Shown: one piece after another, positions 1-64,000 of the stretch
Layout: each line of letters opens with the position of its first letter
Numbering within the stretch: the stretch's first letter is position 1
DNA from: Lepiota brunneoincarnata
Lineage: Eukaryota; Basidiomycota; Agaricomycetes; Agaricales; Agaricaceae
NCBI GenBank assembly: GCA_023014365.1
Contig: JAEBUN010000003.1
Coordinates: 1 to 64,000, forward strand
Length of the DNA: 64,000 bases
Reading direction: 5' to 3'
The notes under the pieces: model-generated
What the model was told of the DNA's origin: nothing
Database searches by the model: none
What the model saw: the letters and a program-made list of their open reading frames with translations, nothing else
Translations under genes and position numbers: made by a program

Positions 1-504
1 GACATTGATTTCATTTGCTTTTATTGAGGCGTAGCGGACAATTGGCAGAACGCAACGGGAGACAAAGTAGATCAATATGAGAGCTCTATTTGACATCTCC
101 CATCACGCGATTTGGAATATAACCCTGGAGGATCAAAATCGGCTTCAGGAACCCCGAAGAACCCCAATCGAGAGGAAGCGACAAGCAGAACTCACGTAAA
201 AAAGCCCCACAGTCGGACGTCCAACAGAGGGGGCGGGTTTGTGTAGAAGACGCCGGTGCGCCTTGGCGGAAATGTTGTTTTCGGGGTGAATGTACATTTC
301 TCCATCTGAGCCGGGGTTAACTGAGGTGTGCGGTTTGGTTGTCATATTCAACTTGACTGCGCATCCTAGACTGTTTACAATTGAGATTTAATCAAAGGGT
401 CAGCGACCGTACGGTTGCTACGGCCTCTAGCGTCACTTATCTGATAAAGATCGACTGGCAGGTTCATTTTGGGATCAGTATTCAACGACCCCTCTACCAA
501 ATTA
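1..504. other. No supported gene
   Basis: I see no conserved reading frame, RNA gene or repeat here. Short open frames on both strands lack recognisable motifs and plausible splice structure. The segment lies just outside the segmental duplication that begins near 505. Confidence 0.4.
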
Positions 505-2310
505 CAGGAACTATCACTGCATATCGGCACCCAATACAAAGTACAGTAAGTGCTAAATCCAAGGGTTGAGCAAATTACGACAAAAGGGCCGGAGTCGCAT
601 AAATTTGGCACACGATAGTCGGATGTGATGTGTCAGTCTCCATGTACCCACGTCCGACGTCGTATCATGTGTCGTCGAACCCTAAAAATGAAGAGACTAG
701 CTCCACCGAGGTTCGAAACACTTATCCGTCAGCAATCATTCATGGGAACTATCTGATGCGGAAGGCTGTTAATTAGTTGGTTCCTCTCCTGAATGTCATG
801 CATATCAACAGAAGGAGATCCAGTTCGAAAGCAGAAGCTCAAGAAATCGTCACTTGGAAAACGGTAGACGTGGGGCGCACATCCATAGAATTAGGGTGCA
901 GTGTTACCAAGATGGCTATTCCCATAGTACTGTAACGGAATGTTCAATGCCTATAGGATTGAGTGGGAAAGATCCCTTCGAAGTATCATAGACATCCCGG
1001 TCTACCTTGGGTGCCCGTTGGAATGATGTGGTCCGTGTTTCACTCATCACGACAACCATGACATTTGTGATGACTGTATTTTCGCCCGTATATGCCAGTG
1101 GAGTTTCTCGGCTTTCAAACTCTTTCGACATGGGCTCCCGTGCGCATCCCACCACCAATTCTCACCACTGAAGCTCTATATCAGTCATCAAGGTGCTGGT
1201 GGTCAACCTCCAAGGATTGATTGCCTGTATTAAATTCCATTAACCGACCATAAGTTCATAGTATTTATTTTCCATTTTTCCTTCTTCAATCGCTGAGCCT
1301 CCCCGGAATGGCGCACAGTACGGGCCGTGTACGTCGGTCCAAATTATTCTCCACGGCTATACATACCGTCGGTGGGAACATCGTGAGGCAGTGAGTAGTT
1401 GAAGGGGCAGCCAAGAATGCCAAGCCGAGTAGTATATGGAGGTCTATAGTGCTCTTGGCATGTAGTACATTGTACCTACATACACTCATGCGGATATGGA
1501 TCTATACACGGTTGTGTTCCTTGCTCTCCTGCTCGACTGTGGTAAAAATCACCGCAACAGCGGACACCCCTGGTGGGGACGGAAAAATGCCGAGACACCA
1601 GGACCGGTGAAGTATTGTCCCAAGGCACGACGGTAATATGCACTTATGGTTTGAATCCGAGATCGGGAGCAAACTTCGCGGAGAGGGAAGAGCGCACCAT
1701 ATATACAGTATCGGGGATGTGCTTCGAGACAATGTTTCCGGCAAAAAATGTTGTCGTCCTCAACAAGCCACACAATGCCTAAGGCGGACGAGACATATCT
1801 AAAAATAGAAAATACATGGTGTATCTCGAAGACGATTCCGGCTTTTTTTTTTCTAAATCCGTGGAATGTGCAGTGGCCTAATCTTACTCACCCAAGGGAC
1901 CTCGGGGCCAGGGGTCGTTGGAACACTTCATAAGATATAACATCTGGTGCTTCTGTTGTGGTATCGTGATATCAGTTTGTTTGAGATGGGATCAAATGGC
2001 CGAGGGGGTCGGTAGTGGTGCCTGGAAGCGTGAGCGCAGGCCCACTTGAGCTGGGAGGTCCAGGATGTTAACACCGTTAGTGTGCTCACAGGGTACAAAG
2101 GCGCTACTCATGTCCCAGTGCACTCAACGCCTTTTTGAGCATTTCCGAAGCCCCTTCGAGTGACCCAATATGCGTGCCGTCCCTATCAGCAACTGGCTCT
2201 GCATCAGGTCCACACACTCTGAATTCGTGCCGAGGCCGACCTGGAACCCGCTGTAGGTCTTGACGAATGGAGTACCTCTCCAACAGCATTTGACCATCTT
2301 CTGGCAAGTC
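505..2310. repeat. Segmental duplication, left copy (partner 9228-11460)
   Basis: Blocks in the same order and orientation match 9228-11460. Examples are the stretch around 560-620 (GAGCAAATTACG..GGAGTCGCAT) against 9262-9310, 1330-1400 against 10440-10510, 1590-1745 against 10650-10815, and 1776-1990 against 10920-11130. Identity is clearly partial, with many substitutions and indels, so the event is old. Most of the duplicated DNA has no convincing reading frame. At its right end the copy runs into a remnant of the aldolase gene, which shows that the duplicated block included the 3' half of that gene. Boundaries are judged by eye. Confidence 0.7.
2110..2310 (-). pseudogene. Deoxyribose-phosphate aldolase relic
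   Basis: On the minus strand one frame reads PFVKTYSGFQVGLGTNSE, which parallels FVKTCTGF..GGPGATPEDV of the better aldolase copy at 11257-12065. That motif carries the second active-site lysine region of the family. A neighbouring frame gives the C-terminal helix (SEMLKKALSALGHE against RALEVLKAGAERIGT). The fragment covers only the last quarter of the enzyme, in at least two frames, with no upstream exon. It cannot encode a working aldolase and is best read as the broken edge of the segmental duplication. Confidence 0.7.
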
Positions 2311-2465
2311 AGGCATATTCTTCCGTTCGCCAGCTCTCCAACAGCATTTTCATATATCTGACATGGCGGGCGCCAGCAACCACCAATATATCCATACGCG
2401 AGCCCATGTATCTGCCCCCTAACAACTTCACTATCATTCCCAACAAGAGACAGTGGCAGTTCCAT

Positions 2466-5400
2466 TTACGCTTGGTCGTACTCGTGAATGAAGGGGATGT
2501 GTTCGGGGCGCTGTTCCTGACTGCAAGGGCTACCAAGATCCCTGGGGCTGGAAGTGTACCGCACTTACGAGCGGAGGACGAGGAGCTAATGCCGACGCTT
2601 GGGGCTCCTTGCTGGATAATGGGAACTAGGCCAAGGCGCCGGGTGGGAGAAATAGGCGGCCTGACAGCTGACCTATATGCACCATCAGCCTCGGCCGCAC
2701 AAGTGTTTTTGTGTGTGAAGGAGCCGATCAATGGATCAAGTTCAACGTCCCCCATGTATTCTTTTGTGATGTTGGCTGAAGAAGCGGTACAGTGTCGCTT
2801 CGTCCTCTTCTTGCGTCCTCTTTCCCGATGATGGGGGGGACATACCATGTGCTATGCTTCTCATCTATGGTAGCTCTATAATGTACGTTTTCTACAGCGA
2901 TGTCGAACATGACTGCAGACCACCAGTCATGACCGTATTTAGTGGGTATTTTATTGAGAAGAGGACGCTGCCTATTGTTCCTGCCGAACCTTCCGAAGCC
3001 CCGAAAGCCCGTTAACTGCGGTGAGCGGCCGCAATTCCCGTCCACATGTCGCTTTGGCCTTGCTCAGTTAATCTCTCTTTTGTTTGTGACTTTTACTTAT
3101 GGTGATTATTTCTGTAACAAGCCTGCGGATGGTCCTAACTCACCGCAGCGTCGAGTATATAACTAGATGCGAGACACCCTGGGCATCCACCTCACTCCCA
3201 GGCTCTGCAGCATTTTGCATGTCAACGTTTTTGAGCTCAACGTGTTCGGAATTGTCGCCCCTTAACATCTGGCTGGGCCACAATCTTATTAGTGGTAGCA
3301 TCCATGTCTTCAGGGGGAGTCTTTGAGCTTTCTTGATTGACGGGCCTGGGGTCCTTGGTTGTGGGCTGAGGGCCGCCAACTGTGAGCTTGCCCCTGAGGC
3401 GTTTAAGACTGGGGTTGGCTACGCGGGCAGGGATTTTGGCCGTTGGAGGGCTTGGACCTGACAGTTTTTTCTGAATATGGGCTCGTGTATCTGCTCGGAA
3501 TCGCTCGGCAGACTCGCTCACTAGTCCAGAAGGGCCTAGGGGAGTGGTAAAGTCGTGGGATAGGGGCGATGCCCATCGCGAGACGTGCTACTCGCCCTCT
3601 CTTGGTACACGCTGTTGCCGAGGGAAGTATCATCAGTTGCCAGGAACTGGGCTGGAGCAAGGAGCGCAGTACACTCATCGGCGTCGAAAAGCTATAGCAT
3701 AGACACTCCTTTGGGGAATGGTAAGTGCAAATTAGGATCAGTGTCGGGTTGATGGCTAACGCAAAACTCGAGGTAGCCATTCGGGATTGAATGGACATTC
3801 GCCACGACATAGCACCCCAGCAGATCGCTTGAAAGGTCTTAATATCTGTTTCCGCAAATTCGCGGCTGTTGAAAGACACCAGCACTATGCAATCCTGCCC
3901 TTAATCCAACTTGCCAGTTTCTAAGATTTGCTGGAATAGTCCTACCCCCAAAGTACCGAAGAGGCCAATTGTCCTGAGTCCTCCGGAATGGTTGTAGGAG
4001 TCGGCCACGCTCCTCATTTAAGCGCCGGAATGCCCTGACCTGAACCTAGACTTAGGCTTCTCTGCCGATCAGAATATCATGACATGACTCATTACACAAC
4101 ACCCAGAAATAATAGAGGTCATCAGGGATCAGGATGAACTGGGTGATGGACAACCGCGAAGTTAGGATCGTCTGAGTCAGGTATCAGATTTCTGAAAGCA
4201 CCGCTAGTTCAGACATTACTTTCGTCAGTCGGAGTGTTAATGGGTACAGAATGTAATGACAATTGGCTGGCATGACCAAAAATAAAGAGTCGGAGAATAT
4301 ACAAGAGACTTGTTACTACCAACCTGTATTGTCAATGTCACTGATGTCAGGAATCGCCCTTATTCGTGGTTGGTGTGGCTGCAGTCGGTGTCTCGTTGAG
4401 TCATCAGATCTACGACCTAGCGCAACGGGCCTGTGGTGACCAGAATAGAACAGCTCCTTGCTTTCTCGGACCGTTGGAGTGAATTTCGTCACGGCAATAA
4501 ATGTATGGTGAAGTTCCGTATCTTGTGGATATCCAATGTATCCGACATCATCTTCATGTCATCGCATTTTGTTTGCAGGAATCTGGGCCTCCCTTTGCGG
4601 CGATTGCACATGTTCTCGGAAGACTATGGAACATCCGTTGATCAGATTGTGATGCAGAGTACAGAAATTGGAGCGGACGCCAAGATGTGACAAACTTGGC
4701 ACGCTGTTGATGACTTGATGCTGAGGGGCCGCAACGCGACCAGAAATTCTCCAGCTGAATTATATAGAACAGCGTTTCAATATAGTATCTGATTGTCAAG
4801 CCCCTAGCTAACGCAACGACCCCATTCTTCTTGCTATTATTGATGATTCTCAGTCCCGTTGCCGCCTGACACCGTGTAGCCAGAATATAGGTCGGTAGAG
4901 CGACGATGTGACAGTTCCTTGATAACACCGAAAGTCAGATCAAGGGCGACATCCTGAAGCCCGTGGTGATTAACCCGAATGCATTGAAGTGACCCTATAG
5001 CAGTGATTTCTAGGCTGGTCTCGGTTCAAGGACGAATGGAAGTCTCATACTATACGACTGCTAAGAACTGGCTCGAGATTCACGAGTAGAAAGTCCGAGG
5101 CAGCGACCACACTTTACGATGGCAATATACACAAGAGGTGGAGGAGGAGAGGTGGGATCCGGAATGTGGTTGACGCTTTCCTCACCTGCACGACAATGAA
5201 AACATACGATTCGATGGTTGCCCATTGTTTTTTGAGTTTGCGATGACCGTAGCGGAGGCGGAGACGTAGAAGCAGGAGTTAATATCATTGGAATCCCGAA
5301 TATTGTGAGTGGATCAATTTTCTCGAGACTGGGGTAGTGCTTGCTGGCTTGCACTGATTCATGCTATCCGCCGGGATAGCTCAGGGGCCAAACGTGATCT

Positions 5401-5890
5401 GAACTGGATCCGGGATCAGCCAACTGGCATGAAGTGTTCGGCAAAGAGGGTATCTAGCACTAAGCTGTGCCCAGTAGCATACTAGAAACGGTGTCAGAAA
5501 GTGTCGCAACTATATAAAATTCGACTCAAAATGGATTAAGGCGCGGAAACGCTGTTGATGCAGTCAGCCGTCTAGCTCAAGGATGGCAACCCCTGATGCA
5601 CAACGAACTGCGTCAGTGTGGCCAGGCTCCCACGACCATGACGCAAGAACTTGGTCGCCAACGCCAACAAAGTCCATCTGATGTCTGTGATGGCTAGGCC
5701 TCCGCGTATACTGCATAAAACTGGGCTGTGTACAACCCAAGACAGATCTGTGAAGGTCCCCGCAGTGCGACAGCCCTCTCCCTTCCCTTTGTGCTATCCG
5801 CCCCCTACTCAAGGCCATTCCTCAACCCCTGAACTCGGGGACGACCTCTGATAACGCAGAACCACCAGTCTGGTACTGTCCTCTGCGTTG
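2466..5890. other. Long gene-poor stretch
   Basis: About 3.4 kb without a gene I can support. The longest frames (minus strand 2309-2848, 3237-3521 and 3403-3885; plus strand 2406-2831) have no recognisable motifs and overlap one another on opposite strands. The frame at 3237-3521 has a protein-like Pro/Lys/Thr-rich composition and could be a decayed exon, but nothing confirms this. No tRNA, simple-sequence repeat or transposon terminus was seen. Confidence 0.4.
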
Positions 5891-8626
5891 ATGCCAACAA
5901 GTGGCACTCGGAAGGGTGGGATTTATCATCGAGTAAGCACCTGTCTAATCGAGCAGCCATACTTTGCGCCCTGACTTACTTTATCTCCTCTGCTAGGAAG
6001 CTCCCAGGACGCCGGCGGTTTCTATCAATGGAAGTAGTCAGACTCAATCGTGGGTAGGGACGGAAATGTGGGCACAGCCGCGTTCGGCGCCGATGTTGGG
6101 CAGTAAAAAGGTGGCCTTTGTCCAAGAACAAGAATACCAGGACGCAGAAGTAGCGTTCGCTATATCTACTGATGAAGTTTTTCCACGCGTCCCTTCGGCC
6201 ATCGGATCCCTCGCCTCTAGCTCATCGCACACCTTTCTCGATTCCTCTACGCGCACTTCTTCCGCTACTGCTGTCTCGGGTCAGAGTTCATTTTTCCAAT
6301 CCGAAGCTGGATCGGGGGTCGGCGGGTCTACCGGGAAAGATGAAACGAAGAAAGAGAAAAGGAAGCTGCAGACGTTGTACAAGCGCGCATCAAGGTCGAC
6401 TAGAGCATTCGCGAAGTGGTTTGGCCGGTCATCGACTACTCCTAAGGGCTCGCCATCAAATGATGGTGTCAAAAAACGTTCGTCCCTAAAGCCGCCACCG
6501 CTCCCTATTTTGCCTACGGGTAAGGCCAAAAACCGTCACAGCCGGGATCAGCCTGCGCTTGCCACTGGTAGCTCTTTCGGGTTTTCAATTCCCATCCCCG
6601 TGTCTCCACCGTTGTCGGTACATAGAGGGAAGGGAACACTCACCAAAAGCCGCTAGTACCACAGTCCCACCACGAGGTCCTATGTCCATTAACGTGCGAG
6701 CGAGCTTGCATAGATCATCTTCAGTGTCCTCGCCTTTGGGCGTACCGACTTCTCCTTCGTCATCTCGCAATAGGTGGATTGGACAGGGATGGGGCATTCG
6801 GGGGCGTGATTCACCATTTCCATTGAATAACTCGAGTTCAGTGTCATTGCCCCTCATGCCGGAGAGGGAGAGGGAACGGACAGTTTCACAGGGGTCTGTT
6901 TCTTCAGGTGGTAAACGAAATCAAGCTCGACCCCCGATGCCCAGGCCACCCACGCCTTCACATGGATCTCGATCGGGCCGACAGACACCACAGCAGACAT
7001 ACGAATCGGCCAGCACACAGACTCCAGAAATCACACGTATGCCCACGTTCATACGACGACCCAGATCGAAGTCCGTATACGAGACCCAACGACCCCGGAA
7101 TGTCGATGGAAACTTGTCAACCGAGGCGGTGCCGCCGCAACAACAGTCTCGACAGCGACAGAATAAAATATCGGGCCGTACTGATTCCTCAGCTACGACA
7201 ACTGCTGCTATCCTTCTTGACCGCAGGCGGGACCAGGACAACCTGCCACTAGGTGGGGTGTTGGTGGCACGTGCTAAGAATGGGAGCCACAAGATTAATA
7301 AAGATGGGTCGATGGAGGTGACGATGCCCGCTACGACGGGGCTGACTTTTCGCGGTTCTGAGGGTATGGTGAGTGACGCGGGTGACGAAACAGCCCAAGA
7401 AAATAGGCGTCTTTTTCAGCGGAAACATTCCGAGAATGGATCCAAGTCTTCGTTGCCAGTGCCCTTGCCTCCTTCCGTTATTGAAGGACTTTCAGAACGG
7501 CACACACAGAGTAGGGCTGCAAGTAGGAAATCTTCCCTGGAAAGTTCTCCAGCACCTTCCCGTCCACAAACTCCCCGGCAACGGCCCGCTCCATTAGATA
7601 GCCGTTCGGTTGTTCGTCAGGCCCCCTCACTCACTTCCCTCAGAACCAAGCTCCGGCCGCCCCCCACGCCAAGAGCAGCCTCGCACTATGAGGAGTCGAA
7701 ACAACGCTTTTGGGACCGTTCAAAATATGCATGTTCGGTCTCCTTCAGCCCCCACTACTTTCTGGGAAACAAAAATTGCTCCGGAACCTTTGCCTTCTTC
7801 TGTCACTGAAGGTCTTAGAACAAGATCGCGGAGTTTTTCGAGGAGCAGAGAACCGCCACCGGTGATGCCTAGTCTTGTTCCCTCAGAAATGAGGAAGCCT
7901 CTGTCCTCTGCTTACGCCCCCGTGAATTTGCCACCACCTCCTTCTGGAAATAATTCATTAGGATTCGCAGACGCCGCCTTCACTCAATACTGCCCTTACC
8001 TATGAGATCTAGGACTATAAAACACACTGCTCCAACAAAATCACCTTCGATGCCGGAGCTGTATACAGCTACACATTCAAAATACCAGCATAGGTGGTTC
8101 ACGGGCTACTCCGAATGGCGAGGCTCCGAGTCGACGTCCGTCTTCACCCCCACCCCCCATCCCTCAACTTAACACTACTACTAAAACATCCTTAGCCCCA
8201 ATGGCTATCCCTAAACAAGTCAATCCTAATATAATTCTGCCACGCTCGGACTCGGCTCCTCAATTTGCTCCTCATGGCAACGTGCTCCGCCCGAAATCAA
8301 ATTTAACTAGACGCACGGAGTTTTCGTATCCATCAACCAAATTCCAGGTACAGTCGGGTAGCTCACTGGTGGTGAGCGAACGCCGCGGTGGTGTGGGCCC
8401 GTCTGATGCTCCAACAAGGCCTGCTCGGTACCCTAATGTGCAGACTCCCATCAGTCGTGGTGAGGACCTGAGTTCTAACTCTAGGTCACATTCCAGGTCG
8501 CGGTCGCACTCGCACTCGCAGCCGCAGCCTCGGTCGCAGCCTGTGACATACGATATGGAGAGGCTGCCTCCAGGCGTGCCCCGGCACGAGCGGGGACAAA
8601 CAGCAGTGATTGGTGCTGCTTTCTAA
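5891..8626 (+). CDS. Ser/Pro/Arg-rich disordered protein (unknown function)
   Basis: I do not recognise this protein. The proposed ATG at 5891 opens a 42-nt exon ending at 5932. It is followed by a GTAAGC..CTAG intron (5933-5996) and a long exon that reads on in phase before the internal methionine at 6066. The product is about 900 residues, low in hydrophobic residues and rich in Ser, Pro, Arg and Thr. It contains SH3-ligand-like proline runs, a basic segment near 6350-6420 (KKEKRKLQTLYKRASRSTRA) and an Arg/Ser/His dipeptide tract near 8480-8530. It has no signal peptide or membrane segment, which suggests an intrinsically disordered cytoplasmic or nuclear scaffold. The frame steps by +1 near 6611-6656, where a 46-nt GT..AG segment would restore it as an intron, and again near 7720-7735. 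A further break lies between 8003 and about 8100. These are unannotated introns, sequence errors or true damage. It is followed by about 600 bp of non-coding DNA. Confidence 0.6.
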
Positions 8627-9227
8627 TTCACTTGTTATTCTATTTCGTTTGCTGGATCGTCTTTGGTTTGCTGGATCAAGCAAATTCGCCGACTCAGTTG
8701 GACTTTTCATCTTCATTCCTTTCGTTCTCTTTACATTGCATACGTTTATTTTTTCATCAAAATGAATCAAGCGTTCTAGTTGTCGTATTGCCAATCGACC
8801 AAACCACGGGCCGATGAATATGCAACAGTAGCTTTAAATTAGGAGGTGAATGGTATACCTCTGTTGAATGGATCCTTGATAGCCAACGACGGAGGTTCAT
8901 TTGACCGCTTCGATTGTGCGTTCCTAGGATGCATCATTCAATAGAGGTGTGATGAAGGGGACTGGACGCCACCGGGGATACACGGGCCGAAGACTCACAA
9001 AAATCAAATCTATGAGACCATTTTGGGATAAGCAATAACGAATATGGGTATCCCACAGGAGCCCACAGGCCTTCATGAGAAAATTTGAAATGAGCAGACC
9101 CCTGCAGGCTCCGGAAGGGAAAAATAGGGGGAGGCGGCGCGTGTGTGAGAGGTAGGAGCTTGAGTTTGCCGAGCTCCGACCGATGCCACCACAGCAGCTA
9201 CTTTTCTGTGCCTATCAATACTGATCA
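8627..9227. other. Intergenic, probable 3' UTR then unassigned
   Basis: T-rich sequence directly after the stop codon at 8626 fits a 3' untranslated region. The rest holds no conserved frame or repeat that I can identify. Confidence 0.4.
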
Positions 9228-11256
9228 ACACTGCATAATGAGACCCAAGGCACAAGGGTTGAGCAGGTTATGAAAACAAAAAAAAAAAAACAAGAGGGCT
9301 GGAGTCGCGTATTTTTTGACGCGCGATGGTCGGAAAAGATGTCGTCCGCCTCTGAGTTTTGCCGACTGTTGTTGTTGATTCGTTGAACCATGAAGATGGC
9401 GCTTGCCACCCCTGTGCCATCGAAGTTTCAAGCGTTTCGGTAATCATTCGTGGGTATAGAAATACGCCGGGATAATAATTGGTTGGGTCTTATTCTGAAT
9501 GCCGTGTTTATCATTACATGGAAAATAGCCGAAGGAGGTTCGGTACGGGAGCCGGAAAAACTTAAAAGATCAAGGGGTGGGCACGCTTGAAGAATAGATG
9601 TGGAGCATGTATTCGTTGAATTCCAGCGTATCAGGATGCGCTATTGTCATATGTACTTGGCAGAATGCCCGGAGCTTATGGGAACGAGTGGGAAAAAGCG
9701 CTTGATGGTTGTCTTACCCTTGTCTCCTCGGTTTGGATGCAAGTTCCGACCTCGCGCTCACCATGACATCTGATAACTCGAAGCTACCTACTTACTACAC
9801 CATGAGCATTCGGTTTTTTATTTTCGGTAGAATATCGGGACTTGCGGATGGGTTTTAACAAAGACCCCCCGCGCGTGGCTGATTCTATGTACTATATAAT
9901 GGCTATTTCGGTAATCGAAGTTTTGATGATCGAGCTGAAATAAAACTTGTAAACCCACGAATCCACCCACCAAGTCACGTTGGTCGGAGCATCAGGCAGA
10001 GAGCACTCCCGTTCCGCTCACACCAGAGATTAAAGGATTTACTGATCGATCTTCAGAACGAGTGTTGGCGAAGGGACCATGGGAATGATCTTTCAGGTCC
10101 CTTCGCTCTAACGAAACCGGTTGAAGAATCACATTCTCCGAGTGATCATACACCCCCCGTTCGCTAAGGCAGTGTGAGACCGCTTGTGTCAATTCTTCAC
10201 ACACCCAACACCACATTTCCAATTTATTGGGCATTGGGCACTTCGAACGCTGTTCGGGTGCTCTCACCTTCGGATTATAGAAGCCAATTTCATGGGAGGA
10301 CCTGTTTGACAAGAACGCTCCCGAGAAAATCCCATTGGTTGACTAGAAATAGCCTTCGAATTCCGACTTTGGGACGATCTCTCGGAACTGGATTTCTTTG
10401 TTCCTTAATCACTACAATGGCATATTAGGACAGGGTGTGTAGGTCGGTCCGAATGATTCTCCCGTGGGTGGGCGTACAGATTGTGGGAACTGACGCGAGG
10501 GGCGAGTGGGTAGCCCCACGGCGTCTGAGGGGTGCGGAGCCGCATAGTGCTTACATATGAGTACTTTACGGGGTCCATACACGTTTCCAGCTCTCCCCTA
10601 ACTGGAAGAGTTGTTAAAATCGCAGTAATGGCGGACGGGCGTGTTGGGGGTGACGGAATGCCGAGATATCAAGAGTGATAAAATTATTTTCCCAAGATCA
10701 CAACGGAAATATGTAGTGTGAATCCCGAGATTGGGAGCAAACTCCACGGAGAAGAGTAAGAGCGCACCACATGTGCGAACATGTCAGGGACGTGCCTTGA
10801 GATGGTGATTCCGGGAAAGAGAGAGTGGTTTTGTCGCAGATACTCTGGCCTTTCTGTTCTCAACTGGCCAATTGTTTCCCTTTCTCAAGGCTGGCGACGG
10901 TTCCGATAAACAACCCTGGACTGCCTAAAGCGGATAGAACATATCCAAAAATAGAAATATACAATGGTTTATCTCAAAGAAAATTTCAGGGATTTGAAGT
11001 GGCTGAGCGGCCGAAGATGACTCGTTCGAGAGAGTCCTTGGGGGTCAGAGTCGTTAGAGCACTAGATAAAATATAACATCTGGCGCATAGGCTGTGGTAT
11101 CGCGACATCAATCTGATTGATATAGGATCGGTATGGAATTAATGGGTCAGTAGCCTTGTCCAGAGGCATGGGAAGGGCTACGCATGAGAGCAGGCCCGTT
11201 TGAGCTGGATGGTTCCGAGCATCAGATTGGGTACACGGGGTAATGAGATGTAGTGC
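9228..11256. repeat. Segmental duplication, right copy
   Basis: This is the partner of 505-2310, in the same orientation and block order. A 13-base A run at about 9278 is missing from the left copy. The block is largely non-coding and continues into the 3' part of the aldolase gene, where homology with the left copy fades near 11460. The better preserved gene context on this side suggests that this is the parental locus and the left block is the derived, truncated copy. Confidence 0.65.
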
Positions 11257-12065
11257 TCACGTCCCGATGCGCTCAGCGCCGGCTTTGAGCACCTCCAAAG
11301 CCCTGTCGAATGTCCGAATACCTGCAGAAGCCTTGACCTTGACTGCGCCATCCCTATAGGCAACCGTCCTCCACATCAAGCTCACATCCTCTGGAGTCGC
11401 GCCGGGGCCACCTTGGAAAACCGGTGCAGGTCTTGACAAATGCGGCGCCAGCCTCTGCAGCAATGAAGCACGCGGCGATTTTCTCTTCGGTAGTGAGGAA
11501 GGAAGTCTCTATGATGACTTTGACGGGGTACGGGTGGGATGCCTGGACGGTGGAATATATGTCCATGTAAACGGCGGCAAAGTTGGAGGATTTCAGGGCA
11601 CCGAGAGAGATGACGGTATCGATTTCGCGTGCGCCGTCTGCAATGGCTTGAGTGGCTTCGTATGCCTTGGCTTTTATGGAGCCAGCGCCGAGGGGAAAGC
11701 CGACGACACAGCAGACAAGGCAATTTGAGTTGACTTGAGCCATACGCTCAAAGACCTGTCTGACGTTGGAGCCATTGACACAGCAGGACTGGTCTGGTGG
11801 GTTATTGAGGGACGAAAAAAGAAGAGAACGGATGGTGACATACCTTGAACTTGTAGCGGATGGCCTCATCGCAAAGACGGTCGATTTGAGCAGAGGTGGC
11901 GTCGGGTGCGAGGAGTGTATGATCGATGATCTGAGGGAAGCGGGGGTCGTCGGGGGACGCGATGCCTACAAGAGGCGCGGGTGTGCGAGCGCCGGCCTGG
12001 TCGTTGAGGACTGCGGCAATTTTTGCCTGGATAGCTGTTGCCCACTGCTCGTTTGTCCGTTGCAT
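11257..12065 (-). CDS. DERA: Deoxyribose-phosphate aldolase
   Basis: This class I aldolase cleaves 2-deoxyribose-5-phosphate to glyceraldehyde-3-phosphate and acetaldehyde in cytosolic deoxynucleoside catabolism. Exon 1 (12065-11844) starts at an ATG and carries the family N-terminal motif IIDHTLLAPDATSAQIDRLC. A 55-nt intron (11843-11789, GTATGT..CCAG) follows. Exon 2 holds the phosphate and active-site segments, including REIDTVIS, the Schiff-base lysine motif PVKVIIETSFL and FVKTCTGF, then GGPGATPEDVSLM and KASAGIRTFDRALEVL, with a stop at 11257. Total length of about 250 residues is normal. One extra base in the TTTTCC run at 11411-11421 throws exon 2 out of frame between FVKTCTGF and GGPGATPEDV. 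Removing it restores an otherwise perfect protein, so sequence error and recent inactivation are both possible. The gene is head to head with HSP78. Confidence 0.88.
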
Positions 12066-12210
12066 CTCGCGCTTTCTTCCCCAAATTCCCGTCTGCTATT
12101 TATCCTTCCCTCTTCCGCGGCTCTCCGAGGACTCCAAGATAAGATAACCCAACCGTTTGATTATCTCGGCACATCTCTATTTGTCACCTTCCCCTTGCTC
12201 CTCCCCACTA
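12066..12210. promoter_or_regulatory. Shared divergent promoter of aldolase and HSP78 genes
   Basis: Only 145 bp separate the two start codons, which face away from each other. The spacer is C/T-rich on the plus strand, typical of fungal core promoters. I see no clear TATA box and no perfect heat-shock element. Co-regulation of the two genes is an inference from geometry only. Confidence 0.55.
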
Positions 12211-15200
12211 ATGTCGTCGTCCGCCAGAAGTCTCTTCTGGCTCCGCGTTCGTCCTCCGCTCACTCCTTCTCCTCGCCTCCGTACCCGCTTCCGTCTTGGC
12301 CTGCCCCTTGCCGTACCCCTCCAGCGCTCGCCGCCGCTCTCTGCCGCGTCTGCCGCCCCTGCCCGACACTATACCACCCCGCCTCCCGGGGGCCAGCAGG
12401 GCTTTCCAGCATTCAGTCTCGCGCCTCAGGGCAAGGGCGAAGCACTTAAGCAATATGTATGCGCCTGTCGCGTATATTCAGTCTCACTCACCACCATAGC
12501 AGAGCACAGACCTCACCGCGCTTGCGAGGGCGGGCAAGCTCGACCCCACCATTGGCAGGGATGAAGGTGCGCGCACTTCGTCACCCAAGCACAACTCGAG
12601 CATGCTTCTGAACTTGACTTGCAGAGATTCGTCGTACCATTCAGAGTGTGTGGCACTTCGTTTCCCTTGTACGCGTGTTGACCGTTTGGGCAGTTTTATC
12701 TCGTCGCACAAAGTCAAACCCAGTCCTTATCGGACCACCAGGAGTGGGGAAGACTGCAATAATTGAGGGTCCTCGCTAGCCGTATCGTCTCTAAAGAGGT
12801 TCCTGAGGTATACTTACTCTTTCTTCCACTACCTCATGTCTGACGTCACCCAGTCGCTGCAAGACAAACGCGTGCTTTCCATTGACCTCTCGTCTATCTT
12901 GGCTGGCTCGGGTATAAGAGGCCAGTTTGAGGAGAAATTCAAGGCTTTGTTGCGAGATATAGAGGAAGAGGCGAGTTCCTTGATACTCTACCCTGCCAGT
13001 TCTTCTCGTTAATTCCTCCTTCTAGTCGGGCAAAATTATATGTTTCATCGACGAAATTCGTAAGAATCGCGGTTGAGATCACCTCGCTCATCCCCTTATC
13101 ACCATGATAGACGTTCTTTTCCAGCTGGGCAAAGCCGAAGGCAGCATTGACGCTGGCCAAATGATCAAACCTGCCCTTGCTCGTGGTCTCCAACTAGTCG
13201 GTGCCACAACGAGTATGCCGTCACATCTTACTCTCACAAAATTCGATCTAGACTCATTTGGTCGACTACAGCTGATGAATATCGCAAAACCATCGGCAAA
13301 GATGCCGCTCTCGAACGTCGTTTCCAACCAGTCACTATTGACGAACCCACTGTCGCGTCCACGATTTCTATTCTCCGCGGTCTCAAACCTCGCTACGAGG
13401 TTCACCATGGTGTGGAGATATCTGATGGTGCACTGGTGACAGCCGCCTGTCTATAGCGCCCGTTATATTTCGGACCGTTTCTTGCCTGACAAAGCTATCG
13501 ATCTGGTCGACGAAGCTGCCTCGGCTTTGAGACTGGCACAAGAGAGCAAGCCAGGACGAGTTGGAACATCTGGATCGAGAAATTGTCACACTACAGATTG
13601 AACTTGAGAGTTTGAAAAAGGAAACGGATGTTTTCAGCGTGGAGAGGAGGGAGAAGGTCGAGGCTGACCTAGAAGAGAAGAAGAGGGAAGCAGACGAATT
13701 GACTAGGATCTGGAGACAGGGTGCGCCACTTTCTGATTCATGTTTCTCCAACAACTGATGCCTGTTCCCTGCATAGAACGCGCCCGTTTGGATAACATTA
13801 AGGACGTCAAGAAGAAACTTGAAGACACCAAGCATCAACTCGAAGTCGCCCAACGTCAAGGTGAATACGAGCTTGCCTCGCGGCTCCGATACGCTACCAT
13901 TCCGGAGCTTGAGGAGCAACTCCCCAAGGGAGAGGAAAAGGCGGACGAGGAAGCGCCCCTCACCATGTTCCATGATCGAGTAACAAGTAGTGATATTTCG
14001 AGGGTTGTGGCCAAGGCCACGGGGATACCGGTTACCAACCTTCTCAAGGGCGAGAGGGATAAACTTGTTCATGTGAGTTTTGTTTCTATAAATTTCACGC
14101 CTGAATATATTTGGCTGATTTCTTTTTTTACCAGATGGAAGACTCCCTGAAGAAGCGAGTGGTCGGGCAGGATCATGTCGTCGCATCTATCAGCGATGCT
14201 GTTCGGATCTCCCGTGCGGGACTCCAGGCTCCCAATCGTCCCGTTGCGTCTTTCCTATTCCTGGGTCCCACTGGTGTTGGCAAGGTTGGTTCATCACTTC
14301 TCACACACTGTGATATTTGTGGCGGCTCACTAAGATCCACCTTGCTCCGGTGCGGCGTTTAGACTGAACTCTGCAAGGCGTTAGCAGCTTTCTTGTTTAA
14401 TGATGAACAACGTGGATTGATTACTATCAATATGTCGGAGGTGAGTTCCTTTTCCGCTTCGGCTTCTAGAAGGCGAGAGTAGGGCGCTGATGGATGCTTG
14501 TAGTACCACGACAGGCATACGATCTCTCGACTTATCGGTGCTGCTCCTGGATATGTTGGGTTTGAAGAGGGTGGTCAGCTCACTGAGGCTGTTAGGCGAA
14601 AACCTTATGGTACGGTGTCAGCTTGTTTTGTCCTCTCCGCACTGACTAATGGTTCCACGTCAGCCGTGGTGTTGCTCGACGAGCTCGAAAAAGCTCACAA
14701 AGACGTGGCCATGATTCTCCTCCAGATTTTGGACGAAGGCACCATCACAGACAGCCAGGGCCGCAAAGTCGACTTCAAGGTAAATGATCACCCCAGTGCT
14801 TCCCATTCTATTTCCGACTCGTGGTGCATTTCCATCAGAATACCATCATCTGCCTGACGAGCAATCTCGGCAGCGACATCTTCGCCCACCCATCTGCAAC
14901 CGATTCCAACGGAATCGTCACCTCGAGCGCCAAATCCGAAGTCCTTGAACGCACGTCTGAGTACTTCCCCCCCGAACTTCTTAATCGCCTCGACTCGATC
15001 CTCGTTTTCAACAAACTCGCTAAACAATCTATCCTTCAAATTGTCGACCTCCGCCTTTCGGACGTCGCGAACCGTCTTCAGTCGCGTCGGATCACGATGA
15101 ATGTGGCGAATGAGGCGAGAGAGTTGCTGGCAGAATTGGGGTACTCGGAGGTGTACGGTGCACGGGCGATTGCAAGGATTGTGAGGACGGATGTGTTGTT

Positions 15201-15402
15201 CCCACTTGCGCAAAAGTTGTTGAGGGGGACGATTAGGGATGGGGATGTGGTTAAGGTAGGGGTGAGTAAAGGAGGAAAGATTGAGGTGGAAGATAATCAT
15301 TTGCCGGATGATTCTGTTGTACAAGAGGGTAGTGCCGGGGTGGCTGGGGTTGGGTCTGAGGTGAGCCCGGTGGATGAGGAGATGGATGAGGAGAAGGTTT
15401 GA
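12211..15402 (+). CDS. HSP78: Mitochondrial ClpB-type AAA+ disaggregase Hsp78
   Basis: Hsp78 is the matrix hexameric ATPase that resolubilises aggregated proteins with mitochondrial Hsp70. I place 14 exons: 12211-12456, 12500-12566, 12625-12645, 12694-12807, 12854-12974, 13026-13059, 13111-13212, 13272-13720, 13777-14072, 14135-14284, 14363-14440, 14504-14609, 14664-14779 and 14839-15402. The first about 55 residues are Arg/Ser/Leu-rich, end in RHYTT and lack acids, a typical presequence. The ClpB N-domain is absent, as in yeast Hsp78. NBD1 has [14 protein letters not shown] and [10 protein letters not shown] coiled-coil M domain spans about 13560-13860. NBD2 has GPTGVGK split by an intron from [21 protein letters not shown] and sensor-2 GARAI. 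Single extra bases near 12771, 12974, 13448 and 13552 break the frame; removing each restores family sequence. Sequence error is likelier than loss of this conserved gene. Confidence 0.92.
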
Positions 15403-15890
15403 CGTGCTGGGGGTGATAAGTTACATTTATTTTGCATTTCATTCTCATCATGTGTATTTGTAGCCTAGATATCGTAGCACACCACTCCTTTTGTCCACGC
15501 CACCCCTCTCATACTTCGAATTAGATGTAGCATATATCAAACCCCAATATACTCGTACCCAAATCTCACAACACAATTACGAGGGATCAGTAGGGGCGCG
15601 TTAATCATTGGTATCGTTACCTGATTTGGGATTAGGGAAGGAGTGGGAGAAGGGGCAGGATTTGTAGCACTATCAGTGAGATCTGCTGTGCTCCCAGCAC
15701 GGGGGCATGGCTCTCCAACCTGATACCACACTGTATTTCGGAGGTTGCTTAGGGTGCCATTCTAGCAGCACAGATAAAGCTCAGACCTGCAATGAGGACA
15801 TCTCATAGATTTCACGAGATCAGCATCCAGTAACGTGCTGAGAGTCGAAGCGAAATGGAAGCAAGTATTCAGTCATCTACATTTGAGGGA
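15403..15890. other. Intergenic, HSP78 to NACHT cluster
   Basis: The first about 80 bp are the likely 3' end of HSP78. From about 15490 on, the DNA matches 18575-18790, the spacer between the two NACHT genes (for example the stretch around GCTCCCAGCACGGGGGC). The tandem duplication therefore includes downstream flanking sequence. No independent gene is visible. Confidence 0.5.
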
Positions 15891-18570
15891 TCAGGGTTTA
15901 TTTAGGCAAGTAAAACACAACTCAGCATCCCGATTCCTTGGATCAACGACCCGCCCCATTACAATTGCGGACCCGTCAAGCCCGGTAAATAGAATTACTG
16001 GTTGTCTTGGAGACATTTTCTGCACCAATTTTAATTCCTCTCGGAAGTGCTGCATACATGCGCAGGGACCAGTTGGAGCATAGATATACCTCTCCGCAGC
16101 AAAGCAACTCACAAACTGGATCCTGTTTGCAGAATGCTGTAACAAAGTGAGAACTCAGGCTTTGCCAACTATCATCATGTTCAGCACACCTGTTGCCGAC
16201 CACATTTTGATTCAAGGTATTCCAGTGAGAGATGGGATTTGGAACGATGGCTCCGGAACAAGCGTTGTGGATTGTTGATACACGTTGAAGCAAGTTTCTC
16301 AATAGGAATAACAAAATCGTTGCCTTGAGAGAGGGGCTCGGAGAAGATTCTACTATCCTGGGCTTTGATTCAGTTTGGGTTAATCTACTATATTAGGCAG
16401 AACGTACCTCAGAGTTCCTTGCAGGCCATTCCTGTAATTCCGCAAACACTCCGGGAAGATGCATCACCTTCAGACCATGTGAAAATGCGGGATCGATGTC
16501 AGACAGCCGATTTAGATCCTTGAGGGACAAAACCAGCTGTCGGCTCGCATGATCGTACAAGCTGAATTGCATCTTTATCTTCAAATGATCATCTTGGTGT
16601 GGCCAGAAGAGCTCAATTTGACCACAAGCATCCCTGATATTTTTCACAGGCCCTGTACCCTTTGTCGTCTGCATTTACAGCCTATGGCAGCATGGTGGCG
16701 GGACTCACGTTCTGGGACTTGCTCGAGTATCCTGCGTGCGGACTGCCAATTCTGCTCAGCATATCCGCTTTCGATATCTGGGAACCTTTTGTTGAGGTAG
16801 TCTGTGAATGATTTGTGGTATGCTTGTACACCAGCTTTTGCGCCAGCCTCTGGTGCCGGGATATCTAGAACCGAGTGCAGGACACGAAGTGCACCGTACG
16901 CAGGCAGTAAAACGGATCCCGAACCAGTCACATGTAGCAGCAAGGCTATTGAAGTCCTCGTCGTTATAGCATTTCTGAGCTGTCTGGTAAAGATCTTTTT
17001 GGCTGTAGGGGAGGTATTTGCTTGGGATACGGATTGACAATGTGATCATAGAGCATATGAAGTTGAGGCCATAGGATCAGTAGTTCCCTTCATTATCGCG
17101 TCCTGCGCGGTCGATGACAACCAGCAACAGTTGCAACTGTGATTCCGGGTCACCATATTCCAGGATCGTCAATGAACTTCACAGCGGCAGACGAATAGGC
17201 AAATAGGCCCTTTGCAGGCGGCAGCGATGAGGACGAAGTCTTTTTCTTGAGGCCACTGGCGTAGGAATTTGAGTGATGTGTGTTTTTGCCTGATCTGCTC
17301 CAGCGCGGCGCGAAGGTGCCGCTCGACGTCGGCACAGGCTTCATCAGAGTCAACGGAAATCTCCTCTTTCTCATAAATATGCGCATATTCTGGTTGATCG
17401 AAGAATGCGGTGATGTGAGGCTCCGGACGACTGGCAACAATCCAGAGGAGCGGGGCTGAAGGGTATTGGGAAACGAATTGAGCAACGAGGTCGAGCAACC
17501 GGCATTGAGCAGCAGGGTCGCAACACTCATCGAGACCATCGATTAGGACCAAGAGAGGTGTGGATTCAGGTGTATAAGCTCCCGGTAGCGAAGGGTTTCA
17601 CAACAAAGTGATTGAGCTGAACCTCTAAGGACTTCTTCGGTAGCGTTGGATCCAACGCGACAGATGTCCTGATATAATCATGGTAGGGTTCATGTTGCGT
17701 AGCAATCTGGTAAGCCAAGGTTGGGATGACTTTGGATGCGTCATCACGAACATTGACTCTGAAGAAAATGGACGCCTTGGTGCTGGAAATTGACTCCGCA
17801 ACACTTTGCATAATCGCCGATTTTCCCACCCCAGCAGGACCGACAATCCAAAGCAAGCGCTTGAGACGCCCACGAGCTTCGAGGAAAGCTTGTGCTCGCT
17901 TGATGCTCGATAACCGGGTACCAGGATGGCACCGAGGAGGGGGATCACGATCGGATGAGTCGAACGCGGCATCCGGCATCGTGTGCCTGAGGAAATTGGC
18001 CATGACTAGTGGTTAGCCTGTGCATCAGAGAAACGCCGACGGAGAGATCAGAAAACACTGACATTGGCCCTTATCGACCATTTGCACATTTTGCAGAACC
18101 GAATTGTTGATGACCGTATTTGTAGCATGAGAGAATATACCGGAGGCTGGCGGTGTATCCATTAGGCCGCTAGGCGTTCGCCCCGGATGGTGATTGCGCC
18201 GCTCTACGGAACAATCTGATGACAAGAACTTCGAGGGCTAAGCAGGTGCAAAACCGTGGGTGACAACTAGAAATCCAGACCTTGTTCGTTTACTCGACTG
18301 CTCGAGTCTGCCTGGGCCATATATTACTTGGTATGTTGCAGGAAGCCTCGGGTTTAGATCCCTGATCAACGGCTACAACAAACCTTAAGATTGCTGGTGG
18401 AAGCCAAGCGTCGCCACAAGTGGTCGAAAGCGTGTATGATCCTGAGAGGGGTGATCCTCGCTGTTTGAATTAATTGTGGCAGTGAGAAGGTCACGTTGCC
18501 AAACCAGCCATGTTTGACAGCCTCTCACGAGCTGCCGAGTGCTTGTATGCCAGCGTTCGGTCAATTCGAG
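15480..18570. repeat. Tandem duplication, unit 1 (NACHT gene plus flanks)
   Basis: This unit aligns with 18575-21500 at an offset of about 2.9-3.1 kb across the whole NACHT gene and across both flanks. For example, the upstream flank at 18370-18500 matches 21310-21430. Similarity is high, and differences are substitutions plus many one-base indels. The direct head-to-tail layout indicates unequal exchange or replication slippage rather than retroposition, because introns are kept. Confidence 0.85.
15891..18162 (-). pseudogene. NACHT NTPase, degraded tandem copy
   Basis: NACHT proteins are signal-transducing P-loop NTPases; in fungi many act in non-self recognition. Reading from 18162 leftwards, ATG is followed by DTPPASGIFSHATN and SVLQNVQM. 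After a short intron comes ANFLRHTMPDAAFDSSDRDPP, then Walker A GPAGVGKS (about 17825) and Walker B VLIDGLDEC (about 17530). The C-terminal exons include QIELFWPHQDD and VILFTGLDGSAIVMG. Compared with the neighbouring copy, the reading frame is broken by single extra bases at least near 17575, 17213, 17162, 17085 and 17070, and again near the C-terminus. Unlike the right copy it keeps an in-frame ATG just before the N-terminal motif. I call it a pseudogene, but sequence errors could contribute. Confidence 0.75.
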
Positions 18571-18574
18571 CTTT

Positions 18575-21500
18575 TTGTCCACGCCACTCCTTTTGATACA
18601 TTGAATAATTGGTTGTAGCATCCTATCAAATCCCAAGATAATTGTGCCCATACCCTGGCACAGCACGATGCGGCCCGTTGTGCTCACAGCACGGGGGCTT
18701 CCAGAGAGCCAGATAGGGCATTCCTCAGAGTCGCATAGCTCGAGAGTGACATCTTTCGCATCGTGATGATGCATGTATGTACATTGAGCTGAAATGGAGG
18801 CAAGCATTCAAGTGAAGCTTTATGGATTTATTTAGCCAAGTAAAACACAATTCGGCAGTCCTGATCCCTGGGATGAACGACCCGCCCCATCACAATTGCG
18901 GACCCGTCAAGCCCAGTGAATAGAACCACCAGCTCTCTCGGGGACTTTTTCCTCACCAAGTCTAGTTCCTCTTGGAATTGTCGCACACAGGCGCAGAGGC
19001 CGGTTGGGGCATAGATATACCTCTCCGCGGAAAAGTAACCAGTAAAATCGACCTCGTGTGCAGTGTGCTGTAACAGGATGAGAACTCAGACTTGTCAACT
19101 ATCACGTTCAGCGCACCGGTTGTTGACCACATTTTGATATAAGTTTTTCCGGATAGGAGCGGGATTTGGAACAATGGCTCCAGAATAGACGTTGTGGATC
19201 GTTGATACACATTGAAGCGAGTTTCTCAATAGAAATGACGAAATCGTTGCCTTGCGAGAGGGGCATGGAGAGGATTCTTTTGCCCTGAGCTTTGATTCAG
19301 TTTGGGCTAATCCACTATATTAGACAGAATGTACCTTAGATGTCCTTGCAGGGCCATTCCTGTAATTCCGCAAACACTCCAGGAAGATACATCACCTTCA
19401 GACCGTGTGAGAACGTGGGATCGACATCAGACAGCCGATCTATATCCCTGATGGACAAAACGAGTTGGCGGCTGGCACGATCGTACAAGCTGAATTGCAT
19501 CTTTATCCTCAAACGGTCATCTCGGTGTGGCCAGAAGAGCTCAATTTGACCACATGCGTCCCTGAATGTTTTTCACGGATCCTGTAACCTTTGTCGTCTG
19601 CATTTATAGCCTATGACAGCATGGAAGGACTCACGTTCTGGGACTTGCTCGAGTATCCTGCGTGCGGACTGCCAATTCTGCTCAGTATATCCACTTTCAA
19701 TGTCTGAGAACCTTTTCTTGAGGTAGTCTGTGAATGATTTGTGATATGCTTGTACACTGGCTTTTGCGCCAGCCTCTGGTGCCGGGATATCTAGAACCGA
19801 GTGCAGGACACGAAGTGCACCATACGCAGCGGTAAAACGGATCCCGAACCAGTCACATGTAGCAGCAAGGTTATTAAAATCCACATCGTTCATGGTATCC
19901 TCGAGTTGCATGGCAAAGATTGTTTTGGCTGTAGGGAGGTATTCACTTGGGATACGATCTACAATGTGATCGTAGAGCATATGAAGTTGAGCCATAGGAT
20001 CAGTATTTCCTTCATGATAGCGCCCTGCGCGGTCGATGACAACCAGCAAGCGTTGTAGCTGTGACTCCGGATCACCATACTCTGGATCGTCAATGAACTT
20101 CACAGAGGCAGATGAATAGGCAAATAGGCCCTTCGCAGCGGCGGCAATGAGGGTGAATTCTTTTTCTTGGGGCCACTGGCGCAGGAATTTGAGTGCGACG
20201 TGTTGTTGCCTTATCTGCTCCAACGCAGCGCGAAGCTGCCGCTCGACGTCAGCACAAGCTTCATCAGAGTCAACGGAAATCTCCTCTTTCTCATAAACAT
20301 GGGCATATTCTGGTTGATCGAAGAATGCAGTGATATGAGGCTCCGGACGACTGCAGACGATCCAGAGGAGCGGGGCTGAGGGGTGATGCGAAACGAATTT
20401 GGCGATGAGGTCGAGTAGCCGGCATTGAGCAGCAGGGTCGCGACATTCATCGAGACCATCGATTAGGACCAAGAGAGGTATGGATTCAGCGTATGTGCTC
20501 CTAGTGGTGAAAGGTTTTACAACGAATTGATTGAATTGGACTTCTAAGGACTTCTTCGGTAGTGTTGGGTCCAAGGCAACAGATGTCCTGATATAATCGT
20601 GGTAGGACGCGTGTTGCGTGGCGATCTGGAAAGCGAAGGTCGGGATGACTTTCGCTACATCGTCACGAACTTTGATTCTGAGGAAAATGGACACCTTGGA
20701 GCTAGGAGTTGACTCCGCTACACTTTGCATAATCGCTGATTTCCCCACCCCAGCAGGACCGACAATCCAAAGCAAGCGCCTGAGACGCCCACGAGCTTCG
20801 AAAAAAGCATGCGCTCGCTTCATACTTGATAGCCGAGTACCAGGATGGCACCGAGGAGGGGGATCCCGATCAGACGAATCGAACGCGGCGTCCGGCATCG
20901 TGTGCTTGAGGAATTTGGCCATGGCTAGTGATTGGCCCGTGTGTTAGAGAAACATCAACGGAGAAGTGAGAAAACGCTGACATAGGCCGGCGTCGGTCAT
21001 TTGTACATTTTGCAGAACTGAGTTGTTGATGACCGTATTTGTAGCATGAGAGAATATACCTGAGGCCGACGGTGTGTCCGGTGAACCGCTAAGCGTTCGC
21101 TCGTGCTGGCGATTGCGTCGCTTTACAGAAAGACTTGATAACAAGAACTTGAACTTCGAGGGCTAAGCAGTGCAAAACCGTACGGGACGACTAGCAATCC
21201 AGACCTTGTTCATCTGCTCGAATGTTGGAGTTGGCCCGGGTCGTATACTCTTTGATGTTCTGCAGAAAGGCCTGATGATAAGACACCTGATCTGGGAATT
21301 CAAGGCTACAACAAACCTTAGGATCGCTGGTGGAAGCCAAGCGTCGCCCCAAGTGGTCGAAAGCTTGTATGCTCCTGAGTGGGGTGATCCATGCTGTTGA
21401 ATTAATTGTGACAGTGAGGTCACGTTGCCGAAATACCAGCTTCGCGCAATAGGGGTTGTGCGAATAGTGAATAATGACAAACTTGATTTGGATCTGACCG
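18575..21500. repeat. Tandem duplication, unit 2
   Basis: This is the right-hand unit of the NACHT duplication. It starts near 18575, where the sequence repeats 15495 onward (CCACGCCACTCC..), and ends near 21430-21500, where similarity to 18500-18560 fades. It contains the better preserved gene. Confidence 0.8.
18828..21085 (-). CDS. NACHT-domain NTPase (NLR-like)
   Basis: This is a fungal NLR-like STAND NTPase, probably cytosolic. Exon 1 (about 21085-20982) encodes PDTPSASGIFSHATNTVINN and SVLQNVQM, resembling the short N-terminal motif of Agaricomycete NACHT proteins. A 57-nt intron follows (20981-20925). Exon 2 (20924-19635) is uninterrupted. It carries RDPPPRCHPGTR, Walker A GPAGVGKS, Walker B LLVLIDGLDEC, then LWIVCSRPEPHI and a helical region. 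No WD40, ankyrin or TPR repeats are visible. Further exons (19581-19335, from 19284, and one ending at 18828) encode QIELFWPH.., SQGNDFVISIEKLAS and VVLFTGLDGSAIVMGRVV, ending in FYLAK. Two extra bases in exon 3 (near 19567 and 19350) break its frame. The ATG seen in the left copy is CCG here, so the true start is unclear. Confidence 0.75.
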
Positions 21501-21957
21501 CTTTGGGAAAGGTACTAGCTGACTCTAATGAGGTAGATGAGGTAGTGACAACTGATAGCAGTGAAGCGGACCCCTGGCTCTGAGCCCACCAGTTCACTTG
21601 CGATTGGTACAGACAACTAGGGATGGTGCAACTCAGGATGAAAGACAGCTCAATAGCTATATTCACTGGCTTTTTGTTTCTAGTATGTTAAAAATTGGAT
21701 TTCTAACTGTTAAAAACTGTTAATAACATTCTATTAATAACCCTTGTGAGTGATGCCAACTTGGCTGCATGTTAACAATGTGAGAAATTGGACCAAGGAA
21801 TTATTCATACAACCCTATTGCACAAGCTGTCGAGCCCTTGCTGCACTGTCTTTGAAGAGGTTCTCAAGATATACACATTCTCTCTTCACATCACTCTGTT
21901 GCAATATAAGCATGTTGTAAGGGGAACTCCAGGTCATCGCTCACAACTGCAGACTCG
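21501..21957. other. AT-rich intergenic region
   Basis: No gene is visible. From about 21690 to 21740 there is a run of TGTTAA/TTAATAA words of unknown meaning. The segment ends at the hAT-type insertion, whose left target-site duplication CAGACTCG occupies 21950-21957. Confidence 0.45.
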
Positions 21958-22422
21958 TAGTGCACATCACAGGTAACCCATGGGTCACTCAACCTCTACC
22001 CGTACCCGTACCCACGTGAAACCCGTACCCATGCTCGTGGGTATGGGTACAGGTGGGTACGGGTACAGGTACTTGCGGGTTACATGGGTATGGAAACCCG
22101 TGTGGGTTGGCACCATGGGTTCACGTCGTAGATAGTAGATTAGCAACTTTCCGTCATGTAGTTATCTCAGGTTGGGTTGTGAGACACATTGCGAGTTTTG
22201 ATAGAGCTGGAGCTATTCTGATGGGAGTCAACTGTCTCGAAAATATTTGTGGCGTATACTGTACAGTAGTGGTGATTAGAATAATAGTGCCTCAAAAAAA
22301 CCCGCCAGACCTATGCCACGGGTATGGGTTTCATGCAGGTACCTGATGTTGGACCTGCACCCGCACCTGGCCAACCCATACCCGTGTACCTGTGCGGGTT
22401 TGCAAACCTGTGACGTGCACTA
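21958..22422. mobile_element. Non-autonomous hAT-type element (MITE), 465 bp
   Basis: Terminal inverted repeats are TAGTGCACATCACAGGT (21958-21974) and the inverse of TAGTGCACGTCACAGGT (22406-22422), with one mismatch in 17. Flanking both ends is the perfect 8-bp direct repeat CAGACTCG (21950-21957 and 22423-22430). An 8-bp target-site duplication is the hallmark of the hAT superfamily. Inside both ends are imperfect, partly inverted ACCCGTACCC/GGGTACGGGT words (21975-22130 and 22305-22400), which may be subterminal transposase-binding repeats. No transposase frame is present, so the element must be mobilised in trans. Confidence 0.88.
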
Positions 22423-22430
22423 CAGACTCG

Positions 22431-22625
22431 GAATTCCAATTTCCAGCCTTCCTGCACTTGGAAATCTGATCCCCAGCCCTCCTGCACTCGGAAATCTGAT
22501 TTCCAGCCTCCCAATGCTCAGAAATCCGATTTCCAGCCTCCCAATGCTCAGAAATCCGATTTCCTGCCCCCATGGGCCCGGAAATCTGTCCCCTGACACC
22601 CCAGTACTCGGAATTCCCTCCTACA
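22431..22625. repeat. Minisatellite, about 36-bp unit
   Basis: Five to six imperfect copies of a unit containing TTTCCAGCCTCCCAATGCTC and then AGAAATCCGA. Two adjacent copies starting at about 22501 and 22537 are nearly identical with a 36-bp period. The plus strand stays open as a 12-residue repeat (LRNPISSLPM type), but that may be a by-product of the period being a multiple of three. Confidence 0.8.
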
Positions 22626-22792
22626 CCCCTCTGATGCAGACACGAACCCTCACTGGCATGCATGACCCTATCCCAAGCCCATTCCCGACTATACTTACTT
22701 TAGGCATCCCTGACACCTCACAGCCATTTATGTAGAATAGATTACTCAACTTGGACCTTATGGCAGGTAGTATAAGTAGTGTAGATGAGCTT

Positions 22793-22826
22793 GGAGAAAC
22801 CTTACTCGATTCTCTAAGGTTTCTCC
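22793..22826. repeat. Perfect 12-bp inverted repeat (hairpin)
   Basis: GGAGAAACCTTA (22793-22804) and TAAGGTTTCTCC (22815-22826) are perfect inverse copies with a 10-base loop. The hairpin lies near the presumed outer end of the copia LTR. A role as terminator or regulatory structure is possible but unproven. Confidence 0.6.
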
Positions 22827-22899
22827 CTGCTCAGCTGATGCAACATGGCGACCAGGTCACCCTTACACATGTGCCTTACATCGCTTTCCTGTCCATTCC

Positions 22900-24102
22900 A
22901 GCTAGCTTGGGTATCAGTAGCTTTATATGTCTTCTATGGCTCAAGTTTAAGGATAAACAAGAAATTTATTGAAAGTGCAATTTGCATGAGGTGTATGTAG
23001 GGCTTAGATGGTTACATGGCAATAGGTTGTGTGTCAAGTAGATGGGCTGATTGTGAGATTGCGAGATTGATGATTGGGTATTTGCACAGACATATAGCTC
23101 AAGACAATATATATATAAATTTGGGACCACTAGGACCCAGTATAGAAAAACTATAAGCACTTGTAAAGGTATGTCGAGGGTATGTACACATCTGGGACCC
23201 AGTATAGAAAAACTGGGATCCAGCAGGTGCTCAGACCACTGCCTAAATACAATGAGAATGTATTATGAACAGTCTGGATCGAGAGGAACAAGAACAATTA
23301 TTTGACTTTACAAGATGGGTACAGGAGACCACAGACCAGTTGCAAGCACAGGAATACAAAGATGAAGAAGGGGAATACTACAATGCCATGCAGGACTTGG
23401 CAAGAGAAGCAGGAATGGAGATAACTCTGGAGGATATTCTGGAATACCCCAAGGATGAAGAAGATAGCCATGGATCAACTGATCCAACCTCCAATATGGA
23501 TTGAAGCACCAAGCGAGTGGAGACTGAGAATGGAGGAGAATCCATGGAGATAGAATTGGGAGAAGAGAATTATGAGTCAGAGGAAAGTGATGGAACATTG
23601 CACAGCAGTGGAATGGAGAACAAGGATACTGACTCATTGTAATATATAAATAACAGTAGGATGCCATCAGCTAGGATGCACATCATGGTCAAGACTGTGC
23701 AAGACAAGTAGAACAGCCCAATATCCTATAACGAGTATATAGTATCTCATAGGTATATAAGGCCTGTACAAGTAGAGATTAAAGCCTTAAGCTTTAATCT
23801 TGTTAACAGCAGGTTGTTAACCCTCTCTGCCTTAACTTGGCGTGTTCCCTCATTATCTCATTGAGTGTGATCCACTAAGCTCTGCAAGGCCAACCATCTT
23901 GGACACCTTGTAGAGTGATTGAAGGCCGTCTCCAGTTATCCTCAGATACAGGAGGAGCACAGATCATAACAGAATGTGTACAACTATTTACTAAGTAATG
24001 TAGCTCAATCGTCATTGCTAGCAGGAATATAAAAGAGTCCATAATAAAATAGCCAGGAAAAGAATGAAGGGACATTGAGCTGGACAGCTCGGCACTTTGA
24101 CA
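22900..24102 (-). mobile_element. Ty1/copia 3' LTR, interrupted
   Basis: On the minus strand the LTR begins TGTCAAAGTGCC at 24102, directly after a purine-rich GAGTGGGAG tract that follows the end of the copia pol gene. That is the expected pol-PPT-LTR order. It is cut by the solo LTR at 23261-23971. The remaining part has a TATATATATA stretch near 23110, a CAATAAA near 22965 and a repeated GGACCCAGTATAGAAAAACT word (about 23132 and 23193). The outer end of the LTR is not defined; the left coordinate is approximate. Confidence 0.6.
23261..23971 (+). mobile_element. Solo LTR of chromovirus family A
   Basis: A single LTR of 711 bp in plus orientation, flanked by the 5-bp duplication GAATG (23256-23260 and 23972-23976). 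It starts TATTATGAACAG, where intact family members read TGTTATGAACAG, and ends GATCATAACA. CpG sites are largely converted, so it is an old copy. The U3-embedded acidic ORF opens at 23265 but is cut by a stop after 79 residues. The solo state implies recombination between the two LTRs of a former full element. Confidence 0.93.
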
Positions 24103-24171
24103 CTCCCACTCAGTGAGATGTCAGTTAGGAGGCAATATGCTGAGTTGAGTGTGGAACTTGGCAAAGGCCTC
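24103..24171 (-). pseudogene. Copia pol C-terminal tail, split from 55275-56497
   Basis: On the minus strand this short stretch completes the copia RNase H end: a frame from FAKFHTQLSILPPN to a stop near 24128. It continues the sequence DIFTKALPWEA that ends at the other side of element A1, 31 kb away. The 5-bp GCCTC at 24167-24171 is repeated at 55275-55279, which proves that the two pieces were joined before A1 inserted. Confidence 0.9.
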
Positions 24172-24881
24172 TGTTATGATCCGTGCTCCTCCTGTATCTG
24201 AGGGTAACTGGAGATGGCCTTCAATCACTCTACAAGGTGTCCAAGACAGTTGGCCTTGCAGAGCTTAGTGGATCACACTCAATGAGATAATGAGGGAACA
24301 CGCCAAGTTAAGGCAGAGAGGGTTAACGACCACTGTTAACAAGATTAAAGCTTAAGGCTTTAATCTCTACTTGTACAGGCCTTATATACCTATGAGATAC
24401 TATATACTCGTTATAGGATATTGGGCTGTTCTACTTGTCTTGCACAGTCTTGACCATGATGTGCATCCTAGCTGATGGCATCCTACTGTTATTTATATAT
24501 TACAATGAGTCAGTATCCTTGTTCTCCATTCCACTGCTGTGCAATGTTCCATCACTTTCCTCTGACTCATAATTCTCTTCTCCCAATTCTATCTCCATGG
24601 ATTCTCCTCCATTCTCAGTCTCCACTCTCTTGGTGCTTCAATCCATATTGGAGGTTGGATCAGTTGATCCATGGCTATCTTCTTCATCCTTGGGGTATTC
24701 CAGAATATCCTCCAGAGTTATCTCCATTCCTGCTTCTCTTGCCAAGTCCTGCATGGTGTTGTAGTATTCCCCTTCTTCATCTTTGTATTCCTGTGCTTGC
24801 AACTGGTCTGTGGTCTCCTGTACCCATCTTGTAAAGTTGAATAATTGTTCTTGTTCCTCTTGATCCAGACTGTTCATAACA
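24172..24881 (-). repeat. A1 3' LTR (710 bp)
   Basis: Plus-strand ends are TGTTATGATC..TTCATAACA. Inside the element it is followed by TTATCCCCC, the complement of a polypurine tract. It has an extra G in that tract compared with A2. The U3 ORF is present but its C-terminal half is cut by a stop. It differs from the 5' LTR by many changes and by an 18-bp length difference near 24447, consistent with great age. Confidence 0.92.
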
Positions 24882-26349
24882 TTATCCCCCTTTGTAAGGT
24901 CTGATGTCCTCATCAGACATATCCTCAGTATAATCTGACAGAATCTCCTGTGATGTTTGATTTGGTGACAGGGTCCCAGTCGTAGTAGGGGTTGGGTTCT
25001 GGAGAGTCACTTCAATAACTTGGTGGCCTGGGGATGGCGGGTCATGGGTGAGGTTGATGACAAGGGGTTCTCTGGAGCAAGTGGTGACAGGTGTGTTGAA
25101 GGACCAATTCAGAAAGTTGGTGGCTTCTACCAGTAGATGTGGTAGTGGCGTTGGTGGGCAGAATGATGACGGGGGCACCTTGAATTTGGGTGCGGAGGGG
25201 TTTGGCTGAGGTGGGGTGCTGCTTGGTGTCTGCAATAATGTGTCGAATATTGTTGTTTGTGGTTTTGCATGTGAGGGATCGAGCTCTGCTTGGTATTCCT
25301 CATGGGTGGTGATACAGGCCAGGTACCATACTTGTGGGTTGATGCTGGTAAGGGTTTCTTTCACAGTGCTTCTCATAATGGCTAGGGGCAATCTTTTGAT
25401 ATTATTGACATTGGTAGCACAGGCATCCTGCCTTGATATGGCCAAATCGATGGCAGCAATTGCAGCAAGTTCTGGTGTTGGATAAGTGATTGGTGGTAGT
25501 CCCAGTGGGGGCATCATTAGAAGCAGATATAACTTGTATAGCACTTGGTGGTTGGTTATTCATATCCACCATGGGAGGGTTGGAAGGTTGGGTGGTAGTC
25601 CTGATAGGTAGGACAGGGCAGGTCCTGACTTCTGCTTCCATTGCTCAGGCTTGGGATCAGACTCTCAAACAGGAATTTGGTGAGAGTGGTTGATAACATG
25701 GCAGAAATGGTAGTGCAGTCCTGTTCCTCTGTTGTGCTAGAAAGAATAGTGGTGCATAGTTCTTGGAATTCTGTTGTTCAGTCGTAGATGAGGCACATGT
25801 GCTACAGAAGAGCAGTAAATATCTTCCAGCAGGTGTCGACCAGGGGTACCATCGCTGGACTGTGTTTAAGATGGGTTCTGGTAATATGAAAGGGAACTTC
25901 ATGTAAAAGGATGGATTGTATTTCAGGTTGATTGGAGGGAAGGAAGGTATGCCGGATGATATAAGGACTGTTGGTCCTGTCTGGTTGGTTGTTAATGGTA
26001 TCGGTGGCAGGGCCAGTTTGGCTATTTCCTGTGATGTGGTTCACCAGGGATATGATTCTTTCCCAGATGAGAAGGTGTCCATCATTGTCTGGCTCTGGGA
26101 GGTTTGGAGTGGTTGCTCAAGTGTTTGGTGGTTGGGTCATTGGTGGGGCTGTCTAGTTTGTGGGCCCTTTTATATTCTTCAATGATTTCCTTGGTGTTCT
26201 CCAGGTTTGCTTCTGGTTCCCAGGAGTCCTCAGTGGGAAGGTATCCTTTCCATCTGACTGGGAATTGATACTTGTTCTAGAATCTTCTGTAGCGCAGTAT
26301 TGACTCAACCTCGTATTCTTCTTCTCCATTGACAAGGTCAGGAGGCGGT
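24882..26349 (-). pseudogene. A1 accessory ORF region and chromodomain end
   Basis: The minus-strand fragment 25544-24882 matches the accessory ORF of A2 (shared DYTEDMSDEDIRPY near 24900). Around 25400-25440 the relic of the zinc-knuckle frame reads CNCCHRFGHIKAGCLCYQC. From about 26350 to 26160 the sequence matches the chromodomain part of pol (LENTKEIIEE-like, degraded). Several stops and shifts are present. The fragment ends at 26349, where element B is inserted. Confidence 0.85.
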
Positions 26350-27633
26350 GAAAAGGTAGAAACGTTCGTATGTTTTAATATGGATAGTGGGCTTGTTTTC
26401 ACTAAGCTTAGCCGAAATTCGATAAGCTTAAGCTAATACAAGTGGAATGAGATAGATAAGGAACAGTTTCGTCTTTTAGGGTGTTCTGGGGGTGCGTTCT
26501 GACAGCGAAATTCAAGAGAGTAGTGTTTTAGAGGTTAACGAACAGCCGTTGCAGTTATCTTAGCCGTACGGTGCAACAATGAAAGGACAATCCCTGTCAA
26601 TTCAAAGCGCGGGGTCTCTAGTCTCTGGTCTCTGGTCTCTGTCTCTGTCTCTGTCTCTAGCACTCTGGAACTCTAAACTCTGAACTCTGGTCTCTGTCTC
26701 TGTCTCTGGGTTGGTCGACGACCGAAGAATTCACACTTAACGACGCACACTAAATAGCCCTCTGAAACCGTTCTTGATCACGGCTCGCAGACTTGCGTGT
26801 GGAAGCGGGGGTGAGACCTCTTGCTTCTCCACGAACAAGTGCGACCGTATTTATATTGTTTAGATACATACGAGAGATAGTAAATATGAAATAGAAAACA
26901 ATAAGCTTAATTGTTACAGGCACTGTAGAACATTTTGGAAGGTTCGGCAGCATTTCTACCTTGCCCTGGGTTATGGGTTTTTCTCTGATTAACGAATGGC
27001 AATCCAGCCAGACGTGTTTCGTGCTCGTCTGCATTATTCTGCGTCCACGCGAGCGCGTTAAGACTCCGGATCAATTATGATCGGAATGTATAGCGGATGG
27101 ACAGTCCCTTGATCCGTTGTAATTAATCTCAGTTAAGCAATAGGCCGAGGTGCCGGGACCCACAAAGCACTCGTTAATTAGGAGTCTTTGATATTTCTAG
27201 GGTTTTGGGCATCGGGTGTCGCCTCCCGAACGTTGAACGTTCCGTTCCGTGGTCCGGTCATCATTATTGGGCTCGCTTTCGACGTAATACTCCTGCGACA
27301 GCCGCTAGGTACATTCTTTATATTCAAACGCATCCGGGTTCATCAGAAAACTGCTCATAAGGTCCCTTGATGCGACCGGAGTATACTCGATAGACTATGT
27401 AGAGTCCTGAATCCCTCTGGAAAGCGTTCCGACAGTTTGGTTCACTAAGCTTAGTGATAATGAACTGGTTTGAACACTTCCAAGGCTCGAATATCCTCAA
27501 TTCGGTCGAACTGGCTACTACGGGACATAGTACCAATCCTCTATAGAGTTCTTTAATGATATAGCCAATGATTCTATGTAGAGAATCATTCCGGAGTACA
27601 GAATTCATGTATAGACGTGAAATCGGCGTATCA
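26350..27633 (-). repeat. Element B 3' LTR (1284 bp)
   Basis: It starts TGAAAAGG and ends GGCGTATCA on the plus strand. It contains four TAAGCTTA palindromes (26403, 26423, 26902, 27446) and a cluster of TCTCTGTC/TCTCTGGT simple repeats at about 26615-26710. It is almost identical to 38950-40235. Confidence 0.95.
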
Positions 27634-27644
27634 TCTCCCCCTAA
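27634..27644 (-). promoter_or_regulatory. Element B polypurine tract
   Basis: On the minus strand TTAGGGGGAGA lies directly against the 3' LTR. This is the expected primer site for second-strand DNA synthesis and fixes the element's orientation. Confidence 0.85.
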
Positions 27645-27958
27645 CCAATTGCTGACTGTCCTCAGTCATTATCTCCTTCAAATTCGCAGTATCTGAGTCT
27701 CTCTGACGCGCTCTATGGTCTAGAACGTTCACCAGCTTCGAGGGTAGCGCACTTTCGCTAAGCTTATTCCAAATGATGTCAGGTCACCGAGTTTAAATGT
27801 ATAGATCAACTTCTTGTTGCTATAGCTTAAATTTTTATCTCTTTATTGGGTCTTTTAAATGTCCCAAGGTCTCGTTTCCTCTCTTTCGTTCTCCCTCTCA
27901 CTCTTTATTCGTTTTATCCTGCTCGCAGATCACTCCTTAACGCCCACTTCTATCAACA

Positions 27959-29997
27959 ATGGACAGAAACACGCGCAGCAGCAAACGTGCCCGATACGAA
28001 GTAGACACGGACTCCTCCTCTGGTGAGTAGAGTTCGTGTTACAATCATCTTTGTTTTTCCTCACACTGTCCTCAGACTACGCTGGGCCTAGCACTGCCCC
28101 TCCGGCCTCTCAGGACGCGCCCTCTTCGTCGATTGCGCAACGTAAGTCTCTTTTCTCTCGCTCTCGTTGTTTTCCTCATGCTTTCTTTGTCCTTAGGTCT
28201 CACTATTCGCCTCCCGGCACGTCGCAACCTCCTTCCTCAATGGGAACCACCAGCACCACGTGTTAGGAGAGCTAGAGGAGGGCGAGTGGGACGAGGAGCT
28301 TGCGGAAATTGCCAGGGAGGTGTGGATAGGACCCCTCCCCCACCGTACTTGCCGCCCCGCGAACCAACCCCTCGGCCGGCCACTCCCCTGTCCACTCCTG
28401 TGCCGCGACGCGTCATCTCGATCGCGTCACTGTGCAATCCAACTGACGAGAGTTCTGCCGGATTGTCCGCAGAACTTTCGTTAGGTATCCCTGTCGGCGG
28501 GCCCTCTGGTGGATTATCCACAGAGGCTCCGTCCAGTTCAATGTTGCTGCCCCCTCTCGCCGTCTCTCTGCGCACCCTGGACGGTGAAGGCTCGCTGGTG
28601 CTCCCTCCCCTGGGTATTGCGTCAGGTTCAGAGGTGCCGGGCCCTTCAACAAACCGCCCCTCCTCTCCTGTAGCCTCTTCGGCTACTTCTACGCGTAAGC
28701 TTAAGCCTTTTTCTGCTTATTTCTCCGCTCCTGCTAATAGTGTGCCTCATAGCTCGTATCCCTGCCGCTCTCAAAGGCAAGCAACGTGCACAGTCATCTG
28801 CACCGCCCCCGTCGCCTCTGTTCCTGGCGAGTTCAAATTCGCCATCGCATTCTCCGGTCCCAGAGGTCTCCCAAGAAGACCTCTTCAAAATTTTTAACTG
28901 GTCCTCTACCCTGGTCGAGCGGAACGCATTGGCCTCTCCCAGGTGTCCTACGCCCTCGCTTCCTCACTTGGCTTCTGCTTCAGTCGAGTCTCTCCCAAGT
29001 CCCGCGGAGGCCTCGCCTTCTCCAGATTTGGAGCTCCTCTTGGAGCCTTCACCTGTTCCCCAGGAGCCGGCATTCGTTTTTCAAGACTCATTCTTAGCTT
29101 CTCCAACCCCCGTCCCCTCTCATTTGCCGAGCCCAGTGGTCCCAGACACATCCCAGTCCTTGCCTCCCCAAGCTGGACCTTCAGGGTCGCGTCGCGCGCG
29201 CGTAACCCTACCAAAGAAAAGCTCTAACACGCGCCCAAAGAAATATACTCCCCGGGCGCGCATCCGACGTTCTGAAGCCAAAATAATCCGGGATCATGGA
29301 TACCGGCACCCAGTCCCGCTCTTTTGTGAGGACTTTTCTAGGCTGCTGGCAGCTAGCCAGCTTTCGGTACGTTCTCCAAGTTTTTCTCGTGTTTCCTTAT
29401 TAACTGTTTTGCCCCTTCCCTAGTACGTGCCGCCTCGGTCTCGGTGCACTACTTGCGCCGCTCGTAAGTTGGAGTGCGAGCCTCTGGGTAAGGGTAAGAA
29501 GTGTCGCAGCTGCGACCTGTACAACTACCCCTGTACCTTCGCAGACCATCCGCGAGTCTCGGCTGGCGTTGCGAACGCCCTGGTCACATCCTCACTGACC
29601 AGTGAATACCGTAAGTTTCTCTGTTCACTGTTTTTCCCATTTATTCACTTTTTATTTCCCAGATCTTGCTGCCTTCGCACGTGTTGCGTCCTCCAGCTTG
29701 GTCAGTCTGGAGGCCAATCGTGTTGCCTACGAGGCATCGGCCTTCCACCACCGCCGTGTAATCTACCAGTTCGTCCAGGAGATGCAAGCTACCAGGACGG
29801 CCTTGGACGGTAACGACGTGGCATTCGTGGAGATGGGTATGGCCGAGTCCCTCGAAGACGTCCAGGCGTTCTTCGAGTTTGCTGACAACTTTCCGGGGGT
29901 CCCGACATACGAAGAATTCGAGGAGCTCAAATCGCTCCTCTTCCTCGCTTTCCCGATGACTCAGGATCCGGAGTCTGTCTTGGAGGACTTGAACTAG
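27959..29997 (+). CDS. Zn2Cys6-cluster protein encoded antisense in element B
   Basis: Six exons (27959-28022, 28076-28141, 28197-28694, 28753-29366, 29424-29610, 29663-29997) joined by canonical GT-AG introns of 51-58 nt give an unbroken 587-residue protein. Residues about 1-410 are Ser/Pro-rich and disordered, with a basic patch near 29190-29290 (PKKYTPRARIRRSEAKII). Exon 5 encodes a binuclear zinc cluster with the spacing C-x2-C-x6-C-x8-C-x2-C-x6-C (CTTCAARKLEC .. CRSCDLYNYPC), exactly the fungal Zn2Cys6 DNA-binding pattern. The last about 110 residues are helical and acidic. It lies between pol and the 3' LTR of B, transcribed against gag-pol. A C/T-rich promoter precedes the ATG. The third intron opens with GTAAGCTTA, a copy of the element's repeated palindrome. 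DNA binding is inferred from the motif; target and function are unknown. Confidence 0.85.
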
Positions 29998-30618
29998 TGC
30001 CTGCTTCCCTTTCCTCTCTTGAATGTAATATATCCTCTTGTCCTGTATATAGTTACATTTCGCTTAACGATTCTTGTCTCTTGGTATCTTTCTGAGTTAA
30101 GCTTAAGGCCCTTCTGGAATATCCCAAGCTAAGCTAAGGCTTCCAGCCGCTTATACGCTCATCAGATATTTCTCTGATACTTCTGCTATGTTTATTGACA
30201 TCTCAGCGCGCCACGATTCGACATGTGTAGTGAACCGGTCATCCATTCCGGCTTCATTTACAAGCCCGAACCCGAACCAGCCTGTACACGGGGTTTGACG
30301 CGCCATTTGCGCCACTTGGGGCCCGTCTCCCCCTAGCCAAATTGAAATCGGTGCCCTCACCGTTCCATCCGAATCCCTGTGCACACTGATAACCGCGAGA
30401 CCCTGGCGACCTGTTACCCAATAAGGCAACTGTGGTTCAGCTAGTCTGTCGAAGGCTGGCTACTCAAGATTACAGGTTTCCTAGGCCTCTCAGGTCATAA
30501 GCTTAGGGTGGAGGGTGCTCTTTATCCACTTGTCATGATTCGTCATCACTGCCGACAGCCTTTTCTTATAAAAGCGAGGGAGCGACGTCTCATTCTAGCA
30601 GACACTCTTCGTAAGAAA
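29998..30618 (+). promoter_or_regulatory. Spacer and TATA promoter between antisense genes
   Basis: A T-rich 3' flank of the Zn2Cys6 gene is followed by two TAAGCTTA palindromes (30098 and 30498). A TATAAAAG box lies at 30567-30574, 45-52 bp before the start codon at 30619. No convincing gene lies in the spacer on either strand. Confidence 0.6.
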
Positions 30619-31967
30619 ATGGCTTCTTCAATCCCCAACCTTCAAGTCGAGCTCGACGATCTCATCAGCAACACCAAAGGTCGTCTTCAGCGCCTGCAAA
30701 ACGGTCAAGTCGCTCGTCCCCTCGTCGAGAAGGCTCTCCTCGCATTCGACGCCCCTGGGGTATGTCTATTCTTTTCATGCTTCTCTCGCTGTTCCTCAAT
30801 CATTTCTAGTCTGCTTATATTGAAGCGTTATCGGAGGATAATGAAGCTATCAAGCTTCATGTCAACCAAGACTACGTCTTCCGTATTCGCAAGCTCTACA
30901 AAATTTACCAAAACAACTACCATTCGTCTTATGAGATGCCCGCGATCTATAAGGCGCTCTCTGAATGCTGTAGCCGCATTAATCGCGTCCGCTCTGAAGA
31001 ATCCCACAAAACCCGTACCGAAGAGGCTCAGAACCCGTTGTCCACGACTGGCTCTACTTCCTCCAATGTTGCCGAAGGCTCTGCTGTCCCCAAATGCGTA
31101 AGCTTAGCGTTCTTTTGGCTTCAAATCGTCTTCTCATGCATAAGCTTAGCCTCGCAAGGGTCGCAAGGCCCCTATCTCTGCTGCTGTTGTGGTAGACACC
31201 GATACCGAGCCTGCAGAGAGTATGAATAGTGCCTCCAACTCCCGAGCAACTGGTGCTGACACGGTAATCTAGCTGCTTCTCAACCTATTACATTGGCTGA
31301 GATCATCGCTCGCCTTCAGGACATGATGGTCGACGAGGAGGTCTCTCAAGCTATCGTCGAAGAGGTTCGTGTAGTTCCGCCTTATCGCAAGCGTCGTTTG
31401 TCTACCTCCGACGTGGTGCGCCAGCTCCACTCCCCCCAACCACTGATTCTGACTTCCTCTCTCTCTAGGAGACTGTCAAAAAGTCCTCATCGTCTAAAGG
31501 CTCTGTCCGTCTTCTTCCCTATTGTCAAGTTCCCAATATGAACACTAAACACTGCTGTTATGTCCGGGCTGAACAGGTTCTAGCCAAAGCCAGCGCCAAT
31601 ACTGCCAAACGCGCCCGTACCGAGTCTGCTTCTGATGAGCGCACCTTCGCAGGCTTATCCGGTGGGCAATTTCTCACTTCTGTTCGTTAAGCTTAGCGGT
31701 TCTGACACTTTTCCCGGGCAGCTCGTTTGCTCCAGGAACTCCAAAACCTCCTGTCTCACTCTCGCGACGAGTACGAGTCTGAATCTCGCAGTGACGACGC
31801 TCGGTCTGTCAAATGCGACCTCAATTCGCTCAGCCTGGGACTTCATCGAGGCTATTCCCTCGCTCGAAGCTAACTTAAAGAGGTTCCAATTCCTCATTCA
31901 AGAGCGCATCCGTCTCAAAAGTCTTTTGCGCAACCTCTCCGACTTGGACAAGCCCCTCCCCACTTAA
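30619..31967 (+). CDS. Helical protein of unknown function, antisense in element B
   Basis: I do not recognise this protein. Exons: 30619-30759, 30810-31097, 31150-31263, 31320-31364, from 31469, and further ones to a TAA at 31965. The N-terminus (ELDDLISNTKGRLQRLQNGQ, then IYQNNYHSSYEMPAIYKAL) is predicted helical and may form coiled coils; a basic PRKGRKA follows. The C-terminal part (FIEAIPSLEANLKRFQFLIQ) is again helical. The 52-nt intron 31098-31149 both begins and ends with the palindrome (GTAAGCTTAG..ATAAGCTTAG), and the stop codon is the first triplet of another copy. One extra base near 31826 breaks the last exon. It is convergent with pol, 77 bp away. It could work with the Zn2Cys6 protein, but that is inferred only from proximity. 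Confidence 0.65.
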
Positions 31968-32044
31968 GCTTAACGCTTTTACAGTCCCTAGGATAGTTTT
32001 CCGTCGATAAGTAGATAGTTCTGTCCACAATATCAGGTTTTTTT

Positions 32045-35000
32045 CTATCCTTCCAACTCTTCCGGCTCCCATCTGTCACTAGGCTCATCCTCAGTAGTCT
32101 CCTCCAGGGTCTTCAGTCCCTCTGGCGACAGATCTATCAACTCTTGTAATTCCGGCGGCAACGGTATATGTTTCCTGGCTAAGTAGGGAATTACTCTGAA
32201 CGCCGCCACTTTATTCTGCCATACCGAACCATCCAACTCTGCCAGGATATAAGATCCTCCCTTTGATCTAGATATGACCACCATGGGTCCTAGATACCTG
32301 GGTTTCATCTTCCTGTCTGCTGAGCTCTCTATAGCCGTATTTCTCACTAATACTAAATCTCCCGCGCCGAAGCGATAGTCTTTTATCTTATGCGCTGCTT
32401 GCCGTTCCATTTCCCAAGCCTTGCTAAGCTTAGTGTCTGAAACACGCTGACGCATCTCCTCAACATGCCGAACATGTTTTGCCAAAGCCTGAGCTCGATA
32501 TCCTATCAACTCGGCCGTGGTCAAGTACTTATTCGGTAGCTGCACCAGCCAAGTGGCCTCTTTGACATCCAAAGGTAGCGTCGGGTGCGCTCCGGTTACC
32601 AAAAAGTACGGGGAACACCCCATTCCTTTTCTAATGGTGATCCGATCTGCCCACATAACGTGCGGTAGGTGCCAATACCACTTTTTGACGTCTCCATCTG
32701 TAGCTTTGTACAACATTTGTCGCACATCCCAGTGGGGTCGCTCAATAATCCCGTTCGCTTTGGAATTGTAAGGAGATATCGTTACTCCCTTTATCCCATA
32801 TTTTTCTTCCAGCCATCGAACAGCTTTCTTAAATGGAGAACCGTTGTCCGTGACAATCTTCACTATACAGCCCCATCGGCAAATGATATCTTCGAATAAC
32901 CACTGCGCGATCGAACTGGCGTTCTCTTTTCTCAACGCCTTTGCCTCCATCCAAGATGACAGTCCACACCTTCCATGCACAATATAACTACACCCATTAG
33001 AACTTGGCGTCATATGTAGTGTGTCCACATGTAGCACTTGGAATATCGACGGCGTGGGCGTTACTATTGGCGGCGTCTCGATGATCACCTTTTGCCGTTG
33101 CTGGCATAGATGGCACGATTGCACATACCAAGCTACGTCTCCTTCAACTTCCGGCCACCAGAACCTCTGCGTTATAAGCTTAGTGGTTGCGTATATTCCT
33201 CTGTGCCCTAGGAAGTCGTGGCTGGCTCGCAACATATACATACGTTGCTCCTTATCCACTACTAGCTGATGCTGACCACTAGGACTCGTCCTATACAGCC
33301 TCCCCTCTTTATCCAAGAAGAAATGCTCTACCATATGCTTAAGCTTACGCAGATCTGGCTCATCCAAGCCTTCAGCTGCGCTACTGCCCCCTGTTTTCAG
33401 GTATTCCCTGACTTTGGGTATCCTTTCATCTTGTATTCGCGCTGTATCTGTCCTGCGCGACTCATCATATGTTTCCTCTATCTCGGCCGACTTTTCCTCT
33501 TCGAAACCTGGCACTAGCCTGACATCCGTCATTAAGCTTAGTACTTGTCGATGGTTTTCTGGACAGGCTGGGTCTTCTATAACCCTAAGCTTAGCCTGTT
33601 GTTCATCCAAGTACTCTTCCCGGGCTTGATCCAGCTCATACTCAAAATCATACACATCACGCGCCAGACCCTGGTTGAAGCCAGAGCGACTGTCGATCTC
33701 ATCGCAGAAGGCTTCCAAGGGTAAAGGATCTGCGGCCCCTGGATCTTCTTTGATCAGTTCGAACTCCTCTCCTTCATCCTCGGATCCATCGTCGAAGCGA
33801 CGGGCTGTCTCATCACCGGGATAGTAGCGTCGCCTGGACAGTCCGTCCAGTCCAAAGTTCTTCCCTTCTTTGTGTACTAGCGTGAAGTGGAACGACCTAA
33901 TGAAGTCCACCCAGCGGTTTACTGTGGCGTTCGGGAGCTTCCCTGGGTTGTTTAACATCCCGAAGAGAAACTTCGCATCCGTCTCCACCACTAAGTTTCT
34001 TGATCCCCACAGTAAATATTTCTCTTGTTCCAGCACCATTCTTAAGCCGCATAGCTCTCGCTTGGGCTGAGAGTATCTCTGCTGTCTTTCATCCAATAAT
34101 ATTGACCCAAACTTCACATAATGTATAAGCTTAGCGTCTTCTCCATCTCTCTGATATATGTAGTATCCCACCGCCCTCCATGAGGTATCCACGGCTACTA
34201 CTATGGGTTGTTTACTCGGAAATTCGGGGTTCCTGGTCGGGAAACAGCACTGAATCGCATCTTTCAGCTCCTGCTGCGCTTTCCGTTCGTTTTCTCCCCA
34301 CTCAAACTCTTGCCCTTTTTTAAGCTTTTCGTACAGAGGTGCCGCTATGGCTATGAACTTTGGGATATGATTCCTGCAGCGCGTAGCTGTTCCTAGAAAA
34401 CCCCTTAGCTTGGAGACATTCTCGCAATCCCCCCATCTTAATATCTTCCCAATGGTGTCTGTAGCAGGCAACCGTCCTTTATATGAGCATTCAAAACCCA
34501 CCACGGTGATTTCATCAGCGCAGATAGTCGTCTTGGGCCCAGAGAAGGTCCCTCCTACGTATTTCATCCTCTGTAGAATCCTATTGACGGTCTGCATGTG
34601 TTCCCATACAAATCTTCGGATCCCTGGGTTCTCTTTCAACGTCTCTTCCGTGCCATCTGGCAACTCATATCTAGTTTTCGGCCCTCTGATAGGTACATCA
34701 TCTATGTACGGCATCGTGTATTCTGGTATCTCACTGGCTAGGATCGCTGTTACATCCTCATGGAATATAGGCACTGAGTTGGTCCATCCCATGGGTAATG
34801 TCACTAAGCGTAGCGCTCCAAAAGGCGTCTGGAACGTTGTTAAGTCCCGAGACGACTCAGCTAACAGTCGCTCGTCATAGCCAACATATAGATCCAGAAT
34901 GCCTCCGCAAGCTCTGCCTGCGAAGTGCATCGCCAAATCTTCCGTTGCTGGCGGCAGTCCTGAATGCGCTATCGTCACTCTGTTCAGCGGCTCCAAGCTG

Positions 35001-35800
35001 TGTACCAGTCTCAAACTTTTCCCATCTTTCTTCACCACACAGAACCATCGGGATCTATAGGATGAGTTCGACGGCTCGTATACACCAGCACTAATCTTTC
35101 TCTTTATAATGGCACAGACTTCATCATAGATCACTGGTGGAATCGGAATGGGCTTCTCCACCCACGGAGTATGTTCTACCGTCAGTATCTCGATCAGCGG
35201 GAAGAAGTCTTCCCTAAAACATCCCCTCTCCTCATCTGTCCATGCGAATGCCCTTTCCTGAAGCATCATGACTTGGTGCATCAGCTTTCTTTCTTCTGGC
35301 CACAAGAGATCCCCTGCATGGGCTTCATCCAGCTTAAGCTTGCGCTCCTCCATATATCTGCCTGTCGGGACAAACTCTGGAGGATGCATGCTAAGCTTAG
35401 GCATTTCTGCCAGCGGATCCCCTTTTATTTCTCGTTTTATCCTGAATTTCTCCGGTAAATCACCTAACACTGGCCTCACTTTTAAAGCGACTGGTTTATA
35501 TTTCTTCCCAGCCAGGCATTGTACAATATCTTCGTCATCCCCTTCAGTTTCGAAGACAGTCATTCCCTGACCCTCCGTATCCTGTGCGTTGGCGATGCGC
35601 CCTAGGCACGATAACGCCGTTGCTCTATCTTCCTGTGGGCAGTCCTCATCGCGTATGACTCGGTCAATGAACATTAGCTGTAGCTCGGCCTCTGAGAAGC
35701 TTCCTTTTGCTAAGCTTAGTGTTTGTGCGACGACAGGGCCCTTCTCATCATCATAGTCTATTATACAAGCCACCTCTCCTTGTCCCTCAGTCAACTCATC
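32045..35800 (-). CDS. Element B pol: reverse transcriptase, RNase H, integrase
   Basis: One uninterrupted frame of about 1250 residues. The order RT - RNase H - integrase identifies Ty3/gypsy. RT carries YIDD (around 34700). RNase H shows [22 protein letters not shown] and VVETDAKF. The integrase has an HHCC zinc finger ([19 protein letters not shown]) and the D,D,E triad in [16 protein letters not shown] and [11 protein letters not shown] basic C-terminal segment with RYLGPMVVI follows; no chromodomain is visible. The frame overlaps the end of the protease frame by a few bases in a different phase, so pol needs frameshifting, or one base is wrong near 35795. The intact frame and near-identical LTRs suggest a recently active element. 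Confidence 0.95.
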
Positions 35801-36924
35801 GAGGTTTCTTGAAAATTTTGACTGTTTTCCCTAAGCTTAGGAGGATTACACTCTCCTCGAGCATAAGTTGGTAACACAGCCCGTTCTCTGGTATTTGGGT
35901 CCGTAATAACCAAGGTTTGCTCGCCACTGGCGCTATTCCTGACTTCGCTAGCCGTCATTACATCCAAGGGTCGTCCCAAGAGTACTCGATACGCGGGGTT
36001 ACGAACGATGTGAACTTGCAAATAGATTGTGACTCCCCCGCAGGTAAAGCCTACGTTCTTTGCCAGTCCACAAGTCTTTTCAACCTGCCCATTCGCACTC
36101 TGCAAATTTATCGTAGTATCTGGATCCCAAGAAACTTGACATGCAATCGCCGCTTCCTGACTCATGGAGACGATCTGTGACCCGCTATCTAGCAAGGCCT
36201 CTTCCTGCCGAATCCCATTTATCAGAGTTGGCACTACTCTCAACGGCTCGCATTCTTTCGCAATAAACACTTGCCGTCCCCTGTCTCTTCGAGGAAGTGA
36301 CTCCAAGTACTGCATGATTGGATCCTGCGCTACCCAGGCTTGGGTTGCCGAGCCTTCTCGGAGCACTGTATCATACTTCCGAGTGCCGTCTGCTAGCTCC
36401 GTTATCATGACTTGTACTGGCCCACTATTAATCTCTATATCTTCTGTATCATCGTCCCAGGGCCCTACTCCTGCTATTAAGCTTTGACTCGTGGGTACCC
36501 GTTTTCTCATAATGCGCTCCCTATAAGCGTTCCTGTATATCGGTGACAATGCCAAGAGTTCTCCATGCGATACTGAGGCTTCTCGCTTCAATACCCTGCT
36601 GAGTACTTCCTCCACATCGACACTCCTCTCTATAGGGGCCTGGTGCTTATACGCAGGCTCCTTCTTAGATGGTTCCATCCTTCTGACAGGCAACGGTGGC
36701 ACCTCAACGACCGGGCGCAGTGGTTTCACATTTCTATATGGTAATTCCCCTGCTGCGGCACGCACTGGTTCCTCCGTTGTCTGCCCTATTTCCTCATTTT
36801 CTGATTCTTCTGATCGCTCGGAATCCGACGCGTCCTCAGGAGTCTGTCCTCTGGCAAAGGCGACCTTCTTCTTCAGAGCCGGCTCCTTCCTCGAACCCTT
36901 TAGAAACCCGACTCCGAGTTCCAA
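35791..36924 (-). CDS. Element B aspartic protease region
   Basis: This minus-strand frame contains a retropepsin-like core: the active-site motif [11 protein letters not shown] (around 36185), followed by [10 protein letters not shown] (about 35965), the family's conserved ILG-type element. The N-terminal about 200 residues are charged and probably disordered. The frame starts within the end of gag and ends at TGA 35791, overlapping pol. It is the maturation protease that would process Gag-Pol. Confidence 0.88.
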
Positions 36925-38935
36925 GTCTTCGCGCCACTCCTGGTGTCCAAATACTGGCTTGCCGAGGGCGTACCATCCGTCAGACCACTAAGCTTAGCCT
37001 GTATCTGGGCCAATTGCTTGGCCAAAGACTGTATCTCGACGTTATCATCCTTTCTTGTCATAAGCTTAACCTTTGGGGTACTCCCAGCGTGGATGGCAGC
37101 TGTCTCCAACATTTCCATGCGCTGCTTCAGACGGCGGATTTCTTCTTCCGCTGGCGACCTTTGGTTTTCTGACCTCGGGAACGCTCTCTGTGCAAACACT
37201 GCTGACGTTGGTACTTGCGGTAACTCAGGCTCAACCTCCGGCAGTTCTGGTATCTGAACGAAGAGTTGTCCCTTTGTCGCATAGTACTTTGCCACTTTCT
37301 CTTTAATAGGCCCTTCTCCTCGAGGGATACTCGAGCCGTCTCCCATATATATTTTGTTCCCTTCGACTCTAATTCGGCCGGCTTGTTTATCCGCCTCCAT
37401 GTCCGGGCAGAATAACCAACTATGCCCTAATAACCAGCAGTAGAAACACTTGCGATCGGAAAGCGACCCTGCCGGCCCACTTCCGGTATTCCTCTGGGCG
37501 TGATTATAACCGGCATGATTATGTCCGTCTTTCGCCGAGCTCTCTAAATATGTTTTTAAGGTATGCCCCTGGATATTCATGAGGTCCTTAAGCTCAGCGA
37601 GGCCACCTGCCATCTGCGAGACTTCATCCTGAAATTTCTGCTTTAAGCTTTGCAGTTCTCGCTTTACCACCGGGTCATAAGTCCCTGTTCCGGACGTCGC
37701 AGGTGGATGGCTCATCGATGCCGAGTTTACCGGCCTCAAATCCTGATGAAGGGATCGCATAAGTGTTTTGCCAATCGAAATTTCGACAGCTTTATCCACG
37801 ACAATCCTCCAATCATAGGGGTCCTCTTCGCGTAAATCCTTCGCAGTCAGTGCCGACCCATCACTTGCGGTTCTACGCGCCCCGGTGATCGCTAATCTCG
37901 CATTGAGCACATCCTGGAACACCGAGTCCAGTGCGCTCGTAAATAACTCGACTAGCTCTCAGGTTCGAGACTACCGCCGGCGACTTTAGACACTTCTCTG
38001 CTTCGAGAATGAATCGCCTTTTAAAGTCCAAGACTTTATGCTCCTCATTCATCGCAATGCCTCTACTCTCTGCGCAGAGTTCCCTCAAGCGTCGCACTGA
38101 GCCCTGCTCAGGCTGCCACAGCCTCGGGATACTCTTTCTTTAATCTCTCTACGAAGCCTGTCCAGCTTCCTGCTAAGAACTCCGCAAAACTCATCCACTC
38201 TTCACGGATATCCTGGTCCACATATGACACCGCCCAATTTATTCTTTCTGCCTCGTCCGTCGTCTTCGTTATCGTGAAGAGACGTTCCAGCGTCCAGAGA
38301 TAATTTCTCAATGTCTGTGGTTTTGATGCATCCCACCTGGGAGCATTATTGCTAAAGGGAATTGGCATACGCTCGTGTCCCATTTTTCTAGCTGTAGTCG
38401 TCGTCGACGGCGTAGTTTGGTTTGTCTGTACAGTCGGAGTTGACTGTGATATCTGTGGTACCGTGGGGGCACCAAAAGGGTTCGTATGAAACGAGTTTTG
38501 GTTTGGTAACGCTAAGCTTAGCGTAGGAACGGTCTGACCGTCCTGGTTTTCGGTGTGCAGAATATGCGCTATGTTGCGAGCTGAGGCTGGCAGCCTTATA
38601 GTAATTCTGGGAGCAGTAGAGATCGGCGGTACGGCTTCTCTCAAAGCTGCAACTGCTGAACCACTCGCTGTGTTCGCAGCTAAAGCGCTAACGGGATCTT
38701 TTCGCTTTTGAGAGGTACTAGCGGCGATGAGGCCTTCAGAACCTTCTGGACGATTGGAGTTCCGAGTAGTTCTCTGTTTTGGTGGGTCGACCTTCCTGAG
38801 ACTGCTCTCGAAGGACGTTTTGGGTGACTTTACGGTCTTTGCTTGAACCTTTTTCTGCTTCGCAGGTGAAAGGCGGGCCAGTGTCCAAGTCTTTTGGTGT
38901 TTTGTCTCGTGAAATTCAACTGAAAACCCCCCTCA
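36900..38935 (-). CDS. Element B gag (capsid and zinc-knuckle nucleocapsid)
   Basis: The frame is open from about 38935 to 38110, then resumes after one extra base near 38111 and a second near 37957. With those removed it runs to 36900. The middle part (YLWTLERLFTITKTTDEAER, then SWTGFVERLKKEYPE) is a retrotransposon capsid-like helical domain. A single CCHC knuckle, CFYCWLLGHSWLFC (about 37440), has perfect C-x2-C-x4-H-x4-C spacing for RNA binding. No ATG lies in frame in the first about 550 bases after the upstream stop, so initiation may involve splicing or a non-AUG codon. Its frame breaks contrast with the clean pol next door. Confidence 0.8.
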
Positions 38936-38947
38936 CGGTGGGCTCCA
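38931..38947 (-). promoter_or_regulatory. Element B primer-binding site
   Basis: Two bases inside the 5' LTR the minus strand reads TGGAGCCCACCGTGAGG. A TGG start at this position is what a tRNA 3' CCA end would pair with. The tRNA cannot be named without a search. This contrasts with family A, whose site does not start TGG. Confidence 0.7.
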
Positions 38948-38949
38948 GA

Positions 38950-40235
38950 TGAAAAGGTAGAAACGTTCGTATGTTTTAATATGGATAGTGGGCTTGTTTT
39001 CACTAAGCTTAGCCGAAATTCGATAAGCTTAAGCTAATACAAGTGGAATGAGATAGATAAGGAACAGTTTCGTCTTTTAGGGTGTTCTGGGGGTGCGTTC
39101 TGACAGCGAAATTCAAGAGAGTAGTGTTTTAGAGGTTAACGAACAGCCGTTGAAGTTATCTTAGCCGTACGGTGCAACAATGAAAGGACAATCCCTGTCA
39201 ATTCAAAGCGCGGGGTCTCTAGTCTCTGGTCTCTGGTCTCTGTCTCTGTCTCTGTCTCTAGCACTCTGGAACTCTAAACTCTGAACTCTGGTCTCTGTCT
39301 CTGTCTCTGGGTTGGTCGACGACCGAAGAATTCACACTTAACGACGCACACTAAATAGCCCTCTGAAACCGTTCTTGATCACGGCTCGCAGACTTGCGTG
39401 TGGAAGCGGGGGTGAGACCTCTTGCTTCTCCACGAACAAGTGCGACCGTATTTATATTGTTTAGATACATACGAGAGATAGTAAATATGAAATAGAAAAC
39501 AATAAGCTTAATTGTTACAGGCACTGTAGAACATTTTGGAAGGTTCGGCAGCATTTCTACCTTGCCCTGGGTTATGGGTTTTTCTCTGATTAACGAATGG
39601 CAATCCAGCCAGACGTGTTTCGTGCTCGTCTGCATTATTCTGCGTCCACGCGAGCGCGTTAAGACTCCGGATCAATTATGATCGGAATGTATAGCGGATG
39701 GACAGTCCCTTGATCCGTTGTAATTAATCTCAGTTAAGCAATAGGCCGAGGTGCCGGGACCCACAAAGCACTCGTTAATTAGGAGTCTTTGATATTTCTA
39801 GGGTTTTGGGCATCGGGTGTCGCCTCCCGAACGTTGAACGTTCCGTTCCGTGGTCCGGTCATCATTATTGGGCTCGCTTTCGACGTAATACTCCTGCGAC
39901 AGCCGCTAGGTACATTCTTTATATTCAAACGCATCCGGGTTCATCAGAAAACTGCTCAGTAAGGTCCCTTGATGCGACCGGAGTATACTCGATAGACTAT
40001 GTAGAGTCCTGAATCCCTCTGGAAAGCGTTCCGACAGTTTGGTTCACTAAGCTTAGTGATAATGAACTGGTTTGAACACTTCCAAGGCTCGAATATCCTC
40101 AATTCGGTCGAACTGGCTACTACGGGACATAGTACCAATCCTCTATAGAGTTCTTTAATGATATAGCCAATGATTCTATGTAGAGAATCGTTCCGGAGTA
40201 CGGAATTCATGTATAGACGTGAAATCGGCGTATCA
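38950..40235 (-). repeat. Element B 5' LTR (1286 bp)
   Basis: Near-identical to 26350-27633. Visible differences include C/A near 39153, an extra base near 39958 and two G/A changes near 40190-40201. It contains the same four TAAGCTTA palindromes (39004, 39024, 39503, 40048). Confidence 0.95.
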
Positions 40236-41037
40236 GCGGGGCTGTGTTGTATTCCCTATGTGTGTCATTCTCTTCTGCAGGCATTAGGAGGCTCGCATGA
40301 AACTTGTTGTGGATCTTCCATTTGATGGGTAATTTTAGCTCATAAGTAACAGGTCTGAGTTTTCTTGTTATGGTGAAGGGACCTTCTTGGCGTTGGGCCA
40401 GTTTCTTTGAGGTGTACTGAATTGGGAGGTTGTGGTTGTCTAGCCAAACCTTTTGTCCAACTTTTAGATTGATATCTGGCCAGTTATATCTTGCAGCCAT
40501 TTTTAGTCTGGCTTGTTCATGCACAGCTTGAGCTTCTTGGTGTATCTTGGCAAGGTATTTAAACTTCTCTCCTATTGCTGGAATGTTTGTTGGCTCCTCA
40601 GAGGTCGGAAATCCTTTGGGGGTTGATCCATAGAGGAGTTCAAATGGGGTATGTTGGCATTCAGCATGTGTCTTTGAGTTGTGAACATATTCTAGGAGTG
40701 GAAGTGCCTTTACCCATTTGTTTGGGTTTGATGAGCAATAGATGCCAAGGTATAGTTCTATTTCTTGATTGAATCACTCTGTTTGTTCATCTGTCTGCAG
40801 GTGGTAGGCGGTAGAGAGTGCTTGTTCGATTCCAAGTTGTTTGTAGAATTCTTTCATGGATTTGGTGGTGAATCTGGGGTCGCAATCACTGAGAACTTTT
40901 TCAGGAAGGCCAAATCTAGAGAATAGCTGTTTGATAAGAATTTTGGCAATCTTGTCCACGTTGACAGTTTTTGCAGTAGGTTCTAGAATTATCCCCTTTG
41001 TAAGCTGGTTGACCATGACCAGTATAGAATCATGGGG
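40236..41037 (-). pseudogene. A1 integrase and chromodomain-proximal fragment
   Basis: Minus-strand frames here match A2 pol: the integrase core (LVMVNQLTKGIILEPTAKTV, then SDCDPRFTTKSMKEFYKQLG), with a stop after TDEQTE, and the post-core segment (WLDNHNLPIQYTSKKLAQRQ). Relative to A2 most changes are CG to TG or CA. Element B is inserted at its left edge and A2 at its right. Confidence 0.88.
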
Positions 41038-41736
41038 TGTTATGATCCGTGCTCCTTCTGTATCCAAGGATAACTGGAGACGGCCTTCAATCACTCTACA
41101 AGGTGTCCGAGACGGTTGGCCTTATAGAGCTTAGTGGATCGCGCTCAATGAGATAACGAGGGAAGACGCCAAGTTAAGGCAGAGAGGTAAACGACCGCTG
41201 TTAACAAGATTAAAGCTTAGGGCTTTAATCTCTACTTGTACAGGCCTTATATACCTATGAGGTGCTATATACTCGTTATAGGTTACTTGGCTGTTCTACT
41301 GGTCGTGCGCAGTCCTGACCATGATGCACATCCTGGCTGATGGCATCCTAGCGTTATTTATATTACAATGAGTCAGTACTCTCGCTACTGCTGTGCGATG
41401 TTCCATCGCTTTCCTCTGACTCATAATCTCCTTCTCCCGATTGTATCTCCATGGAGTCCTCTCCGTTCTCGCTCTCCATTCTCTCGGTGCTTCCATCCGT
41501 ATCGGAGGTTGGGTCGGTTGATCCACGGTTATCTTCCTCGTCCTCGGGGTATTCCAATATATCCTCCAAGGTTATCTCCATTCCTGCTTCTCTTGCCAGG
41601 TCCTGCATGGCAGTGTAGTATTCCCCTTCCTCGTCTTCGTACTCTTGTGCCCGTAATTGGTCTGTAGTCTCCTGTACCCATCTTGTGAAGTCGAACAATA
41701 GTTCTTGTTCCTCCCAGGTCTGGACTGTTCATAACA
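41038..41736 (-). repeat. A2 3' LTR (699 bp)
   Basis: Ends TGTTATGATC..TCATAACA, with 8-bp inverted termini. Compared with the 5' LTR it has one extra base near 41716 and a G/A change near 41382. The extra base shifts the frame that runs from the accessory ORF into the U3 ORF. Confidence 0.95.
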
Positions 41737-42935
41737 TTATCCCCTTCGTAAGGTCTGATGTCCTCATCAGACATATCCTCAGTATAATCTGACAGGCTCT
41801 CCTGTAATGTTTGATTTGGCGATGGGGTCCCAGTCGAAGTATGGGTCGGGTTCTGGGGAGTCGCTTCGGTAGCTTGGTGGTCTGGGGATGGCGGGTCTTG
41901 GGTGAGGTCGATGACGATGGGTTCTCTGGAGTGAGTGGTGGCGGGTGTGCCGAAGGATCGATTCAGGAAGTCGGTGGCTTCCGCTAGCAGATGTGGTGGT
42001 GGCGTTGGTGGTCGGAATGACGACGGGGGCATTTTGAATTTGGGTGCGGAGGGGTCTGGCTGAAGCGGGGCGCTGCTCGGTGCTTGCAGCAATGTGTCGA
42101 ATATTGTTGTTTGTGGTTTCGCGTGTGAGGGATCGAGCTCTGCTTGGTATTCCTCGTGGGCAGCGATGCAGGCCAGGTACCATACTTGCGGGTTGATGCT
42201 GGTAAGGGTTTCTCTCACAGTGCTTCTCGTAATGGCCTGGGGCAATCTTTCGACAATATCGACATTGGTAGCGCGGGCATCCTGCTTTGATATGGCCAAA
42301 TCGACGGCAGCAATTGCAGCGAGTTCGGGTGGTGGATAAGTGAGTGGTGGTAGTCCCGATGGGGGCGTCATTAGAAGCAGATATAGCTTGTACAACACTT
42401 GATGGTTGGTTACTCGTATCCACCATGGGAGGGTTGGAAGGTTGGGTGGTGGTCCTGATAGGTAGGATAGGGCGGTCCTGACTTCTGCTTCCATTGCTCG
42501 GGCTTGGGATCGGACTCTCAAACGGGAATTCAGTGAGAGCGGTTGATAGCATGGCAGAAATGGTATTGCGGTCCTGTTCCTCTGTTGCGCTAGAAAGAAT
42601 AGTGGCACATAGTTTTTCGAATTCTGTTGCTCGGTCGTGGACGAGGCGCTTGTGATACAGAAGAGCAGTAAATGTCTTCCAGCAGGTGTCGACCAGGGGT
42701 ACCATCGCTGGACTGCGTTTAAGACGGGTTCCGGTAATATGAAAGGGAACTTTGTGTAAAAGGATGGATCGTATCTCGGGTTGGTTGGAGGGAAGGAAGG
42801 TATGCCGGATGATATAAGGACTGTTGGTCCTGTCTGGTTGATCGTCAGCGGTATCGGTGGCAGGGTTAGGTTGGCTATTTCCTGGGACGCGGTTTGCCAG
42901 GGATATGATTCTTTCCCGGATGAGAAGGCGTCCAT
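41529..42935 (-). CDS. A2 accessory region: two overlapping frames (ORF3a/ORF3b)
   Basis: Downstream of the integrase two long minus-strand frames overlap. ORF3a (42705-41779, 308 residues) has a helical start (KLCATILSSATEEQDRN) and tandem zinc knuckles: CNCCRRFGHIKAGC (C-x2-C-x4-H-x4-C), then CRYCRKIAPGHYEKHC (C-x2-C-x6-H-x4-C). It ends SNITGEPVRLY. ORF3b (42935 leftward) is Pro/Thr-rich, passes through the polypurine tract and, but for one extra base at about 41716, would run into the acidic U3 ORF. Element C has the same layout with a SNITGEPCGSF ending. It occupies the position of env but has no signal peptide or membrane segment. An RNA- or DNA-binding accessory role is inferred from the knuckles. 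Confidence 0.75.
   Translation of the reverse strand: MDAFSSGKESYPWQTASQEIANLTLPPIPLTINQTGPTVLISSGIPSFPPTNPRYDPSFYTKFPFILPEPVLNAVQRWYPWSTPAGRHLLLFCITSASSTTEQQNSKNYVPLFFLAQQRNRTAIPFLPCYQPLSLNSRLRVRSQARAMEAEVRTALSYLSGPPPNLPTLPWWIRVTNHQVLYKLYLLLMTPPSGLPPLTYPPPELAAIAAVDLAISKQDARATNVDIVERLPQAITRSTVRETLTSINPQVWYLACIAAHEEYQAELDPSHAKPQTTIFDTLLQAPSSAPLQPDPSAPKFKMPPSSFRPPTPPPHLLAEATDFLNRSFGTPATTHSREPIVIDLTQDPPSPDHQATEATPQNPTHTSTGTPSPNQTLQESLSDYTEDMSDEDIRPYEGDNVMNSPDLGGTRTIVRLHKMGTGDYRPITGTRVRRRGRGILHCHAGPGKRSRNGDNLGGYIGIPRGRGR
41737..41748 (-). promoter_or_regulatory. A2 polypurine tract
   Basis: On the minus strand CGAAGGGGATAA abuts the 3' LTR, the expected plus-strand primer. It also lies inside the accessory frame that continues into the LTR. 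Confidence 0.75.
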
Positions 42936-45900
42936 CGTTGTCTGGCTCTGGGAGGTCTGGAGTGGTTGCTCAAGTGTTGGGTGGTTGGGTCATTGGTGGG
43001 GTTGTCTAATTTGTGGGTCCTTTTATATTCTTCAATGACTTCCTTGGCGTTCTCCAGGTTTGCTTCTGGCTCCCAGGAATCCTCAGTGGGAAGGTATCCT
43101 TTCCATCTGACTAGGAATTGATACTTGTTCCGGAATTTTCTGTGGCGCAGTATTGACTCGACCTCATATTCTTCTTCTCCATTTACAAGGTCGGGTGGTG
43201 GGGCTGTGTTGTATTCCCCATGCGTGTCGTTCTCTTCTGCAGGCATTAGGAGGCTCGCATGAAACTTGTTGTGGATCTTCCATTTGATGGGTAATTTTAG
43301 TTCATAGGTTACAGGTCCGAGTTTTCTTGTTATGGTGAAGGGACCTTCTCGGCGTTGGGCCAGTTTCTTTGAGGCGTACTGAATTGGGAGGTTGCGGTTG
43401 TCGAGCCAAACCTTCTGTCCAACTTTTAGATTGATATCTGGCCGGTTATATCTTGCAGCCATTTTTAGTCTGGCTTGTTCATGCGCAGCTTGGGCTTCTT
43501 GGCGTATCTTGGCGAGGTATTTAACCTTCTCTCCTATTGCTGGAATGTTCGTTGGCTCCTCGGAGGTCGGAAATCCTTTGGGGCTTGATCCATAGAGGAG
43601 TTCAAATGGGGTATGTTGGTGTTTGGCGTGTGTTTTCGAGTTGTGGACATATTCCAGGAGTGGGAGTGCCTTTACCCATTTGTTCAGGTTCGATGAGCAA
43701 TAGATGCCAAGGTAGAGTTCTATTTCTTGATTGAATCGCTCTGTTTGTCCGTCTGTCTGGGGGTGGTAGGCGGTAGAGAGTGCTTGTTCGATTCCGAGTT
43801 GTTTGTAGAATTCTTTCATGGATTTGGCAGCGAATCTGGGGTCGCGATCACTGAGAACTTTCTCGGGAAGGCCAAATCTAGAGAATAGCCGTTTGATAAG
43901 AATTTCGGCGATCTTGTCCGCGTTGGCGGTTTTTGCAGTAGGTTCTAGAATTATCCCCTTCGTAAGCTGGTCAACCACGACCAGTATAGAATCATGGGGT
44001 CCGTCCGGGGGTAGGTCTGTGATAAGATCCATCGAGATGTTCGAGAATGGGCGGGTAGAACGGGGTCCAGGGATAGGTTGAAGCGGTGGTTTTAGGGGGT
44101 GGCGATTGATCTTGTATTGTTGGCAAGCACCACATCCTTTGACGTAGTTTTTGACAAATGATCGCATCCCGGGCCAGTAGGCGTATTCCTGGAGTTTTCT
44201 AGTTGTTTCTGCAATTCCAGGGTGTCCTGCGGTGGGTGAGTCGTGTACTCTTTGCAGTAAGCGGCGTCTGAGGTGTAGATCTTGTGGTATAAATAGTTTT
44301 CCTTGAACATGTGGGTGTCCTGAGTCATCTTCTTGGGCGATGTCGGTCTGTTTCTTTTTCTTCCACAGCTCTTTTATTTCCTGTTTAGTATTTTCGTCGA
44401 TAATATGGATATGCTGTGGCTGTTCTGGGGTGAAGAATTTGTCAGGGAGTGCAACGACCTGTTTGTTGTCTCTTGTCTTGGGTTCATGATCGGGTCATCT
44501 GGAAAGGGCATCTGCTGGTCCATTTTTCTTTCCAGGGATATGTCGGATTTCGATGTCAAATCGTTGCATGTAGGCAATCCATCGGGCTTGTCTTCTGCTG
44601 AGGTCTTCAGGTTTTCTCCAGCGGCGAAGGTTGTCGTGATCTGACCATACGATGGTCTTGTGTGATGATCCTTCTATGTGGTGGCGCCATTCTTTGAGTG
44701 CTCGGATAATGGCGAAGAGTTCCTGTTCGGAGCAATGATAGTTACGTTCGGCTGGTGAGAATCCTTTTGAGAAGTATGCGACTGGGTGTTTAACTCCATT
44801 GTTGTCGCGTTGAAGTAGGACTGCTCCTGATGCAAATAGTGATGCGTCGCATTCGATTTCGAAGGGTTTGTCTCGGTCGGGGACCATTAATACCGGTTCG
44901 CTTTGGAATTTCCTCTTGAGAGTATCGAAGGCGTTCTGGCATTCTTCTGTCCATTCGAATTTCTTGGTTTTGGACATTAGGGCATTGAGAGGTTTTGCCC
45001 ATGTGGCGTATTGGTGTATGAATTTTCGATAGAAGTTGCAAAATCCTATGAATTTTCGTACATCGCGCGGGGTAGTTGGTGTTGGCCATTCAGCGATGCC
45101 TTTGAGCTTTGCTGGGTCCATCAAAACTGAGTCGGGAGTGATAATAACTCCTAGATATTCGAGTCGTTGTCGTTCGAATTTGCATTTCTCGGTTTTGAGG
45201 TATAGATCGTTGTCCTTGAGTATCTTGAGTACTTCTCTTGTGAGGTGTCGAAGTTCTTGTTTTGTTTTTGCGTGAATGAGGATGTCGTCCATGTAAACGA
45301 TTACTCCTCCATTGTCGATGAGTTTTCGGAATAATGAGTCCATCATGGTTTGGAATGTTGCTGGGGAGTTACACATTCCAAAGAACATGACTGTGGGTTC
45401 GAATAATCCTCGGGGTGTCCTGAAGGCTCCTTTCCATTCATCTCCTTTGCGTATGCAGATGTTGTTGTATCCTGCTTGTACGTCGAGTTTGGTAAAGTAC
45501 TTTGATCCTCGGAGTTTGTCGAGAATATGAGAGATGAGGGGGAGGTTGTACGCATTTTTGACGGTATGCTCATTGAGGTACCTGTAGTCTTGACAGGGGC
45601 GTAGTTTTCCATCTTTCTTTCCTACGAAGAAGAAAGGTGATGCCATTGGCGATTCGGATGGTCGAATGTATCCCTTTTGAAGGTTTTCTTCTAGGAACGT
45701 GTCGAGTTCCTTTTCTTCATTGAGGGAGAGTCGGTAGGACTTCATGGCAATTGGTTTGAATGATTCCTTGAGTTCAATTTTGTGATCCCATGGTCGTTGT
45801 GGGGGGAATCGTTCGGCTTGTTTCTTGCTAAATACTGGGAGGTATTCGTGGAATTCCGTGGGTACGACTTTTCTTGGGTCGTCGTTTTTCTTTTCTCCGT

Positions 45901-46410
45901 GTTGTACGGCGAGGAATTGTGATGCGGAGGCTTTGAAGTTGATTTCTTCGAAGCTTGTGGGCTCTAGTGTGGAGATGTGGTTGAGTTGGTCGTTGTAGAT
46001 CCAATCGGGTTCCATGGATTGGATGAGTTCTCGGAATATAGTGTTGTCCCAACGTTCGTTTCTCCAGCGTAGTTGTTTGGCATCCCAGTCGATGTCTGGG
46101 TTGTGTTCTGCAAGCCAAGGGAATCCAAGGATGAGTCTTGGGCTTCCGAGGGAGACTACTTTTGGTTTGATCTCCATATTCTTCCCGTTAACCGTTAGGT
46201 TGAGGGTCGTGTAGTGGGTGGCTGTTCCATTTTCGTTAACAGATCCATCGGCATTTCGTACTTCGATGGGTCGATCGAGGAGTGTTGTTTTGAATGAATG
46301 TTGTTTGACCATTCCAGGGTCAATGAAGTTTCCTGCTGCTCCTGAGTCGAGTAGGGCGAGTAGTTCCACGCTTTCGGGTCCTTCCTTAGTGAACTTGTGT
46401 TTTCGGATTT
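42875..46410 (-). pseudogene. A2 pol: protease, RT, RNase H, integrase, chromodomain (one nonsense codon)
   Basis: The frame is open from upstream of 46369 to 42875 except for TGA at 44495-44497. There the relative in element C reads ALSRRPDH, so an Arg CGA has become TGA by a C-to-T change. Protease: LLALLDSGAAGNFIDPG. RT: VYMDDILIHAKTK (about 45290). RNase H: CDASLFASGAVL, SEQELFAIIRALKEW and SDHDNL. Integrase: H-x3-H zinc finger with CGACQQYK, core SMDLITDLPP, SDRDPRFAA and HPQTDGQTERFNQEI. A chromodomain (YEVESILRHRKFRNKYQFLV, then RWKGYLPTEDSWEP) ends the protein and probably targets heterochromatin. Stop readthrough would restore the whole polyprotein. Confidence 0.93.
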
Positions 46411-46530
46411 GACAGGGTAGATGTATTACGCGTGCTGACGATTCCTGTAACTTTACAACATTAATGTCATTTTGTGAATAGGAAAGGGAAGGAGGTCTTT
46501 GTGGAGGGCTAGACGTGGTGGCTAGTCTCC

Positions 46531-47655
46531 TTAGGCAAAATCCTTAACCAGAGGGGCATCTGGGTGGTTGGATTCATTTGCAAAATGTTCGTAGATGTCC
46601 TCGACTTCTTCGTCGGTTGCATCTTCTAGTATGTTGTATAGCGAGTTCTTTTTCCTGTAACTTGCTTGTCTTCTTCTGGATATCGCATTTGACTGGTTTC
46701 TGGCATCCAAATTGTGGGGTAATTCGGATCGGCGATATATTGTCTTTTTGGTGGGGCATTCGCAGGCGAAGTGTCCAGTCTTGCAGCAGTTGAAGCATCT
46801 CTTTTCTTTGAGATCCTTTCTTTGGGCGTCCGTGAGGATTGCATTGAGGGCTTCGCGGGTGCGTTCTTGTACCAACTGGTGGAGTCTGTCTTCTTCGGTC
46901 TCCTCGTCTTCATCAGCTTCCTCGGCGAGTAGATCTGGCTCGTCCTCAAAGTCGAGGTTGTAGACTGCTTCGGCGAGTTGGTCAATATCCATTGCGTTAG
47001 GGTCTGTTGCTTGATAGGGCAGTGGGATACGGCGCGTAAAAGCATTTCTTTTCCCTTTAAATGGGCGAGTGCGCGAAGTCGTTGGAAACGAGGGAGTTCC
47101 TCGAGTTTGCATATAGTCGCGTTGAGTTTGTAGTATCTGATATGCTGTTCGAGCTTGCTTGAACCAGTCGCTGAGTTTGTTTCCTGGATTGAGGCTAATT
47201 GTCTTGATTGCAACGGGGCGATCCAGCCCGTTCTTGAAATAGTTGACCGCCGCCACTCCATCTCCAAGGTCGGCCTGATAGGCAAGTATCTGGAACTGGG
47301 ATATGTAATCATCGATATATCGTCCATTCTGTTTGAGGTGGCGGATTCTGTCCATTGCATCGGCGGGGACATTGTTTGGGGCGAAGGATGTATCGAGTCC
47401 TTCGAGAAATTTCTTCCATGTCGGAAGGGTCTGGCTTCCATCAAGTTCTTTGTTTGATTCCAAGAATGCTCCTCTCCATGTTGCGGCGGGGCCGGTGGAC
47501 ATGTATGAAAGAGCGAATTGTATCTTGGTCTTGTCATCGGGAAAGGCTCCTGGCTTTGCATCGATGTATAGTTGTACTGCATCCTTCCAGAGGCGGAAGT
47601 AGTTGGTCTCTCCATTAAAGGTTGGGGGTGTGTTGATTTTTGCGGAGGAGGCCAT
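46531..47655 (-). CDS. A2 gag (374 residues or longer)
   Basis: An ATG at 47655 opens MASSAKINTPPTFNGETNY, a retrotransposon capsid domain (WKDAVQLYIDAKPG, LPTWKKFLEGLDTSFAP, YISQFQILAYQADLG). An acidic linker and one CCHC knuckle (CFNCCKTGHFACEC, about 46770) follow. A Ser/Pro-rich extension is open upstream in this frame to about 48100. Further upstream, in another frame, lies a repeat region (48392-48100) with SSxPxSVDWDNAP units, so the true N-terminus may be longer and spliced or frameshifted. Its product packages element RNA. Confidence 0.88.
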   Translation of the reverse strand: MASSAKINTPPTFNGETNYFRLWKDAVQLYIDAKPGAFPDDKTKIQFALSYMSTGPAATWRGAFLESNKELDGSQTLPTWKKFLEGLDTSFAPNNVPADAMDRIRHLKQNGRYIDDYISQFQILAYQADLGDGVAAVNYFKNGLDRPVAIKTISLNPGNKLSDWFKQARTAYQILQTQRDYMQTRGTPSFPTTSRTRPFKGKRNAFTRRIPLPYQATDPNAMDIDQLAEAVYNLDFEDEPDLLAEEADEDEETEEDRLHQLVQERTREALNAILTDAQRKDLKEKRCFNCCKTGHFACECPTKKTIYRRSELPHNLDARNQSNAISRRRQASYRKKNSLYNILEDATDEEVEDIYEHFANESNHPDAPLVKDFA

Positions 47656-48239
47656 ATTGTTAATGTCAGAGGTTGTGGATTCCTCGTCGGAAGTGTGAAT
47701 AGACCCGGTAGTGGGGCTAACTTCGGATGGTTCAGATTGTACAGGGGAACTGGATCGAGGTGGTGAGTGTACCGGTGATCCAAGTGGTGATGTGAGGGGT
47801 GAGAATGTTCTTGGGGGTTTCTGTTGCGAAGTGTTGTCGCTAGTTCTTGTACTTGTTGAGGGTTGAGGACCGGAGGATGGGGTAGATGTTCTATGAATCG
47901 GCTCCCCGAGCTTTGAGCGGGTAGAGGTGGCAGTTCTTTCAGGTGGTGGTTGTTTGGGTAGGGATTGAAGAACTGATGCTGGGGGTGCTGGGTATCCTGG
48001 GTCTTCTGTTCGACGTTGAACTCTCTCGGTAGGTTGTGTAGGGTACGGTGCGGAACCAGAGGGTGAACGAGTGAGGGGTATAGGTTTTGTTTTCTTTTTA
48101 GGGTCCGTGGTGGAGGGGGTGTGAGGTCGGGTTCGGAGTTGGTTGTCGACCAGTCAGAACTGTTGGATTCTTCGTAGTCGGTGGCAAGGGGGTCGTTTCG
48201 GTTTGTAGACAGGGTGAAGAGGGAAGAAGTCGAAGGTGA

Positions 48240-48560
48240 AGGTGAGGGTGAATAAACAACGCTTGCGGGTGCGTTATCCCAATCGACGCTTGAAGGTGCG
48301 GATGACCTGTATACAACGCTTACGGGTGCGTTATCCCAATCAACACTTAAAGGTGTGGATGACCTATCAACGCTTTCGGTGCGTCTGACCAAGGGTGCAG
48401 AGGGTATGGTGGCCTGCTCTACGGGGGTGTATCACCGGACAGCGACAAGGCGTGTCGTCAGATACGGTTGGCACTCGGATAGCGATAAAGCGTATCGTCT
48501 GCCGGTGTGGAAGGGTAGCGACAAGGCGTACCGATACCATGGGGTGTATGATGGAGGTTG
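48240..48560. repeat. A2 leader tandem repeats
   Basis: Two neighbouring short arrays. At about 48250-48370 a unit of about 60 bp (around CGGGTGCGTTATCCCAATC) is repeated twice, giving 20-residue repeats with SVDWDNAP on the minus strand. At about 48425-48540 three looser copies of a 36-40 bp unit contain AGCGACAAGGCGT. The same arrays, with CpG lost, are at about 54245-54540 in A1. Confidence 0.7.
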
Positions 48561-48568
48561 TCCAAAGG

Positions 48569-48582
48569 AAGCTTTAATCTAA
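48569..48582 (-). promoter_or_regulatory. A2 self-priming-type primer-binding site
   Basis: Directly inside the 5' LTR the minus strand reads TTAGATTAAAGCTT. There is no TGG, so it does not fit a tRNA 3' end. The 12 bases AGATTAAAGCTT are the exact complement of AAGCTTTAATCT in the LTR at 48763-48752, which lies where the transcript should start. A1 keeps the same sequence beside 54584. This is the arrangement of Tf1-type self-primed elements. Confidence 0.75.
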
Positions 48583-49280
48583 TGTTATGATCCGTGCTCC
48601 TTCTGTATCCGAGGATAACTGGAGACGGCCTTCAATCACTCTACAAGGTGTCCGAGACGGTTGGCCTTATAGAGCTTAGTGGATCGCGCTCAATGAGATA
48701 ACGAGGGAAGACGCCAAGTTAAGGCAGAGAGGTAAACGACCGCTGTTAACAAGATTAAAGCTTAGGGCTTTAATCTCTACTTGTACAGGCCTTATATACC
48801 TATGAGGTGCTATATACTCGTTATAGGTTACTTGGCTGTTCTACTGGTCGTGCGCAGTCCTGACCATGATGCACATCCTGGCTGATGGCATCCTAGCGTT
48901 ATTTATATTACAATGAGTCAGTACTCTCACTACTGCTGTGCGATGTTCCATCGCTTTCCTCTGACTCATAATCTCCTTCTCCCGATTGTATCTCCATGGA
49001 GTCCTCTCCGTTCTCGCTCTCCATTCTCTCGGTGCTTCCATCCGTATCGGAGGTTGGGTCGGTTGATCCACGGTTATCTTCCTCGTCCTCGGGGTATTCC
49101 AATATATCCTCCAAGGTTATCTCCATTCCTGCTTCTCTTGCCAGGTCCTGCATGGCAGTGTAGTATTCCCCTTCCTCGTCTTCGTACTCTTGTGCCCGTA
49201 ATTGGTCTGTAGTCTCCTGTACCCATCTTGTGAAGTCGAACAATAGTTCTTGTTCCTCCCGGTCTGGACTGTTCATAACA
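48583..49280 (-). repeat. A2 5' LTR with promoter and hairpin
   Basis: On the minus strand it starts TGTTATGAACAG. The U3 part contains the acidic ORF 49276-48908. A TATATAAGG box is at 48790-48798. About 25-30 nt downstream lies a hairpin with perfect 10-bp arms (48752-48761 and 48767-48776), the probable transcript 5' end. Confidence 0.93.
48908..49276 (-). CDS. U3-embedded acidic ORF (122 residues)
   Basis: The ATG begins at the fifth base of the LTR (TGTT-ATG). The product starts MNSPDREEQELLFDFTRWVQ, continues with MQDLAREAGMEITLEDILEY and ends in a Ser/Glu/Asp-rich tail. The first 75 residues are alike in all family-A LTRs of the window. The frame is intact here, in A3 (50767-50399) and in the A1 5' LTR, and truncated in others. 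In the genomic RNA it would sit at the 3' end within U3, the place of nef or sag in retroviruses, though no sequence relation to those is claimed. It may also be the C-terminus of ORF3b. Function unknown. Confidence 0.65.
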   Translation of the reverse strand: MNSPDREEQELLFDFTRWVQETTDQLRAQEYEDEEGEYYTAMQDLAREAGMEITLEDILEYPEDEEDNRGSTDPTSDTDGSTERMESENGEDSMEIQSGEGDYESEESDGTSHSSSESTDSL

Positions 49281-50072
49281 TGGGGTCTGTCCAGGGGTAG
49301 GTCTGTGATAAGGTCCATCAAGATATTTGAGAATGGATGGGTAGAACAGGGTCCAGGGATAGGTTGAAGTGGTGGCTTCAGGGGGTGGCAATTGATCTTG
49401 TATTGTTGGCAAGCATCACATCCACAGATGTAGTTCTTGACAAATGATCGCATCCTGGGCCAATAGGCATACTCCTGGAGTTTTCTAGTGGTCTCTGCGA
49501 TTCCAGGGTGTCCTGTGGTTGGTGAGTCATGTACTCTTTGCAGTAGGTGGCATCTGAGATGTAGATCTTGAGGTATAAATAGCTTTCCATGAACATGTGG
49601 GTGTCCTGAGTCATCTTCTTGGGTGATGTTGGTTTGTTTCTTCTTCTTCCACAGCTCCTTTATTTCATGCTTGGTAGTTTTGTCAATAATCTGGATGTGC
49701 TGTGGTTGTTCTGGGGTGAAGAATTTATCAGGTAGGGCAACAATCTGTTTGTTGTCCTTTATCTTGGGTTCATGGTTGGGTCGTCTTGAGAGAGCATCTG
49801 CTGGTCCATTTTTCTTTCCAGGGATGTGCCAGATTTCGATGTCAAATCATTGCATGTAGGCAATCCATCGAGCTTGTCTTCTACTGAGATCCTCAGGTTT
49901 TCTCCAGCAGTGAAGGTTATTGTGATCTGACCATACAATGGTCTTGTGAGATGATCCTTCTATGTGGTGGCGCCATTTCTTGAGTGCTCGGATTATGGCG
50001 AAGAATTCTTGTTCAGAGAAATGATAGTTGCATTCAGCTGGTGAGAATCCTTTTGAGAAGTATGCGACCAGG
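49281..50072 (-). pseudogene. A1 RNase H / integrase zinc-finger fragment
   Basis: It matches A2 43990-44780 with many CG to TG/CA changes. Visible are the integrase zinc finger (NYICGCDACQQYKINCHPL near 49400-49440) and the RNase H region near 49850-50060. It is bounded by A2 on the left and by solo LTR A3 on the right. Confidence 0.88.
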
Positions 50073-50771
50073 TGTTATGATCCGCGCTCCTTCTGTATCC
50101 GAGGATAACTGGAGACGGCCTTCAATCACTCTACAAGGTGTCCGAGACGGTTGGCCTTATAGAGCTTAGTGGATCGCGCTCAATGAGATAATCGAGGGAA
50201 GACGCCAAGTTAAGGCAGAGAGGTAAACGACCGCTGTTAACAAGATTAAAGCTTAGGGCTTTAATCTCTACTTGTACAGGCCTTATATACCTATGAGGTG
50301 CTATATACTTGTTATAGGTTACTTGGCCGTTCTACTGGTTGTGCGCAGTCCTGACCATGATGCACATCCTGGCTGATGGCATCCTAGCGTTATTTATATT
50401 ACAATGAGTCAGTACTCTCGCTACTGCTGTGCGATGTTCCATCGCTTTCCTCTGACTCATAATCTCCTTCTCCCGATTGTATCTCCATGGAGTCTTCTTC
50501 ATTCTCGCTCTCCATTCTCTCGGTGCTTCCATCCGTATCGGAGGTTGGATCGGTTGATCCATGGTTATCTTCCTCGTCCTCGGGGTATTCCAATATATCC
50601 TCCAAGGTTATCTCCATTCCTGCTTCTCTCGCCAGGTCCTGCATGGCGGTGTAGTATTCCCCTTCCTCGTCTTCGTTTTCTTGTGCCCGTAGTTGGTCTG
50701 TAGTCTCCTGTACCCATCTTGTAAAGTCGAACAATAATTCTTGTTCCTCCCGGTCTGGACTGTTCATAACA
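50073..50771 (-). mobile_element. Solo LTR A3 inside A1 (699 bp)
   Basis: Flanked by CCAGG at 50068-50072 and 50772-50776. It lies inside the A1 RNase H sequence. It is rich in CpG and close to the A2 LTRs, so it is young. The U3 ORF (50767-50399) is intact at 122 residues. Confidence 0.95.
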
Positions 50772-53700
50772 CCAGGTGTTTAACTCCATTATTGTCGCGT
50801 TGGAGGACTGCTCCTGATGCAAATAGTGATGCGTTGCATTCAATTTCAAAGGGTTTGTCTCAGTCTGGTACCATTAGTACTGGTTTACTTTGAAAATTTC
50901 TCCTGAGGGTATCAAAGGTGTTTTGGCATTCTTCTGTCCATTCAAATTTGTTGGTTTTGGACATTAAGGCATTGAGGGGTTTGGCCCATGTGGCATATTG
51001 ATGTATAAACTTCTGGTAGAAGTTGCAAAATCCTATGAATTTGCATATATTGTGCAGGGTAGTCAGTGTTGGCCATTCAGCGATGCCTTTGAGCTTTGCT
51101 GGGTCCATTGAGACTGAGTCTGGAGTGATGATAACTCCTAGATATTCAAGTTGTTGGCATTCAAATTTGCATTTCTCGGTCTTGAGGTATAGGTTGTTGT
51201 CTTTAAGTATCCTGAGTACTTCTCTTGTAAGATGTCGGAGTTCTTGTTTTGTTTTTGCATGAATGAGGATGCCGTCCATGTAAACAATTACTCCTCCATT
51301 ATCGATGAGTTTTTGGAATAATGAGTCCATCATGGTTTGGAAGGTTGCTGGGGAGTTGCACATTCTGAAAAACATGACCATAGGTTTGAATAATCCTCAG
51401 GGTGTTCTGAAGGCTCCTTTCCATTTGTCTCCTTTGCATATATGGATGTTGTTGTATCCTGCTCATACATCAAGTTTGGTAAAATATTGTGATCCTTGGA
51501 GTTTATCAAGAATGTGTGAGATGAGGGGAAGGTTGTATGCATTCTTGACAGTATGTTCATTGAGGTACCTGTAGTCTTGACAGGGGCATAGTTTTCTGTC
51601 TTTTTTTCCTATGAAGAAGAAAGGTGAGGCCATTGGTGATTCAGATGGTTGAATATATCCTTTCTGAAGATTTTCCTCAAGAAATGTGTCAAGTTCCTTT
51701 TCTTCATTAAGGGAGAGTCAGTAAGATTTCATGGCAATTGGTTTGAATGATTCCTTGAGTTCAATCTTGTGATCCCATGGTCATTGTGGGGGGAATTGTT
51801 TGGCTTGTTTCTTGCTGAATACTGGGAGGTATTTGTGGAATTCTGTGGGGATGACTTTTCTTGGGTTGTCGTTCTTCTTTTCTCCATGTTGTACAGCAAG
51901 GAATTGCAATGCTGAGGCTTTGAAGTTGATTTCTTCAAAGCTTGTAGGCTTGAGGGTAGAGATGTGGTTGAGTTGGTCATTGTAGATCCAATCGGGTTCC
52001 ATAGATTGGATGAGTTCTCGGAAGATAGTGTTGTCCCAATGTTCGTTTCTCCAGCATAATTGTTTGGCATCCCAGTCAATGTCTGGGTTGTGTTCTGTGA
52101 GCCAAGGGAATCCAAGGATAAGTCTTGGGCTTCCAAGGGAGACTACTTTTGGTTTGATCTCCATATCCTTTCTGTTGACCGTTAGGTTGAGGATTGTATA
52201 ATGGGTGGCTGTCCCATTTTCGTTAATGGATCTATCAGCATTTTGTACTTTGATGGATCGATCAAGGGGTATTGTCTTGAATGAGTGTTGTCTGACCATT
52301 CCAGGGTCGATGAAATTTCCTGCTGCTCCTGAGTTGAGTAGGGCAAGTAGTTCCATGCTTTCAGGTCCTTCCTTAGTGATTTTGTGTTTTTGGATTCAGT
52401 AGGGTAGATGTATTACACGTGCTGACAATTCCTGTAGTTTTACAACATTAATATCATTGTGTGGATAATGAAAGGAAGGGGGTCTTTGTGAAGGGCTAGA
52501 CGTGGTGGCTAGTCTCCTTAGGCAAAATCTTTAACCAGAGGGGCATCTGGGTGGTTGGATTTGTTTGTGAAGTGTTCATAAATGTCCTCAACTTCTTTGT
52601 TGGTTGTGTCTTCTAGTATGTTGTATAGGGAGTTCTTCTTCCTATAACTTGCTTGTCTTCTTCTGGATATTGCATTTGACTGGTTTCTGGCATCCAAATT
52701 GCGGGGTAATTTGGATCAGCGATATATGGTCTTCTTGGTGGGGCATTCACAGGTGAAGTGTCCAGTTTTGCAGCAGTTGAAGCATCTCTTCTCCTTGAGA
52801 TCCCTTCTCTGGGCATCTGTGAGGATTGCATTGAGGGCTTCACAGATGCACTCCTGTACCAACTGGTGGAGTCTGTCTTCTTCGGTCTCCTCATCTTCAT
52901 CAGCTTCCTCGGTGAGTAGATCTGGCTCTTCCTCAAAGTCAAGGTTGTAGACTGCTTCGGCAAGTTGGTCAATATCCATTGTGTTAGGGTCTGTCACTTG
53001 ATAGAGGAGTGGGACACAGCGTATAAAAGCATTTCTTTTCCCTTTAAATGAGTGAGGGCGCGAAGTCATTGGAAATGAGGGAGCTCCTCAAGTTTGCATA
53101 TAGTCGTGTTGAGTTTGTAGTATTTGATATGCTGTTCAAGCTTGTTTGAACCAGTCATTGAGTTTGTTTCCTGGGTTGAGGCTAATTGTCTTGATTGCAA
53201 TGGGATGATCCAGCCTGTTCTTGAAATAGTTGACTGCTGCCACTCCATCTCCAAGGTCAGCCTGATAGGCAAGTATCTGGAACTGGGATATGTAATTATT
53301 GATATATCGTCCGTTCTGTTTGAGGTGGGGGATTCTGTCCATTGCGTCTGCAGGGACATTGTTTGGGGCAAAGGATGTGTTGAGTCCTTCCAGGAATTTC
53401 TTCCATGTTGGAAGGTTCTGGCTTCCATCAAGTTCCTTGTTTGACTCCAAGAATGCTCCTCTCCATGTTGCAGCGGGGCTGGTGGACATGTATGAAAGGG
53501 CAAATTGTATCTTGGTCCTGTCATCGGAAAAGGCACCAGGCTTTGCATCAATGTATAGTTGTACTGCATCCTTCCAGAGGTGGTAGTAGTCAGTCTCTCC
53601 ATTAAAGGTTGGGGGTGTATTGATCTTTGTGGAGGAGGCCATATTGTTAGTGTCAGAGGTTGTGGATTCCTTGTCGGAAGTGTGAATAGACCCGGTAGTG

Positions 53701-54583
53701 GGGCTAACTTTGGATGATTTGGATTGTACAGGGGAACTGGATCGAGGCAGTGAGTGTACCGGTGATCCAAGTGGTGATATGAGGGGTGAAGATGTTCTTG
53801 GGGGTTCCTGTTGCAAAGTGTTGTCACAAGTTCTTGTACTTGTTGAGGGTTGAGGACTGGAGGATGGGGTAGATGTTCTATGAATTGGCTCCCTGAGCTT
53901 TGAGCAGGTAGAGGTGGCAGTTCTTTCAGGTGGTGGTTGTTTGGGTAGGGATTGAAGAACTGATGCTGGGGGTGCTGGGTATCCTGGGTCTTCTGTTCGA
54001 CGTTGAACTCTCTCAGTAGGTTGTGTAGGGTACGGTGCAGAACTAGAGGGTGAACAAGTGAGGGGTATAGGTTTTGTTTTCTTTTTATGTACATATGGTC
54101 TGTGATGGAGGGGGTGTGAAGTCGGGTTTGGAGTCAGTTGTCGACCAGTCAGAGCTGTTAGATTCTTCATAGTTGGTGGCGAGGGGGTCATTTCGGTTTG
54201 TAGACAGGGTGTAGAGGGAAGAAGTTGAAGGTGAAGGTGGGGTTGAAGGTGAATAAACAACGCTTGCAGGTGCATTATCCCAATCAATGCTTGAAGGTGC
54301 AGATGACCTATATACAATGCTTATGGGTGCATTATCCCAATCAACACTTAAAGGTGTGGATGACCTATCAACACTTTCAGTGTGTCTGACCAAGGGTGTA
54401 GAGGATATGGTGGCCTGCTCTATGGGGGTGTATCACTGGACAGCGACAAGGTGTGTCATCAGATGCAGTTGGCACTTGGATAGTGATAAAGTGTATCATC
54501 TGCTGGTGTGGAAGGGTAGTGACAAGGCGTACTGATGCCACAGGGTGTATGATGGAGGTTGTCCAAAGGAAGCTTTAATCTAA
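50772..54583 (-). pseudogene. A1 RT, protease and gag remnants
   Basis: Minus-strand pieces in order from the right: gag leader and capsid (54393-53066), knuckle CFNCCKTGHFTCEC (about 52760), protease LLALLNSGAAGNFIDPG with the catalytic Asp changed to Asn (about 52330), and RT with VYMDGILIHA instead of YMDD (about 51270). Several stops and frameshifts separate them. The loss of both the protease and the RT catalytic Asp shows that A1 is inactive. Confidence 0.88.
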
Positions 54584-55274
54584 TGTTATGATCTGTGCTC
54601 CTCCTGTATCCAAGGATAACTGGAGACAACCTTCAATCACTCTACAAGGTGTCTGAGACAGTTGGCCTTGCAGAGCTTAGTGGATCACACTCAATGAGAT
54701 AACGAGGGAACACGCCAAGTTAAGGCAGAGAGGGTTAACAACCGCTGTTAACAAGATTAAAGCTTAAGGCTTTAATCTCTACTTATACAGGCCTTATATA
54801 CCTATGAGATACTATATACTCACTATAGGTTATTGGGCTGTTCTACTTGTCTTGCACATCCTAGCTGATGGCATCCTACTGTTATTTATATATTACAATG
54901 AGTCAGTGTCCTCATTCTCCATTCCACTACTGTGTGATGTTCCATCACTTTCCTCTGACTCATAATTCTCTTCTCCCAATTCTATCTCCATGGATTCTCC
55001 TCCATTCTTGGTCTCCACTCTCTCAGTGCTTCCATCTGTATCAGAGGTTGGATCGGTTGATCCATGGCTATCTTCTTCATCCTCAGGGTATTCCAGAATA
55101 TCCTCCAGAGTTATCTCCATTCCTGCTTCTCTTGCCAAGTCCTGCATGGCATTGTAGTATTCCCCTTCTTCATCTTCATATTCCTGTGCTCGCAACTGGT
55201 CTGTGGTCTCCTGTACCCATCTTGTAAAGTCAAATAATTGTTCTTGTTCCTCTTGTTCCAGACTGTTCATAACA
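54584..55274 (-). repeat. A1 5' LTR (691 bp)
   Basis: Its outer edge is marked by TSD GCCTC (55275-55279). Beside it inside, AAGCTTTAATCTAA matches the self-priming site of A2. The U3 ORF is intact (about 125 residues, ending DTDSL) although CpGs are largely lost. Confidence 0.92.
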
Positions 55275-56497
55275 GCCTCCCAGGGGAGAGCCTTAGTGAA
55301 AATATCCATGAGCATATTGGTTGTAGACACATAGCATAACTTGATCTCCTTGGTCTCCATGCATTCGCAAATAAAATGATGATGTATATCAATATGCTTG
55401 ACACAAGAATGGGCAACCAGATTGGTGGAAAGTGCAATACATCCCTGGTTGTCTGTGTGGATGATGGTAGCAATTGTTTGTGGGAAATCCAGCTCTGTGA
55501 GCAATGTGCAAAGCCAGATTGCCTCCTTGGTGGCATTGGCAGCCACAATGTATTCAGCCTCAATGGATGAGGTGGCAACTGTGGGTTGTTTCTTTGAAGA
55601 CCACAAAATGGAGCTACCGGTGACTTTGAAAACAAAACCTCTGATGGACCTTTGGTCATTGGAATCCTGAGCCCAATTGGAATCTGTCCAACTGACCAAG
55701 TCAAAAGCATCCTGCCCATGTCTTCCCAAGACCAGACTGTAATTGGCTGTACCCTTGAGGTAATGGAGAATGTGCTTCACAGCCTCTAAATGAGTGATGC
55801 CTGGGTTACCACCAAATTGGGCAACAAGGCCAACAGCAAACTGGATATCAGGTCATGTCTGTGTGGCAAAGAGGAGTGAGCCAACAAGGGACAGGTAATG
55901 GATATCACCCACATGTTCAACATAGGCACATTTTTCATTGGTGGTGCCAGGGGAATGAGACTGGATGAGGTTGTGTTTAATAGGAAGGGGAGTGGAAACT
56001 GGGTTTGCATCCTGCATGCCAAACTGGACAAGCATTTGGTGGATGTAAGCCATTTGGTTGAGATATATGAGGTGATTTGCACGATCTTGTACAACAGCAA
56101 TCCCAAGCATGTACTTGAGCTCCCTGAGATCAGTAATGTCAAACTCTCCACCTAGAGCTGACTTGAAGGACATGATCTTGCATCCTCCAGGACCTGTGAT
56201 AGCCATATTGTTAACATAAATGAGGACAATGAGTATAATCTTGCCATCCTCCTTGCTAAAATACAAACAATCATTGGCAAAGGCATGCATGAAGCCAAAT
56301 CCAGTGAGGACCTCATGTAGCTTCTTCTTCCATTGTCTTCCAGACTGGTGCAAGCCATATATTGGTTTCCTCAACCTCCAATAGCGAGCACCCAACCCAT
56401 ACTTCTCCACACCCTCCAGAACCTCCATATAAATTTCTTCATCTAATTCCCCTTGAAGATAGGCTCCCACAACATCCACCTGATGAATATCAAAATC
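55275..56497 (-). pseudogene. Ty1/copia pol fragment (RT and RNase H)
   Basis: Reading leftwards: QVDVVGAYLQGELDEEIYME, LRKPIYGLHQSGRQW, then LIYVNNMAITGPG, where active copia elements have YVDD; both catalytic Asp codons have become Asn by G-to-A change (about 56205-56216). TGA at 55853 replaces Arg before PDIQFAV. RNase H follows with SWTDSNWA, SSIEAEYI and HTDNQGCIAL, up to DIFTKALPWEA at A1's edge, and continues at 24171-24103. The order RT-RNase H at the 3' end is diagnostic for copia. The 5' half, including integrase, is missing because of the A-family LTR and element C. Few CpGs remain. Confidence 0.92.
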
Positions 56498-56705
56498 TGT
56501 TATGATCCGTGCTCCTTCTGTATCTGAGGATAACTGGAGACGGCCTTCAATCACTCTATAAGGTGTCCGAGATGGTTGGCCTTATAGAGCTTAGTGGATC
56601 GCGCTCAATGAGATAACGAGGGAAGACGCCAAGTTAAGGCAGAGAGGTAAACGACCGCTGTTAACAAGATTAAAGCTTGAGGCTTTAATCTCTACTTGTA
56701 CAGGC
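56498..56705 (-). mobile_element. Partial family-A LTR cut by element C
   Basis: It starts TGTTATGATCCG within copia RT and matches the A LTR for 208 bp, up to TTGTACAGGC. There element C begins. The rest of this LTR should lie beyond C outside the window. CpGs are mostly kept, so it is a fairly young insertion. Confidence 0.93.
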
Positions 56706-57092
56706 TGTTACCCGGGTTAGGGGTTCGCTCTTGAGTAGCACGGCGTTCGTGGCAAGATGTCTATACAGACTTGGTCTTGTCCTACTGGGCGTGACTTAGA
56801 GACGACTGGAGCACTATAGTCCAGCCGGTTTAAGGGCAAAGAGGTATAGGAGGCAAGAACTGTATAACACTAAGATAAGGATACAAGGTATTGTACTGTA
56901 TCCTTATATACTTCTAAGTGTGGCTGTGCTCCTACTATAATAATCCAGACCGGGGTAACTATGAGTCAGAGATAAGAGAACATGAGGCGTATACTAAGAA
57001 TAGTCCTTCTGATGTACACTACTGATAGTTTCATAGTGACATGGGAATGTGAACTAAAAATAACTGTCCTTCTGATGTGGTTTCTGATAACA
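56706..57092 (-). repeat. Element C 3' LTR (387 bp) with hairpin
   Basis: Inverted termini TGTTA..TAACA. It contains a perfect inverted repeat, ATAAGGATACA (56875-56885) and TGTATCCTTAT (56897-56907), next to a TATATAAGG box on the minus strand. This resembles the promoter-hairpin arrangement of the A LTR. Confidence 0.85.
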
Positions 57093-57129
57093 TTAGGTCC
57101 GTTTCTAGAGTTGTTTTCCATACAACTCG

Positions 57130-58498
57130 TTAGTTTTCTTCTTCCGGGTATTCGGCTAAGTAATTTGGTTTGTAGTAGTCGATCTGGGGTAGGTTGGTGG
57201 AGTCTGGTCTGGGGGGAATGACGGGGGAGAAGGTGGGAGTGGGAGTTCTGTGAAGATCGAGTATGGCGGCGGTTTCTGGGGATGGGGGTTGTCCTGGGTA
57301 AAAGATATCATATAGAAGGCGTCTGAACTGGGGACTTTCGATTCTTTCTTCTGGTGGGGTGAGTTGGTTTGTTTCAGAAGGAACCGCATGGTTCTCCTGT
57401 GATGTTTGATTCGGCCACGTCGTCGTAGCATTCCTCGTAATAATCGTCGTGGGTGAGATCGATGTATCGATGGTGAGTTGTGGGAACGGTCGAGGGACGG
57501 GCTGTAGGATTTCTGGAGTAGGGGGCGTGTCGAGTCTTTCGACTTGGGCATTCGGTCCGTTTATGGCGCGGTTGAAAGACGGCGCAATGGGGGCATCTGT
57601 ATTTGATGCAATCGTATGAGTAATGTCCTGGGGCATATTGCTTGCATCCGAGGCAGGCAAATTGGGGGCAATCCATGGCCCAGTGTCCTGTGTGTCTGCA
57701 TTGGATGCAGACCGATCTGTCTGTGGTTCGGGGGTTGGTTCGCTGGTGAATGGGGTTGGGGGAGTTCCGAACCGGGACGTTGTTACTGGTGACGGTGTGG
57801 GTGGTGTCCTTGGTGGGGGTGAGAAGTCTGAAGGGATTTCTGATACTGGTGGGCTTTCTTCCCTTACTGGGGGCGGTGGTGATGATAGCGGCAGTGGTCG
57901 TCGTGGTAGTGGTGGGGATGGTTGTGGTGGGGGGCTGCGAGGTATGTACCTCATTTCGTTTGGGTAGGTTCTTCGACACCTCAGACATGAGGCCCGATCT
58001 TGAGCGGAGAAGTCGCTCGAGTGATTCTGCCCAGGCACGTTGCGTATTGTACGCAGTAGCGAGAGCCTTAGTCTGTCGTACGTGGTGGGTATAGTCGTAC
58101 CAGAGTTGTCGGTCGTATTCTGAAATTGGAGTGTGTTCCAATTTAATCGTAAAGGCTCCGTCGGTGGCAGCCTCGCGCAGATCTCCGTCAGAAGGGTGAT
58201 CTGGTCCATATGATCGTACTCCAGCTGTATGGTATCTAAGGGAGGCGGCTGGGGCAGCTGTTGGTTCTGGAGTGTCGTTGGGGTCGGGGGTCTCGTCCCT
58301 GGGGGAGGCGTATGTTGCGGCGAAGGTGTGAGAGGGGGTGTAGGGAGACGGGGCTGGAACGGGAGTTGTTTGAAGTGTTGTATGTTCGACACTTGCATTG
58401 TTTATGATGACGACGGAGGATGATGAGGAGGTTGGTGAAGGTGTTGTTGAAAAAGGGGGAGTAGTTTGGGGGCGAGTGAGGTCGAGGTTCATGGGCAT
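57130..58498 (-). CDS. Element C accessory region: overlapping ORF3a and ORF3b
   Basis: ORF3a (58498-57374, 374 residues) starts MPMNLDLTRPQTTPPF. It has a helical stretch (RAWAESLERLLRSRSGLMSE) and then zinc knuckles CIQCRHTGHWAMDC (C-x2-C-x4-H-x4-C) and CLGCKQYAPGHYSYDC (C-x2-C-x6-H-x4-C). A third Cys/His group (CPHCAVFQPRHKRTEC) follows, and it ends SNITGEPCGSF. ORF3b (58398-57130, 422 residues) is Pro/Thr-rich and overlaps ORF3a for about 1 kb without a stop. ORF3b ends 37 bp before the LTR, unlike family A. The shared knuckles and SNITGEP ending with element A show that ORF3a is a genuine conserved gene. Whether ORF3b is translated is uncertain. Confidence 0.75.
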
Positions 58499-58500
58499 CT

Positions 58501-61500
58501 TTAAGTACGTTTGTTGTGGGAGCGAAGTTGTCTTTGGTTGGCTCTGGTGGGTTCTTGTTCTTTCTGGAGAATTCCATGAGCTTCTTTATACTTGGTCAAG
58601 TACTCTTTGGCATTCTCATGAAGTGTTTCGTCGGTGATCCATTCGTTCTCCGTGTGGGAGTATCCTTTCCATTTGACGTAGTATTGGAGCTTTCCACGAT
58701 GTTGTCGGTGGTTTAGAATGGCTTCTATTTCGTACTCTTCTTCTTCATTGATGATGTCTGGTGGTGGTGGGGTCGGATGAGATCCGTATGCTTCTGTTTC
58801 AGCGTATGGAGTTAGAAGGTTTCTATGGAATATTGGATGTATCTTCCATTTGATCGGAAGTTTTAGTTTGTAGGTGAGCGGTGATAGGACTTCTGTGATA
58901 AGGAAGGGTCCTAGTCGTTTTGGGGATATTTTGTTGGAAATGAAGGGGAGTTTGAGGTTCTTGGCTTCTAGCCATACCTTTTGACGTGTTTCAAGGGGTT
59001 TGACAGTTCTTCTGGTTCTTTGTTTCATAATGTCGGCGGAGAGTTGATGTGCCGCGTGTGCTTCTTTTCTGGCATCATCGAGGAGTCTGATGCGTTCGTC
59101 TACTGATGGAAAGTTCAATGTTTCCATTACCGTGGGTATCGGTGGAGGGTTATATCCCATGATTAGTTCAAATGGGGATTTCTGCCTCGAGGCATGTATT
59201 TTGGAGTTGTGTGCGAATTCGGCGATAGGGAGGGTTTCTGACCAGTCAAGGGGATTCCTGGTGCAGTATATGGCGAGATAGGTCTCGATTTCTTGATTGT
59301 ATCGTTCTGTGGAACCATCTGTCTGGGGATGGTATGCGGTTGAAAATGCCTGTTGGATGTTAAGGCGTTTGGCTAGCTGTCTGAGGGAGTTGGCGGCGAA
59401 TCTGGGGTCTCGATCTGATATGATTTTGTCGGGTAGTCCGAATCTGGTGAAGACTTTTTCTATTAATAGTCGTCCGATGTCATCGGCGTTTGATCGATCT
59501 GAGGTTGGGATGAAAATTACCCCCTTCGTAAGGCCGTGGTCCACCACGGACAATATCGCATTATGGCCGGCGCTAGGTGGTAGACCGGTGATAAGATCCC
59601 ATGAGATCTGGGCAAATGGGCGTTTAGAGGATGGCGGAGGGATCGGTTGAGTCAGTGCGCGATCCGGTCTGCGTATGATTTTGTGTTGCTGACACTCTGG
59701 ACAGCCTTTGACGTAGTTCTTTATGAATGTCGACATTCCTGGCCAATATACTTCTTTCTTGGCAAGGCGGTATGTTTCCTGTTCTCCAGGGTGACCACGT
59801 GTAGGATGGTCGTGGTATCTTGCGATGACATCGCGTCTGAGTTGGAGGTCTTCTGGAATGATGACACGTTCTTGGAACATGAGGAGTGAACCGTTCGGGG
59901 TTGGGACTGTTCCGAAGTCTTTATCGGCGGCGTTAGGGTGGGTTTCTTTTAGGAGTTTGAACGCTTCGGTGGTTCTAGCGTCGTATTTTGGTGATTCTGT
60001 GATTCTTTCTTGGAGTTTCATATCTACGGTGGCGATAAAGAGGTGTTCTGGGAGTATTGTGATCAGATTTTGATCTTCTATGTCGGTGGTGGCGACAAAG
60101 AGGTTCTTTGGAAGTATGGTGACATCTTCGTTATCGTTATCCTCATCAGGGATGTGGTCTGGACGTCTTGATAGTGCGTCTGGTGCGGGGATCTTTGATC
60201 CTGGAACGTGTTCTAGTTTAAAGTTGTAATCTGCGAGGGTCTGTACCCATCGTGCTTGTCGGCGGTTGATTTTCTGGGGTTTACGCCAGTAGGTTAGGTT
60301 TTGGTGATCCGTTCTAATACGGACAGTATGCGGGCTGCCAAGGAGGTAGTGGCGCCATTCTTCGAGGGCTCGGATAATAGCGAGGAGTTCTCTGTCGTAG
60401 ATGTCGTAATTGCGTTCCGCTGGTCCGAACGTCTTTGAATAGAATGATACGGGTTTCCGTATTCCGTTGATGTCGTGTTGATATAGGACAGCTCCTGATG
60501 CGAATTTAGAAGCATCAGCTTCTATTTCGAAAGGTTTTGTGGAGTCAGGCATGAGGAGTACCGGTTCCTTTAAGAATTCGTTTTTGAGTGTTTCGAACGC
60601 TTTCTGTTGTTCTTCTTTCCATTCGAATTTGTTTGATTTGGAAAGGAGTTGGTTCAGGGGTTTGGTGTGGTGGGAGTAGTTGCGGATGAACTTCCGGTAG
60701 AAGTTGCAAAATCCGATGAATTTCCGAATATGTCGGACAGTTTTTGGTATTGGCCAGTCTTCTATTCCCTTGAGTTTTCCGGGATCCATTTTGATCTCGT
60801 CTGGCGTGATGATCATGCCGAGATATTCGAGTCGTTGTTTGTTGAATTCGCATTTCTCCGTTTTGAGGTAGAGGTCGTTTTCCTGCAGGATTTGCAGTAC
60901 TTTTTCCGTAAGTCGGTCGGTTTCTTCTTGGGTTTTACCGTAGATTAGGATATCATCCATGTAGATGATGATTCCTCCTTTCTCCATTATTTCAGAGAAT
61001 AGTGTGTCCATCATATGTTGGAACGTTGCGGGACTGTTGCAAAGTCCGAAAAACATGACAGTTGGTTCGAAAAGACCCATGGGAGTCTTGAACGCTGCTT
61101 TCCATTGATTGCCATCTTTGATTCTGACGTTATTGTATCCTAGGCGGACATCGAGTTTGGTGAAATACTTAGCTCCTTTGAGCTTATCCATGATAGAGGA
61201 AATCATGGGGATTGGGTAGGCATTTTTGACGGTATGATCGTTTAGATAACAATAGCCTTGGCAGGGTCGGAGGTCTCCTCCTTTCTTGGCAACAAAGAAG
61301 AAGGGTGATGCCATAGGGGATTTTGAGGGTCGGATGTACCCTTTTCGGAGGTTTTCATTTATGAATTCTTTTAACGCTTTTTCTTCGGCAGGTGCTACTT
61401 GATAAGGTTTCATTGATTTTGCTTCGAATGTTGGTTTTAGTTCGATTTCGTGATCAAACGTTCTTGATGGTGGGAATCGTTCGGAGGCTTTCTTGTTGAA

Positions 61501-62190
61501 TATTTTAGCCCATCGGGCGAATCTCCGAGGAATCTCGGGTGGTTCTTTGTTTGATTCTGGTTGTTTTCCTTTTTGGTTTGCCGATCTTGTCGGGTTATGT
61601 TGCTCATTGTGGAGCGTTGTAGCGTGTGTCGCTTTGGCGTTCACTTCTAATGGGGTTAGAAGCATGGGGTTCATTTCTCTTTCTAGAGAGAAGGTGTCGA
61701 GGTCAACATTTGACAGATTGATGTATTCTTCGGGATTTTCCTCGGGTTGAGAGGTCTTTCCAGCCATTATGTCCATGGCGATGGAGTTAAGCTCGACAGG
61801 TCGTCGTAGGGTTCTGAGGAGTTTGGAAAAGTCTTGGTGATCGATTTGGGGTTTCCAAGAGAACGTCTTGGTCTTCCAGTTGATGTCGGGATTGTATTGT
61901 TCCAACCAGGGAAATCCGATGATGAGGTCTTTCTCACCGGTGTTTGTGACGTACGCTTCTAGCGTGCAATCTCTTCCATCAATGATGGTTCTGATTTTGA
62001 TGTATTCATGGATCTTGCCATGTTGATTGTCAGTTCCGTCAACGTTGCTGAGGGGAATTGGTTGGTCCAGCCATTTGGTTTGATAACCATGTCGTTCAAC
62101 GACTTTGTGGGAGATAAAGTTCCCTTGGGCTCCTGAGTCTATCAGGGCGGTGATGGCCACGGGTTTTGATGTCCGTTCACTCCAAATCTC
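58501..62190 (-). CDS. Element C pol: protease, RT, RNase H, integrase, chromodomain
   Basis: An uninterrupted frame of about 1220 residues. Protease: ALIDSGAQGNFIS. RT: FTKLDVRLGYNNVRI, FGLCNSPATFQ and YMDDILIYG. RNase H: EADASKFASGAVL, YDRELLAIIRALEEW and RTDHQNLTYW. Integrase: zinc finger HPTRGHPGEQ..CPECQQHK, and the D,D,E triad in SWDLITGLPP, SDRDPRFAA and HPQTDGSTERYNQEI. It ends with a chromodomain (YEIEAILNHRQHRGKLQYYV, then KWKGYSHTENEW). All catalytic residues are present. The frame is open upstream of the first GTG, so it is probably expressed from gag by frameshift or reinitiation; gag stops about 175 bp upstream in another phase. Confidence 0.95.
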   Translation of the reverse strand, partial: EIWSERTSKPVAITALIDSGAQGNFISHKVVERHGYQTKWLDQPIPLSNVDGTDNQHGKIHEYIKIRTIIDGRDCTLEAYVTNTGEKDLIIGFPWLEQYNPDINWKTKTFSWKPQIDHQDFSKLLRTLRRPVELNSIAMDIMAGKTSQPEENPEEYINLSNVDLDTFSLEREMNPMLLTPLEVNAKATHATTLHNEQHNPTRSANQKGKQPESNKEPPEIPRRFARWAKIFNKKASERFPPSRTFDHEIELKPTFEAKSMKPYQVAPAEEKALKEFINENLRKGYIRPSKSPMASPFFFVAKKGGDLRPCQGYCYLNDHTVKNAYPIPMISSIMDKLKGAKYFTKLDVRLGYNNVRIKDGNQWKAAFKTPMGLFEPTVMFFGLCNSPATFQHMMDTLFSEIMEKGGIIIYMDDILIYGKTQEETDRLTEKVLQILQENDLYLKTEKCEFNKQRLEYLGMIITPDEIKMDPGKLKGIEDWPIPKTVRHIRKFIGFCNFYRKFIRNYSHHTKPLNQLLSKSNKFEWKEEQQKAFETLKNEFLKEPVLLMPDSTKPFEIEADASKFASGAVLYQHDINGIRKPVSFYSKTFGPAERNYDIYDRELLAIIRALEEWRHYLLGSPHTVRIRTDHQNLTYWRKPQKINRRQARWVQTLADYNFKLEHVPGSKIPAPDALSRRPDHIPDEDNDNEDVTILPKNLFVATTDIEDQNLITILPEHLFIATVDMKLQERITESPKYDARTTEAFKLLKETHPNAADKDFGTVPTPNGSLLMFQERVIIPEDLQLRRDVIARYHDHPTRGHPGEQETYRLAKKEVYWPGMSTFIKNYVKGCPECQQHKIIRRPDRALTQPIPPPSSKRPFAQISWDLITGLPPSAGHNAILSVVDHGLTKGVIFIPTSDRSNADDIGRLLIEKVFTRFGLPDKIISDRDPRFAANSLRQLAKRLNIQQAFSTAYHPQTDGSTERYNQEIETYLAIYCTRNPLDWSETLPIAEFAHNSKIHASRQKSPFELIMGYNPPPIPTVMETLNFPSVDERIRLLDDARKEAHAAHQLSADIMKQRTRRTVKPLETRQKVWLEAKNLKLPFISNKISPKRLGPFLITEVLSPLTYKLKLPIKWKIHPIFHRNLLTPYAETEAYGSHPTPPPPDIINEEEEYEIEAILNHRQHRGKLQYYVKWKGYSHTENEWITDETLHENAKEYLTKYKEAHGILQKEQEPTRANQRQLRSHNKRT

Positions 62191-62336
62191 AATGGGTAAG
62201 AAAAGGGATCGTTTATTCGGGGATAGTCGTAATTGTACAGAGTTTATCGAGAAAATGTCCTTCTGGGAGTGAGAGTACGAAATGTCCTTCTGAGTTCTGG
62301 AACGTGCAGGGGCACATCTGTCGACAGCGTTCCTTT

Positions 62337-64000
62337 TTAAAAATCCTGGAATGGACGCATCTCCGGATCCTCGGCTAGCGCGGAGTGGAGTTCTTGTTGG
62401 AGTTCTGGATCGAGGTCATCGACCATTTGGCGCATCTGAGATGCAACTTCTGCGACGGCAAGGGAGTACTTGCGTTGCGGTGATTGTTGGGCGTTCCGGT
62501 TTGGGAATCCGGGACGAGTGTTTTGTTGTCCAGGGAAGGGACGGTTGGGGTTTCTCGCAGGGCGAGGGGGATTAGTGCGCATTCCTGGGAATCGTCTAGC
62601 TGGCGGTGGTTGGGGGCATTTGCTGACCCAATGATCTTTGGCTCCACATCGGAAGCATTCCTGGTTTTGGTATGATTTCATTTGTTGTCCGGTTACAACG
62701 GCATCTAACTCCAATGGTTCTTGTGCGGAGTTTTCTTCGGTGTATTCTGGTTGTGGGATTTCGGGATAGGGATCTTCGAATCCTTCTTCTATCGTGGCAT
62801 GGTCTACTTCCATGGCATGCGGATCGCGTGGGGTGAATCGTGGAGCGTTGCTCCTTTGGTAGAATTGTGCGTAGGGCACGTTGTTGTTTGGACGGCTTGG
62901 TCCGCGGTTGGGTTGATACTGGTTTCTTTGGGGAAACGTGTTTCTGGGGGTGCCGTAGAGGGCGTTAATTCGGCGGAAATTGTCGTCGAGTTTGTTTGCT
63001 CGGGTATACCAAGCGGTGATAGTTGTCGGAGGATTTTCCGATTCGTCGATTTTCATGGCAATGCGGCGGTCGATTGCCTTGCGGTATAGATCGATCAAAG
63101 TGCGATCTTCGTTTAGTCCGGATTGTCGGACGAGTTCTTTGAATTGAGCGTTAAACTCGGTCATTGGCTTGCCTGCTTGATGCAAGGTTTGGAGTCTGGT
63201 GTGTGCGTACGCATGTTCGTCCGCTGGGGTGAAGTCGGCCCTAAGTCGGGCAGTGAAGTTGTCCCATGACTCCATGACTATGGTTTGTCCTGGTGGAGTT
63301 TGGGCGTTTCTCTCGTGGAGGTACTGTCTAGCCCAGGCTCGGGCATCTCCTGATTGCATTGTCGAAAGGACAAACAAGGTCCTAGCGAGGTCGGTGTTGT
63401 AAGTGGTCGCATTGGCGAGCACGTAAACTTCACATTGGAAGATCCAATCTTCAAATAATCTTCTAGTTCCATCGAAGGCGATGGGTTTGAGGAGTCCTAA
63501 CTCTTTTGGGGAAGCTGCAGCGGCCATTATTTGTAGTTGTCCGGGTGGCGGCGGCGGTGGTGGTGATGGAGGTTGTATTGGTCGGAAAGGTGGAGCCGGT
63601 AGGGCTAAGGGTGTGGTTGGTGCTGGTAAGGCGGGTGGTTGGGAATCGGGATTCGATTGGTTGTCGTCTGTGATGTAGACGTCTGAGTTGTTGTCTTCTT
63701 GGGGTTTTCCTTGATTTACGGCGTATTCGTGGCGTGAGAGTAAATTTTCTTCTGATGTGGAAAGTCCTCTAGGTTGTTTGAGGGCGTTTTTAAGTCTTTG
63801 GAGTTCGTAGTCGTTTAATGGGTCTACTTTAGCGCGGTATTCGTCGGCTTGTCTGCGTTTTTCTTCTTCTCGTTCGTAATGTTCTTGTAGTTCTTTTTCG
63901 TGTTGTAGTCTTTGTCGTTCTGCTAGTTCGTCAGCAAAACTTGTTCTTGTACGTGTTGATGCACTTGGAGTGGGTGAGTCGAATGGGGATGGAGGATAGA
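62337..64000 (-). CDS. Element C gag, 5'-incomplete
   Basis: The frame is open from the window edge to a stop at 62337, more than 550 residues. The N-terminal part in view is a charged, probably coiled-coil segment (FADELAERQRLQHEKELQEH, then YEREEEKRRQADEY) followed by a Pro-rich stretch. The internal ATG at 63527 begins the capsid domain (FDGTRRLFEDWIFQCEVYVL, WDNFTARLRADFTP, FNAQFKELVRQSGL). A CCHC knuckle CFRCGAKDHWVSKC (about 62650) and a Pro/Arg/Asn-rich tail follow. The start codon and any leader lie beyond 64000. Confidence 0.9.
   Translation of the reverse strand, partial: YPPSPFDSPTPSASTRTRTSFADELAERQRLQHEKELQEHYEREEEKRRQADEYRAKVDPLNDYELQRLKNALKQPRGLSTSEENLLSRHEYAVNQGKPQEDNNSDVYITDDNQSNPDSQPPALPAPTTPLALPAPPFRPIQPPSPPPPPPPGQLQIMAAAASPKELGLLKPIAFDGTRRLFEDWIFQCEVYVLANATTYNTDLARTLFVLSTMQSGDARAWARQYLHERNAQTPPGQTIVMESWDNFTARLRADFTPADEHAYAHTRLQTLHQAGKPMTEFNAQFKELVRQSGLNEDRTLIDLYRKAIDRRIAMKIDESENPPTTITAWYTRANKLDDNFRRINALYGTPRNTFPQRNQYQPNRGPSRPNNNVPYAQFYQRSNAPRFTPRDPHAMEVDHATIEEGFEDPYPEIPQPEYTEENSAQEPLELDAVVTGQQMKSYQNQECFRCGAKDHWVSKCPQPPPARRFPGMRTNPPRPARNPNRPFPGQQNTRPGFPNRNAQQSPQRKYSLAVAEVASQMRQMVDDLDPELQQELHSALAEDPEMRPFQDF

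Follow-up and report, generated by a model that had tools for sequence, protein, structure and literature searches.

A palindromic octamer dispersed through a Ty3/Gypsy-like retrotransposon of Lepiota brunneoincarnata, apparently kept by selection, and its candidate antisense-encoded reader

VANDAL elements are DNA transposons. In Arabidopsis, the VANDAL motifs bound by VANC are described as YAGTATTAY and AGTTGTCC/AGTTGTAC, and they lie in noncoding DNA, where they accumulate as tandem repeats (PMC5735166, available text). Among retrotransposons, the Sireviruses of plants (Ty1/copia) carry 8-32 palindrome copies per element. These form clusters in the LTR and the linker that precedes ENV, a few lie where ENV begins, and CGG-CCG is contained in every type except one (PMC2829016, available text). 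A different feature is known from the plant elements Grande, RIRE2 and Retand, in which an extra antisense gene separates pol from the 3' LTR; some products of such antisense additional ORFs of LTR retrotransposons are nuclear (PMC7264820). Reference titles indicate a fungal antisense case, brtn of Botrytis Boty. A dispersed motif is not mentioned for these elements in the available text. The VANC/VANDAL motifs and the Sirevirus palindromic repeats, both mainly noncoding, are the nearest precedents for the octamer TAAGCTTA of the retrotransposon described here, element B.

The window, that is, the whole stretch of 64,000 bases that was analysed, contains TAAGCTTA 28 times against 0.67 expected (sd 0.75), a count reached in none of 100 shuffles. 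The 28 start positions given in a preliminary description of this DNA were all correct and, as it had also stated, the octamer is absent from the window outside element B. Since four of the 28 sites sit in the second LTR, there are 24 unique sites when the interior is counted with a single LTR, against 0.21 expected in one B unit. Counting of 8-mers in B revealed no rival word as enriched: once TAAGCTTA is masked, the commonest 8-mer in the B unit has 6 copies, the next palindromic 8-mer, GCTTAAGC, has 4 and may overlap with TAAGCTTA, and variants of TAAGCTTA at a single interior position are close to background. The near-miss words reported earlier are present in B (TAAGCTTT three times, TAAGCTTG once). 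Away from the element the motif is not equally dense, with 1 copy in 96 kb of non-B DNA, a non-random sample of the genome. The spacing of the sites is near random (CV 0.84), and the flanking sequence varies from site to site.

Element B is a 13.9-kb Ty3/Gypsy-like LTR retrotransposon with gag-pol on the (-) strand (Table 1). Its LTRs are in direct orientation, end in TG...CA and are the only direct repeats of at least 40 nt within 25500-41000; as in Ty3/Gypsy elements, a short target site, the 4-bp GCGG, is duplicated on either side (26345-26348 and 40236-40239). The assignment further draws on the domain order PR-RT-RH-IN (Pfam asp protease, RT_RNaseH, Integrase_H2C2) and on a homology search with the RT-RNase H segment, which has 1,145 homologues. 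Two genes, ORF1 and ORF2, run antisense to gag-pol, and the apparent stop TAA of ORF2 is formed by the first bases of a TAAGCTTA site.

Table 1. Features of element B and positions of the TAAGCTTA sites in the window.
Feature	Position	Strand	Description
3' LTR relative to gag-pol	26349..27633	(-)	repeat search; 4 TAAGCTTA sites
5' LTR relative to gag-pol	38950..40235	(-)	repeat search; 4 TAAGCTTA sites
pol, RT-RNase H + integrase	32048..35794	(-)	Pfam; 8 TAAGCTTA sites
aspartic protease ORF	35794..36924	(-)	Pfam; 1 TAAGCTTA site
gag-like ORF, CCHC-like knuckle (by eye)	36903..37922	(-)	2 TAAGCTTA sites
gag-like N-terminal ORF	38111..38644	(-)	assigned by position; 1 TAAGCTTA site
ORF1, candidate DNA-binding regulator	27959..29999	(+)	splice reading by eye, 6 exons, 591-residue product
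ORF1 exons	27959-28022, 28076-28141, 28197-28694, 28741-29366, 29424-29610, 29663-29999	(+)	by eye
ORF1 Zn2Cys6-type exon	29424..29609	(+)	C-x2-C-x6-C-x8-C-x2-C-x6-C
ORF2, several introns	30619..31967	(+)	sequence read by eye; exon structure partly read
TAAGCTTA	26403..26410		LTR
TAAGCTTA	26423..26430		LTR, doublet partner of 26403
TAAGCTTA	26902..26909		LTR
TAAGCTTA	27446..27453		LTR; kept in L041
TAAGCTTA	27759..27766		ORF1 ATG 200 bp downstream; kept in L041
TAAGCTTA	28696..28703		ORF1 intron 5' end (GTAAGC from 28695)
TAAGCTTA	30098..30105		ORF1-ORF2 spacer
TAAGCTTA	30498..30505		ORF1-ORF2 spacer; ORF2 ATG 121 bp downstream
TAAGCTTA	31099..31106		ORF2 intron 5' end (GTAAGC from 31098)
TAAGCTTA	31141..31148		3' end of ORF2 intron that begins at 31098
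TAAGCTTA	31688..31695		likely ORF2 intron (by eye)
TAAGCTTA	31965..31972		across ORF2's apparent stop codon (by eye)
TAAGCTTA	32425..32432		pol, T-K-L-S
TAAGCTTA	33175..33182		pol, T-K-L-I
TAAGCTTA	33340..33347		pol, R-K-L-K
TAAGCTTA	33533..33540		pol, L-S-L
TAAGCTTA	33586..33593		pol, A-K-L-R
TAAGCTTA	34126..34133		pol, A-K-L-I
TAAGCTTA	35392..35399		pol, P-K-L-S; TAAGCTCA in 17/31 aligned copies
TAAGCTTA	35711..35718		pol, L-S-L
TAAGCTTA	35832..35839		protease ORF, P-K-L-R
TAAGCTTA	36989..36996		gag-like ORF, A-K-L-S
TAAGCTTA	37061..37068		gag-like ORF, V-K-L-M
TAAGCTTA	38513..38520		gag-like N-terminal ORF, L-S-L
TAAGCTTA	39004..39011		second LTR
TAAGCTTA	39024..39031		second LTR, doublet
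TAAGCTTA	39503..39510		second LTR
TAAGCTTA	40048..40055		second LTR

The locations proposed earlier (LTRs, introns, spacers and coding DNA in several reading phases) were borne out, with the coding sites in two phases. The unique sites comprise 4 in the LTR, 1 in the LTR-ORF1 spacer, 1 in an ORF1 intron, 2 in the ORF1-ORF2 spacer, 4 in the ORF2 gene and 12 in gag-PR-pol coding DNA. Like the VANDALs, B presents a short motif in many copies within one kind of mobile element, concentrated there and rare elsewhere at the genome positions listed; in both cases families differ in motif. The VANDAL motif is bound by an element-encoded protein, whose equivalent in B is proposed from sequence. VANC is not known to be a Zn2Cys6 protein. 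Element B differs in being an LTR retrotransposon with an exact, dispersed 8-bp palindrome, half of whose unique sites are coding (12/24) instead of lying in noncoding tandem repeats. With the Sireviruses it shares the LTR retrotransposon structure and the many palindrome copies in LTR and internal region (24 unique sites), but it belongs neither to the Ty1/copia lineage nor to a plant host (the protein of one host gene is nearest to Agaricaceae), its copies are not confined to LTR and linker and occur throughout gag-pol too, its octamer is exact and CpG-free, and an antisense Zn2Cys6-type gene is present. The extra genes of B have the antisense position, after pol and before the 3' LTR, of those in Grande, RIRE2 and Retand, and brtn of Boty is also antisense. 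Compared with the available text on these elements, B stands out by TAAGCTTA, by the Zn2Cys6-type cluster in ORF1 and by the second antisense gene.

Inside the protein code, nine sites are read in phase 2 (x-K-L-x) and three in phase 1 (L-S-L), and the phase that gives a TAA stop is never used (0/12). Codon-preserving shuffles of pol gave a mean of 0.069 TAAGCTTA against the 8 seen, and none of 5,000 reached 8. The pol residues encoded by the motif match 19 homologues poorly (0.34 vs 0.60 at random windows, P 0.004), motif-compatible residues being found in only 0-6 of the 19 at each site. Insertion spreads some small palindromes, and the sites might thus be a mutational or copying artefact, such as micro-insertion, a hitch-hiking repeat or a by-product of codon usage or composition. 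We consider this highly improbable: codon shuffles and composition yield only 0.07-0.2 copies, flanks are unlike between sites, and in alignable DNA both gain and loss of TAAGCTTA between copies are point substitutions without change in length.

The comparison of copies was in agreement with maintenance of the motif. A relic copy that has lost cysteines from its Zn exon (L042, 83% identity in the aligned DNA) covers 15 of the sites and retains 14 of them, whereas 308 of 605 (51%) AT-matched, CpG-free 8-mers are retained (binomial P 0.0006). A second copy (L041) keeps 6 of 8, against 148 of 350 8-mers matched in the same way, which is not significant alone (P 0.066). The motif columns of pol showed 1 change in 64 where 9.1 were expected, and all 120 motif columns in young copies showed 17 against 25.9 (P 0.051). 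The LTR doublet occurs exactly at 550 places in the genome and with up to 3 mismatches at 569; among the 100 matches listed, 62 are exact and 38 have a single mismatch, and all 38 mismatches fall in the 12-base spacer and none in the 16 motif bases. The earlier suggestion that the element maintains TAAGCTTA is thus supported by codon shuffles, diverged-copy conservation, LTR doublets and near-absence in related families, and selection seems to keep the motif in B.

Genome-wide, TAAGCTTA was counted 5,370 times, so it extends beyond this copy of B, and five other palindromes of 8 bp had 419, 675, 842, 1,189 and 194 copies; by a rough reckoning, most copies of TAAGCTTA are in B-family sequence. 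The possibility was considered that the factor recruited by the sites, from the host or from the element, serves to place heterochromatin or centromeres and not to activate, as repeats of Agaricus bisporus are reported to be heavily methylated and clustered at putative centromeres (PMC7473861, available text). This appears improbable, since the B-type doublets on one contig range from 0.37 to 3.93 Mb with no single block, and selection on the element should remove sites that recruit silencing.

The motif-cluster link is drawn from a comparison of three families. The sister family E, with pol 65% identical to that of B, is nearly without TAAGCTTA (1 copy in 10 kb, 0 in 6 kb and 1 in 4.6 kb), and no clear motif of its own was found in it; its zinc cluster is altered (C-x2-C-x7-C-x8-C-x2-C-x7-C, by eye) and its match to ORF1 is weak (22%, E 0.008). 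Family C had neither an ORF1 match nor TAAGCTTA in the 10 kb examined. These data bear on another explanation, namely that the reader of TAAGCTTA is a transcription factor or a chromatin protein of the host, that the sites were multiplied for transcription and that ORF1 has another role. The four LTR sites agree with it, as do the sites that precede the start codon of ORF1 by 200 bp and that of ORF2 by 121 bp, and so does the report that Sirevirus LTR palindromic repeats mainly matched sites of stress-related factors (PMC2829016, available text). Nevertheless, 12 of 24 unique sites lie in gag-PR-pol code, beyond the needs of a promoter, and family E, which shares its genome and host factors with B, is nearly devoid of the motif, so that we regard a host reader as rather unlikely.

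A role of TAAGCTTA in protein binding or as a chromatin signal would fit its palindromic form and the Zn2Cys6-type gene of B. Zn2Cys6 clusters follow the spacing CX2CX6CX5-12CX2CX6-8C, and the six cysteines of the spliced ORF1 reading have this canonical (Gal4-type) arrangement. The ORF1 Zn exon scored 18.9 bits (E 0.0017) with Pfam Zn_clus, under the gathering cut-off of 21, and was outscored by zf-ChsH2, also sub-threshold and on residues 1-17 only (22.6 bits, cut-off 23.2); it has 138 genomic matches (E <= 10). The PDB sequence search gave a single match (E 6.3), AlphaFold2 with a single sequence as input produced a poor model (pLDDT 57), and a protein database search with the C-terminal part of ORF1 (residues 330-590) found no homologue at E <= 10. 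No TAAGCTTA was found within 10 kb of ORF1-like genes outside elements (L039, L040), and Pfam gave an E of 0.37 for the ORF2 start region as read. For the Zn2Cys6 protein XlnR, binding to GGCTAA-type sites via its Zn2Cys6 motif has been reported (PMC6323846, available text), which makes a CTAA half-site plausible for this fold. ORF1 shares with XlnR the common cysteine spacing class and differs in being encoded by a mobile element and in its Pfam match under the cut-off.

We hypothesize that TAAGCTTA is a dispersed recognition site, gained by this LTR-retrotransposon lineage and then held by selection, and that its reader is an element-dedicated regulator, probably the ORF1 protein, acting in self-activation or anti-silencing; we put the chance of this at about even. 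Dimers of the ORF1 cluster protein would occupy the palindromes of the LTRs, those close to where ORF1 and ORF2 start and those spread over the element body, and the bound sites may mark the copies of B to be activated or shielded from silencing. An RNA signal might also be imagined, as TAAGCTTA is identical on both strands and the genomic RNA hence carries the sites, including those in antisense-gene introns; self-complementary UAAGCUUA octamers could then aid dimerisation, condensation or Gag packaging. Retroviral RNAs do dimerise through self-complementary loops, but the known signals are one or few and close to the 5' end of the RNA. An extended RNA duplex would favour complementary flanks, and complementarity across the motif was not significant (11/24 vs 8.27 expected, P 0.12), so this explanation is quite unlikely.

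Going further than binding by ORF1, it is possible, at somewhat less than an even chance, that B holds a complete self-recognition system, in which a Zn2Cys6 protein from a spliced antisense gene and the octamer that it recognises, written across LTRs, introns, spacers and gag-pol code at the price of amino-acid changes, form an independently evolved fungal retroelement counterpart of VANC/VANDAL anti-silencing that tiles the whole element body and not noncoding repeats. Apparent selection for a DNA site inside the protein code of a transposable element is seen with unusual clarity in B, which also encodes a candidate reader, has a nearly motif-free sister family in its own genome and offers hundreds of LTR copies for statistics. 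If ORF1 binds TAAGCTTA, sequence-specific self-recognition, as described for the VANDAL transposons of plants, would have evolved independently in a retrotransposon of fungi, and B would provide a simple 8-bp/Zn2Cys6 system in which to study how elements escape silencing.

The preliminary description had counted 28 copies of the palindrome TAAGCTTA in the LTR retrotransposon B, and this count held, each coordinate being correct and all 28 sites of the window lying inside B. Since the two LTRs of B are nearly identical, they amount to 24 independent sites, against 0.21 expected under a second-order Markov model, and other 8-mers were not equally enriched, the most frequent one in the same 12.6 kb of B reaching six occurrences with the motif masked. 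The enrichment is sharp, as 48 of the 50 occurrences of TAAGCnTA (both strands counted) were TAAGCTTA itself; its flanks were poorly informative (0.25-0.35 bits from position -3 to -1), C being preferred and G scarce at -1. An origin of the excess in chance, composition or codon usage was rejected by the Markov expectation, by shuffles and by codon-preserving shuffles. The last of these predicted 0.069 copies in pol, where 8 were observed; for the three remaining frames, with 2, 1 and 1 copies observed, they predicted 0.026, 0.029 and 0.008, respectively. The spacing of the sites was close to random (CV 0.84, indistinguishable from uniform, P 0.24), and the Rayleigh R for a 10.5 bp periodicity was 0.26; a nucleosome-like or helical arrangement was rejected. 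Flank complementarity indicative of an extended RNA duplex around the sites was not significant, and we consider it improbable that TAAGCTTA acts in RNA.

Genome-wide, TAAGCTTA occurs 5,370 times, while the control palindromes TTAGCTAA, AATCGATT, ATTCGAAT, AATGCATT and TTACGTAA occur 419, 675, 842, 1,189 and 194 times, respectively. The exact LTR doublet, two TAAGCTTA sites separated by a 12-base spacer, was found 550 times, and the Zn exon of ORF1, which holds a Zn2Cys6-type cysteine cluster, had 138 genomic matches at E <= 10 (five weaker than E 0.001), the neighbourhoods of four of the 138 being examined. As a rough inference, most genomic copies come from 550 LTRs with four sites each and more than 100 interiors with about twenty. 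The motif was not equally dense in the non-B DNA examined: these 96 kb, which are not a random sample of the genome, contained one copy, in the sister element family E, where 10 kb contained one site, another 6 kb none, and an additional 4.6 kb of a further copy one, apparently the same site by its distance from the pol start.

Coordinates of element B and of the other features discussed
Feature	Position	Strand	Remarks
Element B	26349-40235		1.29-kb LTRs, 4-bp GCGG repeat at ends
gag, protease, pol of B		minus	
ORF1 intron	28695-28740		starts with GTAAGCTTA
ORF2	30619 to about 31967	+	contains introns
ORF2 intron	31098-31149		starts with GTAAGCTTA, ends with ATAAGCTTAG
GATTAAAGC or complement	23777-24366, 41208-41230, 48571-50266, 54572-54777, 56668-56690		window, outside B
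ORF1-like gene	L039:2101-3640	+	outside elements
ORF1-like gene	L040:2136-3675	+	outside elements
Imperfect tandem repeats	L044:9106-9410		family E, LTR region; period about 130 bp, ACGGGCCCTAG units
Tc1/mariner-like transposase ORF	L045:4279-4977	+	adjoins family E copy (by eye)

The independent sites comprise four in the LTR, one in the LTR-ORF1 spacer, one in an ORF1 intron, two in the ORF1-ORF2 spacer, four in the ORF2 gene and 12 in gag-PR-pol, and none falls in the ORF1 exons (1,778 bp). Of the ORF2 sites, two mark the opposite ends of a single intron, a third falls in a probable intron and the fourth overlaps the apparent stop. The start codons of ORF1 and ORF2 are preceded by sites at a distance of 200 and 121 bp, respectively. 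At the two introns of the table TAAGCTTA also serves as a splice signal. In pol, agreement between the residues of B at the motif and those of 19 homologues (taken from 120 matches listed) reached 34% of cells, compared with 60% for windows chosen at random (P 0.004). Motif-compatible residues at the eight sites, per phase, were present in 0, 2, 0, 0, 0, 1, 6 and 2 of the 19. Since so few homologues carry them, the pol sites were probably derived in the B lineage, at positions where the protein can vary, a placement that fits motif-driven change or tolerance alike.

Comparison between copies supports the earlier suggestion that the element maintains the motif; gapped cells or mostly gapped columns were set aside here and in the tree below. 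Across 30 pol loci (taken from 37 genomic pol matches) and L042, a diverged B copy, 94.1% of complete cells (431 of 458) retained the octamer, compared with a retention of 83.7% for 8-mers that were AT-matched and CpG-free. On a tree of 29 of the 31 rows (L015 and L028, rearranged or gapped, were left out), the motif columns in pol showed 1 change in 64, compared to 9.1 expected from CpG-free columns of the same codon position (P 0.001); when all 120 motif columns were included, base-matched testing reached no more than P 0.051 (17 changes against 25.9), perhaps partly because two intron sites sit in parts of some copies that are rearranged. In this respect, diverged copies carry more weight than young ones: of the 15 sites covered in L042 (83% identity in aligned DNA), 14 were intact, compared with 51% for matched 8-mers (P 0.0006), and L041, a second diverged copy (79% identity), kept 6 of 8, against 42% (P 0.066). 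Both look like relics, and the Zn exon of L042 has lost cysteines. A site was gained where TAAGCTTG at 35335 in B reads TAAGCTTA in L042, and L041 has an intronic TAAGCTTA absent at that place in B; because sites turn over by substitution where the DNA can be aligned, an origin of the sites by inserted mobile octamers is disfavoured. The LTR doublet with up to 3 mismatches has 569 genomic places, and the first 100 listed comprised 62 exact and 38 single-mismatch copies. All 38 mismatches fell in the 12-base spacer and represented seven different substitutions, of which three were CpG transitions; the copies are related and so do not count as independent. For site 35711, 100 of 144 places were listed; 98 of these agreed at all 31 bases and two differed outside the motif, a uniformity that says little about the motif itself.

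Among the 120 matches listed for B pol, the relatives from named species were Agaricus bisporus proteins, with 71-75% identity in the part searched; one NACHT-type host protein in the window had its nearest relatives in Leucocoprinus, Leucoagaricus and Macrolepiota. From these matches, the host probably belongs to the Agaricaceae. No relatives were found among viral contigs or prokaryote genome contigs. ORF1 and ORF2 are situated between pol and the far LTR and have the orientation opposite to gag-pol. The spliced reading of ORF1 has six exons and 591 residues, with a cysteine cluster of canonical Zn2Cys6 spacing that scored 18.9 bits against Pfam Zn_clus, short of the 21 bits required; another zinc domain, zf-ChsH2, likewise matched below its cut-off (22.6 bits against 23.2), over the first 17 residues only. 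The predicted structure of the Zn exon (pLDDT 57) was set aside, and residues 330-590 had no homologue in the protein database at E <= 10. ORF2 had no significant Pfam match in the part scanned, and its end is resembled, by eye, in family E (EQERLFLMLRNLSK).

Family E (L044, L045 and L046; about 12 loci among 150 matches) has a pol 65% identical to that of B, and an ORF1-like stretch (22% identity, E 0.008) whose cluster is altered, by eye, to C-x2-C-x7-C-x8-C-x2-C-x7-C. In the more distant family C (L043), pol is 42% identical, and the 10 kb read contained neither TAAGCTTA nor an ORF1 match. Therefore, as judged from sequence in only three families, the motif and the B-type cluster appear to occur together and to be absent or changed together. 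In L044, TAGnTAAC occurred 13 times against 1.44 expected, and in L046 sense-strand GTTAnCTA sites were kept at 6 of 7 covered positions, and 0 of 1 covered opposite-strand site was kept, compared to 0.50 of all 8-mers and 0.69 of matched ones. This candidate second motif was not counted as support, because at two of its sites in pol the sequence, by eye, belongs to the codons of V-T-Y and R-L-P-T.

The ORF1-like genes of L039 and L040 have a Zn-cluster exon 61-63% identical to that of B and an open C-terminal exon ending in LDDLN, and lie near a long ORF that reads, by eye, as histidine-kinase-like. No gag or pol match was found in 10 kb of L039, and no TAAGCTTA in 10 kb of either locus; the gene is either the host source of a captured ORF1 or a gene of the element that became domesticated. 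Outside B, the window contains GATTAAAGC or its complement 16 times. Fourteen of these are arranged in seven inverted pairs with a distance of 14 bp, which may represent a promoter motif or terminal palindrome belonging to the other LTR elements.

An exact palindrome that is dispersed over LTRs, introns and coding DNA, preserved at these places and largely restricted to one lineage, would be the trace of a dedicated dimeric DNA-binding protein. A host factor might read it, which we regard as rather unlikely, and it is plausible that B itself encodes the candidate reader. Zn2Cys6 proteins often bind short half-sites as dimers. XlnR is reported to bind GGCTAA-type sites (PMC6323846). Together with the motif pattern, these points lead us to hypothesize, at even chances, that the ORF1 protein would bind TAAGCTTA on B copies and activate or de-silence them, the outcome being less certain than the binding pair. 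That the motif serves heterochromatin instead seems very unlikely.

In VANDAL transposons, short motifs that lie in noncoding tandem repeats are bound by VANC proteins, which induce a loss of silent marks (PMC5735166, PMC10398659); the palindromes of Sireviruses, 8-32 in each element, are found mainly in LTR and linker (PMC2829016). In contrast to both, the octamer of B is also tiled through coding DNA. Antisense extra genes are common to B, plant LTR elements and Boty (PMC7264820, PMC8365987). Among the titles and abstract openings listed in the literature searches, no dispersed TAAGCTTA was described in a fungal element, and no precedent appeared for an exact octamer extending through coding DNA combined with an antisense Zn2Cys6-type gene.
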